Shown here: positions 1-64,000 of the stretch, one piece after another
How positions within the stretch are numbered: the stretch's first letter is position 1
How the letters are laid out: each line of letters opens with the position of its first letter
Source: Chrysophaeum taylorii
Taxonomy: Eukaryota > Sar > Pelagophyceae > Pelagomonadales > Pelagomonadaceae
Direction of reading: 5' to 3'
Assembly: GCA_029834535.1 (NCBI GenBank)
Contig: JAQMWT010000188.1
Span: 23,789 to 87,788 of the forward strand
Length of the DNA stretch: 64,000 nt
Notes under the pieces: model-generated
Databases searched by the model: none
Seen by the model: only the letters and a program-made list of their open reading frames with translations
What the model was told of the DNA's origin: nothing
Translations under genes and position numbers: made by a program

Positions 1-520
1 TTTTCGGCCGAAGAGGTTGGGTCGGAAGACGACGTCTCGCTCGTTCCAGTCGAGTTTCTCAACTCCCTAACATTCAACGGCATTCCGACTTTGAGCGCGA
101 GCTTGGAGTCTTCGCATTCTCGACCCGTCGCGCAGCCACTGCAACGGCACCCGATACATCATAGATCGTATCGTCTCGCCGAGGCTCCTCCAACTCGCCT
201 ATTGGGTGAACGATGAGAAAAAAAAAACCTCATGGTCCCGCGTGTCACCCTCACCACGAAGTAGGGCGAGCGCCCCTTTGAGCTGCGTCGACGCCAGTTT
301 CCTTTGCGACTCGCCTCGCCACGACGATCAAGAAGAGGCAGGACCTGACGCTCCGCAAGGTCGGCGTCCTCTTACCCAGGCCCGTCTTCAGCCACGTCCA
401 GCTCTACGTGGTTTTCAACCAATTCGGCAAGCCCGCGAACATCGTCTTCTGGGTCGACGACTCCACACAACACCACACGCAACACCGACAACGGCCCCCC
501 GTCGTCTACACGCGCAATGT
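1..520 (+). pseudogene. Pif1-like DNA helicase, C-terminal remnant
   Basis: Read across shifting frames, this stretch matches the last third of Pif1-type helicases (SF1B, often carried by Helitrons). In order are an EFLNSL segment (about 70-100), CNGTRYII near 145-168, a VPRVTL segment near 237-255, ERPFELRRRQFP near 268-305, and a terminal PVFSHVQLYV near 379-410. The last corresponds to the family's PVFSHGQLYVALSR. At least two frame changes and an in-frame TAG after the VPRVTL segment break it, so it cannot make a helicase. The N-terminal Walker motifs would lie left of the window. What I see is the motif order; that it comes from a Helitron rather than a host Pif1 is inference. No other gene is supported up to 792. 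Confidence 0.75.
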
Positions 521-792
521 CGGCTAACGCGAGGTCCTCGGGGAGCCGCCCTCTCTCCCGCTGGAGAGTCGTCGAGCGCAGAGCCCATGGACGCAGCACC
601 GACTCGTACAAGTAGGACGGGCTCGAAGATTTGGGACCAAGTTTTCGAAAAGTTCGAGGCACTCACTCGTACGTAGTGATATTCCAAACCCTCCTTTCAA
701 ACCCTTGGAAAGCTCGTCGGTCCTGTTGGCATCGGCGTGCCTGTCGTCCTCTAGACGCGCTCTGTGATCCGCGTGCAAGCCAACGAAGCAGG

Positions 793-1987
793 ATGGACGG
801 ATACATCCTCTCGGACGAAGATGCGTCGAAATCTGTTGGATCGCGTTTTCGCAACACGATCGGCACGTCGATCGCGTCGTTATCGAGTTCTGCGCGGCGA
901 GCTGCGACCAACGCTGCGGAGACGTTTGGCAGCAACGAAAGCGGTTACCGAGACCTCGACGGTGACGCGACGCCGGCCTCGCGCGTCGAGGCGATCGAGG
1001 CGGCTGAGAAGGCGGGAAGCGAGAGCGCATACGCTCGCGCGGCGCGGCTGCTGCGGGGAAGCGACAAAAAGGCCGAGGACAAGAAGGCCGACGACGAGAG
1101 CGAGGAGCCTTCGCCGGCGTTAGCGGTGTCCGCGCTGCCCGACGCGTACGTGCAGATGGATGACGACGGGCCACGTACGAAGCACAGTAGTTTGGTGCGT
1201 CGCTGTGTCTTCGCTCAACACGCGCGTTGTCGTTCCGCACCCGTGCGTCAGGCCACGACCCTATCCCGGGCCTCGGCGGCCGTCATCGCCAGCTTCAAGA
1301 CCAAGCCGGCGAGCAAGGACAAGGACGGTGGTGCACGCCTCAGCGTGAGTCATCTGTCCGCGTCCCTCGCGCCGACGGCTCGCAGGCGAAACCATATATT
1401 GCGGAGTTTGCCGAGCCAATGGCGCGCCACGAGGCGCCAACCTCGACGCCCGCTCTCGTCGCGGCCCATATGAGTGCGGCCGCCACGCTCGACGGCGTCT
1501 CGGTGCGTTGAGATTGCCTCAAGCGTGACCGAGTGACAGGCACATTCGGGCGGTCTGTGGTCGCTCAAGGCCAAGCTTGTCGTGCTTGAGAAAGAACGAG
1601 AAGAAGCGCAAGGTACATTTTTGTTTATCCACGCGTTAGTTTTTTTTCGCAGCCGCGTGCGACGAAGCGCAACGCCGAGCCCGTGATCGCCACGAGACAT
1701 TAGAGGAGGCAACGAGCCGCTGCTGCCCGCCTGTACTTGGCGCCGTCTCTCTCTCCCTCTCTCTCTCTCTCTCCATCTCTCTCTCTCTCCTGTTTCTCGG
1801 TAAACACACGCATATTCGTAGGCAACGCCGCGAGCTCTTCTTGCGCGAGTTGCTGCGACACGCTTCTGAAATCGAAGGAACTTCTTCAGATAACAGGCGT
1901 GAAAAGCGACGGCACTCTCACCCCCAGGTTCGCGCCGCGTACACCGCAGAACCGACGATGAGCCTAAAGCGGGGAACTCCGCCTTAA
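793..1987 (+). CDS. Coiled-coil protein of unknown function, six exons
   Basis: I do not recognise the family. The likely start is the ATG at 793, opening an acidic, Ser/Ala-rich N-terminus (MDGYILSDEDASK). Proposed exons are 793-1194, 1252-1344, 1386-1502, 1540-1612, 1653-1732 and 1835-1987, ending at a TAA. Introns are 37-102 nt with GTGCGT, GTGAGT or GTAC-type donors, and the reading phase closes at every junction. The middle is Lys/Glu-rich and charged. Exons 4-6 encode a heptad-like helix (KLVVLEKEREEAQ, then ACDEAQRRARDRHETLEEA). The last intron contains a CT microsatellite acting as pyrimidine tract; its acceptor (at 1834 rather than 1830) is chosen because it keeps the frame open. The product would be about 305 residues. 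Exon structure is inferred from splice signals only. Confidence 0.5.
1745..1792. repeat. CT-rich microsatellite in the last intron of the coiled-coil gene
   Basis: A run of TC dinucleotides broken by single C or A bases lies directly upstream of the proposed splice acceptor, so it doubles as a long pyrimidine tract. Confidence 0.8.
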
Positions 1988-2168
1988 CTGTTTTTTTTAA
2001 GGTTTTTTTTTTCACTGAGAAGGTGCAGCCATGAGTGGGCGGGGCCAGGGACTCGTGGTGTGGCAGGGGGGGAGCACCCAAGGACACTAGATAGTGGGAG
2101 GGGAGAAACGCGGCGTGCTTTGTGACACACACACTAGTTTGCTGACGAGAGTTGTCGGTGTGTGTGGG

Positions 2169-5100
2169 CTACCCAATGACGATCGTCGATTTGTGACAGT
2201 TGCGGGTAACACGCTCTCGCTGCAAGTGGTGCTGGTCACCAAAAGCGGCTGGGCACAGCAGCCCAGTGTCACCTGTTGCTGTGACAGGCAAACGCGAGGA
2301 TGTTGCTCGATCGGGGTTGCTCGTCGCGACGTGCGGCTTAGCGATGGAATCGGAAATGGCATCTGCGATCGGGCGAAGTTGCTCTCGTCGGAGGCCAAGT
2401 AACACATCGTCGGCAGCCCGAAGCTGGACGTCGATCCGACCGTTCGGCCTGACTTTGATCACCTTACCCGCGACTCGTGTGCCGTTGTCCTGGCAGAACT
2501 GCACATTGGCCCCTTCGGCGATGGAACTGGGTGTCTTCTTCGGCACCTGACGCGACGACGACGTTCGAGCAAGGCGCTTAGAGATAGGGTCAGACTCCGC
2601 GAGCTCAATCAACGCGCGCAGGTCAACCTCATCGCGGCCTGCTGTGTCGCTCGATACGCTTACCAGGAGCTTTGAAATCAATGAATCTGCAATCGCTGCA
2701 TCGCGAAGCAGCGGCTCGACGTAAGCGTGCCACGTACAAGCCGTAACACGCCTGCCACGAGATAAACCACGCAGTTCGCGTCGCTTCGCGGCTGTCAGGG
2801 ATTCGAAGCTATTCACTAAGGCTGCAATCGAGCACGCGCGCCCCAATGGCTTCCAACGGTCGTTGAGATGCTCCCTGAAGTGGCGGAACATCTCGTTTAC
2901 TAAGGCTAGGACGGCGGTCCCAGGCGTCGACGCAAAGCAGGAAGCGAGGACCTTTAGGTCTCGATCGTCAAAACCCAAGTTGAGCTCCTGGAGGGTTCGT
3001 GCGGCAGCATGGACAGGGTCGCCATTCGTATGGCCGCTCGAGAAGGACCTGAGCTCACTTGCAGACAACGGAGAGTCAAACCATGCAGCAAGTTTGGCAC
3101 GAAAACGGCGCAATAAGTCGGCTTCCTCGGCACAGCTGACGCCACACCGTGAGACAAAGTTGCTTAATTCTTCCCCGTCAAGATTCCCATCCTTGTTGAC
3201 ATCGAGCGCCTCCACGACGTCACGAGCACGAATCGCGGATGCTCGACCATCGATCAGTTCGCCCCAGCCTGCGGCCGCCAGAGCCTGCTCCAATTCCCGA
3301 GCGCTCACTTGAGCATCTCCATCTGTGTCGAGCTCCTCGATAAGACTATGTTTCGCTGTGGTACCCATTTTCAGACGTCTCAATTCGTCCGCAACCCCCG
3401 CTAGCAGCGCATTCGAATTTTTGCGCTTGATATGACCTTCGTGATCGCACATAGCCAGCGATGTGAAGCCCAAGTAGATAAACGTTCTGAACCTGCGTGC
3501 GAAAATCGTTTTCGAGAGTAGCGTAAGGAGTTATGAGACGCCGGCTTGAGACTCGTTGGCGTCGACAAAGCCGTCCCCATCTCGATCCAGCAACCGAAAT
3601 AGATCGGCACGAGTCGCCTGCGGCAGTCGAGCACCCACCGTAGTGAGCAGACGGTCAAATTCCTCTTTGTCGAGAAGACCATTGGCATCCATATCCAATT
3701 CCCTGAAGCATTCAAGCGCGCTTGGCGGCCGACCGCTGCGATGCATACAACGCAACAGTTCGCGTCGAAGTGCGACGGCGGCGTGACTCGTCAGGTAGTC
3801 GACAATGGAACTCACGGCAATAGTGCGCCTTTGACCAGTGACGAAATCACACAGCGCGTCAAAATCAATATGTCCCTCCGAAGAAGATCGCTTCAGGGCA
3901 TGCTCGTTGATTTGCTTTGTGACAAAACCTGCCTCGTCGTCCGACAAGCACACCCCCCGCGTGGCAAGGAAGTTCCATAGCTCTGTAACAGGCACAACAC
4001 GAATGCTCTGCTTTGTGGCCGAGGCATTTAAGGGTGTCGTCAAAGGCAAAAGTGCCTGATGTACGCGTTTCGGAGCGTCCCCTGCGAGTTGCTGGAGAAC
4101 GGCCCTGACGCGGTCGAGAATGGCATACTGCCATCGTCTTTCTGATGGCGACGGTGACGTTGCACTCCGACGAATGGCACTTTCTATTGATGGCTTTCTA
4201 AACATGGCACTTGGACGTGCTTGGAGTTGAGATCGGCGAAATTTGCCCACGGCTCCGGTCTCAAGCTTGACCGTGTACATCCCGTTTGCATGGCACCGGA
4301 TAACTTGAGCTCGTTCTCGAGAAGCACCGTCCTGCCGGTGTACACGCTGATTCACTGTGTGCAAACAAGTCACGAAAATTATTACCTTAGTCACATTCAC
4401 CGAGTTGCCCACGCGCAAGCGCCAGCTATCTTCATCATCGTCATCATCTGCGACCGCTTTCTGCGAATTGCACAGCCTTGTCGCCCAAGCGCTGTCGTCA
4501 ACCACCAGAAGAGCGCTTGGCACGACTCTTGGTAGCGGTTCACCTCCCTGAGGGACATTCTTTTCTGTTTGGCTTTTACCATCTGAAGGTAGAAATTCGA
4601 GGTCAAGCGTGCCGTCGAGATTGCAGCGAGTCACTCGCGCTGGAAATCTGCGAAGCTTGGGTGTTTTGGAGGTTCTTTGCGCGGCCCTCGACGCACCACC
4701 CCACACAGCCAATACTACCGAGTCAACACCGAGCTCGGTCGAATGGGGAACGCGAACATTTTCGTGCGGTTTATCGGTCTTGGGTCCTGCCATGGCGCAG
4801 ACCTTAGCAGCGGGCGTTACCCCGTGCTGACACCACCAGTCGTCAAAGGGCCGTTCACGACACTCTTCCTGTTTTCTTCTCTTGACTGTGACATCAAAAC
4901 GGCGCAGACGAGATCGAGACACGCGACGCACACGGCCAGTTTCGTCCTCGAGCCTGCGAATGATCATACCAACGTCACTTGGGATGTTGTTACGCACGCC
5001 ACATCGACCAAGTCGCTTAGCGGATCGTGACGCACGACTCGAGCGGCATGCCATACATCGTTACCATTGTCCTCGACCCGAGCTCGAACACGATCGCCTC

Positions 5101-5860
5101 GGAGAAGTGAATTTGTCGAATCAACGTCGGTCGGCATCTGGAGCGTGCGCCGGGCGCACCACCGAGCGCGCAACGCGTCCGGCGACGGGTTGTCGTCGGC
5201 TTCAAGAGGATCGGAATCGGGAGGAAGCCGGCGGAGTCGCCACGCCTCCACACGATGTTCGATTCCGCCTTCGTCAAATGACACATCGTAAGTTGGTGGC
5301 TCGTCGCGCGCCAATGTGTAGTGTGTTTGCTCGCCAGGGGTCCCGGCTCCAGATATGACAGGCCGGCACTTTGGTCGATGGCATCGAACGACCGTACCCA
5401 GGTACTCTTGGGTGTCCGCGTACTTGACGGCAACTCTTTCATCGATCCAAGTGTCCTCGTCGGTGTCTTCTTCTTCTTCTTCTTCTTCTCCTTCTTGGAC
5501 AACCAGTGCTCTCGGCGTGATTGCCACGTCGCACGCGCCACCCTTCCAGCGAACGTCCACTGAGCCGTCCTCGCGGACCTTGACAACCCGCCCAGTAACA
5601 TCGTCGTCTGCCACTACTTTCATTCCGACCATGAGCGTTTGGCGATGTTTATGGTTTTGCGGCTTGTGGGTTGCGTGCAGAAGGCGCAGGCGAGCTCGTT
5701 GGACGCAGTAGAAGCGTTCGTTCGTAGTGCGGCACACGACGTCGTAACGATCGCTCGGACGCGCGCGCTCGACAGTGCATCTTAAGTAGCCTTGGCATCC
5801 TTCTTTCTCGTAAAACTCGACCGCGTCTCCGCAATTCAGGAGTTCGGCGCACGCCATCAT
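2169..5860 (-). CDS. EF-hand and Tudor/SH3-like domain protein, four exons
   Basis: Exons 5860-4998, 4953-4395, 4346-3553 and 3492-2169 join to exactly 1180 codons, which strongly supports introns of 44, 48 and 60 nt. The N-terminal half has several short beta-barrel (Tudor/Agenet/SH3-like) units of the form 'GxxV...dxxxxGxVxxxxxDGxxDVxW', for example around VVADDDVTGRVVKVREDG. An acidic poly-Glu run and a second barrel group follow (DRVRARVEDNGNDVWHAARV; ERAQVIRCHANGMYTVKLE). The C-terminal half carries EF-hand loops: DMDANGLLDKEE, DRDGDGFVDANE (completed across the third splice junction), DTDGDAQVSARE and DVNKDGNLDGEE. One more barrel unit sits near the C-terminus (NGTRVAGKVIKVRPNGRIDV). 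Family knowledge predicts Ca2+ binding by the EF loops and protein or RNA/chromatin binding by the barrels; the combination is not one I can name. It is divergent from the gene at 6045, 184 bp away. Confidence 0.75.
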
Positions 5861-6044
5861 CGAAGATGTGAAACCACTTCAACTTGAACCTCACATTTAA
5901 CTGCAAGCCGCCGTTTGGAACGGACCGGCGTCTGCCCTCCTTCGGCAAGGAGGCCGACTGCGAAAAACAAGAGGGGAGGACGGGAAGCACGGCGGGATCA
6001 GGAGGAGACCGCGAAGAAGGCGAGCCAAGGCAAGAAGGGAAGTC
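5861..6044. promoter_or_regulatory. Divergent intergenic promoter region
   Basis: Only 184 bp separate the start codons of the minus-strand EF-hand/Tudor-like gene and the plus-strand six-repeat gene, so both promoters must lie here or overlap transcribed sequence. No clear TATA box is visible. Confidence 0.5.
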
Positions 6045-8366
6045 ATGATGGAGCAGCAGCAATTGCGCGTGGTGCGACTGCGGTTCGGGGGCAGGACGAG
6101 GTTCGTCAACCTCTGGTCCGGATGCAATCCGTCCGAGCTGCGCGAGCTGATTGGCGCGGCCCTGGGCTTGCCTATCGACGGCGACAAGGCGCCGGTCGCT
6201 ATCATAGCCGACGGGAGCGGACTCATCGTACCGCTCTCGGTGGCTTGCTCGTACCCGCAGACGTTGGACGAGTCGTCCTACTCGGTGCTCCGGGCGGATG
6301 GCACGGGCGCGGAGATGTCGGTGACGCTCGACGACGACGACGACCGAGTTGCGCCCGCGACGCAGGCTGAGGTGTCCACGGGGGACGACGAGGCTAAGGT
6401 CAAGAAACTGACCGACCTGATTTGCAAGTTCGCACGCCTCATGGAGTCGCACGGTCGGCTTACGAGGCTCGAGGCCGACACGGTCGAGGCGCTTGCGTCG
6501 AAGCGCGACACCGTCGTTCTCGCCGCTTACGCCGTCGCCGCCGCCGACCAGGACGCCGACTATCTCCTGGCGCTTGTGCGGAATGTACGTCCTTCGGTCT
6601 CCTTGGCTTTCTCATGGTGCAACAGGTGGCGCGCGACTATCTGCGAGAAAGGAGCGGCGACGATCCGTCAAGCTTCGACGGGCCCGCCGAGCATGCTGTT
6701 GCCGAACAGTTGCTGCGCGTGATCGACGAGCTCTTCGTCTCCAAGCGCTTCCAAGGCCTCATCGACATGCCCAAATGCCGCTACCTTCAGAAGCTGGTGC
6801 TAGAGAAGGACCCCGCCATCTTTGCTGCCTTTGATGTCTACGCCGAGGACGGCGACCTCGACGAGTGAGCTGCGGCGCCCGCTGCACATGGGGTTTGACA
6901 CAACTGTGCAGGCTCTTCGATACCCTCGTCCGCATCTCGTTGCGGGGGCCCGTGACGGAGGAGAGGACAGCGCCGGCACAAGCTCCAGGGTGAGTCCCGC
7001 GTGCGGTAGTTCTTACCGGACGATGGCACCAGGCCGCTGGTTGCGACACAAGCGGAGGAGGATGAGAAGGGCGAGGATGCCAAGGAGCCCGACGACTTCG
7101 CCGGCGACCGAAAGCTCATGGAAGAACGCAGGCTTGCCGTGTTCCGAGAGTGCATGGTCTGGCTTGTCGACAAGAACATCGTAGACAGTCCGAGCGCCAA
7201 CGCGCTTCTGGTAATAACACCGTAACTCCTTTTGCGAGCATGCTTGTTGATGCGCAGGCGAATGCGGCGATGGGGAACGAAAGACTGCGGGAAGCGCTGG
7301 ATGCCTATGGAACTTCTGGAGACCTGGAGAAGTTTCTTGAGACGCTCGCTGTGGTCGCCAAGGACTTGGGGAACGCGGCGAGGGCACCTACACCGGCTGC
7401 AGCAACCATGGACGACCGCCAGCTGGTAGTCTTCCGCGAGTGCGTGACCTGGCTCCTCGAGAAAGACATCATCGAGGCATCTCACGCGGAGACGCTGATC
7501 CGGGCCGCGGCGGCCGGCGACCCAAGACTCCGCGCTGCCCTGGACGCATACGCGGCGTCGACCGATTTAGGCAAGTTTCTTGAAACGCTCTCGGTCATGG
7601 CACGCGTCATGCGTACCTCGGACGTCAAGCAAACCATCGACACCGCCGGTCCCGCTGCCGACGTCCGAGACGATGATGACGACGGAAAGAAAGACGACGA
7701 CGACGACGACGATGATGCCCGTATCGTAGACAAGGGCATCGATGCGGCGGCCAAGGGCTCAAAGGCGACAGACGATGTCGCGCTCAAAGAACTCATTGAT
7801 CTCATCTCCTGCCTCGTTGACGAGGGCAAGCTCACCGACGACGAGCACCGATACCTTTCACAGCTCCTTGTCAATTGCGACGCGCGCCTCCTCGCCGCCT
7901 ACGACGTCTACGTTGAGTCGCAAGATGTGGACGATCTCGTAGATACCATCGTGCGTATCGCCAAGCGCCACGTCCACCTAGGCACCAACGGTGGCGGCAG
8001 TGCATGGGCGCCTGCCGACGATGACGACGACGACGACGGCAATGGCAACGGCGAGACCATGGCTGCAGCCCCAGCCCCGTCGGACATGCACGATATCTTT
8101 GCCGAGCTTTCTCGTTCCAACCTCACTGAAGTTGAGGTGATCCCTTTTCTTGCGGCACGCTTGTGACCCAGTGCCCTCAGGTTGCCGCTCTCCAGTTGTG
8201 TGCCGCACGTAACGATACCGATCTCGCGGCTGTGCTCCAGGTCTTTCGCGTCGAGGGCGACCAATCAGACCTTGAAGACTCGCTCAAGCGCATTGCTCGA
8301 AAAACGATTGAAGAGGCTATCAGCTCGAGCGAGATTGAAAAACTCGAGAAGCTCGCCGAGTCGTGA
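6045..8366 (+). CDS. Protein with ubiquitin-like N-terminus and six ~60-residue helical repeats
   Basis: Exons are 6045-6584, 6626-6864, 6912-about 6987, about 7033-7210, 7258-8136 and 8181-8366. The third intron's exact splice pair is uncertain, because the obvious 45-nt intron does not preserve frame. The first ~90 residues look like a PB1/ubiquitin-like fold (LRVVRLRFGGRTRFVNLW... and an IIADGSGLIV strand). Six tandem units of about 60 residues follow. Each has the pattern 'L..li..Lve...l.....e.L..la...D..llaAydvy....Dl..fldTl.ria', with cores such as AAFDVYAEDGDLDELFDTLV, LAAYDVYVESQDVDDLVDTI and REALDAYGTSGDLEKFLETL. Poly-Asp linkers separate some units. Introns fall inside repeats rather than between them. 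No catalytic motif is seen; a scaffold role is plausible but inferred. I do not recognise a named family. Confidence 0.75.
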
Positions 8367-9750
8367 CAAAAGATCTCTTGGTGCAATTACAAAACTGAAT
8401 CGGGCGAACGATCCTCCACTTGTCGCCCACGATTTTTTTGCTTTTCTAGACGCTCGCCTCACGTCCGTACCCTCTGATAATGCACGTTTCCCAGCACGCA
8501 CATGAAATCGATCTGCTTCATGATGCAGCACCTTGTCTAGGTTCATCCCTGTCACTCTCGAGCCCGATCGTCATCCGTTTTTTGCATCAACCGGATTCAC
8601 TGTACGCACCTCAAATATTATCAATCACATCCTCGACTGAATGCGGATGTGTAGACTGGCATCGAATGACGGCAGTAAATCGGCCGCAGTCAGCACTGCG
8701 ATCTTTGAATCCACCCCTGCGACGTGCGAGTGGGCGATCATCTGGAGATCATCTGGAAATTGCCTTCTTCGTGATTCCTTCGTTTTCTCTGCTCCATATC
8801 TTGTGTTCTATTTCCGCTTGCGAATATTCGTTGATCGGTATTCTGGTGGGTACGAATTTGATTCTGCAGAAATTTGCTCGGCGACACAACATCGGCCGAA
8901 GACGCAGTAGTCGTAGTGAGACGTCACAAGCGTTCAAGTAATTGGGGATACCTACGTATCGCAATAGCGTAGTGAGAATTTCCAGCAATCTCCCAGGACG
9001 GAGGACGGATGACGGAAACCACTTCTGAAGGGATAGTGGGCCTTGCATGCTTGTTGTCCTAGTTGTCCCTTTTCGCTTATCTGGCCATATGTCTGCTGCG
9101 TGTTGGGGCTTATTATATCCGTTTTCCCACGCTTTTCCCACAGTCTGCGTTCCGGATTTCGGGTCGCGTCTGGGAAAGAGGCGTGGGCGTCCTATGGAAT
9201 ATATAAGGACAACAAACATATATATCCCTCGTTAGTGATTCGGTTTTGGCGTTTTTGACATCGATCTCGGCGCATGGCCATACAGCAAACCAACAAACGC
9301 ACGAACATATTATTGTTATTGTCGCTTGCAACTCCATTACGCCGAGGACAGAAGGGAAAAAATAGGAAGACAAACCAAGGCAGGGGAGACGCGGGGATAA
9401 TTTCACCTCCAAATATAGCATCAGCTGCTTATCTCAGTGCCGGCCATGGTGCCAGCTTAGGCGATGGCGTGAAAATGCTACCTCGGGCTGTTGGTTGTTT
9501 TGCTGACGACAAAATGCGCAATTTCAATATGATACTTATAAAGCCAGATAAATGCGTCCCATGATGCAGAATCACGGCACACAGTTAGCCCAAATTCAGA
9601 GGCACGGACTGCCTGATCCGAGCGCGATGCAAGAGTGTGTAGTGGGATGAATGGAGCATGCAACATGTAACCCAATTCCAGCTATCTGAGATCCACTTAG
9701 GTAGCAGCGGGGCAACCGCGATCAGGCAGCAGCAGGCTAATCAGGCAAGG
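8367..9750. other. Intergenic, no gene supported
   Basis: AT-richer than the flanking coding DNA. Short open frames on both strands lack start context, splice closure or family resemblance. A TATA-like ATATATAAGG lies near 9197, but no transcript can be attached to it. Confidence 0.5.
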
Positions 9751-10319
9751 TCAAGCAAAGGTGGGGTGGGGACTTCTGGGTCGATCTAGCACGAAGTGCA
9801 AAAAACGGAGTGGTACGAGGGGGCAGGCAATTGGCCGTGAAACAGCCCGTGCGGTGTTGCGTGCGGGAAGCTCGTGGTCAATCGTGGGAAGCACGTTGTC
9901 GCCGACGTTGTCACCGACGTTGTCGCCGACGTTGTCGCCGACGTTGTCGCCGACTTGTAGCGGAGGTTTGGGGGCCAAAGGAAGTTGGAGTGCGAGGAGA
10001 GGAGAGGATGCTGTATTCACAGCGACGTGAACCAGGAACGTTTTGTTTGTGTTTTTGTTGAGTTCCGATGTCGTCAAGCCGGCATCCATTAGTTGACGCT
10101 GAATTTGTTGACGATGGTGGTTATTGTAGTGATTGACGTTGACGTTGGTCATAACTGGTGGCTGGTGAGTGACGTTGTTGTTCTTGTTCTTGCTGTAGTT
10201 TTTCTTCTTCGTCTTTTTGCGTTGTCGTCGTTGTCTTTTTCGTATTAAAGCGGTCAGCACTCCCCTCGAAGTAACACATCGACAACAGGGGCGCACTTGG
10301 CCGTAAATGACGAGTATCA
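9751..10319. other. Low-complexity region downstream of the beta-helix gene
   Basis: A minus-strand frame of 189 codons is open here, but it is made of Lys/Arg-, Asn- and DNVG-repeat low-complexity sequence with no domain. It may be 3' untranslated or intergenic sequence of the adjacent minus-strand gene. Confidence 0.35.
9893..9956. repeat. 12-bp tandem repeat
   Basis: Five copies of ACGTTGTCGCCG, one with a G-to-A change, plus a partial copy. On the minus strand it reads as GDNV repeats. Confidence 0.9.
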
Positions 10320-11840
10320 TTAGAAGAGGCTGGAGGCTTGTGTCGGGATCGGAGTGGCATAAATAGGCGAAGGGGATGGAAAGTCATTGGTTTTCGGGCC
10401 ATTTCCAGTGCTGCTGTCGACAGTTGAAGGTTGAAGGGTGGCGTAACTCGGCGCAGCCGATAGATAGTTGTCAGTATCAGGTCCTCCGTTGAGTCTATCA
10501 TCGATGGGCGAAGGTTGTGGGGTGTTATAGCTAGGCGCCTCCGATTGACTATTGACGGTATCCGTGCCATCGCTGGGGTCAAGTCCAACGGGCGCAATGG
10601 TCGTCGACGGCACAGGCGATTCGGGCGTCGGAGATTGGCTAAGGTTGGCTAGACGCAATTGTCGCTGTCGGGGCGCCGACTCGTCGATGGTCGGGATGTC
10701 GTTCCATTGATACGACGAGGTTTCCGACACATTCACGTCATCAGGCACGTTGTCTCTTACGCGACCTCGCGCCGTCGTGATCGACCCGTGGCTCACAACG
10801 TATACACCGCCGCCCATATCATTTGCGACATTTTCGCGGACGTCGCTGCCGGTGTCAGTAAAACGGCTTTCGTCAACAGCAATGGCACCACCGCGTTGTG
10901 CAGCATTGTGGCGCAGCGCGTTGGTCGTCATGGTGATGACGGAAGAAAAGAAGAGGGCGATCGCACCGCCTTCGTCGGCGTTATTAGATGCAAATTCAGT
11001 GCTTGAGACGGTCGCGGCACTGTCCGAAAGGTAGATTGCACCACCACGAGACACCGTCTCGTTTCGAGCGCTCGACCTGGCTTCGTTGTCGGCGAAGTGG
11101 CAGCTGGTCGCGACGAGCCGGCTCCGCAATCCGATAGAAATTGCTCCCCCAAGCGCTTCGGCGGTGTTTTTAACAAACGCGCTTCCAACAACGTCGAGCG
11201 TGCTTGCCCGCGCAACGATAGCGCCACCGATAATCGCGCTGTTGTTCCGTAGAGTGCACCCCGACATAGTCATGGCGCTGTTGTCGAGGGAGATAACGCC
11301 ACCCGTCGAGGCGGAGTTGTCATAGAATGTGCTGTCGATTACATGAAGCGTCCCCTGAGCCACGTAGATCGCGCCGCCACCGCCTTGACGCACGGCCGAG
11401 TTGAAGACGCCACATCGAAACAGTTCGAGGGTCCCTCCGAGTACGGCAACGGCCCCGCCCATCGTCTCCGAGCGGCCGTACTTGATGGCAACGTTATCCA
11501 AGGAAAGATCGCCGTCATCCTCCACGACGATCACCTGGACTGCCTGCTGTCCGTCCAGCGCCGCTCCAGTTTCGCTCGAAATGCTCAAGTGTTTAGAGAC
11601 CGTGAGTGCGCTGCGCATCGGAATGTCACTCGCGAGCGATACCACATCCTCAACCTCCATGAAATGTCGCAACTGCTCGAACGTCGACGCTGTGCGCGTC
11701 AGGAGGCGGCGCCGGCCTGCTATGTCTGGGACATGCCGATGTTCACCACGAAGGCCTTGTCGGGCAGAGCCCTCGTCCACACCAGGGTGGAGGACGGTCG
11801 AAGAGACACAACATGGCAAGAGCCAAAAGAGCGCGCGCAT
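10320..11840 (-). CDS. Secreted Pmp-like beta-helix repeat protein
   Basis: About 505 residues if started at the ATG at 11840, chosen because it opens a typical signal peptide (MRALFWLLPCCVSS). An in-frame ATG at 11942 would add 34 residues ahead of it. The central 300 residues carry repeated GGAI/GGAV motifs about 30-40 residues apart, each followed by a short hydrophobic strand and a turn with NN or DN (GGAIYVAQGTLHVIDSTFYDN; FASNNADEGGAI). This matches the right-handed parallel beta-helix of the polymorphic outer membrane protein (Pmp) / pectate-lyase-like type, widespread in algal and bacterial surface proteins. The last 140 residues form a Pro/Ser/Thr-rich stalk with repeated 'APSYxTxQPS' units. 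A cell-surface or secreted adhesion role is likely but inferred. No intron is needed. Confidence 0.75.
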   Translation of the reverse strand: MRALFWLLPCCVSSTVLHPGVDEGSARQGLRGEHRHVPDIAGRRRLLTRTASTFEQLRHFMEVEDVVSLASDIPMRSALTVSKHLSISSETGAALDGQQAVQVIVVEDDGDLSLDNVAIKYGRSETMGGAVAVLGGTLELFRCGVFNSAVRQGGGGAIYVAQGTLHVIDSTFYDNSASTGGVISLDNSAMTMSGCTLRNNSAIIGGAIVARASTLDVVGSAFVKNTAEALGGAISIGLRSRLVATSCHFADNEARSSARNETVSRGGAIYLSDSAATVSSTEFASNNADEGGAIALFFSSVITMTTNALRHNAAQRGGAIAVDESRFTDTGSDVRENVANDMGGGVYVVSHGSITTARGRVRDNVPDDVNVSETSSYQWNDIPTIDESAPRQRQLRLANLSQSPTPESPVPSTTIAPVGLDPSDGTDTVNSQSEAPSYNTPQPSPIDDRLNGGPDTDNYLSAAPSYATLQPSTVDSSTGNGPKTNDFPSPSPIYATPIPTQASSLF

Positions 11841-11942
11841 CGTGATGGTCGCCGACGTCACGACGTAGACCCTCAGGCTTGCAATTTCGGAGAACGCGAA
11901 GGTGACTAAATGAAAGTAGAGAAGGGCACAACAACCACACAA

Positions 11943-12499
11943 AAGTTAGCGCAGTGATGTCGTAATCAACCATGCCAACTTGAACATTGCCGGTACACGC
12001 GGACACTTAGTCATCGAGAGATACCGCCCGACTACAGACGCCATATGGGCAGTTACTGAATCTGCGCCGCGTAAAGACTTTTCTAGTGAATTCGATAGTT
12101 CGCGCAATTTCGTAGCAATCAACGGTACTGTTCTGTGACGTAAGACCTTCGTCGCCCCCCTCTTAGCAGTCGACATTTAAAGACCTTCGTCGCTCTTTTT
12201 TTGGTCCGTTTCAATTTTTTTTTGTAACAGACAGCTAAATTGAGCGGTGAGTACGGAGGTGCGAAGTGTGCCGTATGCGGGAGAGGTGTCAGAGGCGGGC
12301 GATCGGAATACATCAGAGGCTGGCACTCCGCGAGGGCTTTGGCGGAGTCGCCATCGACCGAGGCGAAGCTACTTTCAATGCCGATGGTATTCGAAAGGCG
12401 ACCCCTCACAAGAAAGGGATTTGCGAAGGTAGGCTGCTAAAGATTGGGGGTAAAACAAACGGTGGGTTTGTAGAGGGCGACTCCTAATATGCGATCGCT
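11943..12499. other. Intergenic, no gene supported
   Basis: Open frames here are short and mutually overlapping with no recognisable domain. T-rich tracts at about 12198-12227 are the only notable composition. Confidence 0.45.
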
Positions 12500-12864
12500 A
12501 ACCGTTGGTTGCGATGGAGGACGGCGCCTAACACGCTTGTTCCCTGCGGCGGCCCCGGCCGTCCCGGAGTGAGACGGAGCCTGCTCGCCTCCCGGGCTGG
12601 CCGGTTAGCACCCGGAAAGTCCGCGCTGGGATGGGGTTCGTTCGGTTGGGCAGAACGCGACGGACAGGTCGATTGTTCGTGGACCAACAAGTCCGCGGCC
12701 TGCGACGCTTTTGCACGACCTCGCACAAGACCGCGCGCAGTGGCGGTCCACCATCAACAAGTCCGTCCTCGTCCCTCGCCTCAGCCCCAACTGCGTGATT
12801 TTCCTCTGTGATTCCGTACCAGCTCCTGGTCCGGCCTGGCTCCCATGTCTGAAGTTAGTTAGTT
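12500..12864 (+). pseudogene. Possible LINE ORF2 C-terminal remnant
   Basis: A plus-strand reading near 12670-12780 contains LLHDLAQDRAQWRSTIN, which resembles the C-terminal 'A.DR..WR' end of some non-LTR retrotransposon proteins. No reverse transcriptase motif is left and upstream frames are broken. It abuts the tail of the next element. The assignment is weak. Confidence 0.25.
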
Positions 12865-13721
12865 TTTAAATGTCGAGTGCTAAGAGGGGGTGTGTGGGGG
12901 GGGCATGAAGGATGTGGGTGGGTTTGTGGGGTATGAGGGATGTGCCTGACGGGCGGAGATAAGTACGCGGGACCTAGTCGGGGTCATCGCCGAGGCGTGG
13001 GGCAGGCGAAGAGAGGACGGGCCCCGCCCGTAGGTCGTACGCATGCTGCCGCCGGACGTATGTGCGACGAAGGGTGACGTCCTGCTGGGATCGGGCGGCC
13101 TGGGCGGGGTTCCCCGAGGCGGCGACATGGGTGAGGGCGGTGAGGGCACAGCGAGCCCGGCCTAATGCGTTGGCGATCCCCCACTCACGGTAGATGCGGC
13201 GAGTTTGGGCCGCCTTTGCCTCTGTGAAGTTGGCGCAGCCGCTTGTCACCCAGGTTCGCGCAGCGATGCGCTCTGCGCATGTTTGGGCGAGAGCGTGGCA
13301 CGCCGCGCTGGCCTCACCGAAGGCACCAAAGACGAGGCCGGCGACGGTGCCGTAGCTACGTAGCCGCTGTTCGACAGGGCCCAAGAAGCCAGGCGGTGGT
13401 GCTGTACCCGGCTGGGGGATGATGGCGTCGATGCCGCGGGCGTGAGCGAGGTATTCGGAGTGGACTTGCGCTGCGCGCCGATCGACAGGCGACGGGTGGG
13501 AGGGATGGAGGGCGTGGGCGGTGTACAACGAACCCCAAGCGAGGGTTTTGATGTCGTAGAGTTGCTCCTTGTTGTCGAGCGTGGTGAGGATGTCTGGGAC
13601 GACTTGACGTCGGGCGAGATTGCCTCGGTACCGGCCGTAGAGGCGCGTGCGAATGGTAGGGGCGACGACGTCAGCAAAGATGCCGAAAACCTCGGACAGG
13701 GCTGGGATGCCGGCCTCTTTG
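12865..13721 (-). mobile_element. LINE-type retrotransposon copy 1, 5'-truncated, nuclease end preserved
   Basis: Minus-strand copy of the element also found at 31192-32975. It begins (3' end) with a conserved TTTAAA.GTCGA...TAAGAG tail at 12865-12886. It retains the last ~250 codons of the element's protein: a VVPDILTTLDNKEQLYDIKT segment followed by an Ala-rich helical C-terminus ending at 12974. The PD...D-x-K spacing is that of a PD-(D/E)xK nuclease, as in restriction-like-endonuclease LINEs. The Lys codon is 13547-13549 and is intact here. The body stops at 13721, where the longer copy continues, and a second tail fragment follows. Everything encoding reverse transcriptase is missing, so it cannot move by itself. 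Confidence 0.65.
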
Positions 13722-13790
13722 AGTGTGGGGGGGGCATGAAGGATGTGGGTGGGTTTGTGGGGGTTTGTGGGGTAGTTAGTTTGTTAGACT
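13722..13790 (-). repeat. Second LINE 3'-tail fragment fused to copy 1
   Basis: GTGTGGGGGGGGCATGAAGG and the following GGTGGGTTTGTGGGG repeat the 3'-tail sequence found at about 12890-12930. Copy 1 is therefore joined head-to-tail to another tail, with an internal deletion. Confidence 0.65.
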
Positions 13791-14935
13791 GCTAAATATA
13801 GGGTAGGGGCATTACACTACAGTAGGCATGGGATTTTAGATAATAAACTTTTCAAGTATGACCCTTTTAGAACTCGACCTTTAAAAACCCGACATCAGAC
13901 TTTTACCCTACACGGTGCGGAGCGTTCCGAAAAAACCGACACGTACCTCACCCTCTGCAAAACGCTCCATCAGAGACTAAACCTTCAGGATGCTTAAGGT
14001 CAGCACCCCGTGAGAATTCTTTCGACTCCGTGGCTGAACTCGCAGCTGCGGAACTTCACGTCGCACTGGGCGGCACCCGTCGGTCTAGTAAGGAAAGAGT
14101 ATATTACGGTTTGTCCTCCTCGAGAGCGGGGTGTGCGCAGGGAGGGCATGAAGGAGACGCAGGTCGTTCGTAGAATGCGGCAGGGGCAGCAGCATGGGGG
14201 GATAAGAGCGCTTAAAACTAGGCCCTAGACTTAATCTTCGGACGCTGAACGAGAAACCCTCGTTCTAAAGCACATTTGTCGGCTTACTACTTGTATAACA
14301 TTGAAATAATGTCGATATAAAACGGTTTTGCTGATTGATACAATGATAGTCCAAACGCACCCGGCTTCAAGTTAGGGCGCAAACGGCGTCCAAGTCATGG
14401 CGCATATGTTTTGTAATCTTCGAACTTCACCAAGCAAACTTTTCCTACACTTGTACCATGGCCAGCTGTGTCGCGGCGACTGGCCGCCGGACTTCTCGGA
14501 CGCGTTGCGTGAAGCAACCAACGACTCCGCGCGCTTCTTCTCGGAGCTCACACGACTAGAACGCAACACTTTATGATGGCGTCGAGGCCCGCGCTTAGCT
14601 CCGCAATGCCACCCTCAACCAAACCACTCATGACTCCACCTAGCTCGACGACCAAGGTGGCAAGGACCACCTCGACGACGACGACAGAGCGGCGAGTCCC
14701 GGTGCCGAAATATGCGGGGCTGTGCCGCGGCGCTGGTTGCTCATGTGCGCTTCCCGCCTCGGGATGGACGGGTTGAGCCGGATGTCTAGACCTTCCGTGC
14801 AAAATGCATGAACGCGTCAGATTGAGAGAACGATGTCATCTTCGTTGTAGGATATAGACACAGGGAACAATCGCGATCGCAATCGAGGGGACCGACTTTC
14901 GACACAGACAGACAGGCAGACAGACAAATTGAGCG
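13791..14935. other. Intergenic, no gene supported
   Basis: Mostly unremarkable sequence. A minus-strand frame at 14548-14802 has a Val/Leu-rich hydrophobic run but no recognisable family and no splice-closed extension. Confidence 0.4.
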
Positions 14936-15170
14936 ATGGAGAAGCCAAATTACGTCATGTACTTCTTTGCGGGCGGCATCAGCAGGGCGATTACCAAGAC
15001 GTGCACCGCGCCGATCCAGCGCGTCAAGTTGATCATCTAGACCCAGGACGCCAACCCGAAGATCATCTCGCGGGGTACACTGGGATATTGAAAACGTTCT
15101 CGCGCGTCGCGTCCGAGCAGGGCAGACTGGCGGGCAAACTCGTCAGCGTGCTGCGATGCTTTCTGACGCA
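14936..15170 (+). pseudogene. Mitochondrial ADP/ATP carrier fragment (broken)
   Basis: The frame from the ATG at 14936 reads MEKPNYVMYFFAGGISRAI, then TCTAPIQRVKLII, a TAG at 15038-15040, then TQDANPKIIS. After a frame change it reads YTGILKTFSRVASEQG. These are, in order, the first helix, the first carrier signature (canonical TAPIERVKLLIQTQDANP) and the matrix loop of adenine nucleotide translocators (SLC25 family). The canonical Gln before TQDANP is replaced by TAG, and homology stops after the first sixth of the protein. It is a 5' fragment, intronless as far as it goes, 200 bp from a Ty3-type LTR. Retrocopy or transposon-mediated capture are both possible. Confidence 0.75.
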
Positions 15171-15367
15171 GGCACCCATTTTGCTTAAAAGGATTCGATC
15201 ATAAGAAGCTGTGCTCGCACATTCTGGCCTCTCGAAGCGTAAGCCAGTCACATGCAGCGATATTTGGGATTTTCTTCACTCCACGCCTATCGGCACATTC
15301 TGGTTCATTTGACCTCGAGTGGGTGCGTGGCCACCCTGAACGCCGCAAATACCCTTCCCGGCTCACC
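15171..15367. other. Spacer between carrier pseudogene and LTR
   Basis: No gene seen. The last five bases before the LTR are TCACC, a near match to TCACT directly after the other LTR, so they may be the target-site duplication. Confidence 0.4.
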
Positions 15368-15689
15368 TGTGCCGGCAAAAACCTTTCCGACCTCTAGGGA
15401 CACTGGGGGCAACTCACCAACACGTCGGAGCTCTCTACACTCGCGGTAGGCTCGGGCTTGGGGGCCGGCTACGCGTCGCCACACACTTGTTCTCGCTCGC
15501 CTAGCCTCTCAACTTGAGGCTGGCAGTTGCTTTATGATAAACAAGATACTCTTGACAGAGAAATCAGGGGGAAGTCAGGGGAGTGACATCACTTGACACC
15601 ATGGGGAAAATAGGAAAAGGCATCCCGTTGAACGGGTGCAAAACCTTGAGGAGCGGGGTAAGCCTCAGCGAGCAGGAGTTGCCGCCACA
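15368..15689 (-). repeat. Ty3-type 3' LTR (322 bp)
   Basis: Near-identical to 25646-25970 in direct orientation. It begins TGTGCCGGCA and ends TGCCGCCACA on the plus strand. Being at the integrase end of a minus-strand element, it is the 3' LTR. Confidence 0.92.
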
Positions 15690-15719
15690 GGACTCCCCGG
15701 GTAAGAAAACGAGCTGCCC

Positions 15720-16580
15720 TCAGCGAGAGGTCCGACGAGAATCACGAGCCTTGGCCGATTGAGCGTCTCGCGAATGAATTTTCCTGTAAACGCGCACGAT
15801 GATGGGCTCGGGAACGCGTCCACTGCGCAAAGTAAACTTGGGGATTAACTCATCGATCTCGTGCGGAGCGAAGTCGGTGACACAGGGAGTGGTGCTGCTG
15901 ATGATCTTAGACTTGTCGGTGAAACTGCGACCGTCCACGTCCTTGTACTCCGGCTTGAGCTTGCGAGTAGAGAGATGTGAGGTGGATTTGTAGTAAGAAA
16001 CCTTGTCTTGCGGACCGAGATCAGAGTAGAAATGCAGAGCTACTCGATCGTTCGCGTAATCATAAGGTTCATAAACTTTGGCGATGTAAATCTTCTTGCG
16101 CCAATCGGACCGTCCACGATCGGAGATCCGAAAGACAGCGAACTTACCGTGCTTAAAATCGTCCCCGAAATATTCCGTGGGCTTAGGCACGGCTTGATCG
16201 ACCACCGGAGAAACCATCACAGGGGCGATCTGACTGACATGAACGCAACAACGTTCGGGCGGAGAGTCGAGAGACTCAATCCTGTAGGTGACAGGAGACA
16301 GGCGCTCCACGATAAGGAACGGGCCGTGCCATTCTGGTCGGAGTTTATTCTGAAGAAAAGGAATGTAAAGCAAAAGATGCGATCCCTCTTCGTACTCAAC
16401 ATCGATTTGGTCCGCATTGTAAGCGAGACGTTGTTTCTGGAGAGCTTTCTTGCGAGCTTCATTCACCGTGGCGGCGTAGAACTTCAATTTCTCGCGGGTC
16501 TCTGACACAACATCAGAGCGAGTTTTCGGCAAGCGTCGGGCGTCGAGATCGATGATCGTGTAATCAGTCGGCTGCAGCGG
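15720..16580 (-). pseudogene. Ty3-type integrase C-terminal domain
   Basis: In frame with the integrase core but separated by a TGA at about 16581-16583. Contains an EGSHLLLYIPFLQNKLRPEW.GPF segment followed by YRIESL, the SH3-like (GPY/F) region seen C-terminal to Ty3 integrase cores. The remaining ~150 residues up to 15720 are unassigned. The upstream in-frame TGA makes translation of this part as a fusion impossible in this copy. Confidence 0.75.
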
Positions 16581-16583
16581 CTG

Positions 16584-18360
16584 TCAATTGAGACGAAGCG
16601 TGAACGGGGATATCTGCGTACCCGGAATGAACTTGCGATTGTAGCAGAAAGCGAAGCACTCTGCAAAGTCAGGCAAGTCCGTGATGTTCCGGTCTTGATG
16701 ACATGCACGGAGAAAAGAATTAATAAAGCGGTTGACTCGTTCAGCTGGATTTGCCTGAGCATGATACGGAGTCGTAGTGCTACACCGCATGTTGAAGAGC
16801 TGACGAAACTGTTCCATCAATTTGTTGACGAACTCTTTATCATTATCGGTACGAATAAACAGATGCAAGTACCCCTTGAGGAAGATATTCGCGAGGAAAG
16901 ACTCGAGGATGGCCTCAGCAGTCATGTTGTGCAGCACGTCGAGAATCAGGAATTGAGAAAACGGAGCGAAAAACACGAGGTGATACGTCTCGGGACCAAC
17001 ACTGGGTAAAGGTCCAAACAAGCCCATGCAGAGGACGGCGCAATCGCCGCCATACACAGGCTGCTGAAGAAGACCAGTTCTCTTGGGTTCTGGCGAGCGG
17101 GACCTCTTACACACCAAACAACCAGCGATGTATCTGCCCACTTCATTAGACATGTGGGGCCACCAAAAACGTTCAAGTATCGATTGCACGGTACTGTCAC
17201 GACCCATGTGACCACCATTGAGAGGGGTATCATGGTAAAGTCGAATGGTGCGCTTCTGTAAGGTGCGGGGGGCGACTACCATCGGATGTACATCAGTTGC
17301 AGCATGGTAGAGGACACCCCTCACAACTTGATAGCGAATGTTAGCTTCTTGTCGGCTAATAGTATGTCCCTGAGCCATGCGATTACGAATGTCTTCGCAA
17401 GTAGCATCAGTGATCTGTTCTTTGGCTATCTCTTCAAAAGTCAAATTATCCGGGATCTCGTCGATGTACTCTTGGTAATCATCGGCATCACAAAAAATGT
17501 TCGGTGGGGATCGCAGACGATTCTTCTGACGTTGTCTCGTGGCGTGAGACGTGGCCAGCTGCATCGGGTCGTCGCGATCATCTTCTTTTTCCTCCTCAGG
17601 CAACTCAGTCGTGATAAACGACAAAATGACATGACATCCAGCCAGTGGTACTCCTTTGTCATCAATGGGCCGAGGAAGCTCTTGGCACACCAAATAAGCG
17701 TGATTCAAGGGTTCACCAAACTCATCCGTCTCGATGACGTGATCGATAGGATTGCGAGAGAGGCAGCCAGGGATACTCATTCCCGGTGACTTCCCTGGTT
17801 TGTAGCCCAGTTCGGGATCAAAGTTGGCCAGGCGCATCGCCCATCGAGCCAATTGTCCTGACGAGTGCGTCGCCTTCCGCAAAAACGTCAGATTGCGGTG
17901 ATCCGTCTCGAGGACAGTTTTGTGCCCTTCAATGTAAGAGCGAAAATGTTCGAGATAAAGAATAACTGCCAGTAGCTCTAAACGGCGGGGCTCATAGTTC
18001 CGCGTCTCTTTCGGCACAGCTCGGCTCCAGTACTCAACCACTCGTTCCTCTTGTGTCACCTTTCCGGTGTCGTCTGTGACTTCCACGAGTTGGAAAAGAT
18101 ACGCGCCCAGGCCGTCCTTGGGGGCATCCGAGCGGATCTGAAAGGGAAGATCGTAGTCAGGGTGATAGACTCCGCGAGAGTCCACCAAGGCTTCGATGAT
18201 CGTGCCCCACGCCTTTTGGCACTCGGGCGTCCACTTGAACGGAACGCCTTCGAGACACAATCGCCTCAACAGCTCCACAATCTTCGAATAATTATTCACA
18301 TATCTGCGGCAGTAGTTGCTCATGCCAATAAAGATCGAATCTGGGTCTTCGGAGACGTAT
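16584..18360 (-). pseudogene. Ty3-type RNase H and integrase
   Basis: The first ~180 residues are RNase H: SDAPKDGLGAYLFQ, then RRLELLAVILYLEHFRSYI and LETDHRNLTFL. A linker is followed by the integrase zinc finger (H-x-GGHMGR...IAGCLVCKR, an HHCC arrangement) and the catalytic core. The core shows TDNDKEFV and HAQANPAERVNRF, giving the second Asp and the Glu of the DDE triad. The first Asp is not seen: the segment normally 'D-L-x-GPLP' reads MGLFGPLP, with Gly at the Asp position. The join to reverse transcriptase needs a frame change near 18370 (around CCCGGG). Both lesions indicate an inactive copy. Confidence 0.88.
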
Positions 18361-19532
18361 TCGGCAGCGTCCCGGGAATCGGCATTCGCTGCAACGCTTC
18401 CAACGTCTTAGGATTCGGCTTCAGGCCTTCCGGAGTCGAAATATGTCCCAGAAACTCGACATCATCTTTGAGAAGGTGAAACTTTGCTGTTCGTCCACTA
18501 TATCCTCTCTGTGCTAAGTGGAACAATACTTCAATCAAGACTTGCAAGTGACTGTGGAGGTCGTCCGATCCCATCATAATGTCGTCGACAAACGCGACCA
18601 AGTCCTTATACATCCATTCCGATAAATCGCTGGCCATCTGCTTGCAGAAGAGGGCACCTGCTGTTTTCACTCCCAGAGGCAAGCGCAAGAAACTGCGTGC
18701 TCCGAGTGGGCTAACCATCGTGACAGCGTCCTGAGCAGCGGTGTCTAAACGCAGGTTGTGGTATCCCCATCGAGTATCAATGCACGTCCGCCAACGGCGC
18801 ATGGCAAGGAAAGCCAGAGCATCATCTTGCCGAATATTTGGCCAACTATCATTGACCAGCTGATCGTTGAGCTGACGTAAGTCAACTGCAGCACGAAAAG
18901 CGTTCGACGTCCCGATCTCTGCTCCCTTCTTAGGCAGCATCAGCACAGGAAATCCCCACGGAGATTTCGCCGGTCGGATGACTCCATCGCGACACCACTC
19001 GGTGATCTGCTTCCTAAGACAATCTAGTTTTGCTGGCGTCAACCGATAAGGCGTCATCTTGATCGGTCGTGGGTTTGCGTCTTTTAATCGTAGGGAAACC
19101 GGCGGCGAGTCCACTGGTCTCATAATCGGGTCAAAAATGGCCCACGCGTATTGCATGCAGTGGCGCAACATCATCTTCGCATCTTCATCTAAATGCCGAT
19201 TATCGGGAATTCCCAGTTCTAAAACAACTCTCGACTTCTTCTTTCGTCGGAATTTCGACTTTCATCGCTTCGTTGGCCTTGACGTGCTCCGGAGTCTGCG
19301 GCAGCGGCGCTCCGTCCGCATCGCGCGGTGCATCCTTCCACGGCACATCGAACTTTTCTTCATATTTAAACCTCACTTTAGGATGGCTCTTATTGACCTT
19401 TTCACCTTTGACGCGCACACTTGGTTCGCTCCTCACTTTCGGCTCCCGATCAGGTTCAGGATCCGGCGGAACGTCCAGTTTTGGTTGTCGGGGGGGGGGC
19501 AGCAGAGGAAGTATGAGCCGTCCCCGGCGCAT
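18320..19532 (-). pseudogene. Ty3-type reverse transcriptase
   Basis: Reverse transcriptase palm and fingers are clear: RPIKMTPYRLTPAKLDCLRK, then a VIRPAKSPWGFPVLMLPKK segment, RAAVDLRQLN, IDTRWGYHNLRL, and the active-site FVDDIMMGSDD (Y/F-V-D-D). LPLGVKTAGALF replaces the usual LPFGL..AP..F. The first Asp is in TCIDTRWGY. The 110 codons upstream (19200-19532) are charged and Pro-rich and link to the methyltransferase; 19174 and 19200 lie on either side of a frame break. The product would copy the element's RNA; this copy needs frame changes at both ends. Confidence 0.9.
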
Positions 19533-19759
19533 CTATTGGAAGCGGATGTAAAGGTGCTTCTGGCGGTTTCCATTTGGTGCGATCCAGGAGATCTTCTTTG
19601 ACACCCACTCAACGACACGAGTACGCGCATTCAACAGCAGGACCTGTACGTGACAAAGGGTGGTGTCGGTAATTCGCAGATATTGCTCAGAGGGTCGATC
19701 TGTAGGGCTCAGCGCGGTATCAAGGACCTCGCCACTTTGGCGGAAACCTCGGGTCACGG

Positions 19760-20660
19760 AGTTGTGCAGATCGAGTGCTAAAATCGCAAAAGTGTCTGGG
19801 GGCACGACGGACGCCAAGTGCCTGAACGAGTCTGTCTTAGATAAGCCAACCCAATCAAAATCCAGCGGCATCGTGAGCAACTCTGCGGTCATTTTGAGAG
19901 TCAAAGGCTGAGTGTCCGAACGGTGCGGTCCTAGTCGAGAGGAACTCGCGTAACGGTGTAAGCCGTATCCGTGGCTTCTCGGGACGAGCCTAAATTGTTC
20001 AGCTGGAGCAGGTTTCGTTGTCTTCGTAACCTAAAGCTGCAGCGAATTTGTGTTGCATATTTGCACAAGTTTTTGGAGCTTCTCGCAGGTGCAGCGGTTG
20101 ACTGGAGACCAACAACCGCACGCGACAGCTCATCAAATTGGGCGTAATGTCGTGAACATTGACGACGTACACATAAGGGTGTAAACGCGCAATGTAAGAA
20201 ATAATCGAAGCTTCTTGTTCAATCAGCCACATCATGAAGCCAGCCATTTTGCACAGCTTCATCTTCCCGTGAGTGGTCGTAACTCCTTCGGGACATCTCT
20301 GGAAGTCAAATTGCAGAGTGCTGAATGAACGCAGGGCGGGGACGCGATGCACATCGACGATGACCATTCCGCTTCGGGCAATTAGGCCTTTATCAATCGA
20401 AGGGTCGTTATGTAGCGTCCGCAGAGCGTGTGCTGAACCACAGGTACCTTCGGAAAATTCTTCTGATGGATCTTGTTGGCAGCTGCTGAAGAGTCAAGAG
20501 CAAGGACGACTCGAAGCGACGTCCCGCACAACTCGTTCGCTCGTTGCAACCCTAAAGTACTGCCTCCGGCGCCGCTGAATAGCATCACGACTTTGCGATA
20601 CGTGATCGGCAGCCATTGGACGTTTTCAAAATCTTCGGCGAATCTCGCCTTCTGTAGCAT
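19760..20660 (-). pseudogene. Cytosine-5 DNA methyltransferase domain inside the Ty3 element
   Basis: Cytosine-5 methyltransferase motifs occur in the right order. Motif I is VVMLFSGAGGSTLGLQRA (FSGAGG at 20562-20579), the SAM-binding loop, followed by VVLALDSSAAANKIHQKNFP (motif II). Motif IV is IASPPC with the catalytic Cys codon at 20331-20333; it is in the same frame as motif I but after a TAA. A motif VI equivalent WLIEQ is at about 20220, and a motif VIII-like CRVRLLVSS at about 20120. Motif IX, PLTLKMTAELLTMPLDFDW, starts at about 19910, and motif X, FRHLASVVPP, is at 19797-19826. Three frame breaks or stops inactivate it. It lies between protease and reverse transcriptase on the same strand, so it was part of the polyprotein. 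Target preference cannot be read from the sequence. Confidence 0.85.
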
Positions 20661-20679
20661 CTCGGCACTTCTTTTCCTC

Positions 20680-22364
20680 TTCGTCGGATCGTCGGTCGAA
20701 ATCGTCGTTGCGAAGCGATCTTTGACGGGAGGTCACGTCCTTTTCGGCGGAGTGGGCCGTAGTTTGTACCGAGCTCAAAAGCATCGGCGAGGGGACTGAG
20801 TCGCATTGCGTCTTATGGCTTGCGACCGAAACAGTGTACGACAGGCTTGCCTTATCATAGGTTGCTTCACAGTCCTTCGTTAATTCTTCAACCGTAGAGA
20901 CGTTCAACTCGTCCTCGTAACGAACAATATCCCCGAGGGCGAGCATTTTGCCTTGAGTAATCACGGTCGGCACATCTTGGGTGGATGAAATCGCGACGCG
21001 AGCGGCGGACTTGTCGTGATCTTCGGAAGAGGAACACATTCCATCGACTATCCCGAGTTGCTTGTATCCAGCGGATGTAGCAACGAAAACTTGCCCGTTT
21101 CCAAAAATCTCGGAAAGGGTAACTGGTACGCTGTAAGTGCGTCCAGGTTCGACCTTCATCGTGCGCGCAGCGTAGGCAACCACTTCATGGGCAGCGCTGC
21201 TCGAAACTTGAGAAGGCGTAACGGTCGAGACTCCCCAATTCGTCGAAGCTACCGCTCGTTCCGGCGGTGGACGCTGGAGGTCTCTAATCGTGCACAAGCG
21301 AGCGTAGACTCGATCCTCGACCGTGCTCATGCTCTGCTCCATTGCGGGGTGCTGGTGACCGTAAATCGGTACTACCACAGGGTTGCGCTCATAAGTTGAT
21401 CTGAACGTCAAGACTGGGGAATCGACTCGTCGATCCTGCACCTTTGACCACTTGCGCCCGTATGCTATTTGTGTGCGGTGAAACGTAGTGCGATCCTGCG
21501 GGTAATCCACTACGGCTCCCAGCATTCGAATATCGCGCGCTCCCACTAAAAATAAATTGTTCGTATCAGCCACGATGGCAACCACCGGGACTGCATCGTC
21601 GTCCGCAAGAGCGATTCGTAACGCGGCCCATCTGTGGATGGTCGTCTGGTTAAACCCGACCCATACAGGGTGCGCTCGACTGGAAGTTCGCCTTGGTCAA
21701 AGATAATCTTGTCCTTCGCCAGCTTGGCGACCATCTCGCGGCAAATGTAGGAGACATCAGCCATCCCATCAACACCAATGGTCGTTGCAAACTTCGGCCC
21801 GTCTCGTCTTTTATAAATATATCCAACCATGAACGTCAGTGTGCCAGTGTCCAGACAACCGATGGTAACGAGGTCTTCCTCGATCGTTTCCCCGTCGCGC
21901 GGCGACAGAGCGGTATGATAGCATCGCCCCTTCGGATCCGCGTCGCCCGGCATCTGCATCGTCACAGCTGCCGTCTTGTGCATCGCGCGTCCCACCTCTG
22001 AATCTTCAGCGGCTCTTGCAGCAGCATCTTTGTCTGGTGGCTCTCGCTCTTTTTCGGTCGCGACCTCGGGTGGGCTCGGCACTTCGGCGGCTTCCTCATA
22101 TCCAAGTTTCGCTGATGCCTCGGAGTTCTCCCATATGGCGCTCATTTCATCTTCCCACGACACTTCCATCGAATCGTCCTCGGGTCGTCGATCTCCACTT
22201 CCGATTTCAATCTGGTCTCGGCTCTTCGCGGCATCTTCGCTGCAACTCAGCGATCGACTCCTTCTTTGCTCGGGCGGTTTCTTCGGCAGGATGCTCTGAA
22301 CCTTCGTCCGCGCTTGCTGAAAGCTCCACGTCGTCTTACTTCCGCAAACACTGTTTGACTTCAT
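20680..22364 (-). pseudogene. Retropepsin-like protease region of the Ty3 element
   Basis: The segment TIGVDGMADVSYICREMV (near 21730-21780) fits a retroviral-type aspartic protease, where the consensus is 'VDTGAdvS.I'; here GM replaces TG. About 60 residues on, after a frame change, NLFLVGARDIRMLGAVVDY fits the C-terminal 'fLlG.d.L....a.vD' strand. Between these and the methyltransferase is a ~250-residue spacer with no recognised domain. Upstream, 22364-21950 encodes a long acidic Glu/Asp/Lys-rich linker. Confidence 0.6.
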
Positions 22365-22756
22365 CCAGCTCGCGTATCCATCATTCGTGCCCTTCTCAGC
22401 TTAATCGGCGCTTCGACGGTCCTCATCGGTCACCGGCAGCGAGTTCTGACACTTCTCAATCGGAGGTACATTCGCTTCCTCCTTCGTTTCATCGGGCGTT
22501 TCTTGCAATCGCTCGTCCGTCAAGTTGGGCGTATCTGCCCACTTCTCCTCCATCGGCGCCTCTGTGGTCTGATCGGCCGTGACCAAAATCGTTTCGGGGG
22601 GGGGGGGCAAGCAGAAAAAGAAGACGTCGTCCCCGACGTCAATTCGGTTGACATGACGTCGTCAGCGTGATCGTCCCTGAACGACGCACACAGTGACGAA
22701 CTAGGGGACACTGGATCCTGAAGCGCTGGGTCGTCATCCTCTGAATCTGAGTCTTC

Positions 22757-25028
22757 CTAGTAGCGTGCAGATTCCAAATCTTTGAGTGATATTCCTTCCA
22801 GAACCTGTGTGGAAGGACACCGAACGATCCGAGCGTCGGTGGTCGTTTCCTCCGGTTGCGAACGATAGCTGCTCGTCGCTGCGGCCTCGGCAACATCATC
22901 GGAGTGTCTGGCGGAGCGTGTCTTCGGGTAAATAACAATTCCCAATGGCAACTGCGCTTCGCCCGGGGCTTGGAACGCAAAGGTGGCGCTCGAATACCCG
23001 GAACTATCTTGGTATCGGCCTCCGTCGTATTCGTCGTCGCGCGGGCGACATCGTCTGCGCCGGCGCGAAATTCGACCGGGGCTCCGGCTATCTTGGCGAC
23101 GGCGGGGGCTCGGACTTGGTGTCCGGCTGTTGAGCCGATGGTCGGGGCTCTTACTTCGGCGTCGGCGTGATGATCGTGTAGAAAACGATCGACCGTCTCT
23201 CGGCCGTGTAGACGACGACTTGTCGTCCCTCATACTTTTGAATTCATCCCTCATCGACGCCATAGCGGATCCGATCTCGAAGAGCGCCATCTTGAGGTCA
23301 TGAGTGGATTCCGATCCGCGAGTAGCATTCGAACTAGCTGCATCTCGTCGCTTCTGCCACTCGCCGCGGGGTATCGGTCGTTTCTTATCCTTCGTAATGC
23401 GCTTAAACATGACGCAATTGTAGGGACTCGGTTCTCTATTGCAAATCACGCGACCCCCATACTCATCTTTATCGTATGTAGACCAGAAAAAAAAAGGGAA
23501 AAAAAATCCACAGTCCTTGCACGAAAACCGGCACCATTCCTTGGGGTCGTTTTGGATTCGTTCGGTCTTCGCTGGCGGTTTTCCGGATTAACTTTCGTCT
23601 GCTGATCTGAGGTCATAGCCCGACCTCCCCGCCCTCGAGGCGGTTTATTGGATTTCTGATTCGAGGGCGTCCGTTGACCTTGGTCATTTTCTTCCTCGAT
23701 CATTTTCCGGAAATCATTTTCTAAGCGCCACCGTCGATGTGAACGTAAGATGACTATCGGGATGGCCGCTCCTCATAGTCCGCACGCGGGTTCGTAAATC
23801 CTGGGACTCTAGCCCACTGACCAAATAGTCGATGATGTCGACATCATCCATCGTGCGCGTGGAAGCGGAACAAAAAGCCAACGCTTTCGTCTGAAACTTC
23901 GTGCAATACGTCTGCACGTGTCGTTCCCCGCTCTTCTTGGGGACCGAAGCTTGGGTGACCGTACCGAACTTGTCGAGGAGCTCTTGCGGCGTGCTCGGCG
24001 GCCGGCAGGTCGATCTGAAATATTCTTAAATGCGTTCGCAGTATTGTTTTTTTCAGGCGGCGGATTCGACGTACCGGAGATCCGTGGTCCTTGTCGTCCG
24101 TATCCAACCTGAGGTAAAAGGACAGAGTGTGCTCTAAGTCTTCGCACAACTGCTCGTATTTATTCAAATGCTCTTCGAAAATCGGGGCGACCGTGTCACG
24201 CAGGTGCACCGGTAGTAAATATCGAAGCTTTTCCACCGAGTAGTGGTCTTCCGACAACGAGCCCATCACTGCGGCAGAGTTCAGGTTGAATTGTCGCTGA
24301 TCGCGACCGTCAATCACTAATTTAAAACTGTGGGCTTTAAGTCCGGAATTGGGGCGGCGGGTTCTGTGCCGGTCGACTCTTTCGAATGCACTCGCAAAGG
24401 TTTCCGATAGATCCTTGAAAAATTCTTTCGCCCCGTGCTCTTTCTCTTCTTGTTCCGATCTGGGACGGGTTTCTTCCCTAGTTCCTTGGTCGGTTCTCGA
24501 TTCGGTCCGCCTCGCGGGAGATTGACTCCCCCGCCCCGTACTCCTCGATCGTCTCGCAGGCCGATCGTAGCTGCTGGATTGTTGGGTGGCTCGTTGTTCT
24601 TCTCGCTCTACCCTCCATGCTTCTTGCTTGCGTCGAAACTCGTCGATCTGCGCGCAATGCCTTGGGATTGGCTCGTTGTTGCCGCAGCGCTTCCTTCAAC
24701 TCAAAAAATTCTTGTTGGCGCTCTTGTTCCATCTTCGCCTCGGATTCTGCTCGTTCGCGATCGAATCTTGCGGTTAACTCTTCGTTTTCGCGTCGTATAC
24801 GCTCGAGACTTTCCCGAATTTGCACTCGGTGGCCCGTTTCCGTCTCGCCCGTGTCGCGTTCGCCGCGCTCGGGGTCCCCGTACTCAATGGTGAGAATATG
24901 CCGGGCTCTACCGGTACTTCTTTCGCGTCGACGTTTTCGTCGCCGCTAGCGCCTATCTCCACGCGGTTTGCCTCTGCGGCCGCGGGAATGGGAGGTTGTT
25001 CTTCTTCATGCTCGTCAGCGTCCTCCAT
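22757..25028 (-). pseudogene. Gag region of the Ty3 element
   Basis: Several frames together look like Gag. They include a coiled-coil helix (IRRENEELTARFDRERAESE, 24478-24825) and a capsid-like helical segment with EHLNKYEQLCEDLEHTL and YCTKFQTKALAF plus IIDYLVSGLESQDLRTRV (23714-24317), as in Retrotrans_gag proteins. A basic Arg/Ser-rich tail follows (22757-23449). No CCHC knuckle was found. The frames are broken repeatedly, so this copy has no intact gag. Confidence 0.6.
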
Positions 25029-25204
25029 TCTGTCGATGATGCTGAATCTCCAGGTTCTGCACTTCTTTCGCGTCGACGTTTTCGTCGCCGCTAGCGCCTA
25101 TCTCCACGCGGTTTGCCTCTGCGGCCGCGGGAATGGGAGGTTGTTCTTCTTCACGATCGTCAGCGTCCTCCATTCTTCGATGATGCTGAATTTCCAGGTT
25201 CTGC
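24916..25204. repeat. 145-bp tandem duplication in the gag leader
   Basis: ACTTCTTTCGCGTCGACG starts at 24916 and again at 25061, and the following sequence repeats with few differences to about 25204. On the minus strand it duplicates the MEDADEHEEEQPPIPAAAEA coding segment. Confidence 0.9.
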
Positions 25205-25645
25205 TGGGATCCGTCACTCCTCGTAGTAACTAACTAACTTCAGACCTCTCCCGAGCATGGGAGCCAGGCCGTAGCACGCGTCTTAAATCTCAACGCGGTC
25301 CTTCACTGCCCAATCCAAATCTGGGAACAGTTGTTGCGAACTCCTCGCCCGCTCAGCACTCTCTTGGTGCTTCTGTGAGTAGCTAACTCACGCGCTCGAC
25401 AGCTTCCGCCGTCCTCGCGACTTCCCGGGGTTCGCGCGTCGGTATGTTCCGAATCGCGCGTTCGTCGTCCTCTCGACGTACGAAACAAACAAATTTCGCG
25501 TAGAACTCTCCACGTCAATCGACCCTCTGAACTCGGCACGCTTGATCAGGGCGTGCACGCGGATCCGCACCGTATCTCGTAGTGCGTGCGGGCACTCGTT
25601 CGTCGGCGACCGATGTACCCGCCGATCTCGTACTCCTCCACCACG

Positions 25646-25970
25646 TGTGGCGGCACAAACGTTTCCGACCTCTAGGGACGGGGGGGCACTCACCAACACG
25701 GCGGAGCTCTCTACACTCACGGTAGGCTCGGGCTTGGGGGCCGGCTACGCGTCGCCACACACGTGTTCTCGCTCGCCTAGCCTCTCAACTTGAGGCTGGC
25801 AATTGCTTTATGATAAACAAGATACTCTTGACAGAGAAATCAGGATGACGTCAGGGGAGTGACGTGACATCACTTGACATCAAGGGGGAAATAGGAAAAG
25901 GCATCCCGTTGAACGGGTACAAAATCTTGAGGAGCGGGGTAAGGCTCAGCGAGCATGAGTTGCCGCCACA
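25646..25970 (-). repeat. Ty3-type 5' LTR (325 bp)
   Basis: Begins TGTGGCGGCA and ends TGCCGCCACA on the plus strand, a perfect 10-bp terminal inverted repeat. Direct copy of 15368-15689. As the gag-side LTR of a minus-strand element it holds the promoter. Confidence 0.92.
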
Positions 25971-26260
25971 TCACTTAAAAAAAAAAAATTGTCAAGTCTT
26001 TCCAGCATCTTGCTGATGGCCTTGCATTGCGTGGACGGTGTGAAGCGTGTGCGGATGACCCTTCTTGGACGCATTTCTGCTTTGGCCGGCGTTGGTTTTC
26101 CACCTTCCAGCGGCGCCGTCGAGTACCGTCTGTTTGATGGGGCTCGCTCCACTTTGCTGACGCAGCTTGGCCTTGCGGGCCTTCGTGCATAATAGCCTGC
26201 GGATGTCGACCTCTCACTTTTCTCGTCCGGACATCTTTTATTGGCCCGTGCAAGTCATTC

Positions 26261-28960
26261 ATGACGCGCACCATGCAGGTTAAGTTCCTCGTGGAGCAAC
26301 AACGAGCCACCGGCGCGATGAAGCACGAGGGGAGCCGTTGGAGCTTCGAGGGTAAGGCTTCCTATCAGTCCTTTTGAAACCGCTCAACTTCTCTGCTGAT
26401 GAAGGATGCCATTTGCAGTCGTCCTCCACGACTGCATTTTCGCCAAACCATGCCCGTACTTCATCTCGCTGCAGCTCGACAAGTCGAAACGATTACGAAC
26501 AGAAGTATGTCCATCTTCGTCGCGGGTGGCAAAGCTGAACTGTCAAACTCAGGTGTCGTCTGCAACAACCACTCCGTCGTTCGCAAAAGTGTTCCGCGAC
26601 GTCGACTTCGATTGCGCTTCCGAGGAGGAAGAGCATCGGTTGATTCTCGAGGCGTTTGTGGTGTTGGGAATAGGCGGACAGTACGAAGCTCCGCAGCTGC
26701 TTGGCACGGCGCAGGTGTCTTTCCCAAAGCGCATTGTCGAGAGCCTCTCGCAGCACGTGACGCTGATTCGACGACGCACGGACACCGAAATTGTTGTCGG
26801 CAAGCTTCGCGTCGAGATCCGCGTCGAACGTGCGCCGGGCGAGCTAGTCGTGTTGGTGCGGCATGCCACCGCGCCGTTCAGTTGCTCTGTTTGTGTTGAC
26901 GGCGTCTTGTTCAGCGCTGCGCAATCTACGCCGCCTTGGAACGAGCGTTTGACGTTGGCAATACCTCCATCAAAGGAACGGAGCTCGCTGCGCGTCGAAT
27001 TCGACAAGTCACGGGATGTCTTGGACCTGCCGCTGAAACGACTGGCTCCGTTCTACACTCACACCTTGGAGCTCGAGTGGCCATCCAAGGAGGCAGCACT
27101 CTTGTCGTTGACCGCGATCGATCCTGCCCTGCCGCTGGTCACCAAAGTTATGGTGAACCGAATCACATTCAAGCTCGCCCACGAAACGGCTGGCGGAGAG
27201 GCAGGGAGATGCGAGAAGTTGGTTGCGGTGCTGCAGGTTGTAGACAGCGCCGCCATCGGGCCGACGACGAGTGCATGGCTCCTCCGCGAACACGCTTTCC
27301 CTCGGGATCACTGCGTTTTACATGACGGCAATGATGAACCCGCGGTACCATTGAACGAAGGCGGTGAATGGATGCGATCGCATCGCCAGCCTACGCTCGA
27401 GGCGAAGGCGGAAGACGGGGTCTATGCTTGGCAGGATGCTGCAGTCTTCGCTCTCGGGTCACTCGACTTGTCCTTGGAAGGCAAGGCTGCCATGGTCGTA
27501 GTGGAATTTCTCCGCGCCGACGGTTTATTGTGTGGTAACGAGAAAGATCTTGAGCGCATCGGATACGCTGTATGTCGCGTACCGAGCGTCGCGTGTGTTG
27601 ACGTGCGCGTGCCCGTGCGCGCATACGTCGACGACGCCTTGGTCGGCGACTGCAATCTCGCTCTCGCTGTCGAGAAGATGGATAGAGTGTTTTCGCAGCA
27701 GCCAACGCCCAACATCTACGCTGGCTTGCGGTATCCGGAGTTGGCCACTCGAACTGATTGGGAACCCTCGACGAAATACAACACGGATTATCGGACACAG
27801 TTCGCAGCATTGACCGAAGAACTGGCGGAAAAAGAGGCGCGTACTGTATAGCCACAACGCGGTGGAAAAGAAAGATAGCGCAGGTGGCCATTCAGCGCCT
27901 GGTTGCCGACGTCGAAGAGCGCAACGAGGCACTGCGCAAGTGCGGCGAGAAGATACGTCGTCTGCAGAGTGCGGCCAAAAGAGCCGAGCAGACGAACCAA
28001 GGGCTCGAAAAAAGGATTCAGGAGGAGGAGGAGGAACGGTGCCGCGAATACGAGGTCGGTCTTGGTTCATTTGCGCGCGCAACAGAGCTTCATTTGCGCT
28101 GCTCTCACACAGACCATCGAGGGCGAGCTTGACACGATGATCTCGGGTGACCCTGACCAGAAGCTGCGCACCCTTGGGCGCATGTATCGAAAACTTCAAC
28201 GCGAGCATACGGCACTTCTCGCCGCGAGCGATTGGCAAAAGTCCATGGAAAAGGAATTTAGCAAGCTCAAGGTAGTGTTCATACGTTGGGCTCGCGTGGA
28301 TTACACGACGCGTGTAGGTCGCACACCATCGCCTTCAGCAAGCGCACGCAGCGCAGGCTGCTTTCATCCAAAGCTTCCAAAGCGACAAATCCAAGATCGA
28401 CACGTACAAGACGACCATCACCATGCAAGAGAAGATTATCCATAAACTGGAGAACATTATCGACGCCAAGTTACAAGTGCTCTGCCGCCAGCGTGCCGCG
28501 GAAGCCAAGGCGACCCGCGATGAGATCGAGAGGATCAAGACCGAGGGCACGCGCGCTGTTGAATCCCTTGCTGCAGACTTGAGAACACAGGAGACGCAGC
28601 TCAAGGTGGAACAGGCCAGGCAACGCGAAGTGCAGTTGACAAAGGAGGCCGAGCTCAAGGAGAAAGAAGCCAGATTGCGAGACGCCGAGGTACGACGCTC
28701 CTACCCTTGCTGAACATGTTGTGCTGGGGCAAAAAAGAGCGTCTTCGTAGGTTGCCAAGGAGGCTGTCAATAGCGCCTTTGTGCTTGACGCTAAGGACCA
28801 AAAAATCCACATGCTCGAGGAGCAGCTCGTGTCAAACGCGACCGAGTCCGGTCGCGAGATTGCGCGGCTAAATTTGAAAATCTTTGAACTCGAAATGCTT
28901 AGGAACGAGGAACCGCCGAGCGAGCAAGCACCCAACGTGGACCTTCCTGCACACTACTAG
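26261..28960 (+). CDS. C2-domain and coiled-coil protein, CCDC33-like, seven exons
   Basis: Exons 26261-26351, 26419-26504, 26553-27845, 27884-28054, 28112-28271, 28357-28689 and 28751-28960 join in frame. The start is the ATG at 26261 or the in-frame ATG at 26273. The N-terminal ~450 residues look like one or more C2 beta-sandwiches (FEVVLHDCIFAKPCPYFISL; VVLVRHATAPFSC; LDLPLKRLAPFYTHTLELEW). The C-terminal ~290 are coiled coil: VAIQRLVADVEERNEALRK, GDPDQKLRTLGRMYRKLQRE and TMQEKIIHKLENIIDAKLQ. C2 followed by this type of coiled coil recalls animal CCDC33, a poorly characterised protein linked to cilia and testis; that identity is tentative. It ends 83 bp from the convergent gene at 29044. 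Confidence 0.7.
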
Positions 28961-29043
28961 TGAGTGGCAGCAATCTGTATGTAAAGAAACTGAGGTCCTC
29001 GCTCGCATACATTATGCATATTCGTAAATCTCGTTGGTCATGG

Positions 29044-31116
29044 CTAGAACGAAGGAGGACCAATGCTCATGTGCACACTTTCGCTGCGGTTCGCTGTAGC
29101 GCGTGATGGCAAGTCGTGCACAAGGTGTTCAAACTCCGCTAACACCTTGGCACGGAGAGTGGCATTTTCATCGGAAGAAAGGAGGCCGAGCTCGTTGACC
29201 TGGACAAGCCACATAAGCTTGCGTTTGAGTGTCTCGAGGCGCGAGTCAGCACTGCCCTGGACAGAAGGAGGCTCGGGTTTGTGTGCCGCCGCCGCCGCCG
29301 CCGCCGCCGTCTCTTGGTTGATAGCATCGGCCACTTGCTCGGGAGTGGCTAGCGAAAGGTCGTCGTCGTCGTCTGAAGTCTTTTCTTCGTGGCGGTGTTG
29401 TGACTCTTGTCGAGAATGAGTTTCATCGACGACGGGTGGTTGTCGACGGTCGGCAGACATTCGCGAGCTGGGGCAACAGTCTTCTCGATTGTCAGCGGCC
29501 AGCCCCCTCCACCAGCGAGCGGTTGCCTGTTTAAGGACGAGCGCTAGGCGCTTCTTCTCTTGGGTCTTGAGGGTCCAGGAAGTGAAATTTTCGTTTCGTC
29601 GTTTGGTCGAGTGCATGGCGAGGTCGACAAAAACGACGTCTGCGCGCGGAACGATCGCTGTGGCATTGGATTCGAAGAAGCGTTCGCCGAGCATCGACTC
29701 GTTGAGGGGCGAGGCGACTACGGGGTCGAGAGGCGTGGCGAGAACGTTGTTCTCTTCGTCGGGTGCGGCGGTCGCGATGCCCAGGACAAAGTCGAGGCCC
29801 TCAGCTTCTTCGCGTTGCCACACGACGTTGGACCGAGGAGCGATGTCGCGCGTTTCGTGCACCACGAGACGATCGCGCGATTCCCAGCGCAGCTCGTCGC
29901 GGTCGAGGCGCGCGAGAAGGCCGCGCTTGGCCATCTCGCTGATTTTCACACCATACCGCTTTTTCGGCGCGGCACTTTTTTTTCTTTTGTGCGACGACGA
30001 TGTTCGTCGTTTCCATTTGTTGTTGTTGTTGTCTTGGTCGTCGTCTTCGTCGTCTTCGCCGCCATAACGTGGCGAGGAGGACGACGCGGTGGAAGAAAAG
30101 GAGGGTCCGCGCGGGTCCCCAGCACCGTCGAGCTCAAGATCAAGGTAGGCCAGAGTGTCGCGGCGGACCAACTCGGGCGCCCTCGAGAAGTCGCGCTCGA
30201 AGGTCGCGTCGAGCGCGAACTTGGAGGAGGACTTGATGTCGTCCCGAAAGAAACGAACCTTGACGAGGCTGTCCGGCTCGGTGCCGTCGCCTTCGACGAG
30301 CTCGAGAATCTCTACCAGCGCCCACCACAAATCGCCCTCGTGCTTGGGGGGATCGTAGACGCGCGCGACGGCGAGCGATCCTACGCGCGGGACTAAGTGG
30401 TCGTGGTCCGTGGCAACGTCGCACTCGAACGCCGCGCGACGCCCGAGCTCCTCGACCTGTTTGGCCAGGTGGGATTTCTCGGCGTCCAGCCGCGCCCGTT
30501 CCTCGTTCCGTCGCTTGTCGGCTTCCCGCAGCCTTTTCTGCTCGCGCTCGAGCTGTTCGATCTCTCGCGACAGCCGGTACGTTTCGTCGTCGCGTTGTTC
30601 GTCGACTACCGATCGTCCGCGCAACGCCGTCGTGATCGACCCCCGCAGTTCCAAGTTCTCGGCCTCGAGTTCCTCGAGGCGCCGAGCGACCAACCCCGAG
30701 TGTTCGGCCGTCGTCGCCTCGAATAGCCTTTGGATTTCTGACGTCGCGTTCGCGTCGTCCTCGTCCAGGCACGCGCCGTCGTCGCATCGACGCATGAAAA
30801 CCACCAGGCGGCTCGAAGCCGCCACGCTCGCCGCCGCCGCCGCCACGCCGGCATCGATCTCGCTCGCGAGCAAGTCGAGCCCTAGACTGTCGCCGTCGAG
30901 CGCGGCCACGAGCGACGCAATCTCGCTCGCCGTCGCCTCCTGCGTCTTGCGCAGCTTGTCCAGCTCGCGCTTCGCCCCCTTGGCCTCCTCGATGAGCTCG
31001 TGCGCGCTCCTCAGCAGTGCATCGCTCGATTCGCTCGACACCCTCTTTGGGTATCGACACAGCCCGAACACCACAGCGACAAATAAGCGCCGCCGACTCA
31101 TCATGGGCGTTGCCAC
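29044..31116 (-). CDS. Unrecognised secretory or membrane-targeted coiled-coil protein
   Basis: One uninterrupted 690-codon frame. The N-terminus (MATPMMSRRRLFVAVVFGLC) looks like a signal peptide or anchor. Residues 30-240 are predicted coiled coil, with heptads such as REIEQLEREQKRLREADKRR. A folded segment follows (VGSLAVARVYDPPKHEGDLWWALVEI, then VKVRFFRDDI), which may be a small beta domain. An acidic/Asn-rich linker with a Lys/Arg-rich stretch (KWKRRTSSSHKRKK) comes next, then a second folded block (ADVVFVDLAMHSTKRRNENF) and a poly-Ala run. I do not recognise a family. The basic cluster could be a nuclear signal, which would conflict with the signal peptide reading. Confidence 0.65.
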   Translation of the reverse strand: MATPMMSRRRLFVAVVFGLCRYPKRVSSESSDALLRSAHELIEEAKGAKRELDKLRKTQEATASEIASLVAALDGDSLGLDLLASEIDAGVAAAAASVAASSRLVVFMRRCDDGACLDEDDANATSEIQRLFEATTAEHSGLVARRLEELEAENLELRGSITTALRGRSVVDEQRDDETYRLSREIEQLEREQKRLREADKRRNEERARLDAEKSHLAKQVEELGRRAAFECDVATDHDHLVPRVGSLAVARVYDPPKHEGDLWWALVEILELVEGDGTEPDSLVKVRFFRDDIKSSSKFALDATFERDFSRAPELVRRDTLAYLDLELDGAGDPRGPSFSSTASSSSPRYGGEDDEDDDQDNNNNKWKRRTSSSHKRKKSAAPKKRYGVKISEMAKRGLLARLDRDELRWESRDRLVVHETRDIAPRSNVVWQREEAEGLDFVLGIATAAPDEENNVLATPLDPVVASPLNESMLGERFFESNATAIVPRADVVFVDLAMHSTKRRNENFTSWTLKTQEKKRLALVLKQATARWWRGLAADNREDCCPSSRMSADRRQPPVVDETHSRQESQHRHEEKTSDDDDDLSLATPEQVADAINQETAAAAAAAAHKPEPPSVQGSADSRLETLKRKLMWLVQVNELGLLSSDENATLRAKVLAEFEHLVHDLPSRATANRSESVHMSIGPPSF

Positions 31117-31191
31117 CTAGGTTTTTCTAGGGTTTTTGAAGATCGACTGGTAGTAAGTAGGGGGGTGTGTGTGTGGGTCTGTCTGTTTGTC

Positions 31192-32975
31192 TTTAAATGT
31201 CGACTGCTAAGAGGGGGGGGTGCGTGTGGGGAGCATGAAGGATGTGGGTGGGTTTGTGGGGTATGAGGGATGTGCCTGACGGGCGGAGATAAGTACGCGG
31301 GACCTAGTCGGGGTCATCGCCGAGGCGTGGGGCAGGCGAAGAAAGGACGGGCCCCGCCCGTAGGTCGCGCATGCTGCCGCCGGACGTGTGCGACGGGTGA
31401 CGTCCTGCTGGGATCGGGCGGCCTGGGCGGGGTTCCCGAGGCGGCGACATGGGTGGGGCGGTGAGGGCACAGCGAGCCCGGCCTAATGCGTTGGCGATCC
31501 CCCACTCACGGTAGATGCGGCGAGTTTGGGCCGCCTTTGCCTCTGTGAAGTTGGCGCAGCCGCTTGTCACCCAGGTTCGCGCAGCGATGCGCTCTGCGCA
31601 TGTTTGGGCGAGAGCGTGGCACGCCGCGCTGGCCTCACCGAAGGCACCAAAGACGAGGCCGGCGACGGTGCCGTAGCTACGTAGCCGCTGTTCGACAGGG
31701 CCCAAGAAGCCAGGCGGTGGTGCTGTACCCGGCTGGGGGATGATGGCGTCGATGCCGCGGGCGTGAGCGAGGTATTCGGAGTGGACTTGCGCTGCGCGCC
31801 GATCGACAGGCGACGGGTGGGAGGGATGGAGGGCGTGGGCGGTGTACAACGAACCCCAAGCGAGGGTTTAGATGTCGTAGAGTTGCTCCTTGTTGTCGAG
31901 CGTGGTGAGGATGTCTGGGACGACTTGACGTCGGGCGAGATTGCCTCGGTACCGGCCGTAGAGGCGCGTGCGAATGGTAGGGCGACGACGTCAGCAAAGA
32001 TGCCGAAAACCTCGGACAGGGCTGGGATGCCGGCCTCTTTGACGCTGCCGTGGACGCAGTCGAGCTGGCCGTCATGCCAGGTGGTCCGCGCTCCTCCGCG
32101 GTTGACAAGGTTGGCCTGCGTGAGAAGCACCTTGCCGTGAGCGTCGAGAACGACGTCAGTGCCCAGAATGCGAGTGCCCACGAGGCCCAAACAAGCTGGA
32201 GAGGGTAGCCAAAGTACTGGGCACACATCTCAGCCCAGCAGCGGTTGGGGATTTGAAGGCCAGAGCTGGGCCACGAGCTGATGAACGTGGTCGAGAAGCG
32301 ATCCCATGAGGACGCCGCTACTCGAAGTGCTTCGGTGATGGGAAGGGTGGCCGCAAGGCGCTGGAGTGCAGTGGCCCGAGCTGTCTCGCGCTGGGAGGTT
32401 AGAGCACGCTGGAGTTGGGGTATGAGCACGGGTGTCGAGATGGTGGGGTCGACGAGGACGCCCATGGAGACGAATTCGTGGGAGAGAGGACCGTCGACGA
32501 GATGAACGTTGGCGGGGTCGCCGGAACCAGCGCCGCCGTGGGAAGCCAGCGTGGTACGGAGATCATCCCGAAGTCCGTCCCACGCAGTCTCGAGTGCCCG
32601 CCCCAGGCGGCAACCGGATGCGAGGAGGTGGTGCCAACGGTGCAACTCGTTACCTGTGCGAAAAGAAGTGGCACCCAGGACCGAGGCGAGGCGGGGGAGG
32701 TAGCCAGGGACCTCCAAGGCACCCGTAGGATCGCGAAGGTCGACGAGGTGTGGGAGGGCCTGGGCCGCCGTGCCAACAAAGGCGGCGGGGCTGAGGTCGG
32801 CGCAGGAGCGAATGCCGCCACCCCCACTTCGAGCAGGAAGACGGAGGCGTTGGAGGACGATGCCGTTGGAGTCAAAAACCTGACGCGGATCTGCGCCAAG
32901 TGCTGTGGCGACGAAGCTGAGGGCGGCAACGTCGAAGCGGCGGAGCGCGCTCAAGGCATTGGTGGGGTAGCAGTG
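31192..32975 (-). mobile_element. LINE-type retrotransposon copy 2, 5'-truncated and mutated
   Basis: The 3' tail is at 31192-31213, homologous to copy 1. The minus-strand coding region starts inside the end of a reverse transcriptase (SALRRFDVAALSFVATALGA, about 32950). It continues with RLPARSGGGGIRSCADLSPA, the 'LP...GGLGLRS' connector typical of LINE proteins. A later HGK...WHDGQLDCVHG segment and the PD-(D/E)xK-like nuclease follow. A frame change is needed near 32190, another at about 31980 (GGG versus GGGG in copy 1), and the DIK motif reads DI-stop (TAA at 31868-31870). The palm domain is absent. Copies 1 and 2 otherwise agree closely through 12870-13721. Confidence 0.75.
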
Positions 32976-32981
32976 TTTGTC

Positions 32982-33055
32982 TTTAAAGGTCGACTGTTAA
33001 GAGCTGTGTGTGTGGGGGGGGCACGAAGGATGTGGGTGGTTAGGGGGGGGTGCTT
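32982..33055 (-). repeat. LINE 3'-tail copy abutting copy 2
   Basis: TTTAAAGGTCGACTGTTAAG at 32982-33001 and the following G-rich stretch GGCACGAAGGATGTGGGTGG repeat the element's 3' terminus, directly at the truncated 5' side of copy 2. Confidence 0.7.
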
Positions 33056-33160
33056 GAGGGTTTCGAGGTTTCGGTGCGTACCGGTGCGTAGTAGGATGCA
33101 TTCGAAATGTACCTGTACTTCTTTTCAAGTTCTTGAAGGCTCTAAATTCTGAAGGAACAG

Positions 33161-34330
33161 TTGCGGCCGGCAGGCGTCGACGGGGTGGAGTCGCAGGCAG
33201 TGCCTATGGCCTGCCGCGACAAGGCCAAGCTCGTCCGTGAGGCGGCGATGCGTGTCGTGGCCATCGGGGGGCCTGTCGCGAGCGCTTTGAAGAAGGCGCA
33301 GGCCGAGACTGCGGCCTGGGCGAGCGTCAGCTACAGGACGGTCGCAGTTCGCGTTGCGACGATAAAGGAGGCCGGGCTTGCGGCGATCATTAAAGAAAAC
33401 GTGCCGCCGCCGCCGCCACCGCCCCCGCCGCCGCCGACGACGGAGCTGCCACTCGAGGAGCGCCGGGAGCTCTGGATCAAAAGGCGAGTGCGGACTCGGG
33501 GGGCGTCTTGGCTGACGGTCAGTCTCGCGGCCTCAAGAAGATCATTGACAGCTGCAGCGCGCTCTACGGCGAGGACGCGAAGTGGTCGGGGAACTCGGTG
33601 AGGATCTACGCCGCGTCGCCTTGAATCTTCAAGAGACGCTCGAGCGCTTAAGCCAAGCTTTGTGGGCTGCGCTCCAGCCCGAGGTCAACCGCGAGGCCTG
33701 GTCCAAGTCCGGCCTCTCCCCCTTCAACTAGGCCCCCTATTGGATCCAGCTCTACCAGGAGCAGCAGCAGGACGCCGCCCGCGCGGCGCCGGCGGACGAA
33801 CTCTCCACGGTTAAGAACACATCTGCGCTGACGCAGTTCCCGTCTTCTCGGAAACGCGCCACCCCAGCCGCCAACGCCAGCCCGGATGCTGACCCAGAAT
33901 CCGAAGCTCCCAACGGCGGCGGCGCTCGCCTGACATCTGCTGACCTCCAACGCTGTCCTGGCACCGCCAACTCCGCGGAGAAACGCCGGCTCTCGTACCT
34001 CAAGGGCCATCAAGGAGCAGCTTGGCAAGCACAACCTCGGAGCCTACACCACCCAGGACGCCGGCAAGGTCGCTCTCCTTCGCCACCTCGAAGGCCAGTT
34101 TGGCAATCCTCCTCTCCTGGCTCCCCGAGAGCCTTCGTGCAAGGTTGCCATCGGCAGCGAGAGCGCGTGCGAGGCGCCGCCCAAGAAAAGAAAGAAGCCC
34201 GACGACATAGACGCCTTCCAACTCAAAGCCAAGGCCGAGGAGTGCATAGCCAAGTCCATACGCGCCTCGAACACTCATCGGGTGCCGCTTTCCCCCATTC
34301 AAGCTTCCAACACCACCTCAAGTGTCTGAG
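33161..34330 (+). pseudogene. Decayed DDE-transposase-like remnant
   Basis: The first frame (33161-33601) has a helix-rich N-terminus starting near MACRDKAKLVREAAMRVV, a polyproline run of 11, and ELPLEERRELWIKRR. After frame changes, LQETLERLSQALWAALQPEV followed by REAWSKSGLSPFN resembles the end of pogo/DDE_1-type transposases, whose C-terminal core commonly closes with 'AWrktGL.PFnp'. A TAG follows at about 33728-33730, then an Ala/Pro-rich tail. No acidic triad can be placed with confidence. A host-gene pseudogene is the alternative. Confidence 0.35.
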
Positions 34331-34697
34331 TCGCCCTCAGGCTCTCAGACACCCCGCTAACATTCGCTTATAAGTTTTTTGGGCGCCCAGACGGACCATC
34401 CGGAAGCATAGCAGAGCTCCCCAGAAGTCCCGGTGTCGGGGTGTCCGTGGGGACTCATAGGAGTCCGCTCGCAACTTCCTTCAGAAACCAGCGTACCCCC
34501 CCCGAAAACCACCGTCGGAGTGACCATTGTCGTGCCCGATTACTCGGATGACCGTCCATGCCGTTTGACCCCAGCTTCTCAGGATTCCGAAAGGGCTCGA
34601 CGAGTCGTGGTTTTGAGCCGTTTGCGGGTCGGGTGGCCGAGCACATCGCTCGCCAGCCGCCCGGACGTATGTACATATGTGCGACAAATTCCAGGGG

Positions 34698-34810
34698 TTT
34701 AAAAGTCGACTTCTAAGAGTGGAGGTACGAGCGGGGGCACGGGCGATGAGGGGCGTTTGTGGGTTGTGTGTTGGAAGGTGAGGGATGCCGGAAAGGCGGG
34801 GGTATCCCGC
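34698..34810 (-). repeat. Diverged LINE 3'-tail copy
   Basis: TTTAAAAGTCGACTTCTAAG at 34698-34717, then a G-rich stretch with GGGATGCCGGAAAGGCGG parallel to GGGATGTGCCTGACGGGCGG in copies 1 and 2. The body of this copy is not recognisable. Confidence 0.6.
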
Positions 34811-35824
34811 CCGCTCGCTCATAAATTCTAGAATTTTTTTTGAAGAGACGGGCTGCAGGAAGCACGCAACGGAAGAGTTTTTAAACTAGCCGACCTCGAA
34901 ATGGAAGCGCGGATACCAGGTTCAGTGGTAGAGTTTTTGAGAAAACGCATGGTTCGTCGTCGTTCGACGTTATCCATCGCGCAGAAAGCATGTTGTGGAT
35001 ATATTAGTAAAGGGCGAGCGATGAAAATCAACGAAGAGAAGCAACGTCGAGACTAACTCGAACTCCCTTGTCCGGTGTGGGTCTTTTTCTTGTTTCCTGC
35101 CTGGTTCGTCCTCATGCTAAAACCCTCTCGAAAGGAAAATAAATCCATGCACACTCACGTCGCATCGCGTCCGCAAAAAACCAAGCTTCAGACTCCCAAT
35201 ATGTATGCTCACAAAGCGAGCTAAACCTCTCGTTCACCATGCCGCAGAAGCAATCCCGTGAGACTTCCACCAGAAGCCATGAGACTTCCACCCGCGATGC
35301 CACAGACGTGAGCTCGAAAACTCGTTCACGAAGCCGCAGCAGCGAGCCCATCAGACTCCCGCGAGCGAGTCAGCTCATAACGGAAGATCCAAGCGCACTC
35401 ACCGCCGCCACAGACCCATCAGTGCACGGTTAAGGGACGCCACCGCCACCCCGGCAAACAAGTTTCGAGCGACTGCTCGATCGTGACCATCAGCTTTATA
35501 TCTTGGAAGACGCGTCACAACCAACGCAAACCATGACCATTTCATATTCGTGGAGCCGACAGTGATTGAATGCATAGTGTGCAGGAGGAAACGCGCATGG
35601 GTCTGTCACAGACACATCCTCCAATGCCCGGAACATCCACCTAACAGGAGACGATGACACGCGTGCTGCGTCACAAAATAAGAAAGAAAACCCAAAACAA
35701 TCAGAGTTTCGCCACAGCCATGACTTTTGACTCGGGGATCACATTACCTAGGTACCTGAAAAAAGGGGAACGGGTGTCGAAGCGCCCTCCCGGCGCTCTC
35801 CACCCGCCCAGAGCATGCTGAATT
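34811..35824. other. Intergenic upstream of the giant repeat protein gene
   Basis: No confident gene. A 64-codon plus-strand frame (35239-35433) with Ser/Arg/Thr-rich repeats (RETSTRSHETSTRD) resembles the disordered N-terminus of the gene at 35825 and could be an upstream exon or duplicated remnant, but nothing proves it. Confidence 0.4.
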
Positions 35825-38800
35825 ATGAGCCGCGCTGGCACCGAGAGACGGCCGACAAACAGCACTCCCAGGAGAACCCGTGAGCCGACCAACGTCAGGG
35901 CGGCGTCGCACGACCAGCGATCACGGCGGAACAGCGAACCCATCGGGGAACCTAGAGCGTCGTCGATTTCAACGTCGAGTGACCCCAGCAAGGGGCCGAA
36001 GATCAAGTACCACATCCACCGCGCCGGCGAGGACCTTTTGTCGGCGACGATGACGCAGGCGCGCGCGGTTTACAAGCAGTCGCTCAAGCCCAAGTTGTTG
36101 GCGGTGCGCGTGTCGAGCGCGCGGCGCGAGGTCAAAGCCAAGTCGAAGATGCGAGAGTGCCTCATCGAGTCGGTTGGGAAGCTGCGGGCGCAGAACATGG
36201 CCTTCGAGCACACCTTCGAGACCCCCAATCTGGGTTTCACCATCGCGCTCGCGCGCCACGGCGCGGAAGGGAGGGCGTTTGTGATCGTGAGAGAAACGTC
36301 GCCGGCGTGCGCGTTGTACCCTGATGGACTTAAGCCAAGCGACGAGTTGCTGTCGGTCAACTCGGAGATCATCGTCGATCCGGACCCCGAAGCGTTCGAG
36401 CGCGTCCAGACCCTTATCACCAAAGCCGAGCGCCCCATCACGCTTTTGTTTGTCAAAGGGACGCTCCGTGACGTCGTGTTCCAAGAACAAGAGGAGCGTC
36501 GAAGGATGTTTGGGGAGGACCGCAAGCGCGCCGGGTCGGACGCGCGCAGCGCGTCCAAGGCGCGGTTCTGCGAGGCCCAGGCGTCTTCGGCCGCTGAGAT
36601 GGCGGCCAAGCGCGTCTGCAAGCCCGAGGCGCGGCTCGAGGCTGTCGCGCGTGCCTTCATCGCCGCGCGCGCCACCGCTTCCGCCGCAAACCTCGCACGG
36701 GCAGATCCCGGCGACCCGCGCGACGCTGCGTCGGAACGGCGTGCCGCCGAGACGGCGCGCGTATGCTACGAATGCGCAATTAGCGCGCACCGCCATGCCG
36801 ACGCTGCGCTGCGAGGCGCGCTCGAGATCGTGTGCGACGTCCTACTGAAGCGAAGCGTTCTCGCCAGCAAGTGCGCGCGCGCGGCACGCATTGAGGCACA
36901 GCTTGCCCTCGCGCGCAAGTCCCAAGTCGTACGCGCTCATACCCCCTCAACCACAACGGCGACACCAGGGGCGATGCCACCGCCTGTGCCAGAAGGAGGA
37001 AAAGAAGAAGACAAGTTCGGGCCGCCGGCGACTTCGCCAGAGAAGTCGGTTGAGGCAGCGAGCATCATAGGAGATGAAAACGAGGAAAAGGACCCATCGA
37101 CGCTCGCGCGCGTCCCGCCGTCGATCTTACTCGGCCCCGGCATGCACGTGCGCGTCCATGGCGTTAAGAAGGCGGCCTCTTTCAACGGCCGCGTCGGCGT
37201 CATCCAGTCTTATGATTCGACGTCGAATCGCTTTCTCGTCAAATTCGATGACGGCGCGCTCGTCGACATCAAGGACTCTAATTTGTGCCCAGCAGAGGAG
37301 TTCGCGCCGATTGTCGGTGTTGGTTCGCGTGTGGCTATTACCGGTCTCCGCTCGCAGCTCAATTTCAACGGTATCCAAGGCACGGTCGAGAAATGGGACG
37401 ACGAAAACAAACGCTTTTGCATACGCATCGATGGCGGAGAGAAGTGCGCGCTGAAGCCTGTAAACGTCGAACCCCTCGCGAACCAGCTTGCTTCGCCGGC
37501 CGCGTTCGTCGCCAGCATAAATTCGAAGGTGCAGCGAGCACAGCTTGCTCTTCGGGATGCGGTTGAAGCCAAGCACGAGCTCTGCAAGTGGATAGCCGCG
37601 CTATCGCTCGCCGCTGCCTCCGGTAGCATTGATGACGATGACGACGACACCACTAAGGGAGACGACTTTGACCCGGACGATTTCGTCGACAGGCCGATGG
37701 CGTTGATCGGGGTCACCGACTGGCCCGAACTCAACGGCGTGCGGGGCGTCGTCGAAGCCTTCAACTCTCAAACAAGGCGATTCCTCGTCCGAGTCGACGA
37801 CGGTTCCATCTTCTCGGTGACCCACAACAAGCTGGCTCCGCTCGACCGGGGAGGCGGTGCCGCTGTGAAGAGCCACGACCTCATGGCAGAAACAAAGAAG
37901 GATGTCAAGCTCGCCAGGGAAGCGGCCAGCGCGGCCATTGCATCGTTCCCCGAGCACAACCTCAACCACCAGCCCGAGCATCAGCTCCTCGACAATAACG
38001 TGATTCCGACTGATGTCGCCGCAAGCATTTCCGATGATCATGATGACGATCATGGAGTTGATGATGTTGACGATGGTGCCTCGATAGGCGCCCAGGGCGA
38101 ACATGACTTCACGAGTAGTGCAGCGGCAGACGCTTTCGATCGTGTGAATCGCGAGGGTCCCGAGCCGGGCGACGTGTTTGTGGACGACGCAGACACTGTG
38201 AGTGAAGACGGCAACTTGAGCGAAGCTGTGACGGCCACGACGAGTCCGTCGCCGCGATCACCCCCTAGCCAATATGCTGAATCGGAGAGCGCAGGTGGCC
38301 CACTTGTTGGGTCGCTTACTGGTACCTTGGACAAGGACGAACTCGTTGCCTTCGACGCATATGACGATTCGAGGTCGCTGCCTGAGAAGCGAAATGCGGA
38401 TGATCGCGACGACGACAGTTTTGGTGATGGCCAACTTGGGGAGGTGGTGCCTGTAAAAGCCTTGGCCGAAGTTATCGAGCACGCGGCGACCAGTACAGAT
38501 GAATCAAATGCACAGGCTTTCCACGATGGCATGGGAGCGTGGCAAGATGCCGATGACCGACAGGACGTTTTGAGAGAGCTCGACGAATACCCGGCCTCTA
38601 AACCGCCTCTTGATTGTGACGAAAATGCACAATCAGACGAACTTAAAGCAGTTATGCTTGCTGACGACAACGACGCCAACTACGAAACATTGGACCCCCT
38701 GATAAGCTGCGTTGGACCTCAGGTCGGCGCAATTGATGAATCGCGGGACATCTCAGATGAACCGTGGCTGCCCGTTCTTTCGGAGCAAAGCAAAGACGAG

Positions 38801-41800
38801 ACCGGCTACGCGGTAGAACCAGTAAACTCGAAGAGCGTCGAAGAGCCGAACCACCCGAAGAATATCCCGGCGTCAGACGAGCAGTCTGGGGAGATTGATC
38901 TTGACGACGAGGTATCCAACGATTTCTCAGATGAACCGCGTCTGCCCGTTCTTTCGGAGCAAAGCAAAGACGAGACCGGCTACGCGGTAGAACCAGTAGC
39001 ATCGAAGAGCGTCGAAGAGCCGAACCACCCGAATAATATCCCGGCGTCAAACGAGAAGTCTGGGGAGGTTGATCTGTATGACGAGGCATCTAATGAATTC
39101 TCAAATGAAGCTTGTCTACCCGTTCTTTCGGAACAAAGCAAAGACGAGACCGGCTACGCGGTCGAACCGGTACCATCGAAGAGCGTCGATGAGCGCAACC
39201 ATCTGAATAGTCCGGCGTCAAACGAGAAGTCTGGGGAGGTTGATCTGTATGACGAGGCATCTAATGAATTCTCAAATGAAGCGTGTCTACCCGTTCTTTC
39301 GGAACAAAGCAAAGACGAGACCGGCTACGCGGTCGAACCGGTACCATCGAAGAGCGTCGATGAGCGCAACCATCTGAATAGTCCGGCGTCAAACGAGAAG
39401 TCTGGGGAGGTTGATCTTTATGACGTGGCATCTAATGAATTCTCAAATGAAGCTTGTCTACCCGTTCTTTCGGAGCAAAGCAAAGACGAGACCGGCTACG
39501 CGGTAGAACCAGTAGCATCGAAGAGCGTCGAAGAGCCGAACCACCCGAATAATATTCCGGCGTCAAACGACAAGTCTGGGGAGGTTGATCTGTATGACGA
39601 GGCATCTAATGAATTCTCAAATGAAGCGTGTCTACCCGTTCTTTCGGAACAAAGCAAAGACGAGACCGGCTACGCGGTCGAACCGGTACCATCGAAGAGC
39701 GTCGATGAGCGCAACCATCTGAATAGTCCGGCGTCAAACGAGAAGTCTGGGGAGGTTGATCTGTATGACGTGGCATCTAATGAATTATCAAATGAAGCTT
39801 GTCTACCCGTTCTTTCGGAACAAAGCAAAGACGAGACCGGCTACGCGGTCGAACCGGTACCATCGAAGAGCGTTGATGAGCGCAACCATCTGAATATCCC
39901 GGCGTCAAACGACAAGTGTGGGGAGGTTGATCTTTATGACGAGGCATCTAATGAATTCTCAAATGAAGCGTGTCTACCCGTTCTTTCGGAACAAAGCAAA
40001 GACGAGACCGGCTACGCGGTCGAACCAGTACCATCGAAGAGCGTCGATGAGCGCAACCATCTGAATAGTCCGGCGTCAAACGACAAGTCTGGGGAGGTTG
40101 ATCTTTATGACGAGGCATCTAATGAATTCTCAAATGAAGCGCGTCTACCCGTTCTTTCGGAACAAAGCAAGGACGAGACCGGCTATGCGGTCGAACTGGT
40201 ACCATCGAAGAGCGTCGAAGAGCTAAACCACCCGAAAAATATCCCGGCGTCTAAAGAGCAGTCTGGGGAGGTTGATCTCGACGACGCGGCATCGAACGAA
40301 GTCGGCAGACGTGAGGGTTTTCAAAGAGAGATTCACGACGAGAGATTCATCGGCGTTGCTGTTTCAGAGCCATTCACTGAATCTGACAAAAAAGGCAACA
40401 AAACGGAATGCAACAAAGCCCAGTCAGAGCCGCATGTTCTCAAGACTAGCACTGTCTCTGAGATTGTCGTGACCGATCCTGGAGTCGAAGACAGGGAGCC
40501 GCGAGCCTCGAATGACGCGGCGTTGCGGCGTCCGCGTAGAGTTGTGCTCATCACCGCCGACACAGATTGGGTGCAACCCCCGACCACGGATGATGTCGAT
40601 AAGTTGGGAGCTGGAAATGAACAACAGACTGGAAATTTCGCCGCTTTCGAATCGGCTCCTGTAGCTGTTGGGTTTCCGAATCAGGCACACCCGGCACAGG
40701 CAGCATTGGAAGGTGACGATGAACTGCAAGGAAATGATTTCTCCGCTTTGGAAGACCAACTGGTTGCGGTTACGTCAATGAATCCATCATGTTATCGGGA
40801 CGATGCTTCGTCTCTGTCATCGCTGGCAGCACGCGATGAACCACTAGAAGATGATTTCGGCTCTTTGGAAGAGCATCTGGCTTCCGACGTCGAACCAGCT
40901 CCTGTTGTTGTCGGGTCGCTGAGTCATCATTGCCTTCTAGGCGACGCGGTGTCCCAGTCAGCATTAGCAGCTGGCGATGAATCACGAGAAGATGATTTCG
41001 CCTCTCTGGAAGAGCATCTTGCTTCCGATGTCTCATCGGCTCCAGTTACATCCGGGTCGATGTATGAGCCGCGGCCGTTTTCTCGAGATGACGCTACATA
41101 TCAGCCAGCTGAGGAAAGAACTCACGTGCCTCTATCGCCGGAAGCGACGAGTGAAATACAAGCCAGCGTGAGAAGAGACTCACTACCGGTGCGACACTTT
41201 CCTAACCTACATGCTCATCCCTTGTTCGCTTTCGCGCGAAGCCAGAGACAAGACTCGGAAGAGGACGATGAGAAAGCGAGTCATGAAGCCGTGGGCGAGC
41301 AAGAAGAGGAGAACATGCCTACGAGAAGAAATCTTCTCGATGAGTGGGCTACCTCTCTAGCAACTCGATTGGAAGAGTCGAGTCGGATGTCCCATCAACA
41401 GGTTGCGCGAGCAAAGGAAGAACGGCTAAATGAACTGAAGAATGCAGAGCGAAGTCGATATCCAGGCTTCGAACCCAGCGCGGAACCGAGCCGAGATAGA
41501 CGAGGGACACCTCGATGGGCTGGATTCGACATGCTTGGCTTTGAGACGTGGGCAAAGCTCGAGATATCCTCCTCGATCTCTGCTTCGGAGGACGAAACGG
41601 TAGCTATCCCAGAACCGGAAAATGTCATCACCGAGAACGAATCACGTGATGTTGAGACCGAGTACGTGGAAGCGAGCTTGTTGCAATCGCGGCAGCAACC
41701 AGAGGGCAAGTCGACAGCTATCCCAGATCCGGAACATGTTATCACCGAGAACGAATCGCATGATATTGGGGCCGATTGTGTGCAAGCGATCTCGTTGCAA

Positions 41801-43597
41801 TCACGACCGCAGTCAGAGGGCGAATTGGTTGCTATACCAGAGCCGGAACGTGTCATCACCGAGAATGAATCGCATGATGCCGAGGCCGAGTACGTCGAAG
41901 CAAGTTCGTTGCAATCGCGGCCGCAGTCAGAGGGCGAATCGGCAGCTATCCCAGAGCTGGAACACGTCATGACCGAGAATGAATCGCATGATGCTGAGGC
42001 CGAGTACGTCGAAGCGAGTTCGTTGCAATCGTGGCCGCAGTCAGAGGCCGAATCGGCAGCAATCCCAGGGCCGGAAAATGTCGTCACCAAGAACGAATCG
42101 CATGATGGGAAGACCGAGCACTTGGAAGCGAGCTCGTTGCAATCGCAGCCGCAGGCAGAGGGCGAATCGGCAGCTATTCCAGAGCCGGAGAATATCATCA
42201 CTGGGAATGAATCGCATGATGCTGAGACCGAGTACTTGGAAGCGAGCTCGTTGCAATCGCGGCCGCAGTCAGAGGGTGAATTGGCAGCTGTCGCGGGGCC
42301 TGAGAGTGTCATCACGGAATACGTAACGAATGACCCCGAAGCCGAATATGTCGAAACGAGTTTGGTCCAATCGCGGCCGTCGTCGGAGGGCGAATGGGCA
42401 GCTATCGTCGAGGATGAGAGTGAGTACGAATCAGATGACACCAAGATCGATGATGTGGAAGCGAGTTTGCTGCAGTCATTAGCTCCGTCCGAACAATCGC
42501 TGGCCCGATCGGAGGGCGAAGCGTTGGTTACTGCAGAGCTGGAGAGTGTCATTCCTGAGTACGAATCGGACGACGCTGAGGCCGATTGTGCGGAAGCAAG
42601 CTTGCTGCAATCTCCGACTGCGTCGGCATCCGGGAGCGCGGTATCGCCCATGACAATGTCGAACGAGGATGGTGCTGCAACGAGCACGAGCGGCACATCT
42701 GGCGCGATCGCCGCGACATCTGAAGCTAATGCTCAAGATGCTGTAGCAGAAAGTGAACGCGACGCTCAGGACGGTTTGGTACGCGCAGTGAGCGAGCAAG
42801 ATGTGGTGCAAAGTGACGGTGCCGGAGCGTCAGCCCAGATATCAGCGCAGCACAGTAACGGTGCATTTGGCAACGAACGATCACTCGACAGTCCTTGTGC
42901 CTCAAGCGCCATGGCCGAAAAAGCAGATTCCAGTCGTCCCCTACAAGCGCGCGCATCCGAGGAGGACTCTTACCTCAACACGATTACCGCCAGTTTTTTA
43001 TCGTGGTCTAGTTGGACCCCTACGCGAGGGGATAAGACGTCTGACACTCCGCCCGCGGAAACCTTGGGCACCAATGTGTCGACGCCTGAGCCAGCAAACA
43101 CCACCGAGCCCCGGTCTAGAGCCTCTGACGGATTTACGCCGGTAACCACGCGAAGGAAACCTGACACAAGGACGCCCGTGCCGAGAATCGTTAGCGCCTC
43201 GGGAAATCCTGACGATCCTCCAGTAACGATCGCTGAAGTGGAACCCGCCGCGACGCCTCCGCCTAGCGAAAGACGTGACATTGGCTCTGGAGGTGGCGAT
43301 CATCTGGCTCCAGTCGCGTCGCCCGGTGAAGCAGGCTCTCAAGATACAACTTCATCCAGTCAATTCGCTGCTCGCGAAATGGAGAAGAAGAGGCGATCCT
43401 CTGGGGGATCAGAATACCAAGCGCTCGCACGCGACTTGTATTTTTTTACGAGCGTCAAGAAGCACGATACAGAGGGCGAAGAGAGTCCGGCGGAGGTGCC
43501 GCATCAAATGGCTCAACCTCCCAGTTCAAGGCCTCGCGCTCATTCTGTGACCAGCCAGCCACCAGAGCTTGTAAAAAACCACCAGCGTCTACGTTGA
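35825..43597 (+). CDS. Giant PDZ/SH3-like protein with long repeat arrays
   Basis: A single 2590-codon frame with no intron. After a basic disordered N-terminus, residues ~125-220 look like a PDZ domain (TPNLGFTIALARHG, then LKPSDELLSVNSEIIV). An Ala/Arg-rich helical stretch follows. Three SH3/KOW-like units then occur: GMHVRVHGVKKAASFNGRVG, GSRVAITGLRSQLNFNGIQG and RPMALIGVTDWPELNGVRGV, each followed by a strand ending in DG. The rest is acidic and disordered. It includes nine 57-58-residue repeats (38756-40300), a ~50-residue family with FxxLEEHLASDV (about 40620-41060) and nine ~38-residue repeats (41603-42635). A Ser/Pro-rich C-terminus ends at 43597. PDZ and SH3-like modules suggest a scaffold; the partner is unknown. 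The array is prone to copy-number change, and the assembly may under- or overcount it. Confidence 0.8.
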   Translation: MSRAGTERRPTNSTPRRTREPTNVRAASHDQRSRRNSEPIGEPRASSISTSSDPSKGPKIKYHIHRAGEDLLSATMTQARAVYKQSLKPKLLAVRVSSARREVKAKSKMRECLIESVGKLRAQNMAFEHTFETPNLGFTIALARHGAEGRAFVIVRETSPACALYPDGLKPSDELLSVNSEIIVDPDPEAFERVQTLITKAERPITLLFVKGTLRDVVFQEQEERRRMFGEDRKRAGSDARSASKARFCEAQASSAAEMAAKRVCKPEARLEAVARAFIAARATASAANLARADPGDPRDAASERRAAETARVCYECAISAHRHADAALRGALEIVCDVLLKRSVLASKCARAARIEAQLALARKSQVVRAHTPSTTTATPGAMPPPVPEGGKEEDKFGPPATSPEKSVEAASIIGDENEEKDPSTLARVPPSILLGPGMHVRVHGVKKAASFNGRVGVIQSYDSTSNRFLVKFDDGALVDIKDSNLCPAEEFAPIVGVGSRVAITGLRSQLNFNGIQGTVEKWDDENKRFCIRIDGGEKCALKPVNVEPLANQLASPAAFVASINSKVQRAQLALRDAVEAKHELCKWIAALSLAAASGSIDDDDDDTTKGDDFDPDDFVDRPMALIGVTDWPELNGVRGVVEAFNSQTRRFLVRVDDGSIFSVTHNKLAPLDRGGGAAVKSHDLMAETKKDVKLAREAASAAIASFPEHNLNHQPEHQLLDNNVIPTDVAASISDDHDDDHGVDDVDDGASIGAQGEHDFTSSAAADAFDRVNREGPEPGDVFVDDADTVSEDGNLSEAVTATTSPSPRSPPSQYAESESAGGPLVGSLTGTLDKDELVAFDAYDDSRSLPEKRNADDRDDDSFGDGQLGEVVPVKALAEVIEHAATSTDESNAQAFHDGMGAWQDADDRQDVLRELDEYPASKPPLDCDENAQSDELKAVMLADDNDANYETLDPLISCVGPQVGAIDESRDISDEPWLPVLSEQSKDETGYAVEPVNSKSVEEPNHPKNIPASDEQSGEIDLDDEVSNDFSDEPRLPVLSEQSKDETGYAVEPVASKSVEEPNHPNNIPASNEKSGEVDLYDEASNEFSNEACLPVLSEQSKDETGYAVEPVPSKSVDERNHLNSPASNEKSGEVDLYDEASNEFSNEACLPVLSEQSKDETGYAVEPVPSKSVDERNHLNSPASNEKSGEVDLYDVASNEFSNEACLPVLSEQSKDETGYAVEPVASKSVEEPNHPNNIPASNDKSGEVDLYDEASNEFSNEACLPVLSEQSKDETGYAVEPVPSKSVDERNHLNSPASNEKSGEVDLYDVASNELSNEACLPVLSEQSKDETGYAVEPVPSKSVDERNHLNIPASNDKCGEVDLYDEASNEFSNEACLPVLSEQSKDETGYAVEPVPSKSVDERNHLNSPASNDKSGEVDLYDEASNEFSNEARLPVLSEQSKDETGYAVELVPSKSVEELNHPKNIPASKEQSGEVDLDDAASNEVGRREGFQREIHDERFIGVAVSEPFTESDKKGNKTECNKAQSEPHVLKTSTVSEIVVTDPGVEDREPRASNDAALRRPRRVVLITADTDWVQPPTTDDVDKLGAGNEQQTGNFAAFESAPVAVGFPNQAHPAQAALEGDDELQGNDFSALEDQLVAVTSMNPSCYRDDASSLSSLAARDEPLEDDFGSLEEHLASDVEPAPVVVGSLSHHCLLGDAVSQSALAAGDESREDDFASLEEHLASDVSSAPVTSGSMYEPRPFSRDDATYQPAEERTHVPLSPEATSEIQASVRRDSLPVRHFPNLHAHPLFAFARSQRQDSEEDDEKASHEAVGEQEEENMPTRRNLLDEWATSLATRLEESSRMSHQQVARAKEERLNELKNAERSRYPGFEPSAEPSRDRRGTPRWAGFDMLGFETWAKLEISSSISASEDETVAIPEPENVITENESRDVETEYVEASLLQSRQQPEGKSTAIPDPEHVITENESHDIGADCVQAISLQSRPQSEGELVAIPEPERVITENESHDAEAEYVEASSLQSRPQSEGESAAIPELEHVMTENESHDAEAEYVEASSLQSWPQSEAESAAIPGPENVVTKNESHDGKTEHLEASSLQSQPQAEGESAAIPEPENIITGNESHDAETEYLEASSLQSRPQSEGELAAVAGPESVITEYVTNDPEAEYVETSLVQSRPSSEGEWAAIVEDESEYESDDTKIDDVEASLLQSLAPSEQSLARSEGEALVTAELESVIPEYESDDAEADCAEASLLQSPTASASGSAVSPMTMSNEDGAATSTSGTSGAIAATSEANAQDAVAESERDAQDGLVRAVSEQDVVQSDGAGASAQISAQHSNGAFGNERSLDSPCASSAMAEKADSSRPLQARASEEDSYLNTITASFLSWSSWTPTRGDKTSDTPPAETLGTNVSTPEPANTTEPRSRASDGFTPVTTRRKPDTRTPVPRIVSASGNPDDPPVTIAEVEPAATPPPSERRDIGSGGGDHLAPVASPGEAGSQDTTSSSQFAAREMEKKRRSSGGSEYQALARDLYFFTSVKKHDTEGEESPAEVPHQMAQPPSSRPRAHSVTSQPPELVKNHQRLR
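38756..40300 (+). repeat. Nine tandem 171-174-bp coding repeats
   Basis: Each unit contains LPVLSEQSKDETGYAVE, then a variable 'SKSV(E/D)E(P/R)NH' block, 'PAS(N/D)(E/D)(K/Q)SGE(V/I)DL' and 'SNEFS(N/D)E'. Inner units are nearly identical and two alternating subtypes occur (VEEPNHPNNI and VDERNHLN-SP). Confidence 0.92.
41603..42635 (+). repeat. Nine tandem ~114-bp coding repeats
   Basis: Unit consensus 'AIPEPENVITENESHDAETE' followed by 'YVEASSLQSRPQSEGES'. The last two or three units are more diverged, as expected at an array edge. Confidence 0.9.
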
Positions 43598-43962
43598 CAC
43601 AAGGCACCGTATCGAACGCGTCTTCAAACACAGGATGCACGTGTCGTGCCGTTTATGCTCTCGACGTCTCTCACAACGCTTGGCTTGGGATACTTCAGCG
43701 CGCCGCAAAGTACCATGAACCAAGAATCGAGTTGTAAAGTCCGTCTTGAGCGACGAGGGCATTGCTCCGAGGTGCCTACGCCCAATTCCATTGTCTCCGC
43801 GAGACACAGTCTGTCGTAGGTGCTCTTGAATATGTGTGGCACTTGGTACGTGATGAATCGGCACATCCATTTTGACTCGGCACGTGTCGTAGGTCCGTCG
43901 CACGTAAGAATTATCCATCACTCTTTTCATATTCTTCATTTTTTTGTGTACAAGTCGTTCTG

Positions 43963-44980
43963 ATGTCAGGCGAAGATGGACTCGATGAATATCTTCGAGA
44001 TCTCGGTTTTGGGGCATATGCGCGCTACAAGATGAGCAATGTGCCACTCGAACTAAAGATTGACGTCGACAACAATCAGTTTGCCATGTGCGACTCCAGT
44101 TTGCTCTTGTCTTATTTGGAAGTTCTAACATCATTGTCGACAGAGAAGCACACTCGAGCAGTTACCTGGAGACCTCGACGGTGGTAGAACGAGGTGTCTT
44201 CGGAGAGCGGATCGTCGTTTATGTGAGTTTCTCGACATTGCTTCGTCGTGAAGCGCACCTCAGGATCAGAGAACTGCTTCCACGGAGGTTCCGGGGGTCG
44301 CCGATTGTGTGTACAAGACCGTCGAGAAAACGCACAACGGGTTCAATGTCAAGACGCCAAGAGGTCAGATAGTGCAATACGAGCTTGCCAAGCCCACGGA
44401 AACTTCCGGCAAACACGACTTTATGCTACACGTTTGACGCGGCGTGGTTTTCTCGCTGCAGTGGCTGTCCATAATGTCACCCCTTGGCAGGTGACCACTC
44501 GATATCCCGCGTGCACGTCGTACGATCTCTGCGGTGTTTTGTCGCTTCATTCATTTGCAGCTATGTCGATATTCGAGGCATTTGATGCACAGGCGCGCAG
44601 TGAAACGGTCCTTTACGTTGTCAGCTCCTCCGAGCAACGGAATAGCGCACGAACAAGGTGAATTTTTTGCTCGAGCTCTCCAGGATGCCATGCAGACGAC
44701 AGCGTCACATTGGAACCTGTTCCTCCTACTTGTGAATCACGCCGCCGCCGCATCGCAGGGTGACGAGCCAATTGGACAGCATGAATTTACAAGATTCAGA
44801 CGAAGCAATTACATACAACGAGGCCATGCGGCGCAGCAGACGCGGGTCGAGCGAAAGGCATTATTCAAGTGGTGGGTCTTTTCTTTAGGATGGCGGCGCG
44901 TCCACCGGTGCCCGCGCTCGTCGTCGCTGTTCTTGTTTGGTTTCACTGAAAATTGCCGTCGCTTACTGGAGCTGTGCTAG
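43963..44980 (+). CDS. Unrecognised spliced gene
   Basis: From the ATG at 43963 the first exon reads MSGEDGLDEYLRDLGFGAYA and runs to about 44082. A second short exon (about 44149-44220, EAHSSSYLETSTVVERGVFG) and a third (44268-44436) follow. Junctions close in phase with GT-AG introns of about 47-66 nt. The third exon encodes VYKTVEKTHNGFNVKTPRGQ. Further exons from about 44562 and 44687 (MQTTASHWNLFLLLVNHAAA) are less certain. I do not recognise the family. The opening segment vaguely resembles the start of fatty-acid-binding proteins, but the rest does not follow. Confidence 0.35.
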
Positions 44981-44990
44981 CGGGTCAAGT

Positions 44991-45532
44991 GCATGGTGCC
45001 GTGTGACGGCGAGACAGGCGAAGACGTGTTCGGAACCCATCACGCGATCTGATGAGCGTCCGTCCATCCGTGCGTCCGTCCGTGCGTCCGTCCACGACTT
45101 CAGACCAGCGCGACGCAGTCGTTCATCTCTAAAACTCGGCGACATCCGGGAATGCGGCCACCGTGGAAGATATTGAAACGCGAGGGTGCATCCGAGAGTC
45201 GCGCGCGATTCGCGAAGTCCCGAAGATGATGCCGCGCTGCCGTGTTTCTTGATGACACGTTGATTATGAGGTGTCTTCGGGAGGTTTCAGCTCATCGAAA
45301 AGGCCTGTCGAGCTGCCCTCCTCCTGCCACAACGGGGCATGATGGCCCCCTAGAGTAGAAGTACGCTCGTCTCGCACGGCGGGCGCGCGGGATATTTTTA
45401 TAATTTGTACGCGGCCATAGATATCTCGATTCTTGATTATACTAGAGAGCGTTCTTCGAACGCGCACAACATCCACCGGGCAGATGGAGGTCTCGTCGTC
45501 GTCGTCGTCGTTGTCGATCGGGGCACATTTTC
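44991..45532. other. Intergenic with short CCGT repeats
   Basis: No gene supported. A short tandem tract of GTCCGTCC/GTGCGTCC units lies at 45057-45103, and a GTC repeat at about 45493-45516 sits just beyond the stop of the minus-strand gene. Confidence 0.5.
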
Positions 45533-46429
45533 TTAATACTCGCCGGGATTAACTTTGGTGGCCTTGACGAGGGGAGGTGCAGAGGGTGGAGACATGGCAT
45601 GGTATGGGGGCGGTGGCGCGGATGCTGTGGTGGTGTCCGCGACGTAGGCGGTAGTCGGGGTTTGGCTTGCGGGATAGGCTTGCGCGGGAATGGCCGTTGG
45701 GGCCGCAGGGACCGCTGTTTGAGTCGTGGGCATCGTATACGAGGGTGGAGCGGCGGGCGAGGGTACGTGGGAAAGGGTCACCGTTAAGACACCCAGGGGT
45801 TCGACAGCAACGTCGCGGACGACGCCGTCGGCAACGGATGCGACGGGAGCGGCGACGGTCGCAGTGCCAACGACCGTGTCTTGCATGACCGAGTTTCGTG
45901 ATTTGATCTGAGCGACTAGCGACATGGTTTCGATTCTGGCGTCGGGCCGCACGGCAAACGAGAGGGCGCATCCTGGGGGCATTTTCCAGATGGGCGCCGA
46001 GCCCCCACCCCTGACGACGGGGGACTTGCCGGTGCTTACGAGTCTGCCGTTGTCGTAGAGAAAGAAGAAGACGACCACGTCTTGCTTGGCCAACCAGCCC
46101 GCATCGCGGAGCCCGCTCGCGCAGTGCAAGTTGACAATCACTTGCGCGGGTGGCAACGCCACGTTGACCGCCTCGCCGTCGTACCCTCGGTCACCGCAGT
46201 TGTTTGAACGTCCACACATGTAAAAGGCGCCAGCGCCGAGGAGGGCGGCTTCTGCCACCAGGAGGCCCCCACCGCCCCACGGGCCCCACGGTCCGCCCCA
46301 ACCCCACCCGCCTCCCCATCCGCCGTGGCCCCATCCTCCGCCAAAGCCGCCGTGTCCCCATCCTCCGCCAAAGCCGCCGTGGCCGAAGCCGCCGCCTCCT
46401 CCGAATCCGCCGTGGCCGCCTCTACCCAT
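45533..46429 (-). CDS. Gly/Trp/His-rich membrane protein with C2-like domain
   Basis: 298 residues. The first ~55 are repeats of 'GGFGGGWGHGG', followed by a hydrophobic segment (GGLLVAEAALLGAGAFYMCG) that could be a single membrane span. Residues ~90-215 form a C2-like beta-sandwich: VIVNLHCASGLRDAGWLAKQ, VVVFFFLYDNGRLVSTGKSP, then GVLTVTLSHV as a last strand. Acidic Ca2+-binding loops are not evident. The C-terminal 80 residues are Pro/Ala/Thr-rich and disordered, ending NPGEY. Family knowledge suggests a membrane-associated lipid- or protein-binding role; the function is unknown. It is divergent from the Tim17-family gene with 117 bp between starts. Confidence 0.65.
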   Translation of the reverse strand: MGRGGHGGFGGGGGFGHGGFGGGWGHGGFGGGWGHGGWGGGWGWGGPWGPWGGGGLLVAEAALLGAGAFYMCGRSNNCGDRGYDGEAVNVALPPAQVIVNLHCASGLRDAGWLAKQDVVVFFFLYDNGRLVSTGKSPVVRGGGSAPIWKMPPGCALSFAVRPDARIETMSLVAQIKSRNSVMQDTVVGTATVAAPVASVADGVVRDVAVEPLGVLTVTLSHVPSPAAPPSYTMPTTQTAVPAAPTAIPAQAYPASQTPTTAYVADTTTASAPPPPYHAMSPPSAPPLVKATKVNPGEY

Positions 46430-46546
46430 GTCTGCAAATTCAAAGACCGTTCTTCAAGGGTTATTTATTAAGGAGTAAACTCAAAAAGTAAGTTAAGCAC
46501 GAAGACGCAGGGTAAGGGATCGACGAGAAGGTCGTACGTCGAGATC
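46430..46546. promoter_or_regulatory. Divergent promoter region, 117 bp
   Basis: Separates the minus-strand C2-like gene and the plus-strand Tim17-family gene. AT-rich around 46460-46490 (TTATTTATTAAGGAG), otherwise without named elements. Confidence 0.45.
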
Positions 46547-47026
46547 ATGGCGCAAATACCAGAGGTTCCGTCGGGCGAGGCGCCGCAGGGCATGGCCAAG
46601 TTCGTCGTCAACACGGGGACGGGGGCCGCCTTCGGTGCGGTGTATGGGTCTGTGATATCGGCGTGGGCGACGCCTCACGCTCGCGCGTCCGACGGCGTCT
46701 TGCTCGCCGAGGAGGCGCTCCCGAGCTTCAGCAAGATGTCGCGGTACGTCGGCGGGAACGCCATGATATTCGCCGGCGTCGCTGCGGCCTTCACCGTCGG
46801 GGAGTCGATCATGACGTCTATCCGCGGCGAGAGCGACATCTTCTCCGCCATGGCTGGCGGTCTGTCGGGCGGTTTTTTGTTAGGGACGCGGGCGACCAAG
46901 ATTTCCTCGGCCTTTGGCATGGCGGGCAGCTTCGCCCTCGTGTCGGCCATGGCGCACGTCGCCGGGGACTCGGTCATGCAGGACAAGGAGAAGCTCTACA
47001 AGAGACTCTCGGCCATCCGTTCGTAG
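46547..47026 (+). CDS. Tim17/Tim22/Tim23-family mitochondrial inner-membrane protein
   Basis: 159 residues, no intron. Four hydrophobic segments rich in Gly/Ala with GxxxG-type spacing are visible: TGTGAAFGAVYGSVISAW, GGNAMIFAGVAAAFTVGESI, AMAGGLSGGFLLGTRATK and FGMAGSFALVSAMAHVAG. The 'G.SGG.llG.R' segment is the hallmark of the Tim17/22/23 superfamily, which includes import-channel subunits and complex I subunit NDUFA11 (B14.7). Length and the short charged tail fit NDUFA11 or a Tim22-like protein; I cannot decide between them. It would sit in the mitochondrial inner membrane and lacks a cleavable leader, as usual for this family. Confidence 0.75.
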   Translation: MAQIPEVPSGEAPQGMAKFVVNTGTGAAFGAVYGSVISAWATPHARASDGVLLAEEALPSFSKMSRYVGGNAMIFAGVAAAFTVGESIMTSIRGESDIFSAMAGGLSGGFLLGTRATKISSAFGMAGSFALVSAMAHVAGDSVMQDKEKLYKRLSAIRS

Positions 47027-47571
47027 ACTAGGGTCTACGAGTCGCTGCTTCTCGGAGGGAGAATGCCCCCGCGGGGAGGAACCCGCGCCTTGTTCGTCGA
47101 TTGTATCCTCCTGATTGTCGTCTGGTCTCACCACCACCAACAACGATATTGAGCACAGCGTCTCCCACCGACGCGACGATGGTCGGCATTCGTACGCTAC
47201 GTTAATACCGCAGACAGCAGCACAGAGTAGTACGGTAGTAGTACCGGAGTAATAATAATAATAAAAAAGGGGCGGTGGTGAGACGACGTCGTGAGGCGGC
47301 GAGGGTGGCACACTTCACCACCAACCACCACACTCGGATATAGTAAATAAATAAAAGGATATGGTGCGCGCGATTTAATATTGGGCCGGAGAGGTCGGGG
47401 AGGTCGGAGAGGTCGGAGAGGTCGACAAGCAGCAGCGACAGCAGTTGCAGCACCCTTGGCGGTGCCCGCCCGCCCGCCGGAGAAAAGAGGAGTTGCCAGG
47501 CAGTCAGTCAGTCAGTGAGTCAGTCAGGCAGTCAGGCAGTGAGTCAGTCCGAGAATCCCAATTTCCATGTC
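47027..47571. other. Convergent intergenic region with microsatellites
   Basis: Lies between the 3' ends of the Tim17-family gene and the anoctamin gene. Contains an ATA-rich run (47251-47265), a GAGGTCG repeat (47393-47423) and a CAGT repeat (47500-47545). No gene seen. Confidence 0.6.
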
Positions 47572-48495
47572 CTAAGCGGTGTCTTCTAGGTCTTCTTCCT
47601 CATCCTTGGTGTCGTCGTCGATGTTGCGAAGATCCGGAAAGTCCCAGGCGTTCTCGGTTTCCTGGTTGAGCTGGATTCTGGTGACATCGCGGTGGAGCTT
47701 TTTCTGCTCTGTCAAAAGCTCGAAGATTTTGTTTTTGATCGGGACAATTTTTGAGTACTGGAAGTGGGCGTGGATCTTGATGGAGGGCGTGGCGACGCCG
47801 TCGTCGCGGTGGCCGATAATGGCGAGGGGAAGGATAAGGTCCTTGTGGGGAAACTGGTCGAGGAGTGTCTCGAGTTTCAAGTCTGCCGTGGCTCGACGGC
47901 GCTGGCGTCCTCCCGCGTGGGCGTCGCGCGCGAGGTCTTCCATGATCTCGAGGCGGAGCGAGGCTCTGGCTTTCTTTATAGGCGCGAGGGAGAAGGCTTG
48001 GTCGAAGACGAGGCGCTCGCCCGCGTCCATCTCCGTGACTTGGCGGTGCTTGCGGGCGGGCTTCGAGACTTGGGGTGGCGGACCGACCGAGGCCGTTGGA
48101 TCGTCGAGGTCGCGGACGTGGGCGATGACGCGCACGGCCTTGACGTCGCGGACGGGATCGTCAAAGCGTCCGACGCCGAGGGCCTCGACGACGGTTACGG
48201 TGAGCAAGCCGAGGGCGAGGTCGGGTTCCTTGCGCGAGTAGGAGACGCCGAGGTCCTCGCGGAATATCTCGGCGCGGCAGGCGACCTTGTACTGGGATCG
48301 GAGGAGGTTGAGGTCCTTGTCGACGGTCAGCAGGCGCCTTCTGAGAAACTCGAGGCGTCGTTCCTGAAATTTGGTTAGTTTGTCTACGCGGAGGGCCGCG
48401 ACGCTCAGGAGGTCCGAGTCGATCGCGCCGCGCGACGCCGCGACATCTTCCCTGTCGCCGGGACCGGAAGCCTCGCCGCCGCCACCACCAGAACG

Positions 48496-48530
<35 letters not shown>

Positions 48531-51177
48531 ATACGGCGATCTTGTGGCGAACGACGACGTAGTCGTTGCGGCGCTTGAGATCGCTGAGACGGGTCGGGAC
48601 GTCGTCGATCGCGGCGTGCGTGATGAACTTGAGGACGAGGGCGACTTGCTCGAGGGCGAAGAATATGAGAAGGCGCTCCAAGATAGACCGGTTTTGGAAG
48701 CTTCGAGTGGTGAAGACTATGATGCCCGCGTTGGCGTAGACGGCCAGGAGGCCCATAGACTCCATGAGGAGACCCCACGAGCCGACCGACTCGGCCGGCA
48801 TGGGGTCGGGTCGTCGCGTCTGGGCCGTGAGCTTGTAGGCGTCGACGCGGATTTGGAGGAGAACTTCGAGGATGGCGAGCGCGGGCACCGCGTACCAGCC
48901 GAGCGCGAACATCGAGACGAGGCCCATCTGGAGGACGATCTCGGCGTAGTCGTCGAAGGTTCCCTCGTAAGTCTCGAGGGAGAGCTCGTTCTCGAAGCGC
49001 TCGGCCTCCTGCGGCGCCGTGTCGGCGGGTTCTTTTTTCTTGACCGCCGCCGCCGCCGCCGCCGTGGCGTCGTCGTCTTCGTCGTCGTTCTCGTCGTCGT
49101 CGACGTCGTCCGTCTTGTTGTCGGGGGGGAGGATCATGGTCTTGACTTGGTCGATTTGCTCCTTGAATGCCGAGACGAGCGCGAGGGCGAAGCGCGTCCC
49201 GAAGATGGACTCGAGGAGCGCCTTGAGGTCGCCGAGACAATTCTGCTTGACGGCGCCCGACGTGCACTCGAAGTACGCGCCCTTGAAGTAGGCGGTGATC
49301 GCGAGGGCCGAATAATTGTTAAAAATTTCGAACAAAAATTTTTTGAGGACGAGCTGATTTTCGTACTCGGTCTGCGTGCGATAATTTTCGGCCTCGTTCA
49401 TCGCCGTCGCGACCCGCCCGTAAATCTCCGACATCACCTGGATGAGGATCGCCTGCGCGAGGCCGACCGCCGAGGATAACGACGCGAGAATCCCCCCCTG
49501 GATCAACATGAGGTACTCCAGCTCGAAGATGAAGACGATGACGACGACGAGACCGACGATGAACAAAATGATGACGAGTATCGACTGCCGCTGCGTTCGC
49601 TGGCGCTTCGCCGGCGGGTAGTACGTCTCCATCTGGTTGGTGATGGGAGAAATGCGACGCCCGCCGGGGACGTCGGCGTCGCCGACAAACTTGGGCCTGT
49701 CGACCTCCTCTTCTTCAAAGTTGACCGTGCCCCACTTGAGCGCGCAGTACTGGCTCTCGATGTCCCAGTGCTCCTTGTAGTATGCCGACCAGCACACGAG
49801 AAAAATCGCCATCACGAACTGCTCGGGGTGGATGCCCTCCGTCTCGTCCGAGGTGTCGGTCGCCAAGTCGTAGAGCTGGCACCCGAACCCCGCCACCGCG
49901 GGGTAGAGGAGATAAAACCCATAAAACCCCAACCACGCGAAATACAGAGCGATCTTCTCGCCAAAATAGGCGCGTATCTCCATCAACGGCTGCGCCCACG
50001 GCCGCAGCAAAAACGGGCACCTGCGATGCTTGAGGATCGCGTAGTGCGTCACGTACGGCGCGCCCGCGCGATCGGACTCGGCTTGCCAAAAGAAGACCCA
50101 TCGTTTCAGAAACCAGTCGGCCGTCGGCATCTCGCCGTAGTTCGCGTCGTGCAACGCCGTCACCGTGTCGACGAGCTCCTTCTGGAGCAACACTCCAAAA
50201 TCAAACACCTCGTCGATGATCCGTTTCGTCAAATACAGCCTGTCCTTGGCCAAAAAAAACGTCCGCCCGCGCACCGACTGGTACTCGTCGTACAGGTGCC
50301 GTTCGCGCGCGCGCGCGTCGTAAGACGCGTACGCCGGAAACTCGTTCGTCACCGGCACCCGGTCAGCGATCCGCTCGAGCGTGTGAACGCGACGACTCCA
50401 GTGCTTCTTGGTCGGTTCCTCGTCGTCGAAGACGGCCACGTCGTGCGGACCGATCTTTCCCGCCTTGTACAGCTCGTGCAGCACCTCGTTCGCCTCCTCC
50501 TTCCCGTACAACTTGGCCTCCTCCTTGAGCTCGACGTAGTTTGGACGCCCGTCGACGTCCGTGCCCGACGTCCGTCGCCAGAAATCCGGCCCGGGATCTA
50601 CCTCGGGGCGAAACTTCAACTTGTAATCCAGCGCGTCCGCCTTTCGCTCCAGCAAAGAAATCGGCGCGCGCACTTGGCAGTACTGCTTGGTGCGACTCGA
50701 CGACAGCGAAAGCTTGAGTTGCAGCCCGGACCGTCGGGACAAAACCTCGATCACGTGATCGCGGATCAGAGTCTCCACTTCGATCCTCGTCGCGCTCTCG
50801 TGCCCCGCGCCAAACTTGGCCGTCCACGCGCTCTCCAGCATCTCCTTCCCCTTGCTCTTCTTGTCCTCTTCCCCCGGAATCACCTGCTCCCAGATATCCT
50901 CTAACTCGCTCCACGTCATCGTCGGCTCCGTCGATGCCGCCTCGCCCGCCTCGCCCCCCTCCTCCTCGTCCAGGCTCGGCGCGCTCGCCCGACGTTTCGG
51001 TCGTTCGTTGCTGAACACGATCAGATAGTCGTACTTGTCGGCGGTCGGATCGAACGCCGCGGCATCAGAATCCGTCAGCACGGCGGCCGCCTCCTGAATC
51101 GTCCGATGCCGCTTCCGCTCCATCGGCGTCCGGTACCCATCGTCCTCCTTCGTCTCCTTCGACGACGACACCCCCAT
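47572..51177 (-). CDS. Anoctamin (TMEM16) family channel/scramblase with C-terminal C2-like domain
   Basis: 1201 residues in one frame. The start MGVSSSKE has a Gly-2 suited to N-myristoylation. The cytosolic N-terminal region precedes the anoctamin domain, which is clear from MEIRAYFGEKIALYFAWLGF through TM segments to LVLKKFLFEIFNNYSALAIT, YAEIVLQMGLVSMFALGWYA and EVLLQIRVDAYKL. In characterised TMEM16 proteins the last motif is (N)xxIEIRxDA, whose Glu and Asp bind Ca2+; here Gln stands where that Glu is expected and the Asp is kept. After the last span and a poly-Asp run, residues ~1010-1160 look like a C2 domain (ALGLLTVTVVEALGVGRFDD). Family members are Ca2+-gated Cl- channels or lipid scramblases; which this is cannot be told. 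Confidence 0.9.
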
Positions 51178-51996
51178 CCAACAACCTTAAAAAACCGCCG
51201 CCATCCTCCCTTGCCTCAACCGTCGTCCTCCTACCAGCTGGAACTCACTCTCGAGAGAGCTGCTGTCGAGCGCTGCCGTCGGTCGACCTGCGGAGTTCCG
51301 GACCCGGAGAGAGAGAGAAGACCACACCACCACAATCGAAACGGTGACGTCACCGCTTGGACTCACTTGTTTCGTCGGCAAAGCAAAAGGAAAAAAGGTA
51401 GCTAAGGCAAAGGCAGGTAGGTCCCCACCACCTTTCCTCCCTACCATCCTTCCATCCAAGGGCCCGTCGTCGCGCCCGGAACTTTGTTGTTGTTGTTGTT
51501 GTTGTTAAGTCCCAGGCTCCGAGCGCCAGATTGGATGATGATCGTAGAGAGATAGTTGCAAGTTAATGCTTAACTCCACCAACTCCTCCGGCGAGGAGAG
51601 TGCGAGCGCACGGGCTTGGGGCGGCGCCGTTGTTGTTTAAAGGCGCGCACCCCACCCCACCCACTTAAATAAAAAATAAATGAATATATTGATGACGTTT
51701 TCTTTTTTTTTTGTTTGATTAATTTTGATCTTGACCCCCCCCGCACTGATGCTTTTTTAACCCTGGCGGAACGGAACGGCCGCCGACTCTCGTCACGAGG
51801 TGGAGCGGTCGGGCGACTTGTTGTTGTCTGGCGGGGCGGGTTCCTTTGGCGTCGTCGAGGGTGTTGCGTGCCACAGCAGGACCCCGAGCGTTGGGTGAGT
51901 CGCCCGCTCTCTCATCAGAGGCACACAGCAGCAGTCCCTGGACGCGGCGGTCCTACGACACCTCGTGTTATTGACGGACGGACGACTCAGAGGACG
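51178..51996. promoter_or_regulatory. Divergent region between anoctamin and PP2A genes
   Basis: 819 bp separate the two start codons. A GTT repeat at 51485-51506 and a T-rich AT tract near 51660-51725 are present. The PP2A frame is open upstream to 51715, but that extension has no resemblance to the family and is treated as untranslated. Confidence 0.5.
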
Positions 51997-52977
51997 ATGA
52001 ATGCCAAGACAGCTGGGCTCGACGAGCAGCTGGAGCGGGTGTATCGGAAGGAGGCGCTCGCAGAGACGGAAATAAAGTCTCTGTGCGAGATGGTGCGCGG
52101 GATATTGCGGGAGGAAAAGAACATGCAGCTGGTCCGCGCGCCCGTGGTGGTCGTCGGCGACATTCACGGCCAGTTCTACGACATGCTCGAGCTGTTCAAC
52201 ATCTCGGGGAAGCCTCCCTACACGAACTACCTCTTTCTGGGCGACTATGTTGACCGCGGGCACTACTCGCTCGAATGCGCGACGCTCGTCGTCCTCCTCA
52301 AGGCGCGATTTCCGCAGCGAGTGACGCTCATTCGGGGAAACCACGAGTCGCGGCAGATCACCCAGGTGTACGGGTTCTACGACGAGTGCCTACGCAAGTA
52401 CGGCAACGCCAACGTCTGGAAGGAGTTCACCTCCCTCTTCGACACGCTCCCGCTCTCGGCGGCGATAGAGAACCAGGTCTTTTGTCCTCACGCGGGCCTC
52501 TCGCCCTCCCTCGACACCGTCGACCATATCCAAACCCTGCACCGCTTCCAGGAAATCCCCCACGAGGGACCCATGTGCGACCTCGTCTGGTCGGACCCCG
52601 ACGAGCGCTGCGGTTGGGGCATATCTCCTCGCGGCGCGGGCTACACGTTTGGCGCCGACATCACCGAACAGTTCCTCCAGACCAACAACTTCAAATTCAT
52701 CGTCCGCGCGCATCAGCTCGTCATGGAGGGCTACTCCTGGACACATCCCAACACCTGCGTCACTGTCTTCTCCGCCCCGAACTACTGCTACAGATGCGGC
52801 AACATGGCGGCGATTATGGAAATCATGGACTCTATCGACACCCGCCCCGAGTTTGTTATGTGCGCCTCCTCTTCTTCTTTCCGTCCGTGCGTAAACTCTA
52901 TCCGCAGGTATGAAGCATCCCCCGAACAGGGCGACAAGAAGGAGCTCCAGCAGCGGATGCCTGACTACTTCCTCTAG
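51997..52977 (+). CDS. Serine/threonine protein phosphatase 2A catalytic subunit
   Basis: The start [20 protein letters not shown] at 51997 matches PP2Ac length (about 310 residues after splicing). All phosphoesterase motifs are present: GDIHGQF, GDYVDRG and RGNHE, with metal ligands Asp/His/Asn, then a distal His, YRCGN and the C-terminal DYFL whose Leu is carboxymethylated in PP2A. A 48-nt intron (52860-52907) is proposed. Removing it turns an odd Cys/Ser-rich insert into [12 protein letters not shown], like the family's 'FVQFDPAPRRGE'. Because the intron is in frame and stop-free, an unspliced product is also possible. One family position differs: HAGLSPS instead of HGGLSPS. It acts with A and B subunits in the cytosol and nucleus. 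Confidence 0.93.
52860..52907 (+). other. 48-nt intron in the PP2A gene
   Basis: GTGCGCCTCC to CTATCCGCAG, phase 2, divisible by three with no in-frame stop. Supported by restored family homology on removal. Confidence 0.75.
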
Positions 52978-53800
52978 GACGACCGACTACGACCCGTTAG
53001 AACCACCCGCCCGCCCACCGACCGTAATGGATACGCTGTCCCGAGCGACGAAACGAAACAAAACTCGCTCGGGCCGTCGCCGCCGCCCGAAACAAAGAAA
53101 GAAAGAAAGAAAGAAAGAAAAAAAAAAAAAAAAAAAAAAGCGTCTCGAGCGACGCCCCTTTTGACCTACTACTACTACTACCACCACTACTACTCCTCCT
53201 CCTCCGATATATATCAGCAGAAAAACCTCGTTCGCCCAACACCCACCCTCGCCATCTCACCCCAGTCTCGGCTTTTCGTGTCGAATACCAGCCTCGAGCT
53301 CTGTGGCCACCCTCTCCACCGTCGTCGTCGTCGTCGTTCCCTCCTCTCTCACTCTCACTATCTCTCATGCAGCCGCGCGCTCCGCTCAAAGCTGGGGCCC
53401 ATTCATATAGTCTCTGTTTGCTAGCACGCTTCGATTCTTAAGTTTCGCCTTCTGATACGAGGAGCTCGTGGTGGCGGTGGCGGATTCTTCTTCGTCGGCG
53501 CGCAATTTTGCTTGATTGTGTAAGTTAGCCCCGCTTGGAACTTGGAACGGCATGCTGCTGATAAACGAAGACGGCATCCGCACGGAGGACTTTTATTATC
53601 TGCACACATGCGGTATCTCGCTCGCGCTATGTTATGATAATGACGTGCCTCATGGCGCGGCGCCGCCTTTGTGCTGTGCACTTAGGAACCCCCCTTAGTT
53701 GGTAGTTCTTCCTTGTTTGGCTCGTGTTCTTCTTCTTCCTGCTTGATGATGTGTGTGGCGCGCAAAAAAAAAAAATCTCTTTCTGCAGAACATATGGATA
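52978..53800. other. Convergent intergenic region
   Basis: Between the 3' ends of the PP2A and K+ channel genes. Contains a GAAA microsatellite running into a 20-base poly-A (53096-53139), TAC/TCC trinucleotide runs near 53165-53205 and a GTC run near 53317-53338. No gene supported. Confidence 0.6.
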
Positions 53801-55222
53801 TTATCGCGTCGGTGTGGTTGAGTCGACGGTCCGCGCTTCGCTGATTTCGTGTTGCGAAAAGGCGCCATCCGGTGCGGCGGCGGCGCGGGTGTTGACAATC
53901 GCGGCCAAAACGGCTGCACTTTTCGAGGTGATGTCGCGGTGCATTAATTTCGCCTTGGCACCATCGATGCGAGCTCGTCTCGCCTTAGGCTCCCAGATAC
54001 TCGCGAACCATTCTTCGTACGAAATGCCCTCGAGCGGGGCGTCAATGACCGCGGGAGCAACCGCAGTCGTTTTCGTTCCCTCGGGTCGCTCCTGGCTGTC
54101 GAAATGACGGTGCTGCAGAAAGTGAAAAAGATCCTCGGTGCTGATGTCCGAGTGGTCGTCGTCGCCGCCTTTGGCTGTCCAGTGAAAGATACGCCGGATG
54201 GCGAGGAGGACCTCGCTGTCGACGAGTTTGCCCTTGAGAAGCGCGTCGACGATGTAGTCAGACTCGGTGAGCTCGGGCGCGGAGATCTCGGGAGCACTGT
54301 AGACCTTCTGGAGCATGAGCTCTTCGAGGTCTGGTAGTGCAAAGCGACCCTCGCGGACCTTGCGTCTCGTGCGGACGACGAGGATTTCGGAGATGGTATT
54401 GGCAACGACGACGACCAGGACAAGGGACGCCGTGCAAAAAAAGAGCTTCTGGCGGTTGCTCGTCGGATGCAGGTCGCCGTAGCCGACGGTCGTGACGGTG
54501 ACGACAGTGAAGTAAATACTCTCGACCTGGATTCGTGAGATACGTAGGCTGGAAGCCAGCTTCGGAGTACAGACACATCCAACAAAAAAACAAACGTGCT
54601 GCGAGAGAGAAGACAACGCATCGCGCGCAAAAAAAAAGACTCTGCTCCGAACAACAGTGTATCCCATGTCGATGGAGCCGTAGGCGAACATCAAGCCAAT
54701 AAGCAACAAGGTCGGCGCGAGCTTGAGCAGGTAGCGCCGCGGGTAGTTGATCATGGCGTTGACCTGCTCGGGGCTGTACGTCTCGATCGGGAGGGCCTCG
54801 ACGTTGACGAGCTTGATGCCAACTCTCGCAAACAGATTGACGTGATGTTCGTTAATCCACTGCTGCATGTAGGTCGCATACTTAGACAGCTTGGAAAAGA
54901 TCGAAATGATTCCAACGACGATCATAGGGCAGGTCGCGACTTTGCCGAGTTTGGTTGCGGGCGCGATGTCGCCGTATCCCACTGTTGTCACGGTTGTTGT
55001 CAGGAAGTACACAGCGTCGGTGAAGGTCCAGTCCTCGACGGCATAGAAAAATGTGCAGCACGAGATGTAATACGCCGTGATAAGCAGCACATCTTCGCAG
55101 AATTCTTTCATGTTCAGTCGCGTCAAACCTACGTACGCACTTTTCCCTCGGACGACATCAACCTGCTGCTGCTGCTGCTGCTGCTGGAGTGCTGCTCCTG
55201 AGGACGTGGATGGCTCTTGCAT
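53801..55222 (-). CDS. Two-pore-loop potassium channel
   Basis: Start chosen at the ATG at 55222 (MQEPSTSSG), just inside a polypyrimidine-rich leader; the frame upstream is low complexity. A run of eight Gln follows. Two pore loops carry TTVTTVGYGDIAP and VTVTTVGYGDLHP, both with a perfect K+ selectivity filter. They are flanked by hydrophobic helices in the 2TM-P-2TM-P order of tandem-pore (TPK/K2P) channels. An intron of about 120 nt (about 54654-54533) is proposed. Its removal joins SIDMGYT directly to VESIYFTVVTVTTVGYGD and removes a Phe/Cys-rich insert. The C-terminus is cytosolic and may hold a degenerate EF-hand-like segment (DISTEDLFHFL...ISYEEWFASI). No S4 voltage sensor is present. 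Divergent from fumarase. Confidence 0.88.
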   Translation of the reverse strand: MQEPSTSSGAALQQQQQQQQVDVVRGKSAYVGLTRLNMKEFCEDVLLITAYYISCCTFFYAVEDWTFTDAVYFLTTTVTTVGYGDIAPATKLGKVATCPMIVVGIISIFSKLSKYATYMQQWINEHHVNLFARVGIKLVNVEALPIETYSPEQVNAMINYPRRYLLKLAPTLLLIGLMFAYGSIDMGYTVVRSRVFFFARDALSSLSQHVCFFVGCVCTPKLASSLRISRIQVESIYFTVVTVTTVGYGDLHPTSNRQKLFFCTASLVLVVVVANTISEILVVRTRRKVREGRFALPDLEELMLQKVYSAPEISAPELTESDYIVDALLKGKLVDSEVLLAIRRIFHWTAKGGDDDHSDISTEDLFHFLQHRHFDSQERPEGTKTTAVAPAVIDAPLEGISYEEWFASIWEPKARRARIDGAKAKLMHRDITSKSAAVLAAIVNTRAAAAPDGAFSQHEISEARTVDSTTPTR

Positions 55223-55414
55223 CCAAAGAAAGAAAGAAAGAAAGAAAGAAAGGATTAGGACGGCGAGTCCTTCGCCGCGTCGTGTTGCCCCATAGGATAC
55301 CAAGTCTTTTTTTTCGTCAGTTACACGACAGCAAAAAAAACTAGGGTTTTTGTAAATGGTTGACTGCCGCGAGGGTTTGGGAGTGTGGGTGTGTTCGGGG
55401 AGCGAGAAGGAAGA
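55223..55414. promoter_or_regulatory. Divergent promoter region with GAAA repeat
   Basis: 192 bp between the K+ channel and fumarase starts. Contains AAAG repeats at 55226-55251. Confidence 0.5.
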
Positions 55415-57168
55415 ATGAAACGGGTGGTGGGCGCTGTGGGCCGCCGCGCACTCGTCGTCGCCGGGCGGCGAGGTCTCAGCACCGCGCAGGAGAAACCTTT
55501 CTACTACCAGGACCTGTTCGAGCTGCCTTTGAAGAGTACGGTGCCGTATCGAAAGGTCGAAGGCAGCGAGCAATGGGTCTCGACGGTCGTGGGGCCGCGT
55601 GGCGAGGAGTTTCTGCGGGTCGATCCCGAGGCGCTCACGGTAATCACCACGGAGGCGATGACAGACATCGCGCATCTGTACGTTATGGCGCGAGACCGAC
55701 CCTCAGTCATCTCCATACGATCCTTAGGTTGCGTCCGAAGCACCTCGAGCAGCTGGCGTCGATACTGGAAGATCCGGAGGCTTCGGAGAACGATCGTTTC
55801 GTGGCGTTGGAGCTGTTGAAGAACGCGAACATTGCGGCGAGCATGGTGTTGCCGGGATGCCAGGATACGGGAACAGGCATCGTGATGGCAAAGCGCGGGG
55901 GTCGAGTGGTGACGGACGGGGACGACGAGGCTCGGCTCGCTGGGGGCGTCTACGAAACCTACGGGCGTCGTAACTTGCGGTATTCGCAGGTGGCTCCGAA
56001 ATCAATGTTCGAGGAGGCCAACACCAAGACGAATCTGCCGGCGCAGATCGAGGTGTACGGGACGCCGGGCGACGAGTATCACTTCCTCTTTATCGCCAAG
56101 GGCGGCGGCAGCGCCAACAAGACCTTCTTGTACCAACAAACCAAGGCTCTGCTCAACGAGGCGAGTCTCGAGGCGTTTGTGGAAGAGAAAATAAAGTCGC
56201 TCGGGACGGCCGCGTGTCCGCCGTACCACCTCGCGCTCGTCGTCGGCGGGTTGTCGGCCGAGATGACGCTCAAGACGGTCAAGCTCGCGTCGACGAAATA
56301 TCTCGATGGTCTCGCGACGGAGGGCAACGAGCACGGCGTCGCGTTCCGCGACCTCGAATGGGAGGAGCGCATTCTCGAACTCACGCGTCGGCTCGGAATT
56401 GGCGCGCAGTTTGGGGGAAAGTACTTCTGTCACGACGTCCGCGTGGTGCGATTACCTCGGCACGGAGCGAGCTGCCCGGTTGGCATCGGGGTCTCGTGCT
56501 CGGCCGACCGACAGGCCCTCGGAAAGATCACCAAGGACGGCGTCTTTGTGGAACAGCTCGAGACGGATCCCGGCAAGTACCTCCCGGAGGTTAGCGAGTC
56601 GCACGTCTCGTCGGGCGTCGTCGAGGTCGACCTGAATCGACCCATGGCCGAGATCAGGCAGCAGCTCTCTTCCTACCCGATCGCGACAAGACTTTCTTTG
56701 ACGGGTACGATTGTCGTCGCCCGCGACATCGCCCACGCAAAAATCAAAGAACGACTCGACGCGGGACTCGGCTTGCCCAAATACTTGAAGGACCACATCG
56801 TCTACTACGCCGGCCCGGCCAAGACGCCAAAAGGCTACGCCTCGGGCTCCTTTGGCCCTACGACCGCCGGTCGAATGGATTCCTACGTCGCCCCCTTCAT
56901 GGAGGCGGGCGGGAGCTTCGTCACGCTCGCAAAGGGCAACCGCAGCAAACAGGTCTCCGCGGCCTGCAAGAAATACGGCGGATTCTACCTCGGCTCCATC
57001 GGCGGACCTGCTGCCATCCTTGCGAAGAACAACATCACAAGCGTCGAGGTCCTCGAATACCCCGAGCTCGGCATGGAGGCCGTATGGAAGATCGACGTCA
57101 CCAAATTCCCGGCCTTCATTGTCGTCAACGACAAGGGCGACGACTTTTTCCACAAGTGGCTAGGCTAA
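55415..57168 (+). CDS. Class I fumarate hydratase (4Fe-4S), mitochondrial-type leader
   Basis: Exons 55415-55677 and 55728-57168 join in phase over a 50-nt intron, giving 567 residues. The N-terminus [20 protein letters not shown] is an Arg-rich amphipathic presequence. Class I fumarase landmarks follow: [17 protein letters not shown] (first cluster Cys), [33 protein letters not shown], and [19 protein letters not shown] (further Cys). In the C-terminal beta domain are [29 protein letters not shown] and [13 protein letters not shown]. The enzyme interconverts fumarate and malate in the TCA cycle with an oxygen-sensitive [4Fe-4S] cluster. Class I forms are typical of bacteria, kinetoplastids, apicomplexans and some algae, unlike the cluster-free class II of animals and plants. 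Confidence 0.95.
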
Positions 57169-57990
57169 TAAAGAAAGAATATGCGGGTGGGTGGGGGGAT
57201 CGACGCCACTAGTATTAACTTCCCGATGTTGGCAGTGTTGCCAACGACCACAACGGCCATATGCCGGCATCGTCTCCCAATTTTTATCGGCCCACTCACT
57301 CGCGAAACAACAAAGTCACCCGGAAAAAAGAAAATATAACATTATCGTGCGTGTTCGTGGAACTTCTCGTGTCTCGGTTTGTTGTCTCCCCCTCTTTGTG
57401 CGGCGCGTATGTCTCGTGTTGGTTGTTGCTGGCTGTTGTTTCCGACCGACGTCGTGTGCAGCAATATAATTTACATGTGATTCTCGACGAAGGTGTGGTG
57501 GGTACTTTTTGCTTTAATTATATAAAAGGCGACGGCTATTATCGAGGGAGCGCGCTACGGAGATGTGGGGTAGCACGGAAGGGATGGAGCTGCGGCTGCC
57601 TAAGCGGCAGTTTATTTATTTATTTATTTATTACAATCCCGGGTGCGATGGAGGACGGTGCCTCATGAATCCTGAGCCTTGCGAGGGCATCCGCTCTCCT
57701 CGCAGAGCATTTAGCATGCAGTGGTAAGTCACCTGGGAAACCATCCCGTCTCATCATGAACGTCTGGAAGTATTTAATTCGGGGAATGAAAGGTTATGTT
57801 CCCTATATCCTCAGAACACGACAGGCGGCATCTAGAACTACACGAGAAAGGTTATTAAGTGTATAGTGCTACATACCTCGGGACGCGCTAGACCATGATG
57901 ATGAGCTTGAGCACAAATCAGAGGACTAATTGACTGTGTAGAAAGGAAGAAGAAGGGTAAGGAAGAGATCACGTTCGCAACGGACGGATA
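57169..57990. other. Intergenic and possible left end of the copia-type element
   Basis: No gene supported. A TTTA repeat lies at 57609-57631. The element's 3' LTR should lie hereabouts, but the partner LTR is beyond the right edge, so the boundary cannot be set. Confidence 0.4.
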
Positions 57991-58158
57991 AGGGTAAGAG
58001 GTAGCAGATTTCTCTGCACCCCCTCGAGATGTCCCAAGCACAAGGTGCGACTATAGAACATCTCTGGAGAAAGATGATGATGAAGGAACGAAAAAGGAGA
58101 ATATAGTCTTGATGGTCGCAGAGGCCACATACGAAGCATCAAGAGTGTAGAAGGTGTC

Positions 58159-59102
58159 TTAGGGCTTGGACTTGGTGGAGCTGAGAGTCGATTTGACGCT
58201 TTTGAACAGAGCATTACGAAACACAGGTACGACAGACAGTGTGTTAGGGCTATCTGAGGTGGTGGACATCGTTACTGGTTCGAGAGTATCGGTATCGTCG
58301 TCGTCAGCTTCTGCTGTAAGGTGGTGAACACCAATAGCAGAATGGTGTGGTACCATGCGAAACGTGAGTGCAAGTAAAGCATTCAGTATGGATGGCACCA
58401 GCGAGTCAAGTTGTAGGGTGTCCAGTTGGTTTTCCAAGAAGTTGGACTCAGCGAACGGAGCCGAGAAGCTACAAGAGTCTTCCGATTCACGTGAGAGCGG
58501 AATGCTCTGAATGCATGAGAGCAACTTGTCACGCAGATGAAGGAGGTGATCGTCCGGGGAGAGTGGTTGGCGGCATATTGGTCATGAGCGGTAAGAGTTA
58601 AGCGAGACAACAGCTCTGTGATCTTGTACAGTGTTATAAGTAACACGTGCGCGTTGGCTGTAGGAGGAAAGAGCCGGTTCTCCAGGGAGGTGATTGAAGC
58701 AATGGCAGCCTGTAGATCTGTGCGTAGAGATAGATTCTCAGCACTGAGAGTGTTGATCTTGCGAACGTGTATTCGAAGAGTTTCCTGGAGTTGTTCGACT
58801 TGTGGACGCAATGCATCGAAATCATCAAGCTAAGCAGAAGGCGCAGGGTGTGTCGATGGCGAAGACATCTCCAGAGTAGGGTCTGATGTGGAGAGTGAGT
58901 AGTTTAACGACGTTTCGGTCAACACATGCTGTGCAAGTAGGGGGTGTTTCGCGTTTAAAAAGCGCAGAAAGTCTTGATGTTCTGCCTGAGTATAAGTGGG
59001 GCCGAACATTACATCCAGGAGTGACGGCGGTTTTGTATCATCTGAAGATGATACGTAGTCGTCAAGATGTTGTACCCACGATTGGGCAACAGTGGTAACC
59101 AC
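58159..59102 (-). pseudogene. Coiled-coil reading frame downstream of copia pol
   Basis: Open from 59102 (VAQSWVQHLDDYVSSSDDTK) through the SLNY motif at 58900, a TAG near 58831, then LRPQVEQLQETLRIHVRKIN and SAENLSLRTDLQAAIASITS, a convincing coiled coil. A frame change leads to a Ser/Thr-rich tail ending at 58159. Unrecognised; possibly an accessory or displaced Gag-like frame of the element. Confidence 0.45.
58900..58920 (-). repeat. SLNY 21-bp motif, site 1
   Basis: TAGTTTAACGACGTTTCGGT then C on the plus strand; reads TETSLNY on the minus strand, in the coiled-coil frame. Confidence 0.9.
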
Positions 59103-59105
59103 AGG

Positions 59106-60140
59106 TTAGAATTTGGAGGGCTTGAACATAGCCTGAGCTTTGCGACTCTGTGTTCGAACAAGAGTCACAAGGAAATTAAGATGCTCAAGGTGCATCTGTG
59201 TTATAAGCCGAAGATCCAGTGCGAATGGCAGCTGTGTAGTGGGATCTATGGATGTATCGGATACGGATAAGACCAAGTTAAAAAGTGACGGGTGCTGAGC
59301 TAGCATACTGGCCAAAAGAGTATATGACTCCCTTGGCAAATGATAGATGCGTATGAGGGTAGCGCGTATATGACCAGCTGAGCGCGCATCACGAGGGAAT
59401 TGGAAGAAAGTATCATTGCGAGCACATACGGTAGGTTGTATAGGCACCTGATCAGTATTGTGGCAAGCAAAGCACACACCCATAGTAATAGCAGAGATGG
59501 GGATGTGACCATTCTTCTTATGGTCGTCCGTGTTGAGGTGACTCAGCACTTCGGTGGGGAGTTCACGAGGTGTTTGTGCCTTGGAACTGTACGTGGTCGA
59601 GACGAGGAAAGTCGGTTGTCCGAGATCATTGAGGCATTGCGTACAAAAGGACGACAAAATGAAACGTTCGCGTTTGGGGCCTCTATAGCAGCCAATAGAA
59701 GCAATAGCAGGAGCAGCCTCCCAAGGTATAGTAATGGGTAAGCGCATGGATATGAATGTGGTCAGTTCCACAAACAATGAGAAGTCAGTAGACTCATAGA
59801 CGGAGTGTAGGGCAGTGATGAGTTCCACTCGCATAAAAGTAGAGAGAAATGGGGTAACAGGGACACGGAAGTTCTCCAGGAGAGAGATTCCTCGTTCGTA
59901 CAAAGCATAGTCCATGCTGAGGCCGACCTGGAGCGTTAGCGATTGAGTTAAGATATGTTCGGCTGGTGTCGGTGCAACAGCAGCAGCCTGTGGGGTAGAA
60001 GTAGCAGTAGTCATGGGTTGTCGCTTTTGCGACAACCTGGGAGAAGGTTCGGCCGTGGAGAGCGAGCGTGGGACTGTCCTTCGAACGACTGGGGAGATGC
60101 CGCGGCCACGGGAGTGCCAAGAAAATGACATGAGCGACAC
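59106..60140 (-). CDS. Uncharacterised 300-345-residue frame downstream of copia RNase H
   Basis: Open for 344 codons; the ATG at 60014 (MTTATSTPQAAAVAPTPAEH) is a likelier start than 60140. Mostly helical and hydrophobic, with MRVELITALHSVYESTDFSL, PREYTLL-type Leu segments and the Cys pairs CTQC and CFACH that might bind metal. No membrane span is clear and nothing resembles known copia proteins or an envelope. Extra frames after pol exist in some copia-type elements; whether this is one, or a Gag from a fused second element, is open. Confidence 0.45.
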   Translation of the reverse strand: MSLMSFSWHSRGRGISPVVRRTVPRSLSTAEPSPRLSQKRQPMTTATSTPQAAAVAPTPAEHILTQSLTLQVGLSMDYALYERGISLLENFRVPVTPFLSTFMRVELITALHSVYESTDFSLFVELTTFISMRLPITIPWEAAPAIASIGCYRGPKRERFILSSFCTQCLNDLGQPTFLVSTTYSSKAQTPRELPTEVLSHLNTDDHKKNGHIPISAITMGVCFACHNTDQVPIQPTVCARNDTFFQFPRDARSAGHIRATLIRIYHLPRESYTLLASMLAQHPSLFNLVLSVSDTSIDPTTQLPFALDLRLITQMHLEHLNFLVTLVRTQSRKAQAMFKPSKF

Positions 60141-60193
60141 TCACACGCGTACAAAAAAAATAAAAATGTGGCAAAAGAAGGTAGGGCCAGGGC

Positions 60194-60214
60194 TAGTTTA
60201 ACGACGTTGCGGTC
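60194..60214 (-). repeat. SLNY 21-bp motif, site 2
   Basis: TAGTTTAACGACGTTGCGGT then C. Reads TATSLN followed by TAG, in the frame of the RNase H TKPL end, eleven codons or so after a TGA. Confidence 0.9.
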
Positions 60215-60221
60215 ACTAGGA

Positions 60222-60859
60222 TTAGGAATCTTCAATCCTGTAAAGGCTTGTCATCAGAGGCATGATGCATACCGAGTAGAGAACGAAAAGTGGAGAACTC
60301 GGCAGCAAGTGGCTTTGTAAACCATCAGCCACGTTTAGCTTGCCGGGAACATGATGGACTCGTACTTTCTGTAGCGAGATGTACTCACGGATCTTAAACC
60401 ATATGGTCGACAGTGCCTTGGAGCGAGATGATCCATCTGGGTTATTAGAGGTGTGAACAGCAGCAGCATTGTCAGACAAGAGAGGTAGGCTTCTGATGAA
60501 GCGCATATCTTCAGCAATTGGGTTGTCATTGTCATCGAAATCAACAGGATCAGCGGTGTTCTCACCATTAACAATGTTGACGTAGAAGGCGGGGTTGACG
60601 ACAAAGGAGAGTTCCAACAGCAGCTTGCGTAGCCAAACAGCTTCATCAGCACAAATACTAAGGGCAATCAACTCAGCTTCGTGAGTTGAGCAGGAGACAA
60701 TCGGTTGTAACTTACTTTTCCAACAGATAAGGCAGTTGAAAACAAACCCGGTGGTAGATTTCCTTCCTGTGCTAAGGAAGGGGCATTGTCAGCGTCGACC
60801 ATGGCAACTAAGGGATCAAACTGGCCAGTGGATACATCCTGCGGTTGGTAGTCGACCAC
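60222..60859 (-). pseudogene. Ty1/copia RNase H
   Basis: EAELIALSICADEAVWLRKL, LLSDNAAAVHTSNNP, and KIREYISLQKVRVHHVPGKL followed by NVADG match the 'EAEy.Al......W...Ll', 'DN.a.i...' and 'H....iRe.v......v.yvpt..n.AD.lTK' blocks of copia RNase H. The TKPL end is one frame off (TKPLAAEFSTFRSLLG), and another frame break lies near 60680. Confidence 0.85.
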
Positions 60860-61055
60860 AGTGGAGAGATCGATTCTATTAGCGGAAACAGTGCGAAGGT
60901 GAGCTTCAATAGCATTACCTTTAGGATGGAACCAGAGGCGAAGTGAGCGGTTTTCCGGCTACCTCAGGTAGCGGAGTAGCTGTTCTAGCATTTGGACGTG
61001 AACATACGTGGGTGCATGCATACCACGCGAACATCTGCCCAAGGCTTGCGAGAAG

Positions 61056-62882
61056 TCAGGTCTGCAGGCCACTTGCATGAACACCAGCTTGCCAAGGCGG
61101 GTGGTCAGCGAAGAGTTCATCAAGCTTGGCTTGCACATCCAGAGAAATGGATCCGTCAGATGTGCGACACACACGCATGCCTAGGAGGGTATGGACAGGT
61201 TCAAACTGCTCTACAGCATACCGTTTGTGAAGGGCATCCTGTAACTCAGTACGAAGAGTGTCATCATTGGACACAATAACAATGTCGTCTACAGACAGAC
61301 TGCATACGACGAACTTAGCATGTGCGGATACTCCAGCATATAGGCAAGAGTCCGAATGCAGGCGCTTGTAGCCAAGGCTACGGAAGGAGCCGTCTATCTC
61401 TTTGTTCCAAAGAGATGGTGATTGCCGAAGTCCACAAAGTGACTTCAGCAGCTTCGGTAGGCGTCGGCCCTTGTACTTAGCGTCATCGGGGTCGATAAGC
61501 TTGATGCCGTCTGATAACTGAACATAGACGTTGGCATCAATGTCAGACTGAACGAAGGCGTTCGGGACGTGTGCGTGGTAGACAGGCAATTGCTTGTATG
61601 CTGCAGTAGCCAGTAGTACCCGGATTGCGGTCATTGTGGCCATTGGGCTGAAGGTGCCAAAGAAATCGGCGCCAAGGGATGCTAGGAAGCCACGTAGCAC
61701 GAGGCGAGCCTTGTGCTTAGCGTATTTGCCTGCAGAGTCTGTTTTAATCTTCAGCACTATCCTGCTGTCAATAGGGCGAGAGACACCGTCGGGTAAAGAA
61801 AGTTTGAAGCAGCCAAAGCGGATAATGTCGTGGAGTTCCTTGGCGATGGCCTTGAGGTAGGCGTGCCTGTCTTCAGGCGACATACCGTGGAGGCACTTAA
61901 GTTTATATTCGTCGATGGAAACGTCCGCTTCTTGGACCTTATATTCGTCAGGACCAACAGTGGCTGGTGAACTATAGTTCAACGACGTTGCGGTCGAGGC
62001 AGTGTGCGCGACCTCGGGACAAGCGGATACAGCGTCAGTAGGAGGGGTAGAGGATGCAGATTCCAGTTGAATATGGATAGTAGGGTCGGCATGTAAGGTC
62101 TGAGTGATATACTCTGTAGAGACCAGAAGGTATTCCTCCAAGTCAGACAGAGATGCAGAATTAGTGCCAAACTCGGAGACGTTGTCATCGATAAAGCTGG
62201 TCGGCGCCAGATACGTAAGTGCATACTGTATTGAAGAGATGCCAAAGGCAGCAGCGTGCTCGGTGAACGCAGTTAAAAGAGGCTGAGGAATGGGGCGCGT
62301 TGGTGAACCATCAGCAGTTAGAAAGGTTGCGGCTGGGATGCTGGATGCGCACTTAGCGTGGGCGAAGTAACCATCGACGTGAGGGTAACGGGCAAGTAAG
62401 TCAGTGCGCAACGGAAGGAGAAGACGAGCTAACAACGCATGTTCCCCCTCTGAGCAGATAGCAGACCAGAGGATACCACCATTGATATGAAGGGCGGAGA
62501 GGGCGGGGGACTTGAACGTAAGAAAGTGGTGGCGAAGATCCCAGCGGAAATCGGCGAGTTTGCCACCAGCGGCTTTGTAAGCACCAATAGTAGACGCTTG
62601 CAGCCGGGCTTGGATATTTTTCATGGAGGTTGCCTTGCGGGTGTTAGGTTGTTTGGAACCTGGGACAAGAATGAGGTCATCTTGTGCAAAAAGGTCTTTG
62701 TAAGAAGGAAGCAAGGGCGGCGGTGACATAGAGCCAGAATCGTCCACGTGGGGAGGCGAGCGGGTTTTGCGCGTTGGCGCAACATAGATACAAGTATTTG
62801 CGGCGGCACGGTTCCCACTTGTGGTGCTCGTGGGGTTCCAATAGAAGGTAGCATTCAGCGCCGAAGATCTTGAGCATGTCAT
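61056..62882 (-). pseudogene. Ty1/copia reverse transcriptase with long N-terminal linker
   Basis: The C-terminal 300 residues are an RVT_2-type reverse transcriptase: IDSRIVLKIKTDSAGKYAKH, KARLVLRGF, PMATMTAIRVLLATAA, HVPNAFVQSDID (normally DV.nAFL.g.l), KLLKSLCGLRQSPSLW, and the active-site SVDDIVIVSND with Ser for the usual Tyr. His replaces the first catalytic Asp in HVPNAF, so the enzyme is likely dead. The N-terminal 300 residues link to integrase and hold the SLNY motif just before the RT domain. Confidence 0.88.
61975..61995 (-). repeat. SLNY 21-bp motif, site 3
   Basis: TAGTTCAACGACGTTGCGGT then C. Reads TATSLNYS, in frame, directly N-terminal to the reverse transcriptase domain. 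Confidence 0.9.
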
Positions 62883-62899
62883 GCTGAGGGGTGCTCAGT

Positions 62900-63866
62900 T
62901 GATTGTAGATAGCTGTTGCGGACTCAGGATAGCATGGTGAATGCGCTCGAGCGTGGCGTTCGGAGAAAGTTGTAGCTTTGGATGGTGTATATCACCGCCC
63001 AGGGAAACATGATGGCTGGTTCCACGATCTTCGAGCCACGATAATGAGCATTAAGGAGAGAACGAAGGCGAGTTGAGGAGGCGGAGGCGATGACACCGAT
63101 GGCTGACTCAACTTCAAAGTTAAAGTGGTGCACGGCGGGAAGGCGATGAGCTGAATGCCCTTATCGACGCGGTACGGGGCGGTAATGTGCTGGCTAAAAT
63201 AGGGCTTGAAGAATCAGGTCAGAGGAGAGTGCGCATGTGCACGTTGAGTTGTGTACGACAAAAGTCATACACAAAGTCAGAGCTTGAGTGAACTCCGTGG
63301 CGTTGGTGGTGCGTGTAAAGTACACCAAGCGAAATTTCGAGATAAGTTCTTTGAATACGATAAGATGTGTGAAGCCTCCCCATTCTGATGGGATGGTCAC
63401 ATAGCCGCCGTCGCACGCCCAGACTTCGCCGGCTTTGTGAGTTTGCTCAAAGAGGGCTTGGTCGCATTGAAAGTGCTTGTGCGGGTGGCGCTTGTTGGTG
63501 CGATGCAGTCGGTGCATAAGTCGCGATACGGTATGTCTGAGGCAGAGAATCCAGGGCGAGCAAGTACGTTGGGGGCCTTGGCTGCAACGTTGTCGGGGCA
63601 GTGGTGCACCCGGTGGAAGCGATTGGCACGTTCTTTGGCGTTGAGGTATTCAGTGGATCCGTGTGCGAGGACTTGCGAGGAATGGGATGAGCGGGATATG
63701 ACGTTTGCGCCGAACATCGAACTTGAGTTCGGTGTCTAAGGCAGGAGAGGTGGTGCGTCGTCATCCTGGTGCGCAGCAGGGTCACTGGAGGTGCATCCTC
63801 ATCATCACGAGTAGCGAGAGTATCTTCGTAGGACGAAGACATATAGTTTAACGACATTTCGGTCAA
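62900..63866 (-). pseudogene. Ty1/copia integrase region
   Basis: A zinc-binding segment (RFHRVHHCPDNV...YRDLCTDC) is followed by the core start AGEVWACDGGYVTIPSEWGG, with the first catalytic Asp in ACDGGY, and FTHLIVFKELISKFRLVYFT. Later core parts (to 62924) are in broken frames. Confidence 0.75.
63844..63864 (-). repeat. SLNY 21-bp motif, site 4
   Basis: TAGTTTAACGACATTTCGGT then C. Reads TEMSLNYM, N-terminal to the integrase region. Confidence 0.9.
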
Positions 63867-63908
63867 AAGCAGTTGCTGGAGATGTTACGGATCAAGAGGT
63901 ACGTCCAT

Positions 63909-63932
63909 AAAAAAAAAAAAAAAAAAAAAAAA
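63909..63932. repeat. Poly-A tract
   Basis: A run of about 24 A in an otherwise mixed sequence upstream of the integrase region. May be a simple repeat or an insertion scar. Confidence 0.85.
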
Positions 63933-64000
63933 GACTTGTGCCAAAGACAAGGTATATTGTGCTGCACTGCTTGAACCGCTGCGAGAAGGTTAAGTATCTG

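What the first reader, a model, noticed from the sequence alone, without database searches (positions are those of the whole stretch)
19760..20660. Cytosine-5 DNA methyltransferase embedded in a Ty3/gypsy-type polyprotein
Seen: six methyltransferase motifs in canonical order (FSGAGG, ALD, SPPC, IEQ, RVR, then PLT...DFDW and RHLASVVPP), on the same strand between the element's protease and reverse transcriptase, all inside one LTR pair. Known: independent captures of cytosine methyltransferases by retrotransposons have been reported in a few algal and dinoflagellate lineages. Inference: the element could methylate its own copies or help them persist in a methylated genome. Placement between protease and reverse transcriptase implies release by proteolysis. 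The WLIEQ form of motif VI instead of ENV suggests a distinct subfamily.
Basis: partly seen in the sequence, partly recalled or inferred. Interest (0 to 1): 0.92.

Follow-up and report, generated by a model that had tools for sequence, protein, structure and literature searches.

The report
Algal retrotransposons carrying a DNA methyltransferase
In a marine alga, a large family of virus-like jumping genes carries its own enzyme domain of the kind that puts methyl marks on DNA; the copy in this window is dead, but other copies keep the domain intact, and a second, different jumping-gene family in the same genome has one too.

Summary
Window 15368-25970 (minus strand) is a Ty3/Gypsy element with a 325/322-bp LTR pair (93.75% identical). 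A C5-cytosine methyltransferase (DNMT) domain lies at 19599-20630, just upstream of reverse transcriptase. The motifs are there in order, but this copy is dead: three frames and one stop. It is not a one-off. The host is the pelagophyte Chrysophaeum taylorii; its assembly has at least 145 such DNMT places. In one copy DNMT and RT share a 3067-codon open frame. All 16 RT places whose upstream DNA I read carry the domain. Between two old subfamilies dN/dS is 0.06-0.11, so selection has kept it, though less tightly than RT (0.02-0.03). The sequence is very divergent (IEQ instead of ENV in motif VI; Pfam score around the cut-off), but profile comparison supports a methyltransferase far above shuffled controls. 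Beyond the finding: a separate Ty1/Copia family (about 117 places) carries an unlike DNMT ahead of integrase. DNMT retrotransposons are known from dinoflagellates and Klebsormidium; I found no report of stramenopile cases in the searches made. What they methylate is open: copies show no CpG-decay footprint, a weak negative.

The parts
15368..25970 (-). Ty3/Gypsy LTR retrotransposon, 10,603 bp, copy with a broken coding region; flanks AGTGA / GGTGA, 4 of 5 bases alike, a possible 5-bp target-site duplication
25646..25970 (-). 5' LTR, 325 bp, ends TGTGGCGGCA...TGCCGCCACA
15368..15689 (-). 3' LTR, 322 bp, 93.75% identical to the 5' LTR over 320 aligned bases, K2P 0.065
19599..20630 (-). C5-cytosine methyltransferase domain in four pieces (20286-20630, 20020-20289, 19937-20020, 19599-19937) over three frames, one in-frame stop
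   Evidence: tblastn with the domain of a genomic copy (L029); coordinates; Pfam DNA_methylase 20.3 bits, below cut-off, on the first piece
20562..20579 (-). motif I FSGAGG
20493..20504 (-). motif II LALD
20331..20342 (-). motif IV SPPC with the putative catalytic cysteine
   Evidence: C103 invariant in 12 of 12 aligned copies
20215..20223 (-). motif VI IEQ (ENV in the canonical family)
   Evidence: E141 and Q142 invariant in 12 of 12
20110..20124 (-). motif VIII RVRLL
   Evidence: R173 and R175 invariant in 12 of 12
19851..19868 (-). motif IX-like PLDFDW
   Evidence: the same stretch of the 12-copy alignment aligns with the motif IX region of viral-contig methyltransferases
19797..19823 (-). 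motif X-like RHLASVVPP (the usual Asn is Ser)
18323..19261 (-). reverse transcriptase (RVT_1, 48.2 bits)
16587..18407 (-). RNase H (RT_RNaseH), integrase zinc-binding domain and integrase core (core below cut-off in this copy; over it in the C5 copy)
15723..16583 (-). integrase C-terminal part (Integrase_p58_C, 35.3 bits)
21549..22400 (-). open piece holding the N-terminal half of a retropepsin-like pattern; no profile support
   Evidence: by eye; no protease match in Pfam
24916..25176 (-). two direct copies of a 116-bp unit (98% alike, starts 145 bp apart) in the 5' part of the element

Best explanation
This is a dead copy of a large Ty3/Gypsy family of the pelagophyte alga Chrysophaeum taylorii whose Gag-Pol-type polyprotein has captured a divergent C5-cytosine methyltransferase domain, placed upstream of RT. 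Shown: the domain is a regular part of the family, shares one open frame with RT, RNase H and integrase in at least one copy, keeps its putative catalytic residues, and has been kept by purifying selection since two subfamilies split (dS about 1.65). Inferred: the domain is made with Pol, so it sits in the particle where reverse transcription happens and most likely methylates cytosines of the element's own new cDNA (or RNA:DNA hybrid) before or at integration, helping the copy pass as host DNA or escape a check on unmarked DNA. Integrated copies need not stay methylated. Likelihoods: methyltransferase-derived domain captured and selected in the element, about 0.95; active enzyme, about 0.7; own cDNA as the main target, about 0.4.
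For: Family and copy number: at least 127 RT places and 145 distinct DNMT places. Of 127 RT places, 69 have a listed DNMT just upstream on the same strand, mostly about 358 bp away; of 16 RT places whose upstream DNA was read, 16 carry it, including 7 outside the 69. One frame: C5 copy, open frame of 3067 codons with DNMT and RT in phase, RNase H and integrase after it. Selection: DNMT dN/dS between subfamilies mean 0.078, range 0.056-0.110, 54 pairs; same-copy comparison, 10 cross pairs: DNMT 0.058-0.094, RT 0.019-0.029. Methyltransferase identity: Pfam over cut-off in 2 of 4 other copies tested; profile comparison 76.3 bits to Dnmt2 class and 39.7 bits to viral-contig methyltransferases, the latter aligned over columns 13-293 with the motif IX/X region in place; shuffles at most 25.2 and 18.6. 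Precedent: related elements in other algae, some of whose DNMTs methylate CG de novo (PMC5890265, abstract, sections and passages).
Against: The DNMT is about three times less constrained than RT, whereas PMC5890265 reports similar levels for its elements. Only the motif I-II part reaches Pfam; motifs VI and X are atypical. No CpG depletion (o/e 1.25 in the element, 1.23 outside) and no excess CpG transitions among copies. No protease found by profile. No relatives found among 5.8 billion proteins with the fragment or the domain alignment, within that search's word and length limits. In PMC5890265 the tested SymbioLINE DNMT did not methylate yeast DNA, so capture and selection do not prove DNA activity. 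No structure was predicted and no activity measured.
Confidence: 0.6

Rival explanations
1. The captured domain acts on RNA: genomic RNA, a tRNA primer or another transcript, in the manner of Dnmt2-class enzymes.
For: Its best profile match among the classes tried is Dnmt2 (76.3 bits against 39.7 for viral-contig methyltransferases), and the tree places it weakly on the Dnmt2 side (86/89). No CpG footprint in integrated copies. De Mendoza et al. raise RNA as a substrate for their LINE DNMTs (PMC5890265 Discussion).
Against: The branch is over 5 changes per site and long-branch joins are flagged; Dnmt1, 3, 4 and 6 were not in the comparison; motif VI is not that of Dnmt2 (ENV, alignments).
Confidence: 0.2
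2. The domain restrains the element or marks integrated copies for host silencing (self-limitation through CG methylation kept up by a host Dnmt5).
For: The host has a Dnmt5-like gene with DNA_methylase and SNF2 domains (E 2.8e-261 to PDB 7r76, which I recall to be Cryptococcus Dnmt5, a maintenance-type CG enzyme). Self-limitation is one proposal in PMC5890265.
Against: No CpG decay in copies, although Dnmt5 algae may keep CpG despite methylation, so the test is weak; over 100 places with many long open frames.
Confidence: 0.15
3. The domain has lost methyl transfer and is kept as a structural, SAM-binding or nucleic-acid-binding part of Pol.
For: Weak Pfam score, altered motifs VI and X, lower constraint than RT.
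Against: The putative catalytic Cys, Glu and Arg are invariant in 12 of 12 aligned copies across a dS of about 1.65.
Confidence: 0.15
4. Chance motif matches or a one-off insertion in this copy.
For: The window copy alone scores below the Pfam cut-off (20.3 of 22 bits).
Against: At least 145 places, 16 of 16 RT neighbours read, purifying selection, profile score far above shuffles.
Confidence: 0.02

Closest known systems
KnitGypsy-Dnmt3 of the charophyte Klebsormidium nitens (PMC5890265; section 9 and passages read)
   Same: DNMT inside the Pol open frame of an LTR Gypsy element, several copies, purifying selection (Ka/Ks < 0.2 there).
   Different: There a Dnmt3-class domain in a green lineage, with DIRS-like repeats; here ordinary LTRs, a stramenopile host, and a domain with motif VI IEQ whose class is unresolved (Dnmt3 itself was not available to test).
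SymbioDIRS-Dnmt3 and SymbioLINE-Dnmt of Symbiodinium (PMC5890265; first part, Discussion and passages read)
   Same: Cytosine DNMT captured by retrotransposons, hundreds of copies, saturated synonymous change with Ka/Ks < 0.2.
   Different: Other retrotransposon orders (DIRS, LINE), an unrelated host group, and DNMT and RT equally constrained there.
Copia-type DNMT element of the same genome (this work; L025, 1952-codon frame)
   Same: LTR element of C. taylorii with a DNMT domain upstream of the other Pol enzymes, purifying selection.
   Different: RVT_2 (Ty1/Copia) RT; the DNMT precedes integrase and has LPCQ and ENV motifs; no detectable profile similarity to the Gypsy domain (20 bits, probability 0.9%). 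DNMT3 in 'LTR Copia' elements is mentioned in PMC12344493 (passage), but the 2018 paper it cites reports Gypsy.
Host Dnmt2 and Dnmt5-like genes of C. taylorii (L009, L010)
   Same: C5-cytosine methyltransferase family.
   Different: Host genes; 67.1 and 61.2 Pfam bits against 15.9-24.3 for the Gypsy domain in four copies.

Membership tests
C5-cytosine DNA methyltransferase (Pfam PF00145) | Profile score over Pfam's cut-off (22 bits) | tested here: inconclusive
   23.7 and 24.3 bits in two copies, 21.5 and 15.9 in two others, 20.3 in the window; matched stretch is motif I-II only
C5-cytosine DNA methyltransferase (Pfam PF00145) | Motif I (FxGxGG) and motif IV Pro-Cys in order | tested here: met
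   PPC invariant in 12 of 12; FSGAGG in 9 of 12, changed in L033, L036 and L039
C5-cytosine DNA methyltransferase (Pfam PF00145) | Motif VI Glu-Asn-Val | tested here: not met
   IEQ in 12 of 12; the Glu is kept, Asn-Val is not
C5-cytosine DNA methyltransferase (Pfam PF00145) | Motif VIII Arg-x-Arg, motif X Gly-Asn-x-Val | tested here: inconclusive
   RVR invariant in 12 of 12; motif X reads ASVV, without the Asn, but the stretch aligns there
C5-cytosine DNA methyltransferase (Pfam PF00145) | Profile-profile relation beyond chance | tested here: met
   76.3 bits to the Dnmt2 profile, reverse and 20 shuffles at most 25.2; 39.7 to viral-contig enzymes, 10 shuffles at most 18.6. Against single or shallow profiles: 30.2 bits to host Dnmt2, nothing to host Dnmt5
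C5-cytosine DNA methyltransferase (Pfam PF00145) | Methyl transfer to cytosine; methyltransferase fold | not testable with these tools
   No assay; structure prediction not used, because its text does not list loci of this source
Ty3/Gypsy LTR retrotransposon | RT - RNase H - integrase order | tested here: met
   Pfam in window pieces and in the C5 copy
Ty3/Gypsy LTR retrotransposon | LTR pair with TG...CA ends | tested here: met
   325/322 bp, TG...CA
Ty3/Gypsy LTR retrotransposon | Target-site duplication | tested here: inconclusive
   Flanks alike in 4 of 5 bases, one copy only
Ty3/Gypsy LTR retrotransposon | Aspartic protease | tested here: inconclusive
   No Pfam or PDB match; pattern by eye only
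DNMT-carrying retrotransposons (kind of PMC5890265) | DNMT in the element's own coding frame, multi-copy, purifying selection | tested here: met
DNMT-carrying retrotransposons (kind of PMC5890265) | Dnmt3 class, as in SymbioDIRS and KnitGypsy | not tested
   No Dnmt3 reference set in the tree

The most novel reading that the evidence does not exclude
Two LTR superfamilies of one genome (Gypsy and Copia) each took up a different cytosine methyltransferase and placed it early in Pol. The Gypsy one is a new lineage, nearest to Dnmt2 among the classes tried, and may act inside the particle on RNA, primer tRNA or RNA:DNA hybrid rather than on chromosomal CpG; retrotransposon capture of such enzymes would then be a repeated adaptation to nucleic-acid modification during reverse transcription rather than to chromatin.
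Probability: 0.2. Interest if true: 0.85.

Novelty: new variant of a known kind. Interest (0 to 1): 0.66.

Why it matters
DNA methylation is a common way for hosts to silence transposons, so transposons that carry and preserve a methyltransferase are a puzzle. Cases were known in dinoflagellates and one charophyte. A stramenopile with both a Gypsy and a Copia family, each at 100 or more places and each under selection, makes the pattern look repeated and gives a compact 71-Mb genome in which it can be tested. PacBio data, and the Nanopore R9 and whole-genome-amplified libraries described by the genome's authors, could be used to ask what is methylated. The Gypsy domain scores around Pfam's cut-off, and no place of its list is among the 57 places of the PF00145 scan of its own genome (capped at 123 of 474 candidates), so family-based surveys may miss such captures.

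Tried and rejected
Tried without result: protein searches with the 633-aa fragment and with the 12-copy alignment (no hit at E <= 0.001 and E <= 1; proteins much longer or shorter than the query are not candidates, so whole polyproteins could not be found); viral contigs with the alignment; host Dnmt2 in viral and genome contigs; rRNA search of the own genome (no answer, three tries). Profile comparisons with single-sequence or shallow profiles failed even between the host's Dnmt2 and Dnmt5, so they were replaced by deep ones. Perkinsus was my first guess for the host and was dropped when the host Dnmt2 matched C. taylorii. Rejected: chance motifs; one-off insertion; Copia and Gypsy DNMTs as one capture (no profile similarity, though the Copia alignment is shallow and a remote common origin is not excluded). 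The Copia domain scores 34.5 bits against the Dnmt2 profile (33%) and 80.0 against the viral-contig one. The tree leaves the class of both open. An alternative frame of 255 to 259 codons inside the DNMT of four subfamily-1 copies (L029, L031, L032, L035) beats all 500 synonymous shuffles each; in the other five it is 79 to 162 codons, and in the four subfamily-2 copies tested 49, no longer than shuffles, so I give it no role.

Rows dropped: 12 of 26 fetched Gypsy DNMT copies went into alignment A1; the 14 left out have frameshifts or stops, except L031 and L032, open and left out without reason. L039 in A1 lacks the first 18 columns. In one search, 15 copies with one unbroken tblastn match were used; two of them (L041, L042) hold stops, skipped codon by codon. 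In one search, 5 of 8 Copia copies gave the DNMT dN/dS values. One search was a script that failed; one search is its repeat.

Full report
What was checked. The finding places a cytosine methyltransferase (DNMT) inside a Ty3/gypsy element at 19760-20660. The element is real: two LTRs of 325 and 322 bp at 25646-25970 and 15368-15689 (minus strand), 93.75% identical over 320 aligned bases, K2P 0.065, with TG...CA ends and flanks alike in 4 of 5 bases. Pfam finds RVT_1, RNase H, the integrase zinc-binding domain and an integrase C-terminal domain over their cut-offs in the minus-strand pieces; the integrase core is below its cut-off in this copy. The window copy of the domain is broken: four pieces in three frames and one stop. 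Pfam gives DNA_methylase 20.3 bits, below the cut-off of 22, on the open piece with motif I, and nothing on the two other open pieces sent.

Host. The genome (G000, 70.8 Mb, 697 contigs) has a Dnmt2 that is 100% identical to CTAYLR_008533 of Chrysophaeum taylorii, on a contig of the same length, 102,313 bases. The published assembly is 71 Mbp on 702 contigs (PMC10366177, passages). It is a pelagophyte, a stramenopile alga. In the main text of the genome paper 'retrotransposon' and 'transposable' occur 0 times. The host also has a gene with DNA_methylase and SNF2 domains whose best PDB match is 7r76 (E 2.8e-261; called DNA repair protein Rad8 there, which I recall to be a fungal Dnmt5); I call it Dnmt5.

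The family. RT of the window finds 127 places, a lower bound. DNMT searches find 40 places by DNA (plus one short piece) and 116 by protein, 145 distinct together. A few may be the same locus on duplicate contigs (C10 and C297 have matching places). Of the 116, 92 have no stop within the match; this list favours good copies. Of 127 RT places, 69 have a listed DNMT upstream on the same strand within 3 kb, most at about 358 bp. I read the DNA upstream of 16 RT places: 12 chosen mainly for long open frames and 4 chosen because no DNMT was listed there. All 16 carry DNMT sequence, several broken, one cut short. In the copy on contig C5 the DNMT (524289-525332) and RT (523014-523931) lie in phase in one frame of 3067 codons, C5:520422-529622, with RNase H and integrase following; I read 520422-528400 of it, the rest rests on the tool's frame length. 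Of 26 fetched copies, 13 have the full 348-codon domain open.

Selection. Two subfamilies differ at dS about 1.65. Between them DNMT dN/dS averages 0.078 (0.056-0.110, 54 pairs, Nei-Gojobori; dS is near saturation, so ratios are approximate). Within subfamily 1 it averages 0.25 (36 pairs) and within subfamily 2 0.28 (15 pairs, one at 1.45 with dS 0.008 or so; median 0.17), as expected when mutations of dead copies are included. In 7 copies with both domains read, 10 cross-subfamily pairs give RT 0.019-0.029 and DNMT 0.058-0.094. So the DNMT is constrained, but about three times less than RT.

Is it a methyltransferase? The putative catalytic Cys, Glu and Arg are invariant in 12 of 12 aligned copies; motif VI is IEQ, and motif X lacks its Asn; FSGAGG is changed in 3 of 12 (motif names and canonical forms are recalled). 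Pfam: 23.7, 21.5, 24.3 and 15.9 bits in four other copies. An alignment of 12 copies scores 76.3 bits to a profile of Dnmt2-class proteins (columns 15-134, motifs I-IV); its reverse gives 17.6 and 20 shuffles at most 25.2. Against 80 methyltransferase frames from viral contigs, all found with M.HhaI, it scores 39.7 bits over columns 13-293, including the motif IX/X region; 10 shuffles reach at most 18.6. As yardstick, the host Dnmt5 scores 53.0 and 93.1 against the same two profiles. The tree puts the domain weakly beside Dnmt2 (86/89) on a branch over 5 changes per site; class unresolved. PDB searches gave only weak matches, Dnmt2 among them (E 0.2-0.77), with unrelated proteins at similar E in the profile search.

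A second family. Of 20 PF00145 places that I fetched of the 57 found, two are host Dnmt2 and Dnmt5; the other 18 carry another DNMT-like domain. In L025 it lies in a frame of 1952 codons with RVT_2 and, between the two, an integrase match below cut-off: a Ty1/Copia element. A protease-like string (LIDGGASFCF) precedes it, seen by eye. It scores 80.0 bits against the viral-contig methyltransferase profile, 10 shuffles at most 22.4; 126 matches at about 117 places; dN/dS mean 0.137 over 10 pairs of 5 copies. It shows no profile similarity to the Gypsy domain.

Function. The position in Pol, together with RT, suggests action on nucleic acid in the particle. I looked for a footprint of CpG methylation in integrated copies: CpG observed/expected is 1.25 in the element and 1.23 in the rest of the window; among copies, CpG transitions (0.064 in 10 subfamily-1 copies, 0.088 in 15 subfamily-2 copies, the window's among them) do not exceed those at GpC (0.066, 0.092). 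So there is no sign of lasting CpG methylation. The test is weak: I recall that algae with Dnmt5 can carry dense CG methylation without CpG loss, and a passage in PMC9998398 links Dnmt5 with heavy linker methylation in the pelagophyte Aureococcus. Release by proteolysis is unproven: no protease by profile.

What is known. De Mendoza et al. 2018 (PMC5890265; first part, sections 9 and 11 and passages read) described DNMTs in LINE and DIRS elements of Symbiodinium and in a Gypsy element of Klebsormidium, with purifying selection, and showed de novo CG methylation by retrotransposon DNMTs (the tested LINE one did not methylate yeast DNA). This finding is of that kind. Differences: host group, a Copia case beside the Gypsy case, and a divergent domain. 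Six searches of the held library, the C. taylorii search and its genome paper and passages of four further papers showed no report of DNMT retrotransposons in a pelagophyte or other stramenopile. Not excluded: Iyer et al. 2011, cited there for RT-linked DNMTs, I have not read; subscription journals are mostly missing from the library.

Noticed in passing
L025:3697-9552 (G000:C96); family at about 117 places: A Ty1/Copia family with its own DNMT-like domain (LPCQ, ENV) ahead of integrase; between the DNMT and integrase lies a further stretch of some 400 residues without any Pfam match at E <= 0.1.
   Followed up: partly
L029, L031, L032, L035 (subfamily-1 copies), DNMT domain: An open frame of 255-259 codons overlaps the DNMT in another frame, longer than in 500 synonymous shuffles each, but shorter in five other subfamily-1 copies and no longer than chance in four subfamily-2 copies.
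   Followed up: partly
window 12886-13722 and 31216-32042: Direct repeats (300 nt identical, further pieces 97-100%) at a constant spacing of about 18.32 kb on both sides of the Gypsy element, as if a segment had been duplicated.
   Followed up: no
window 61059-62894, minus strand: Another Copia RT (RVT_2, 124.5 bits), only 35% identical to that of the DNMT-carrying Copia family; tblastn with the Copia DNMT finds none in the window.
   Followed up: partly
window 47575-51186, 53804-55702, 55345-57165: Long open frames matching anoctamin, ion channel and fumarase families; the last two frames overlap on opposite strands at 55345-55702.
   Followed up: no
window 35822-43594, plus strand: A 2591-codon open frame with no Pfam match at E <= 0.0001.
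   Followed up: no
window 25606-25645, minus strand, next to the 5' LTR: A TGG lies two bases inside the 5' LTR, a possible primer-binding site; the tRNA was not looked for.
   Followed up: no
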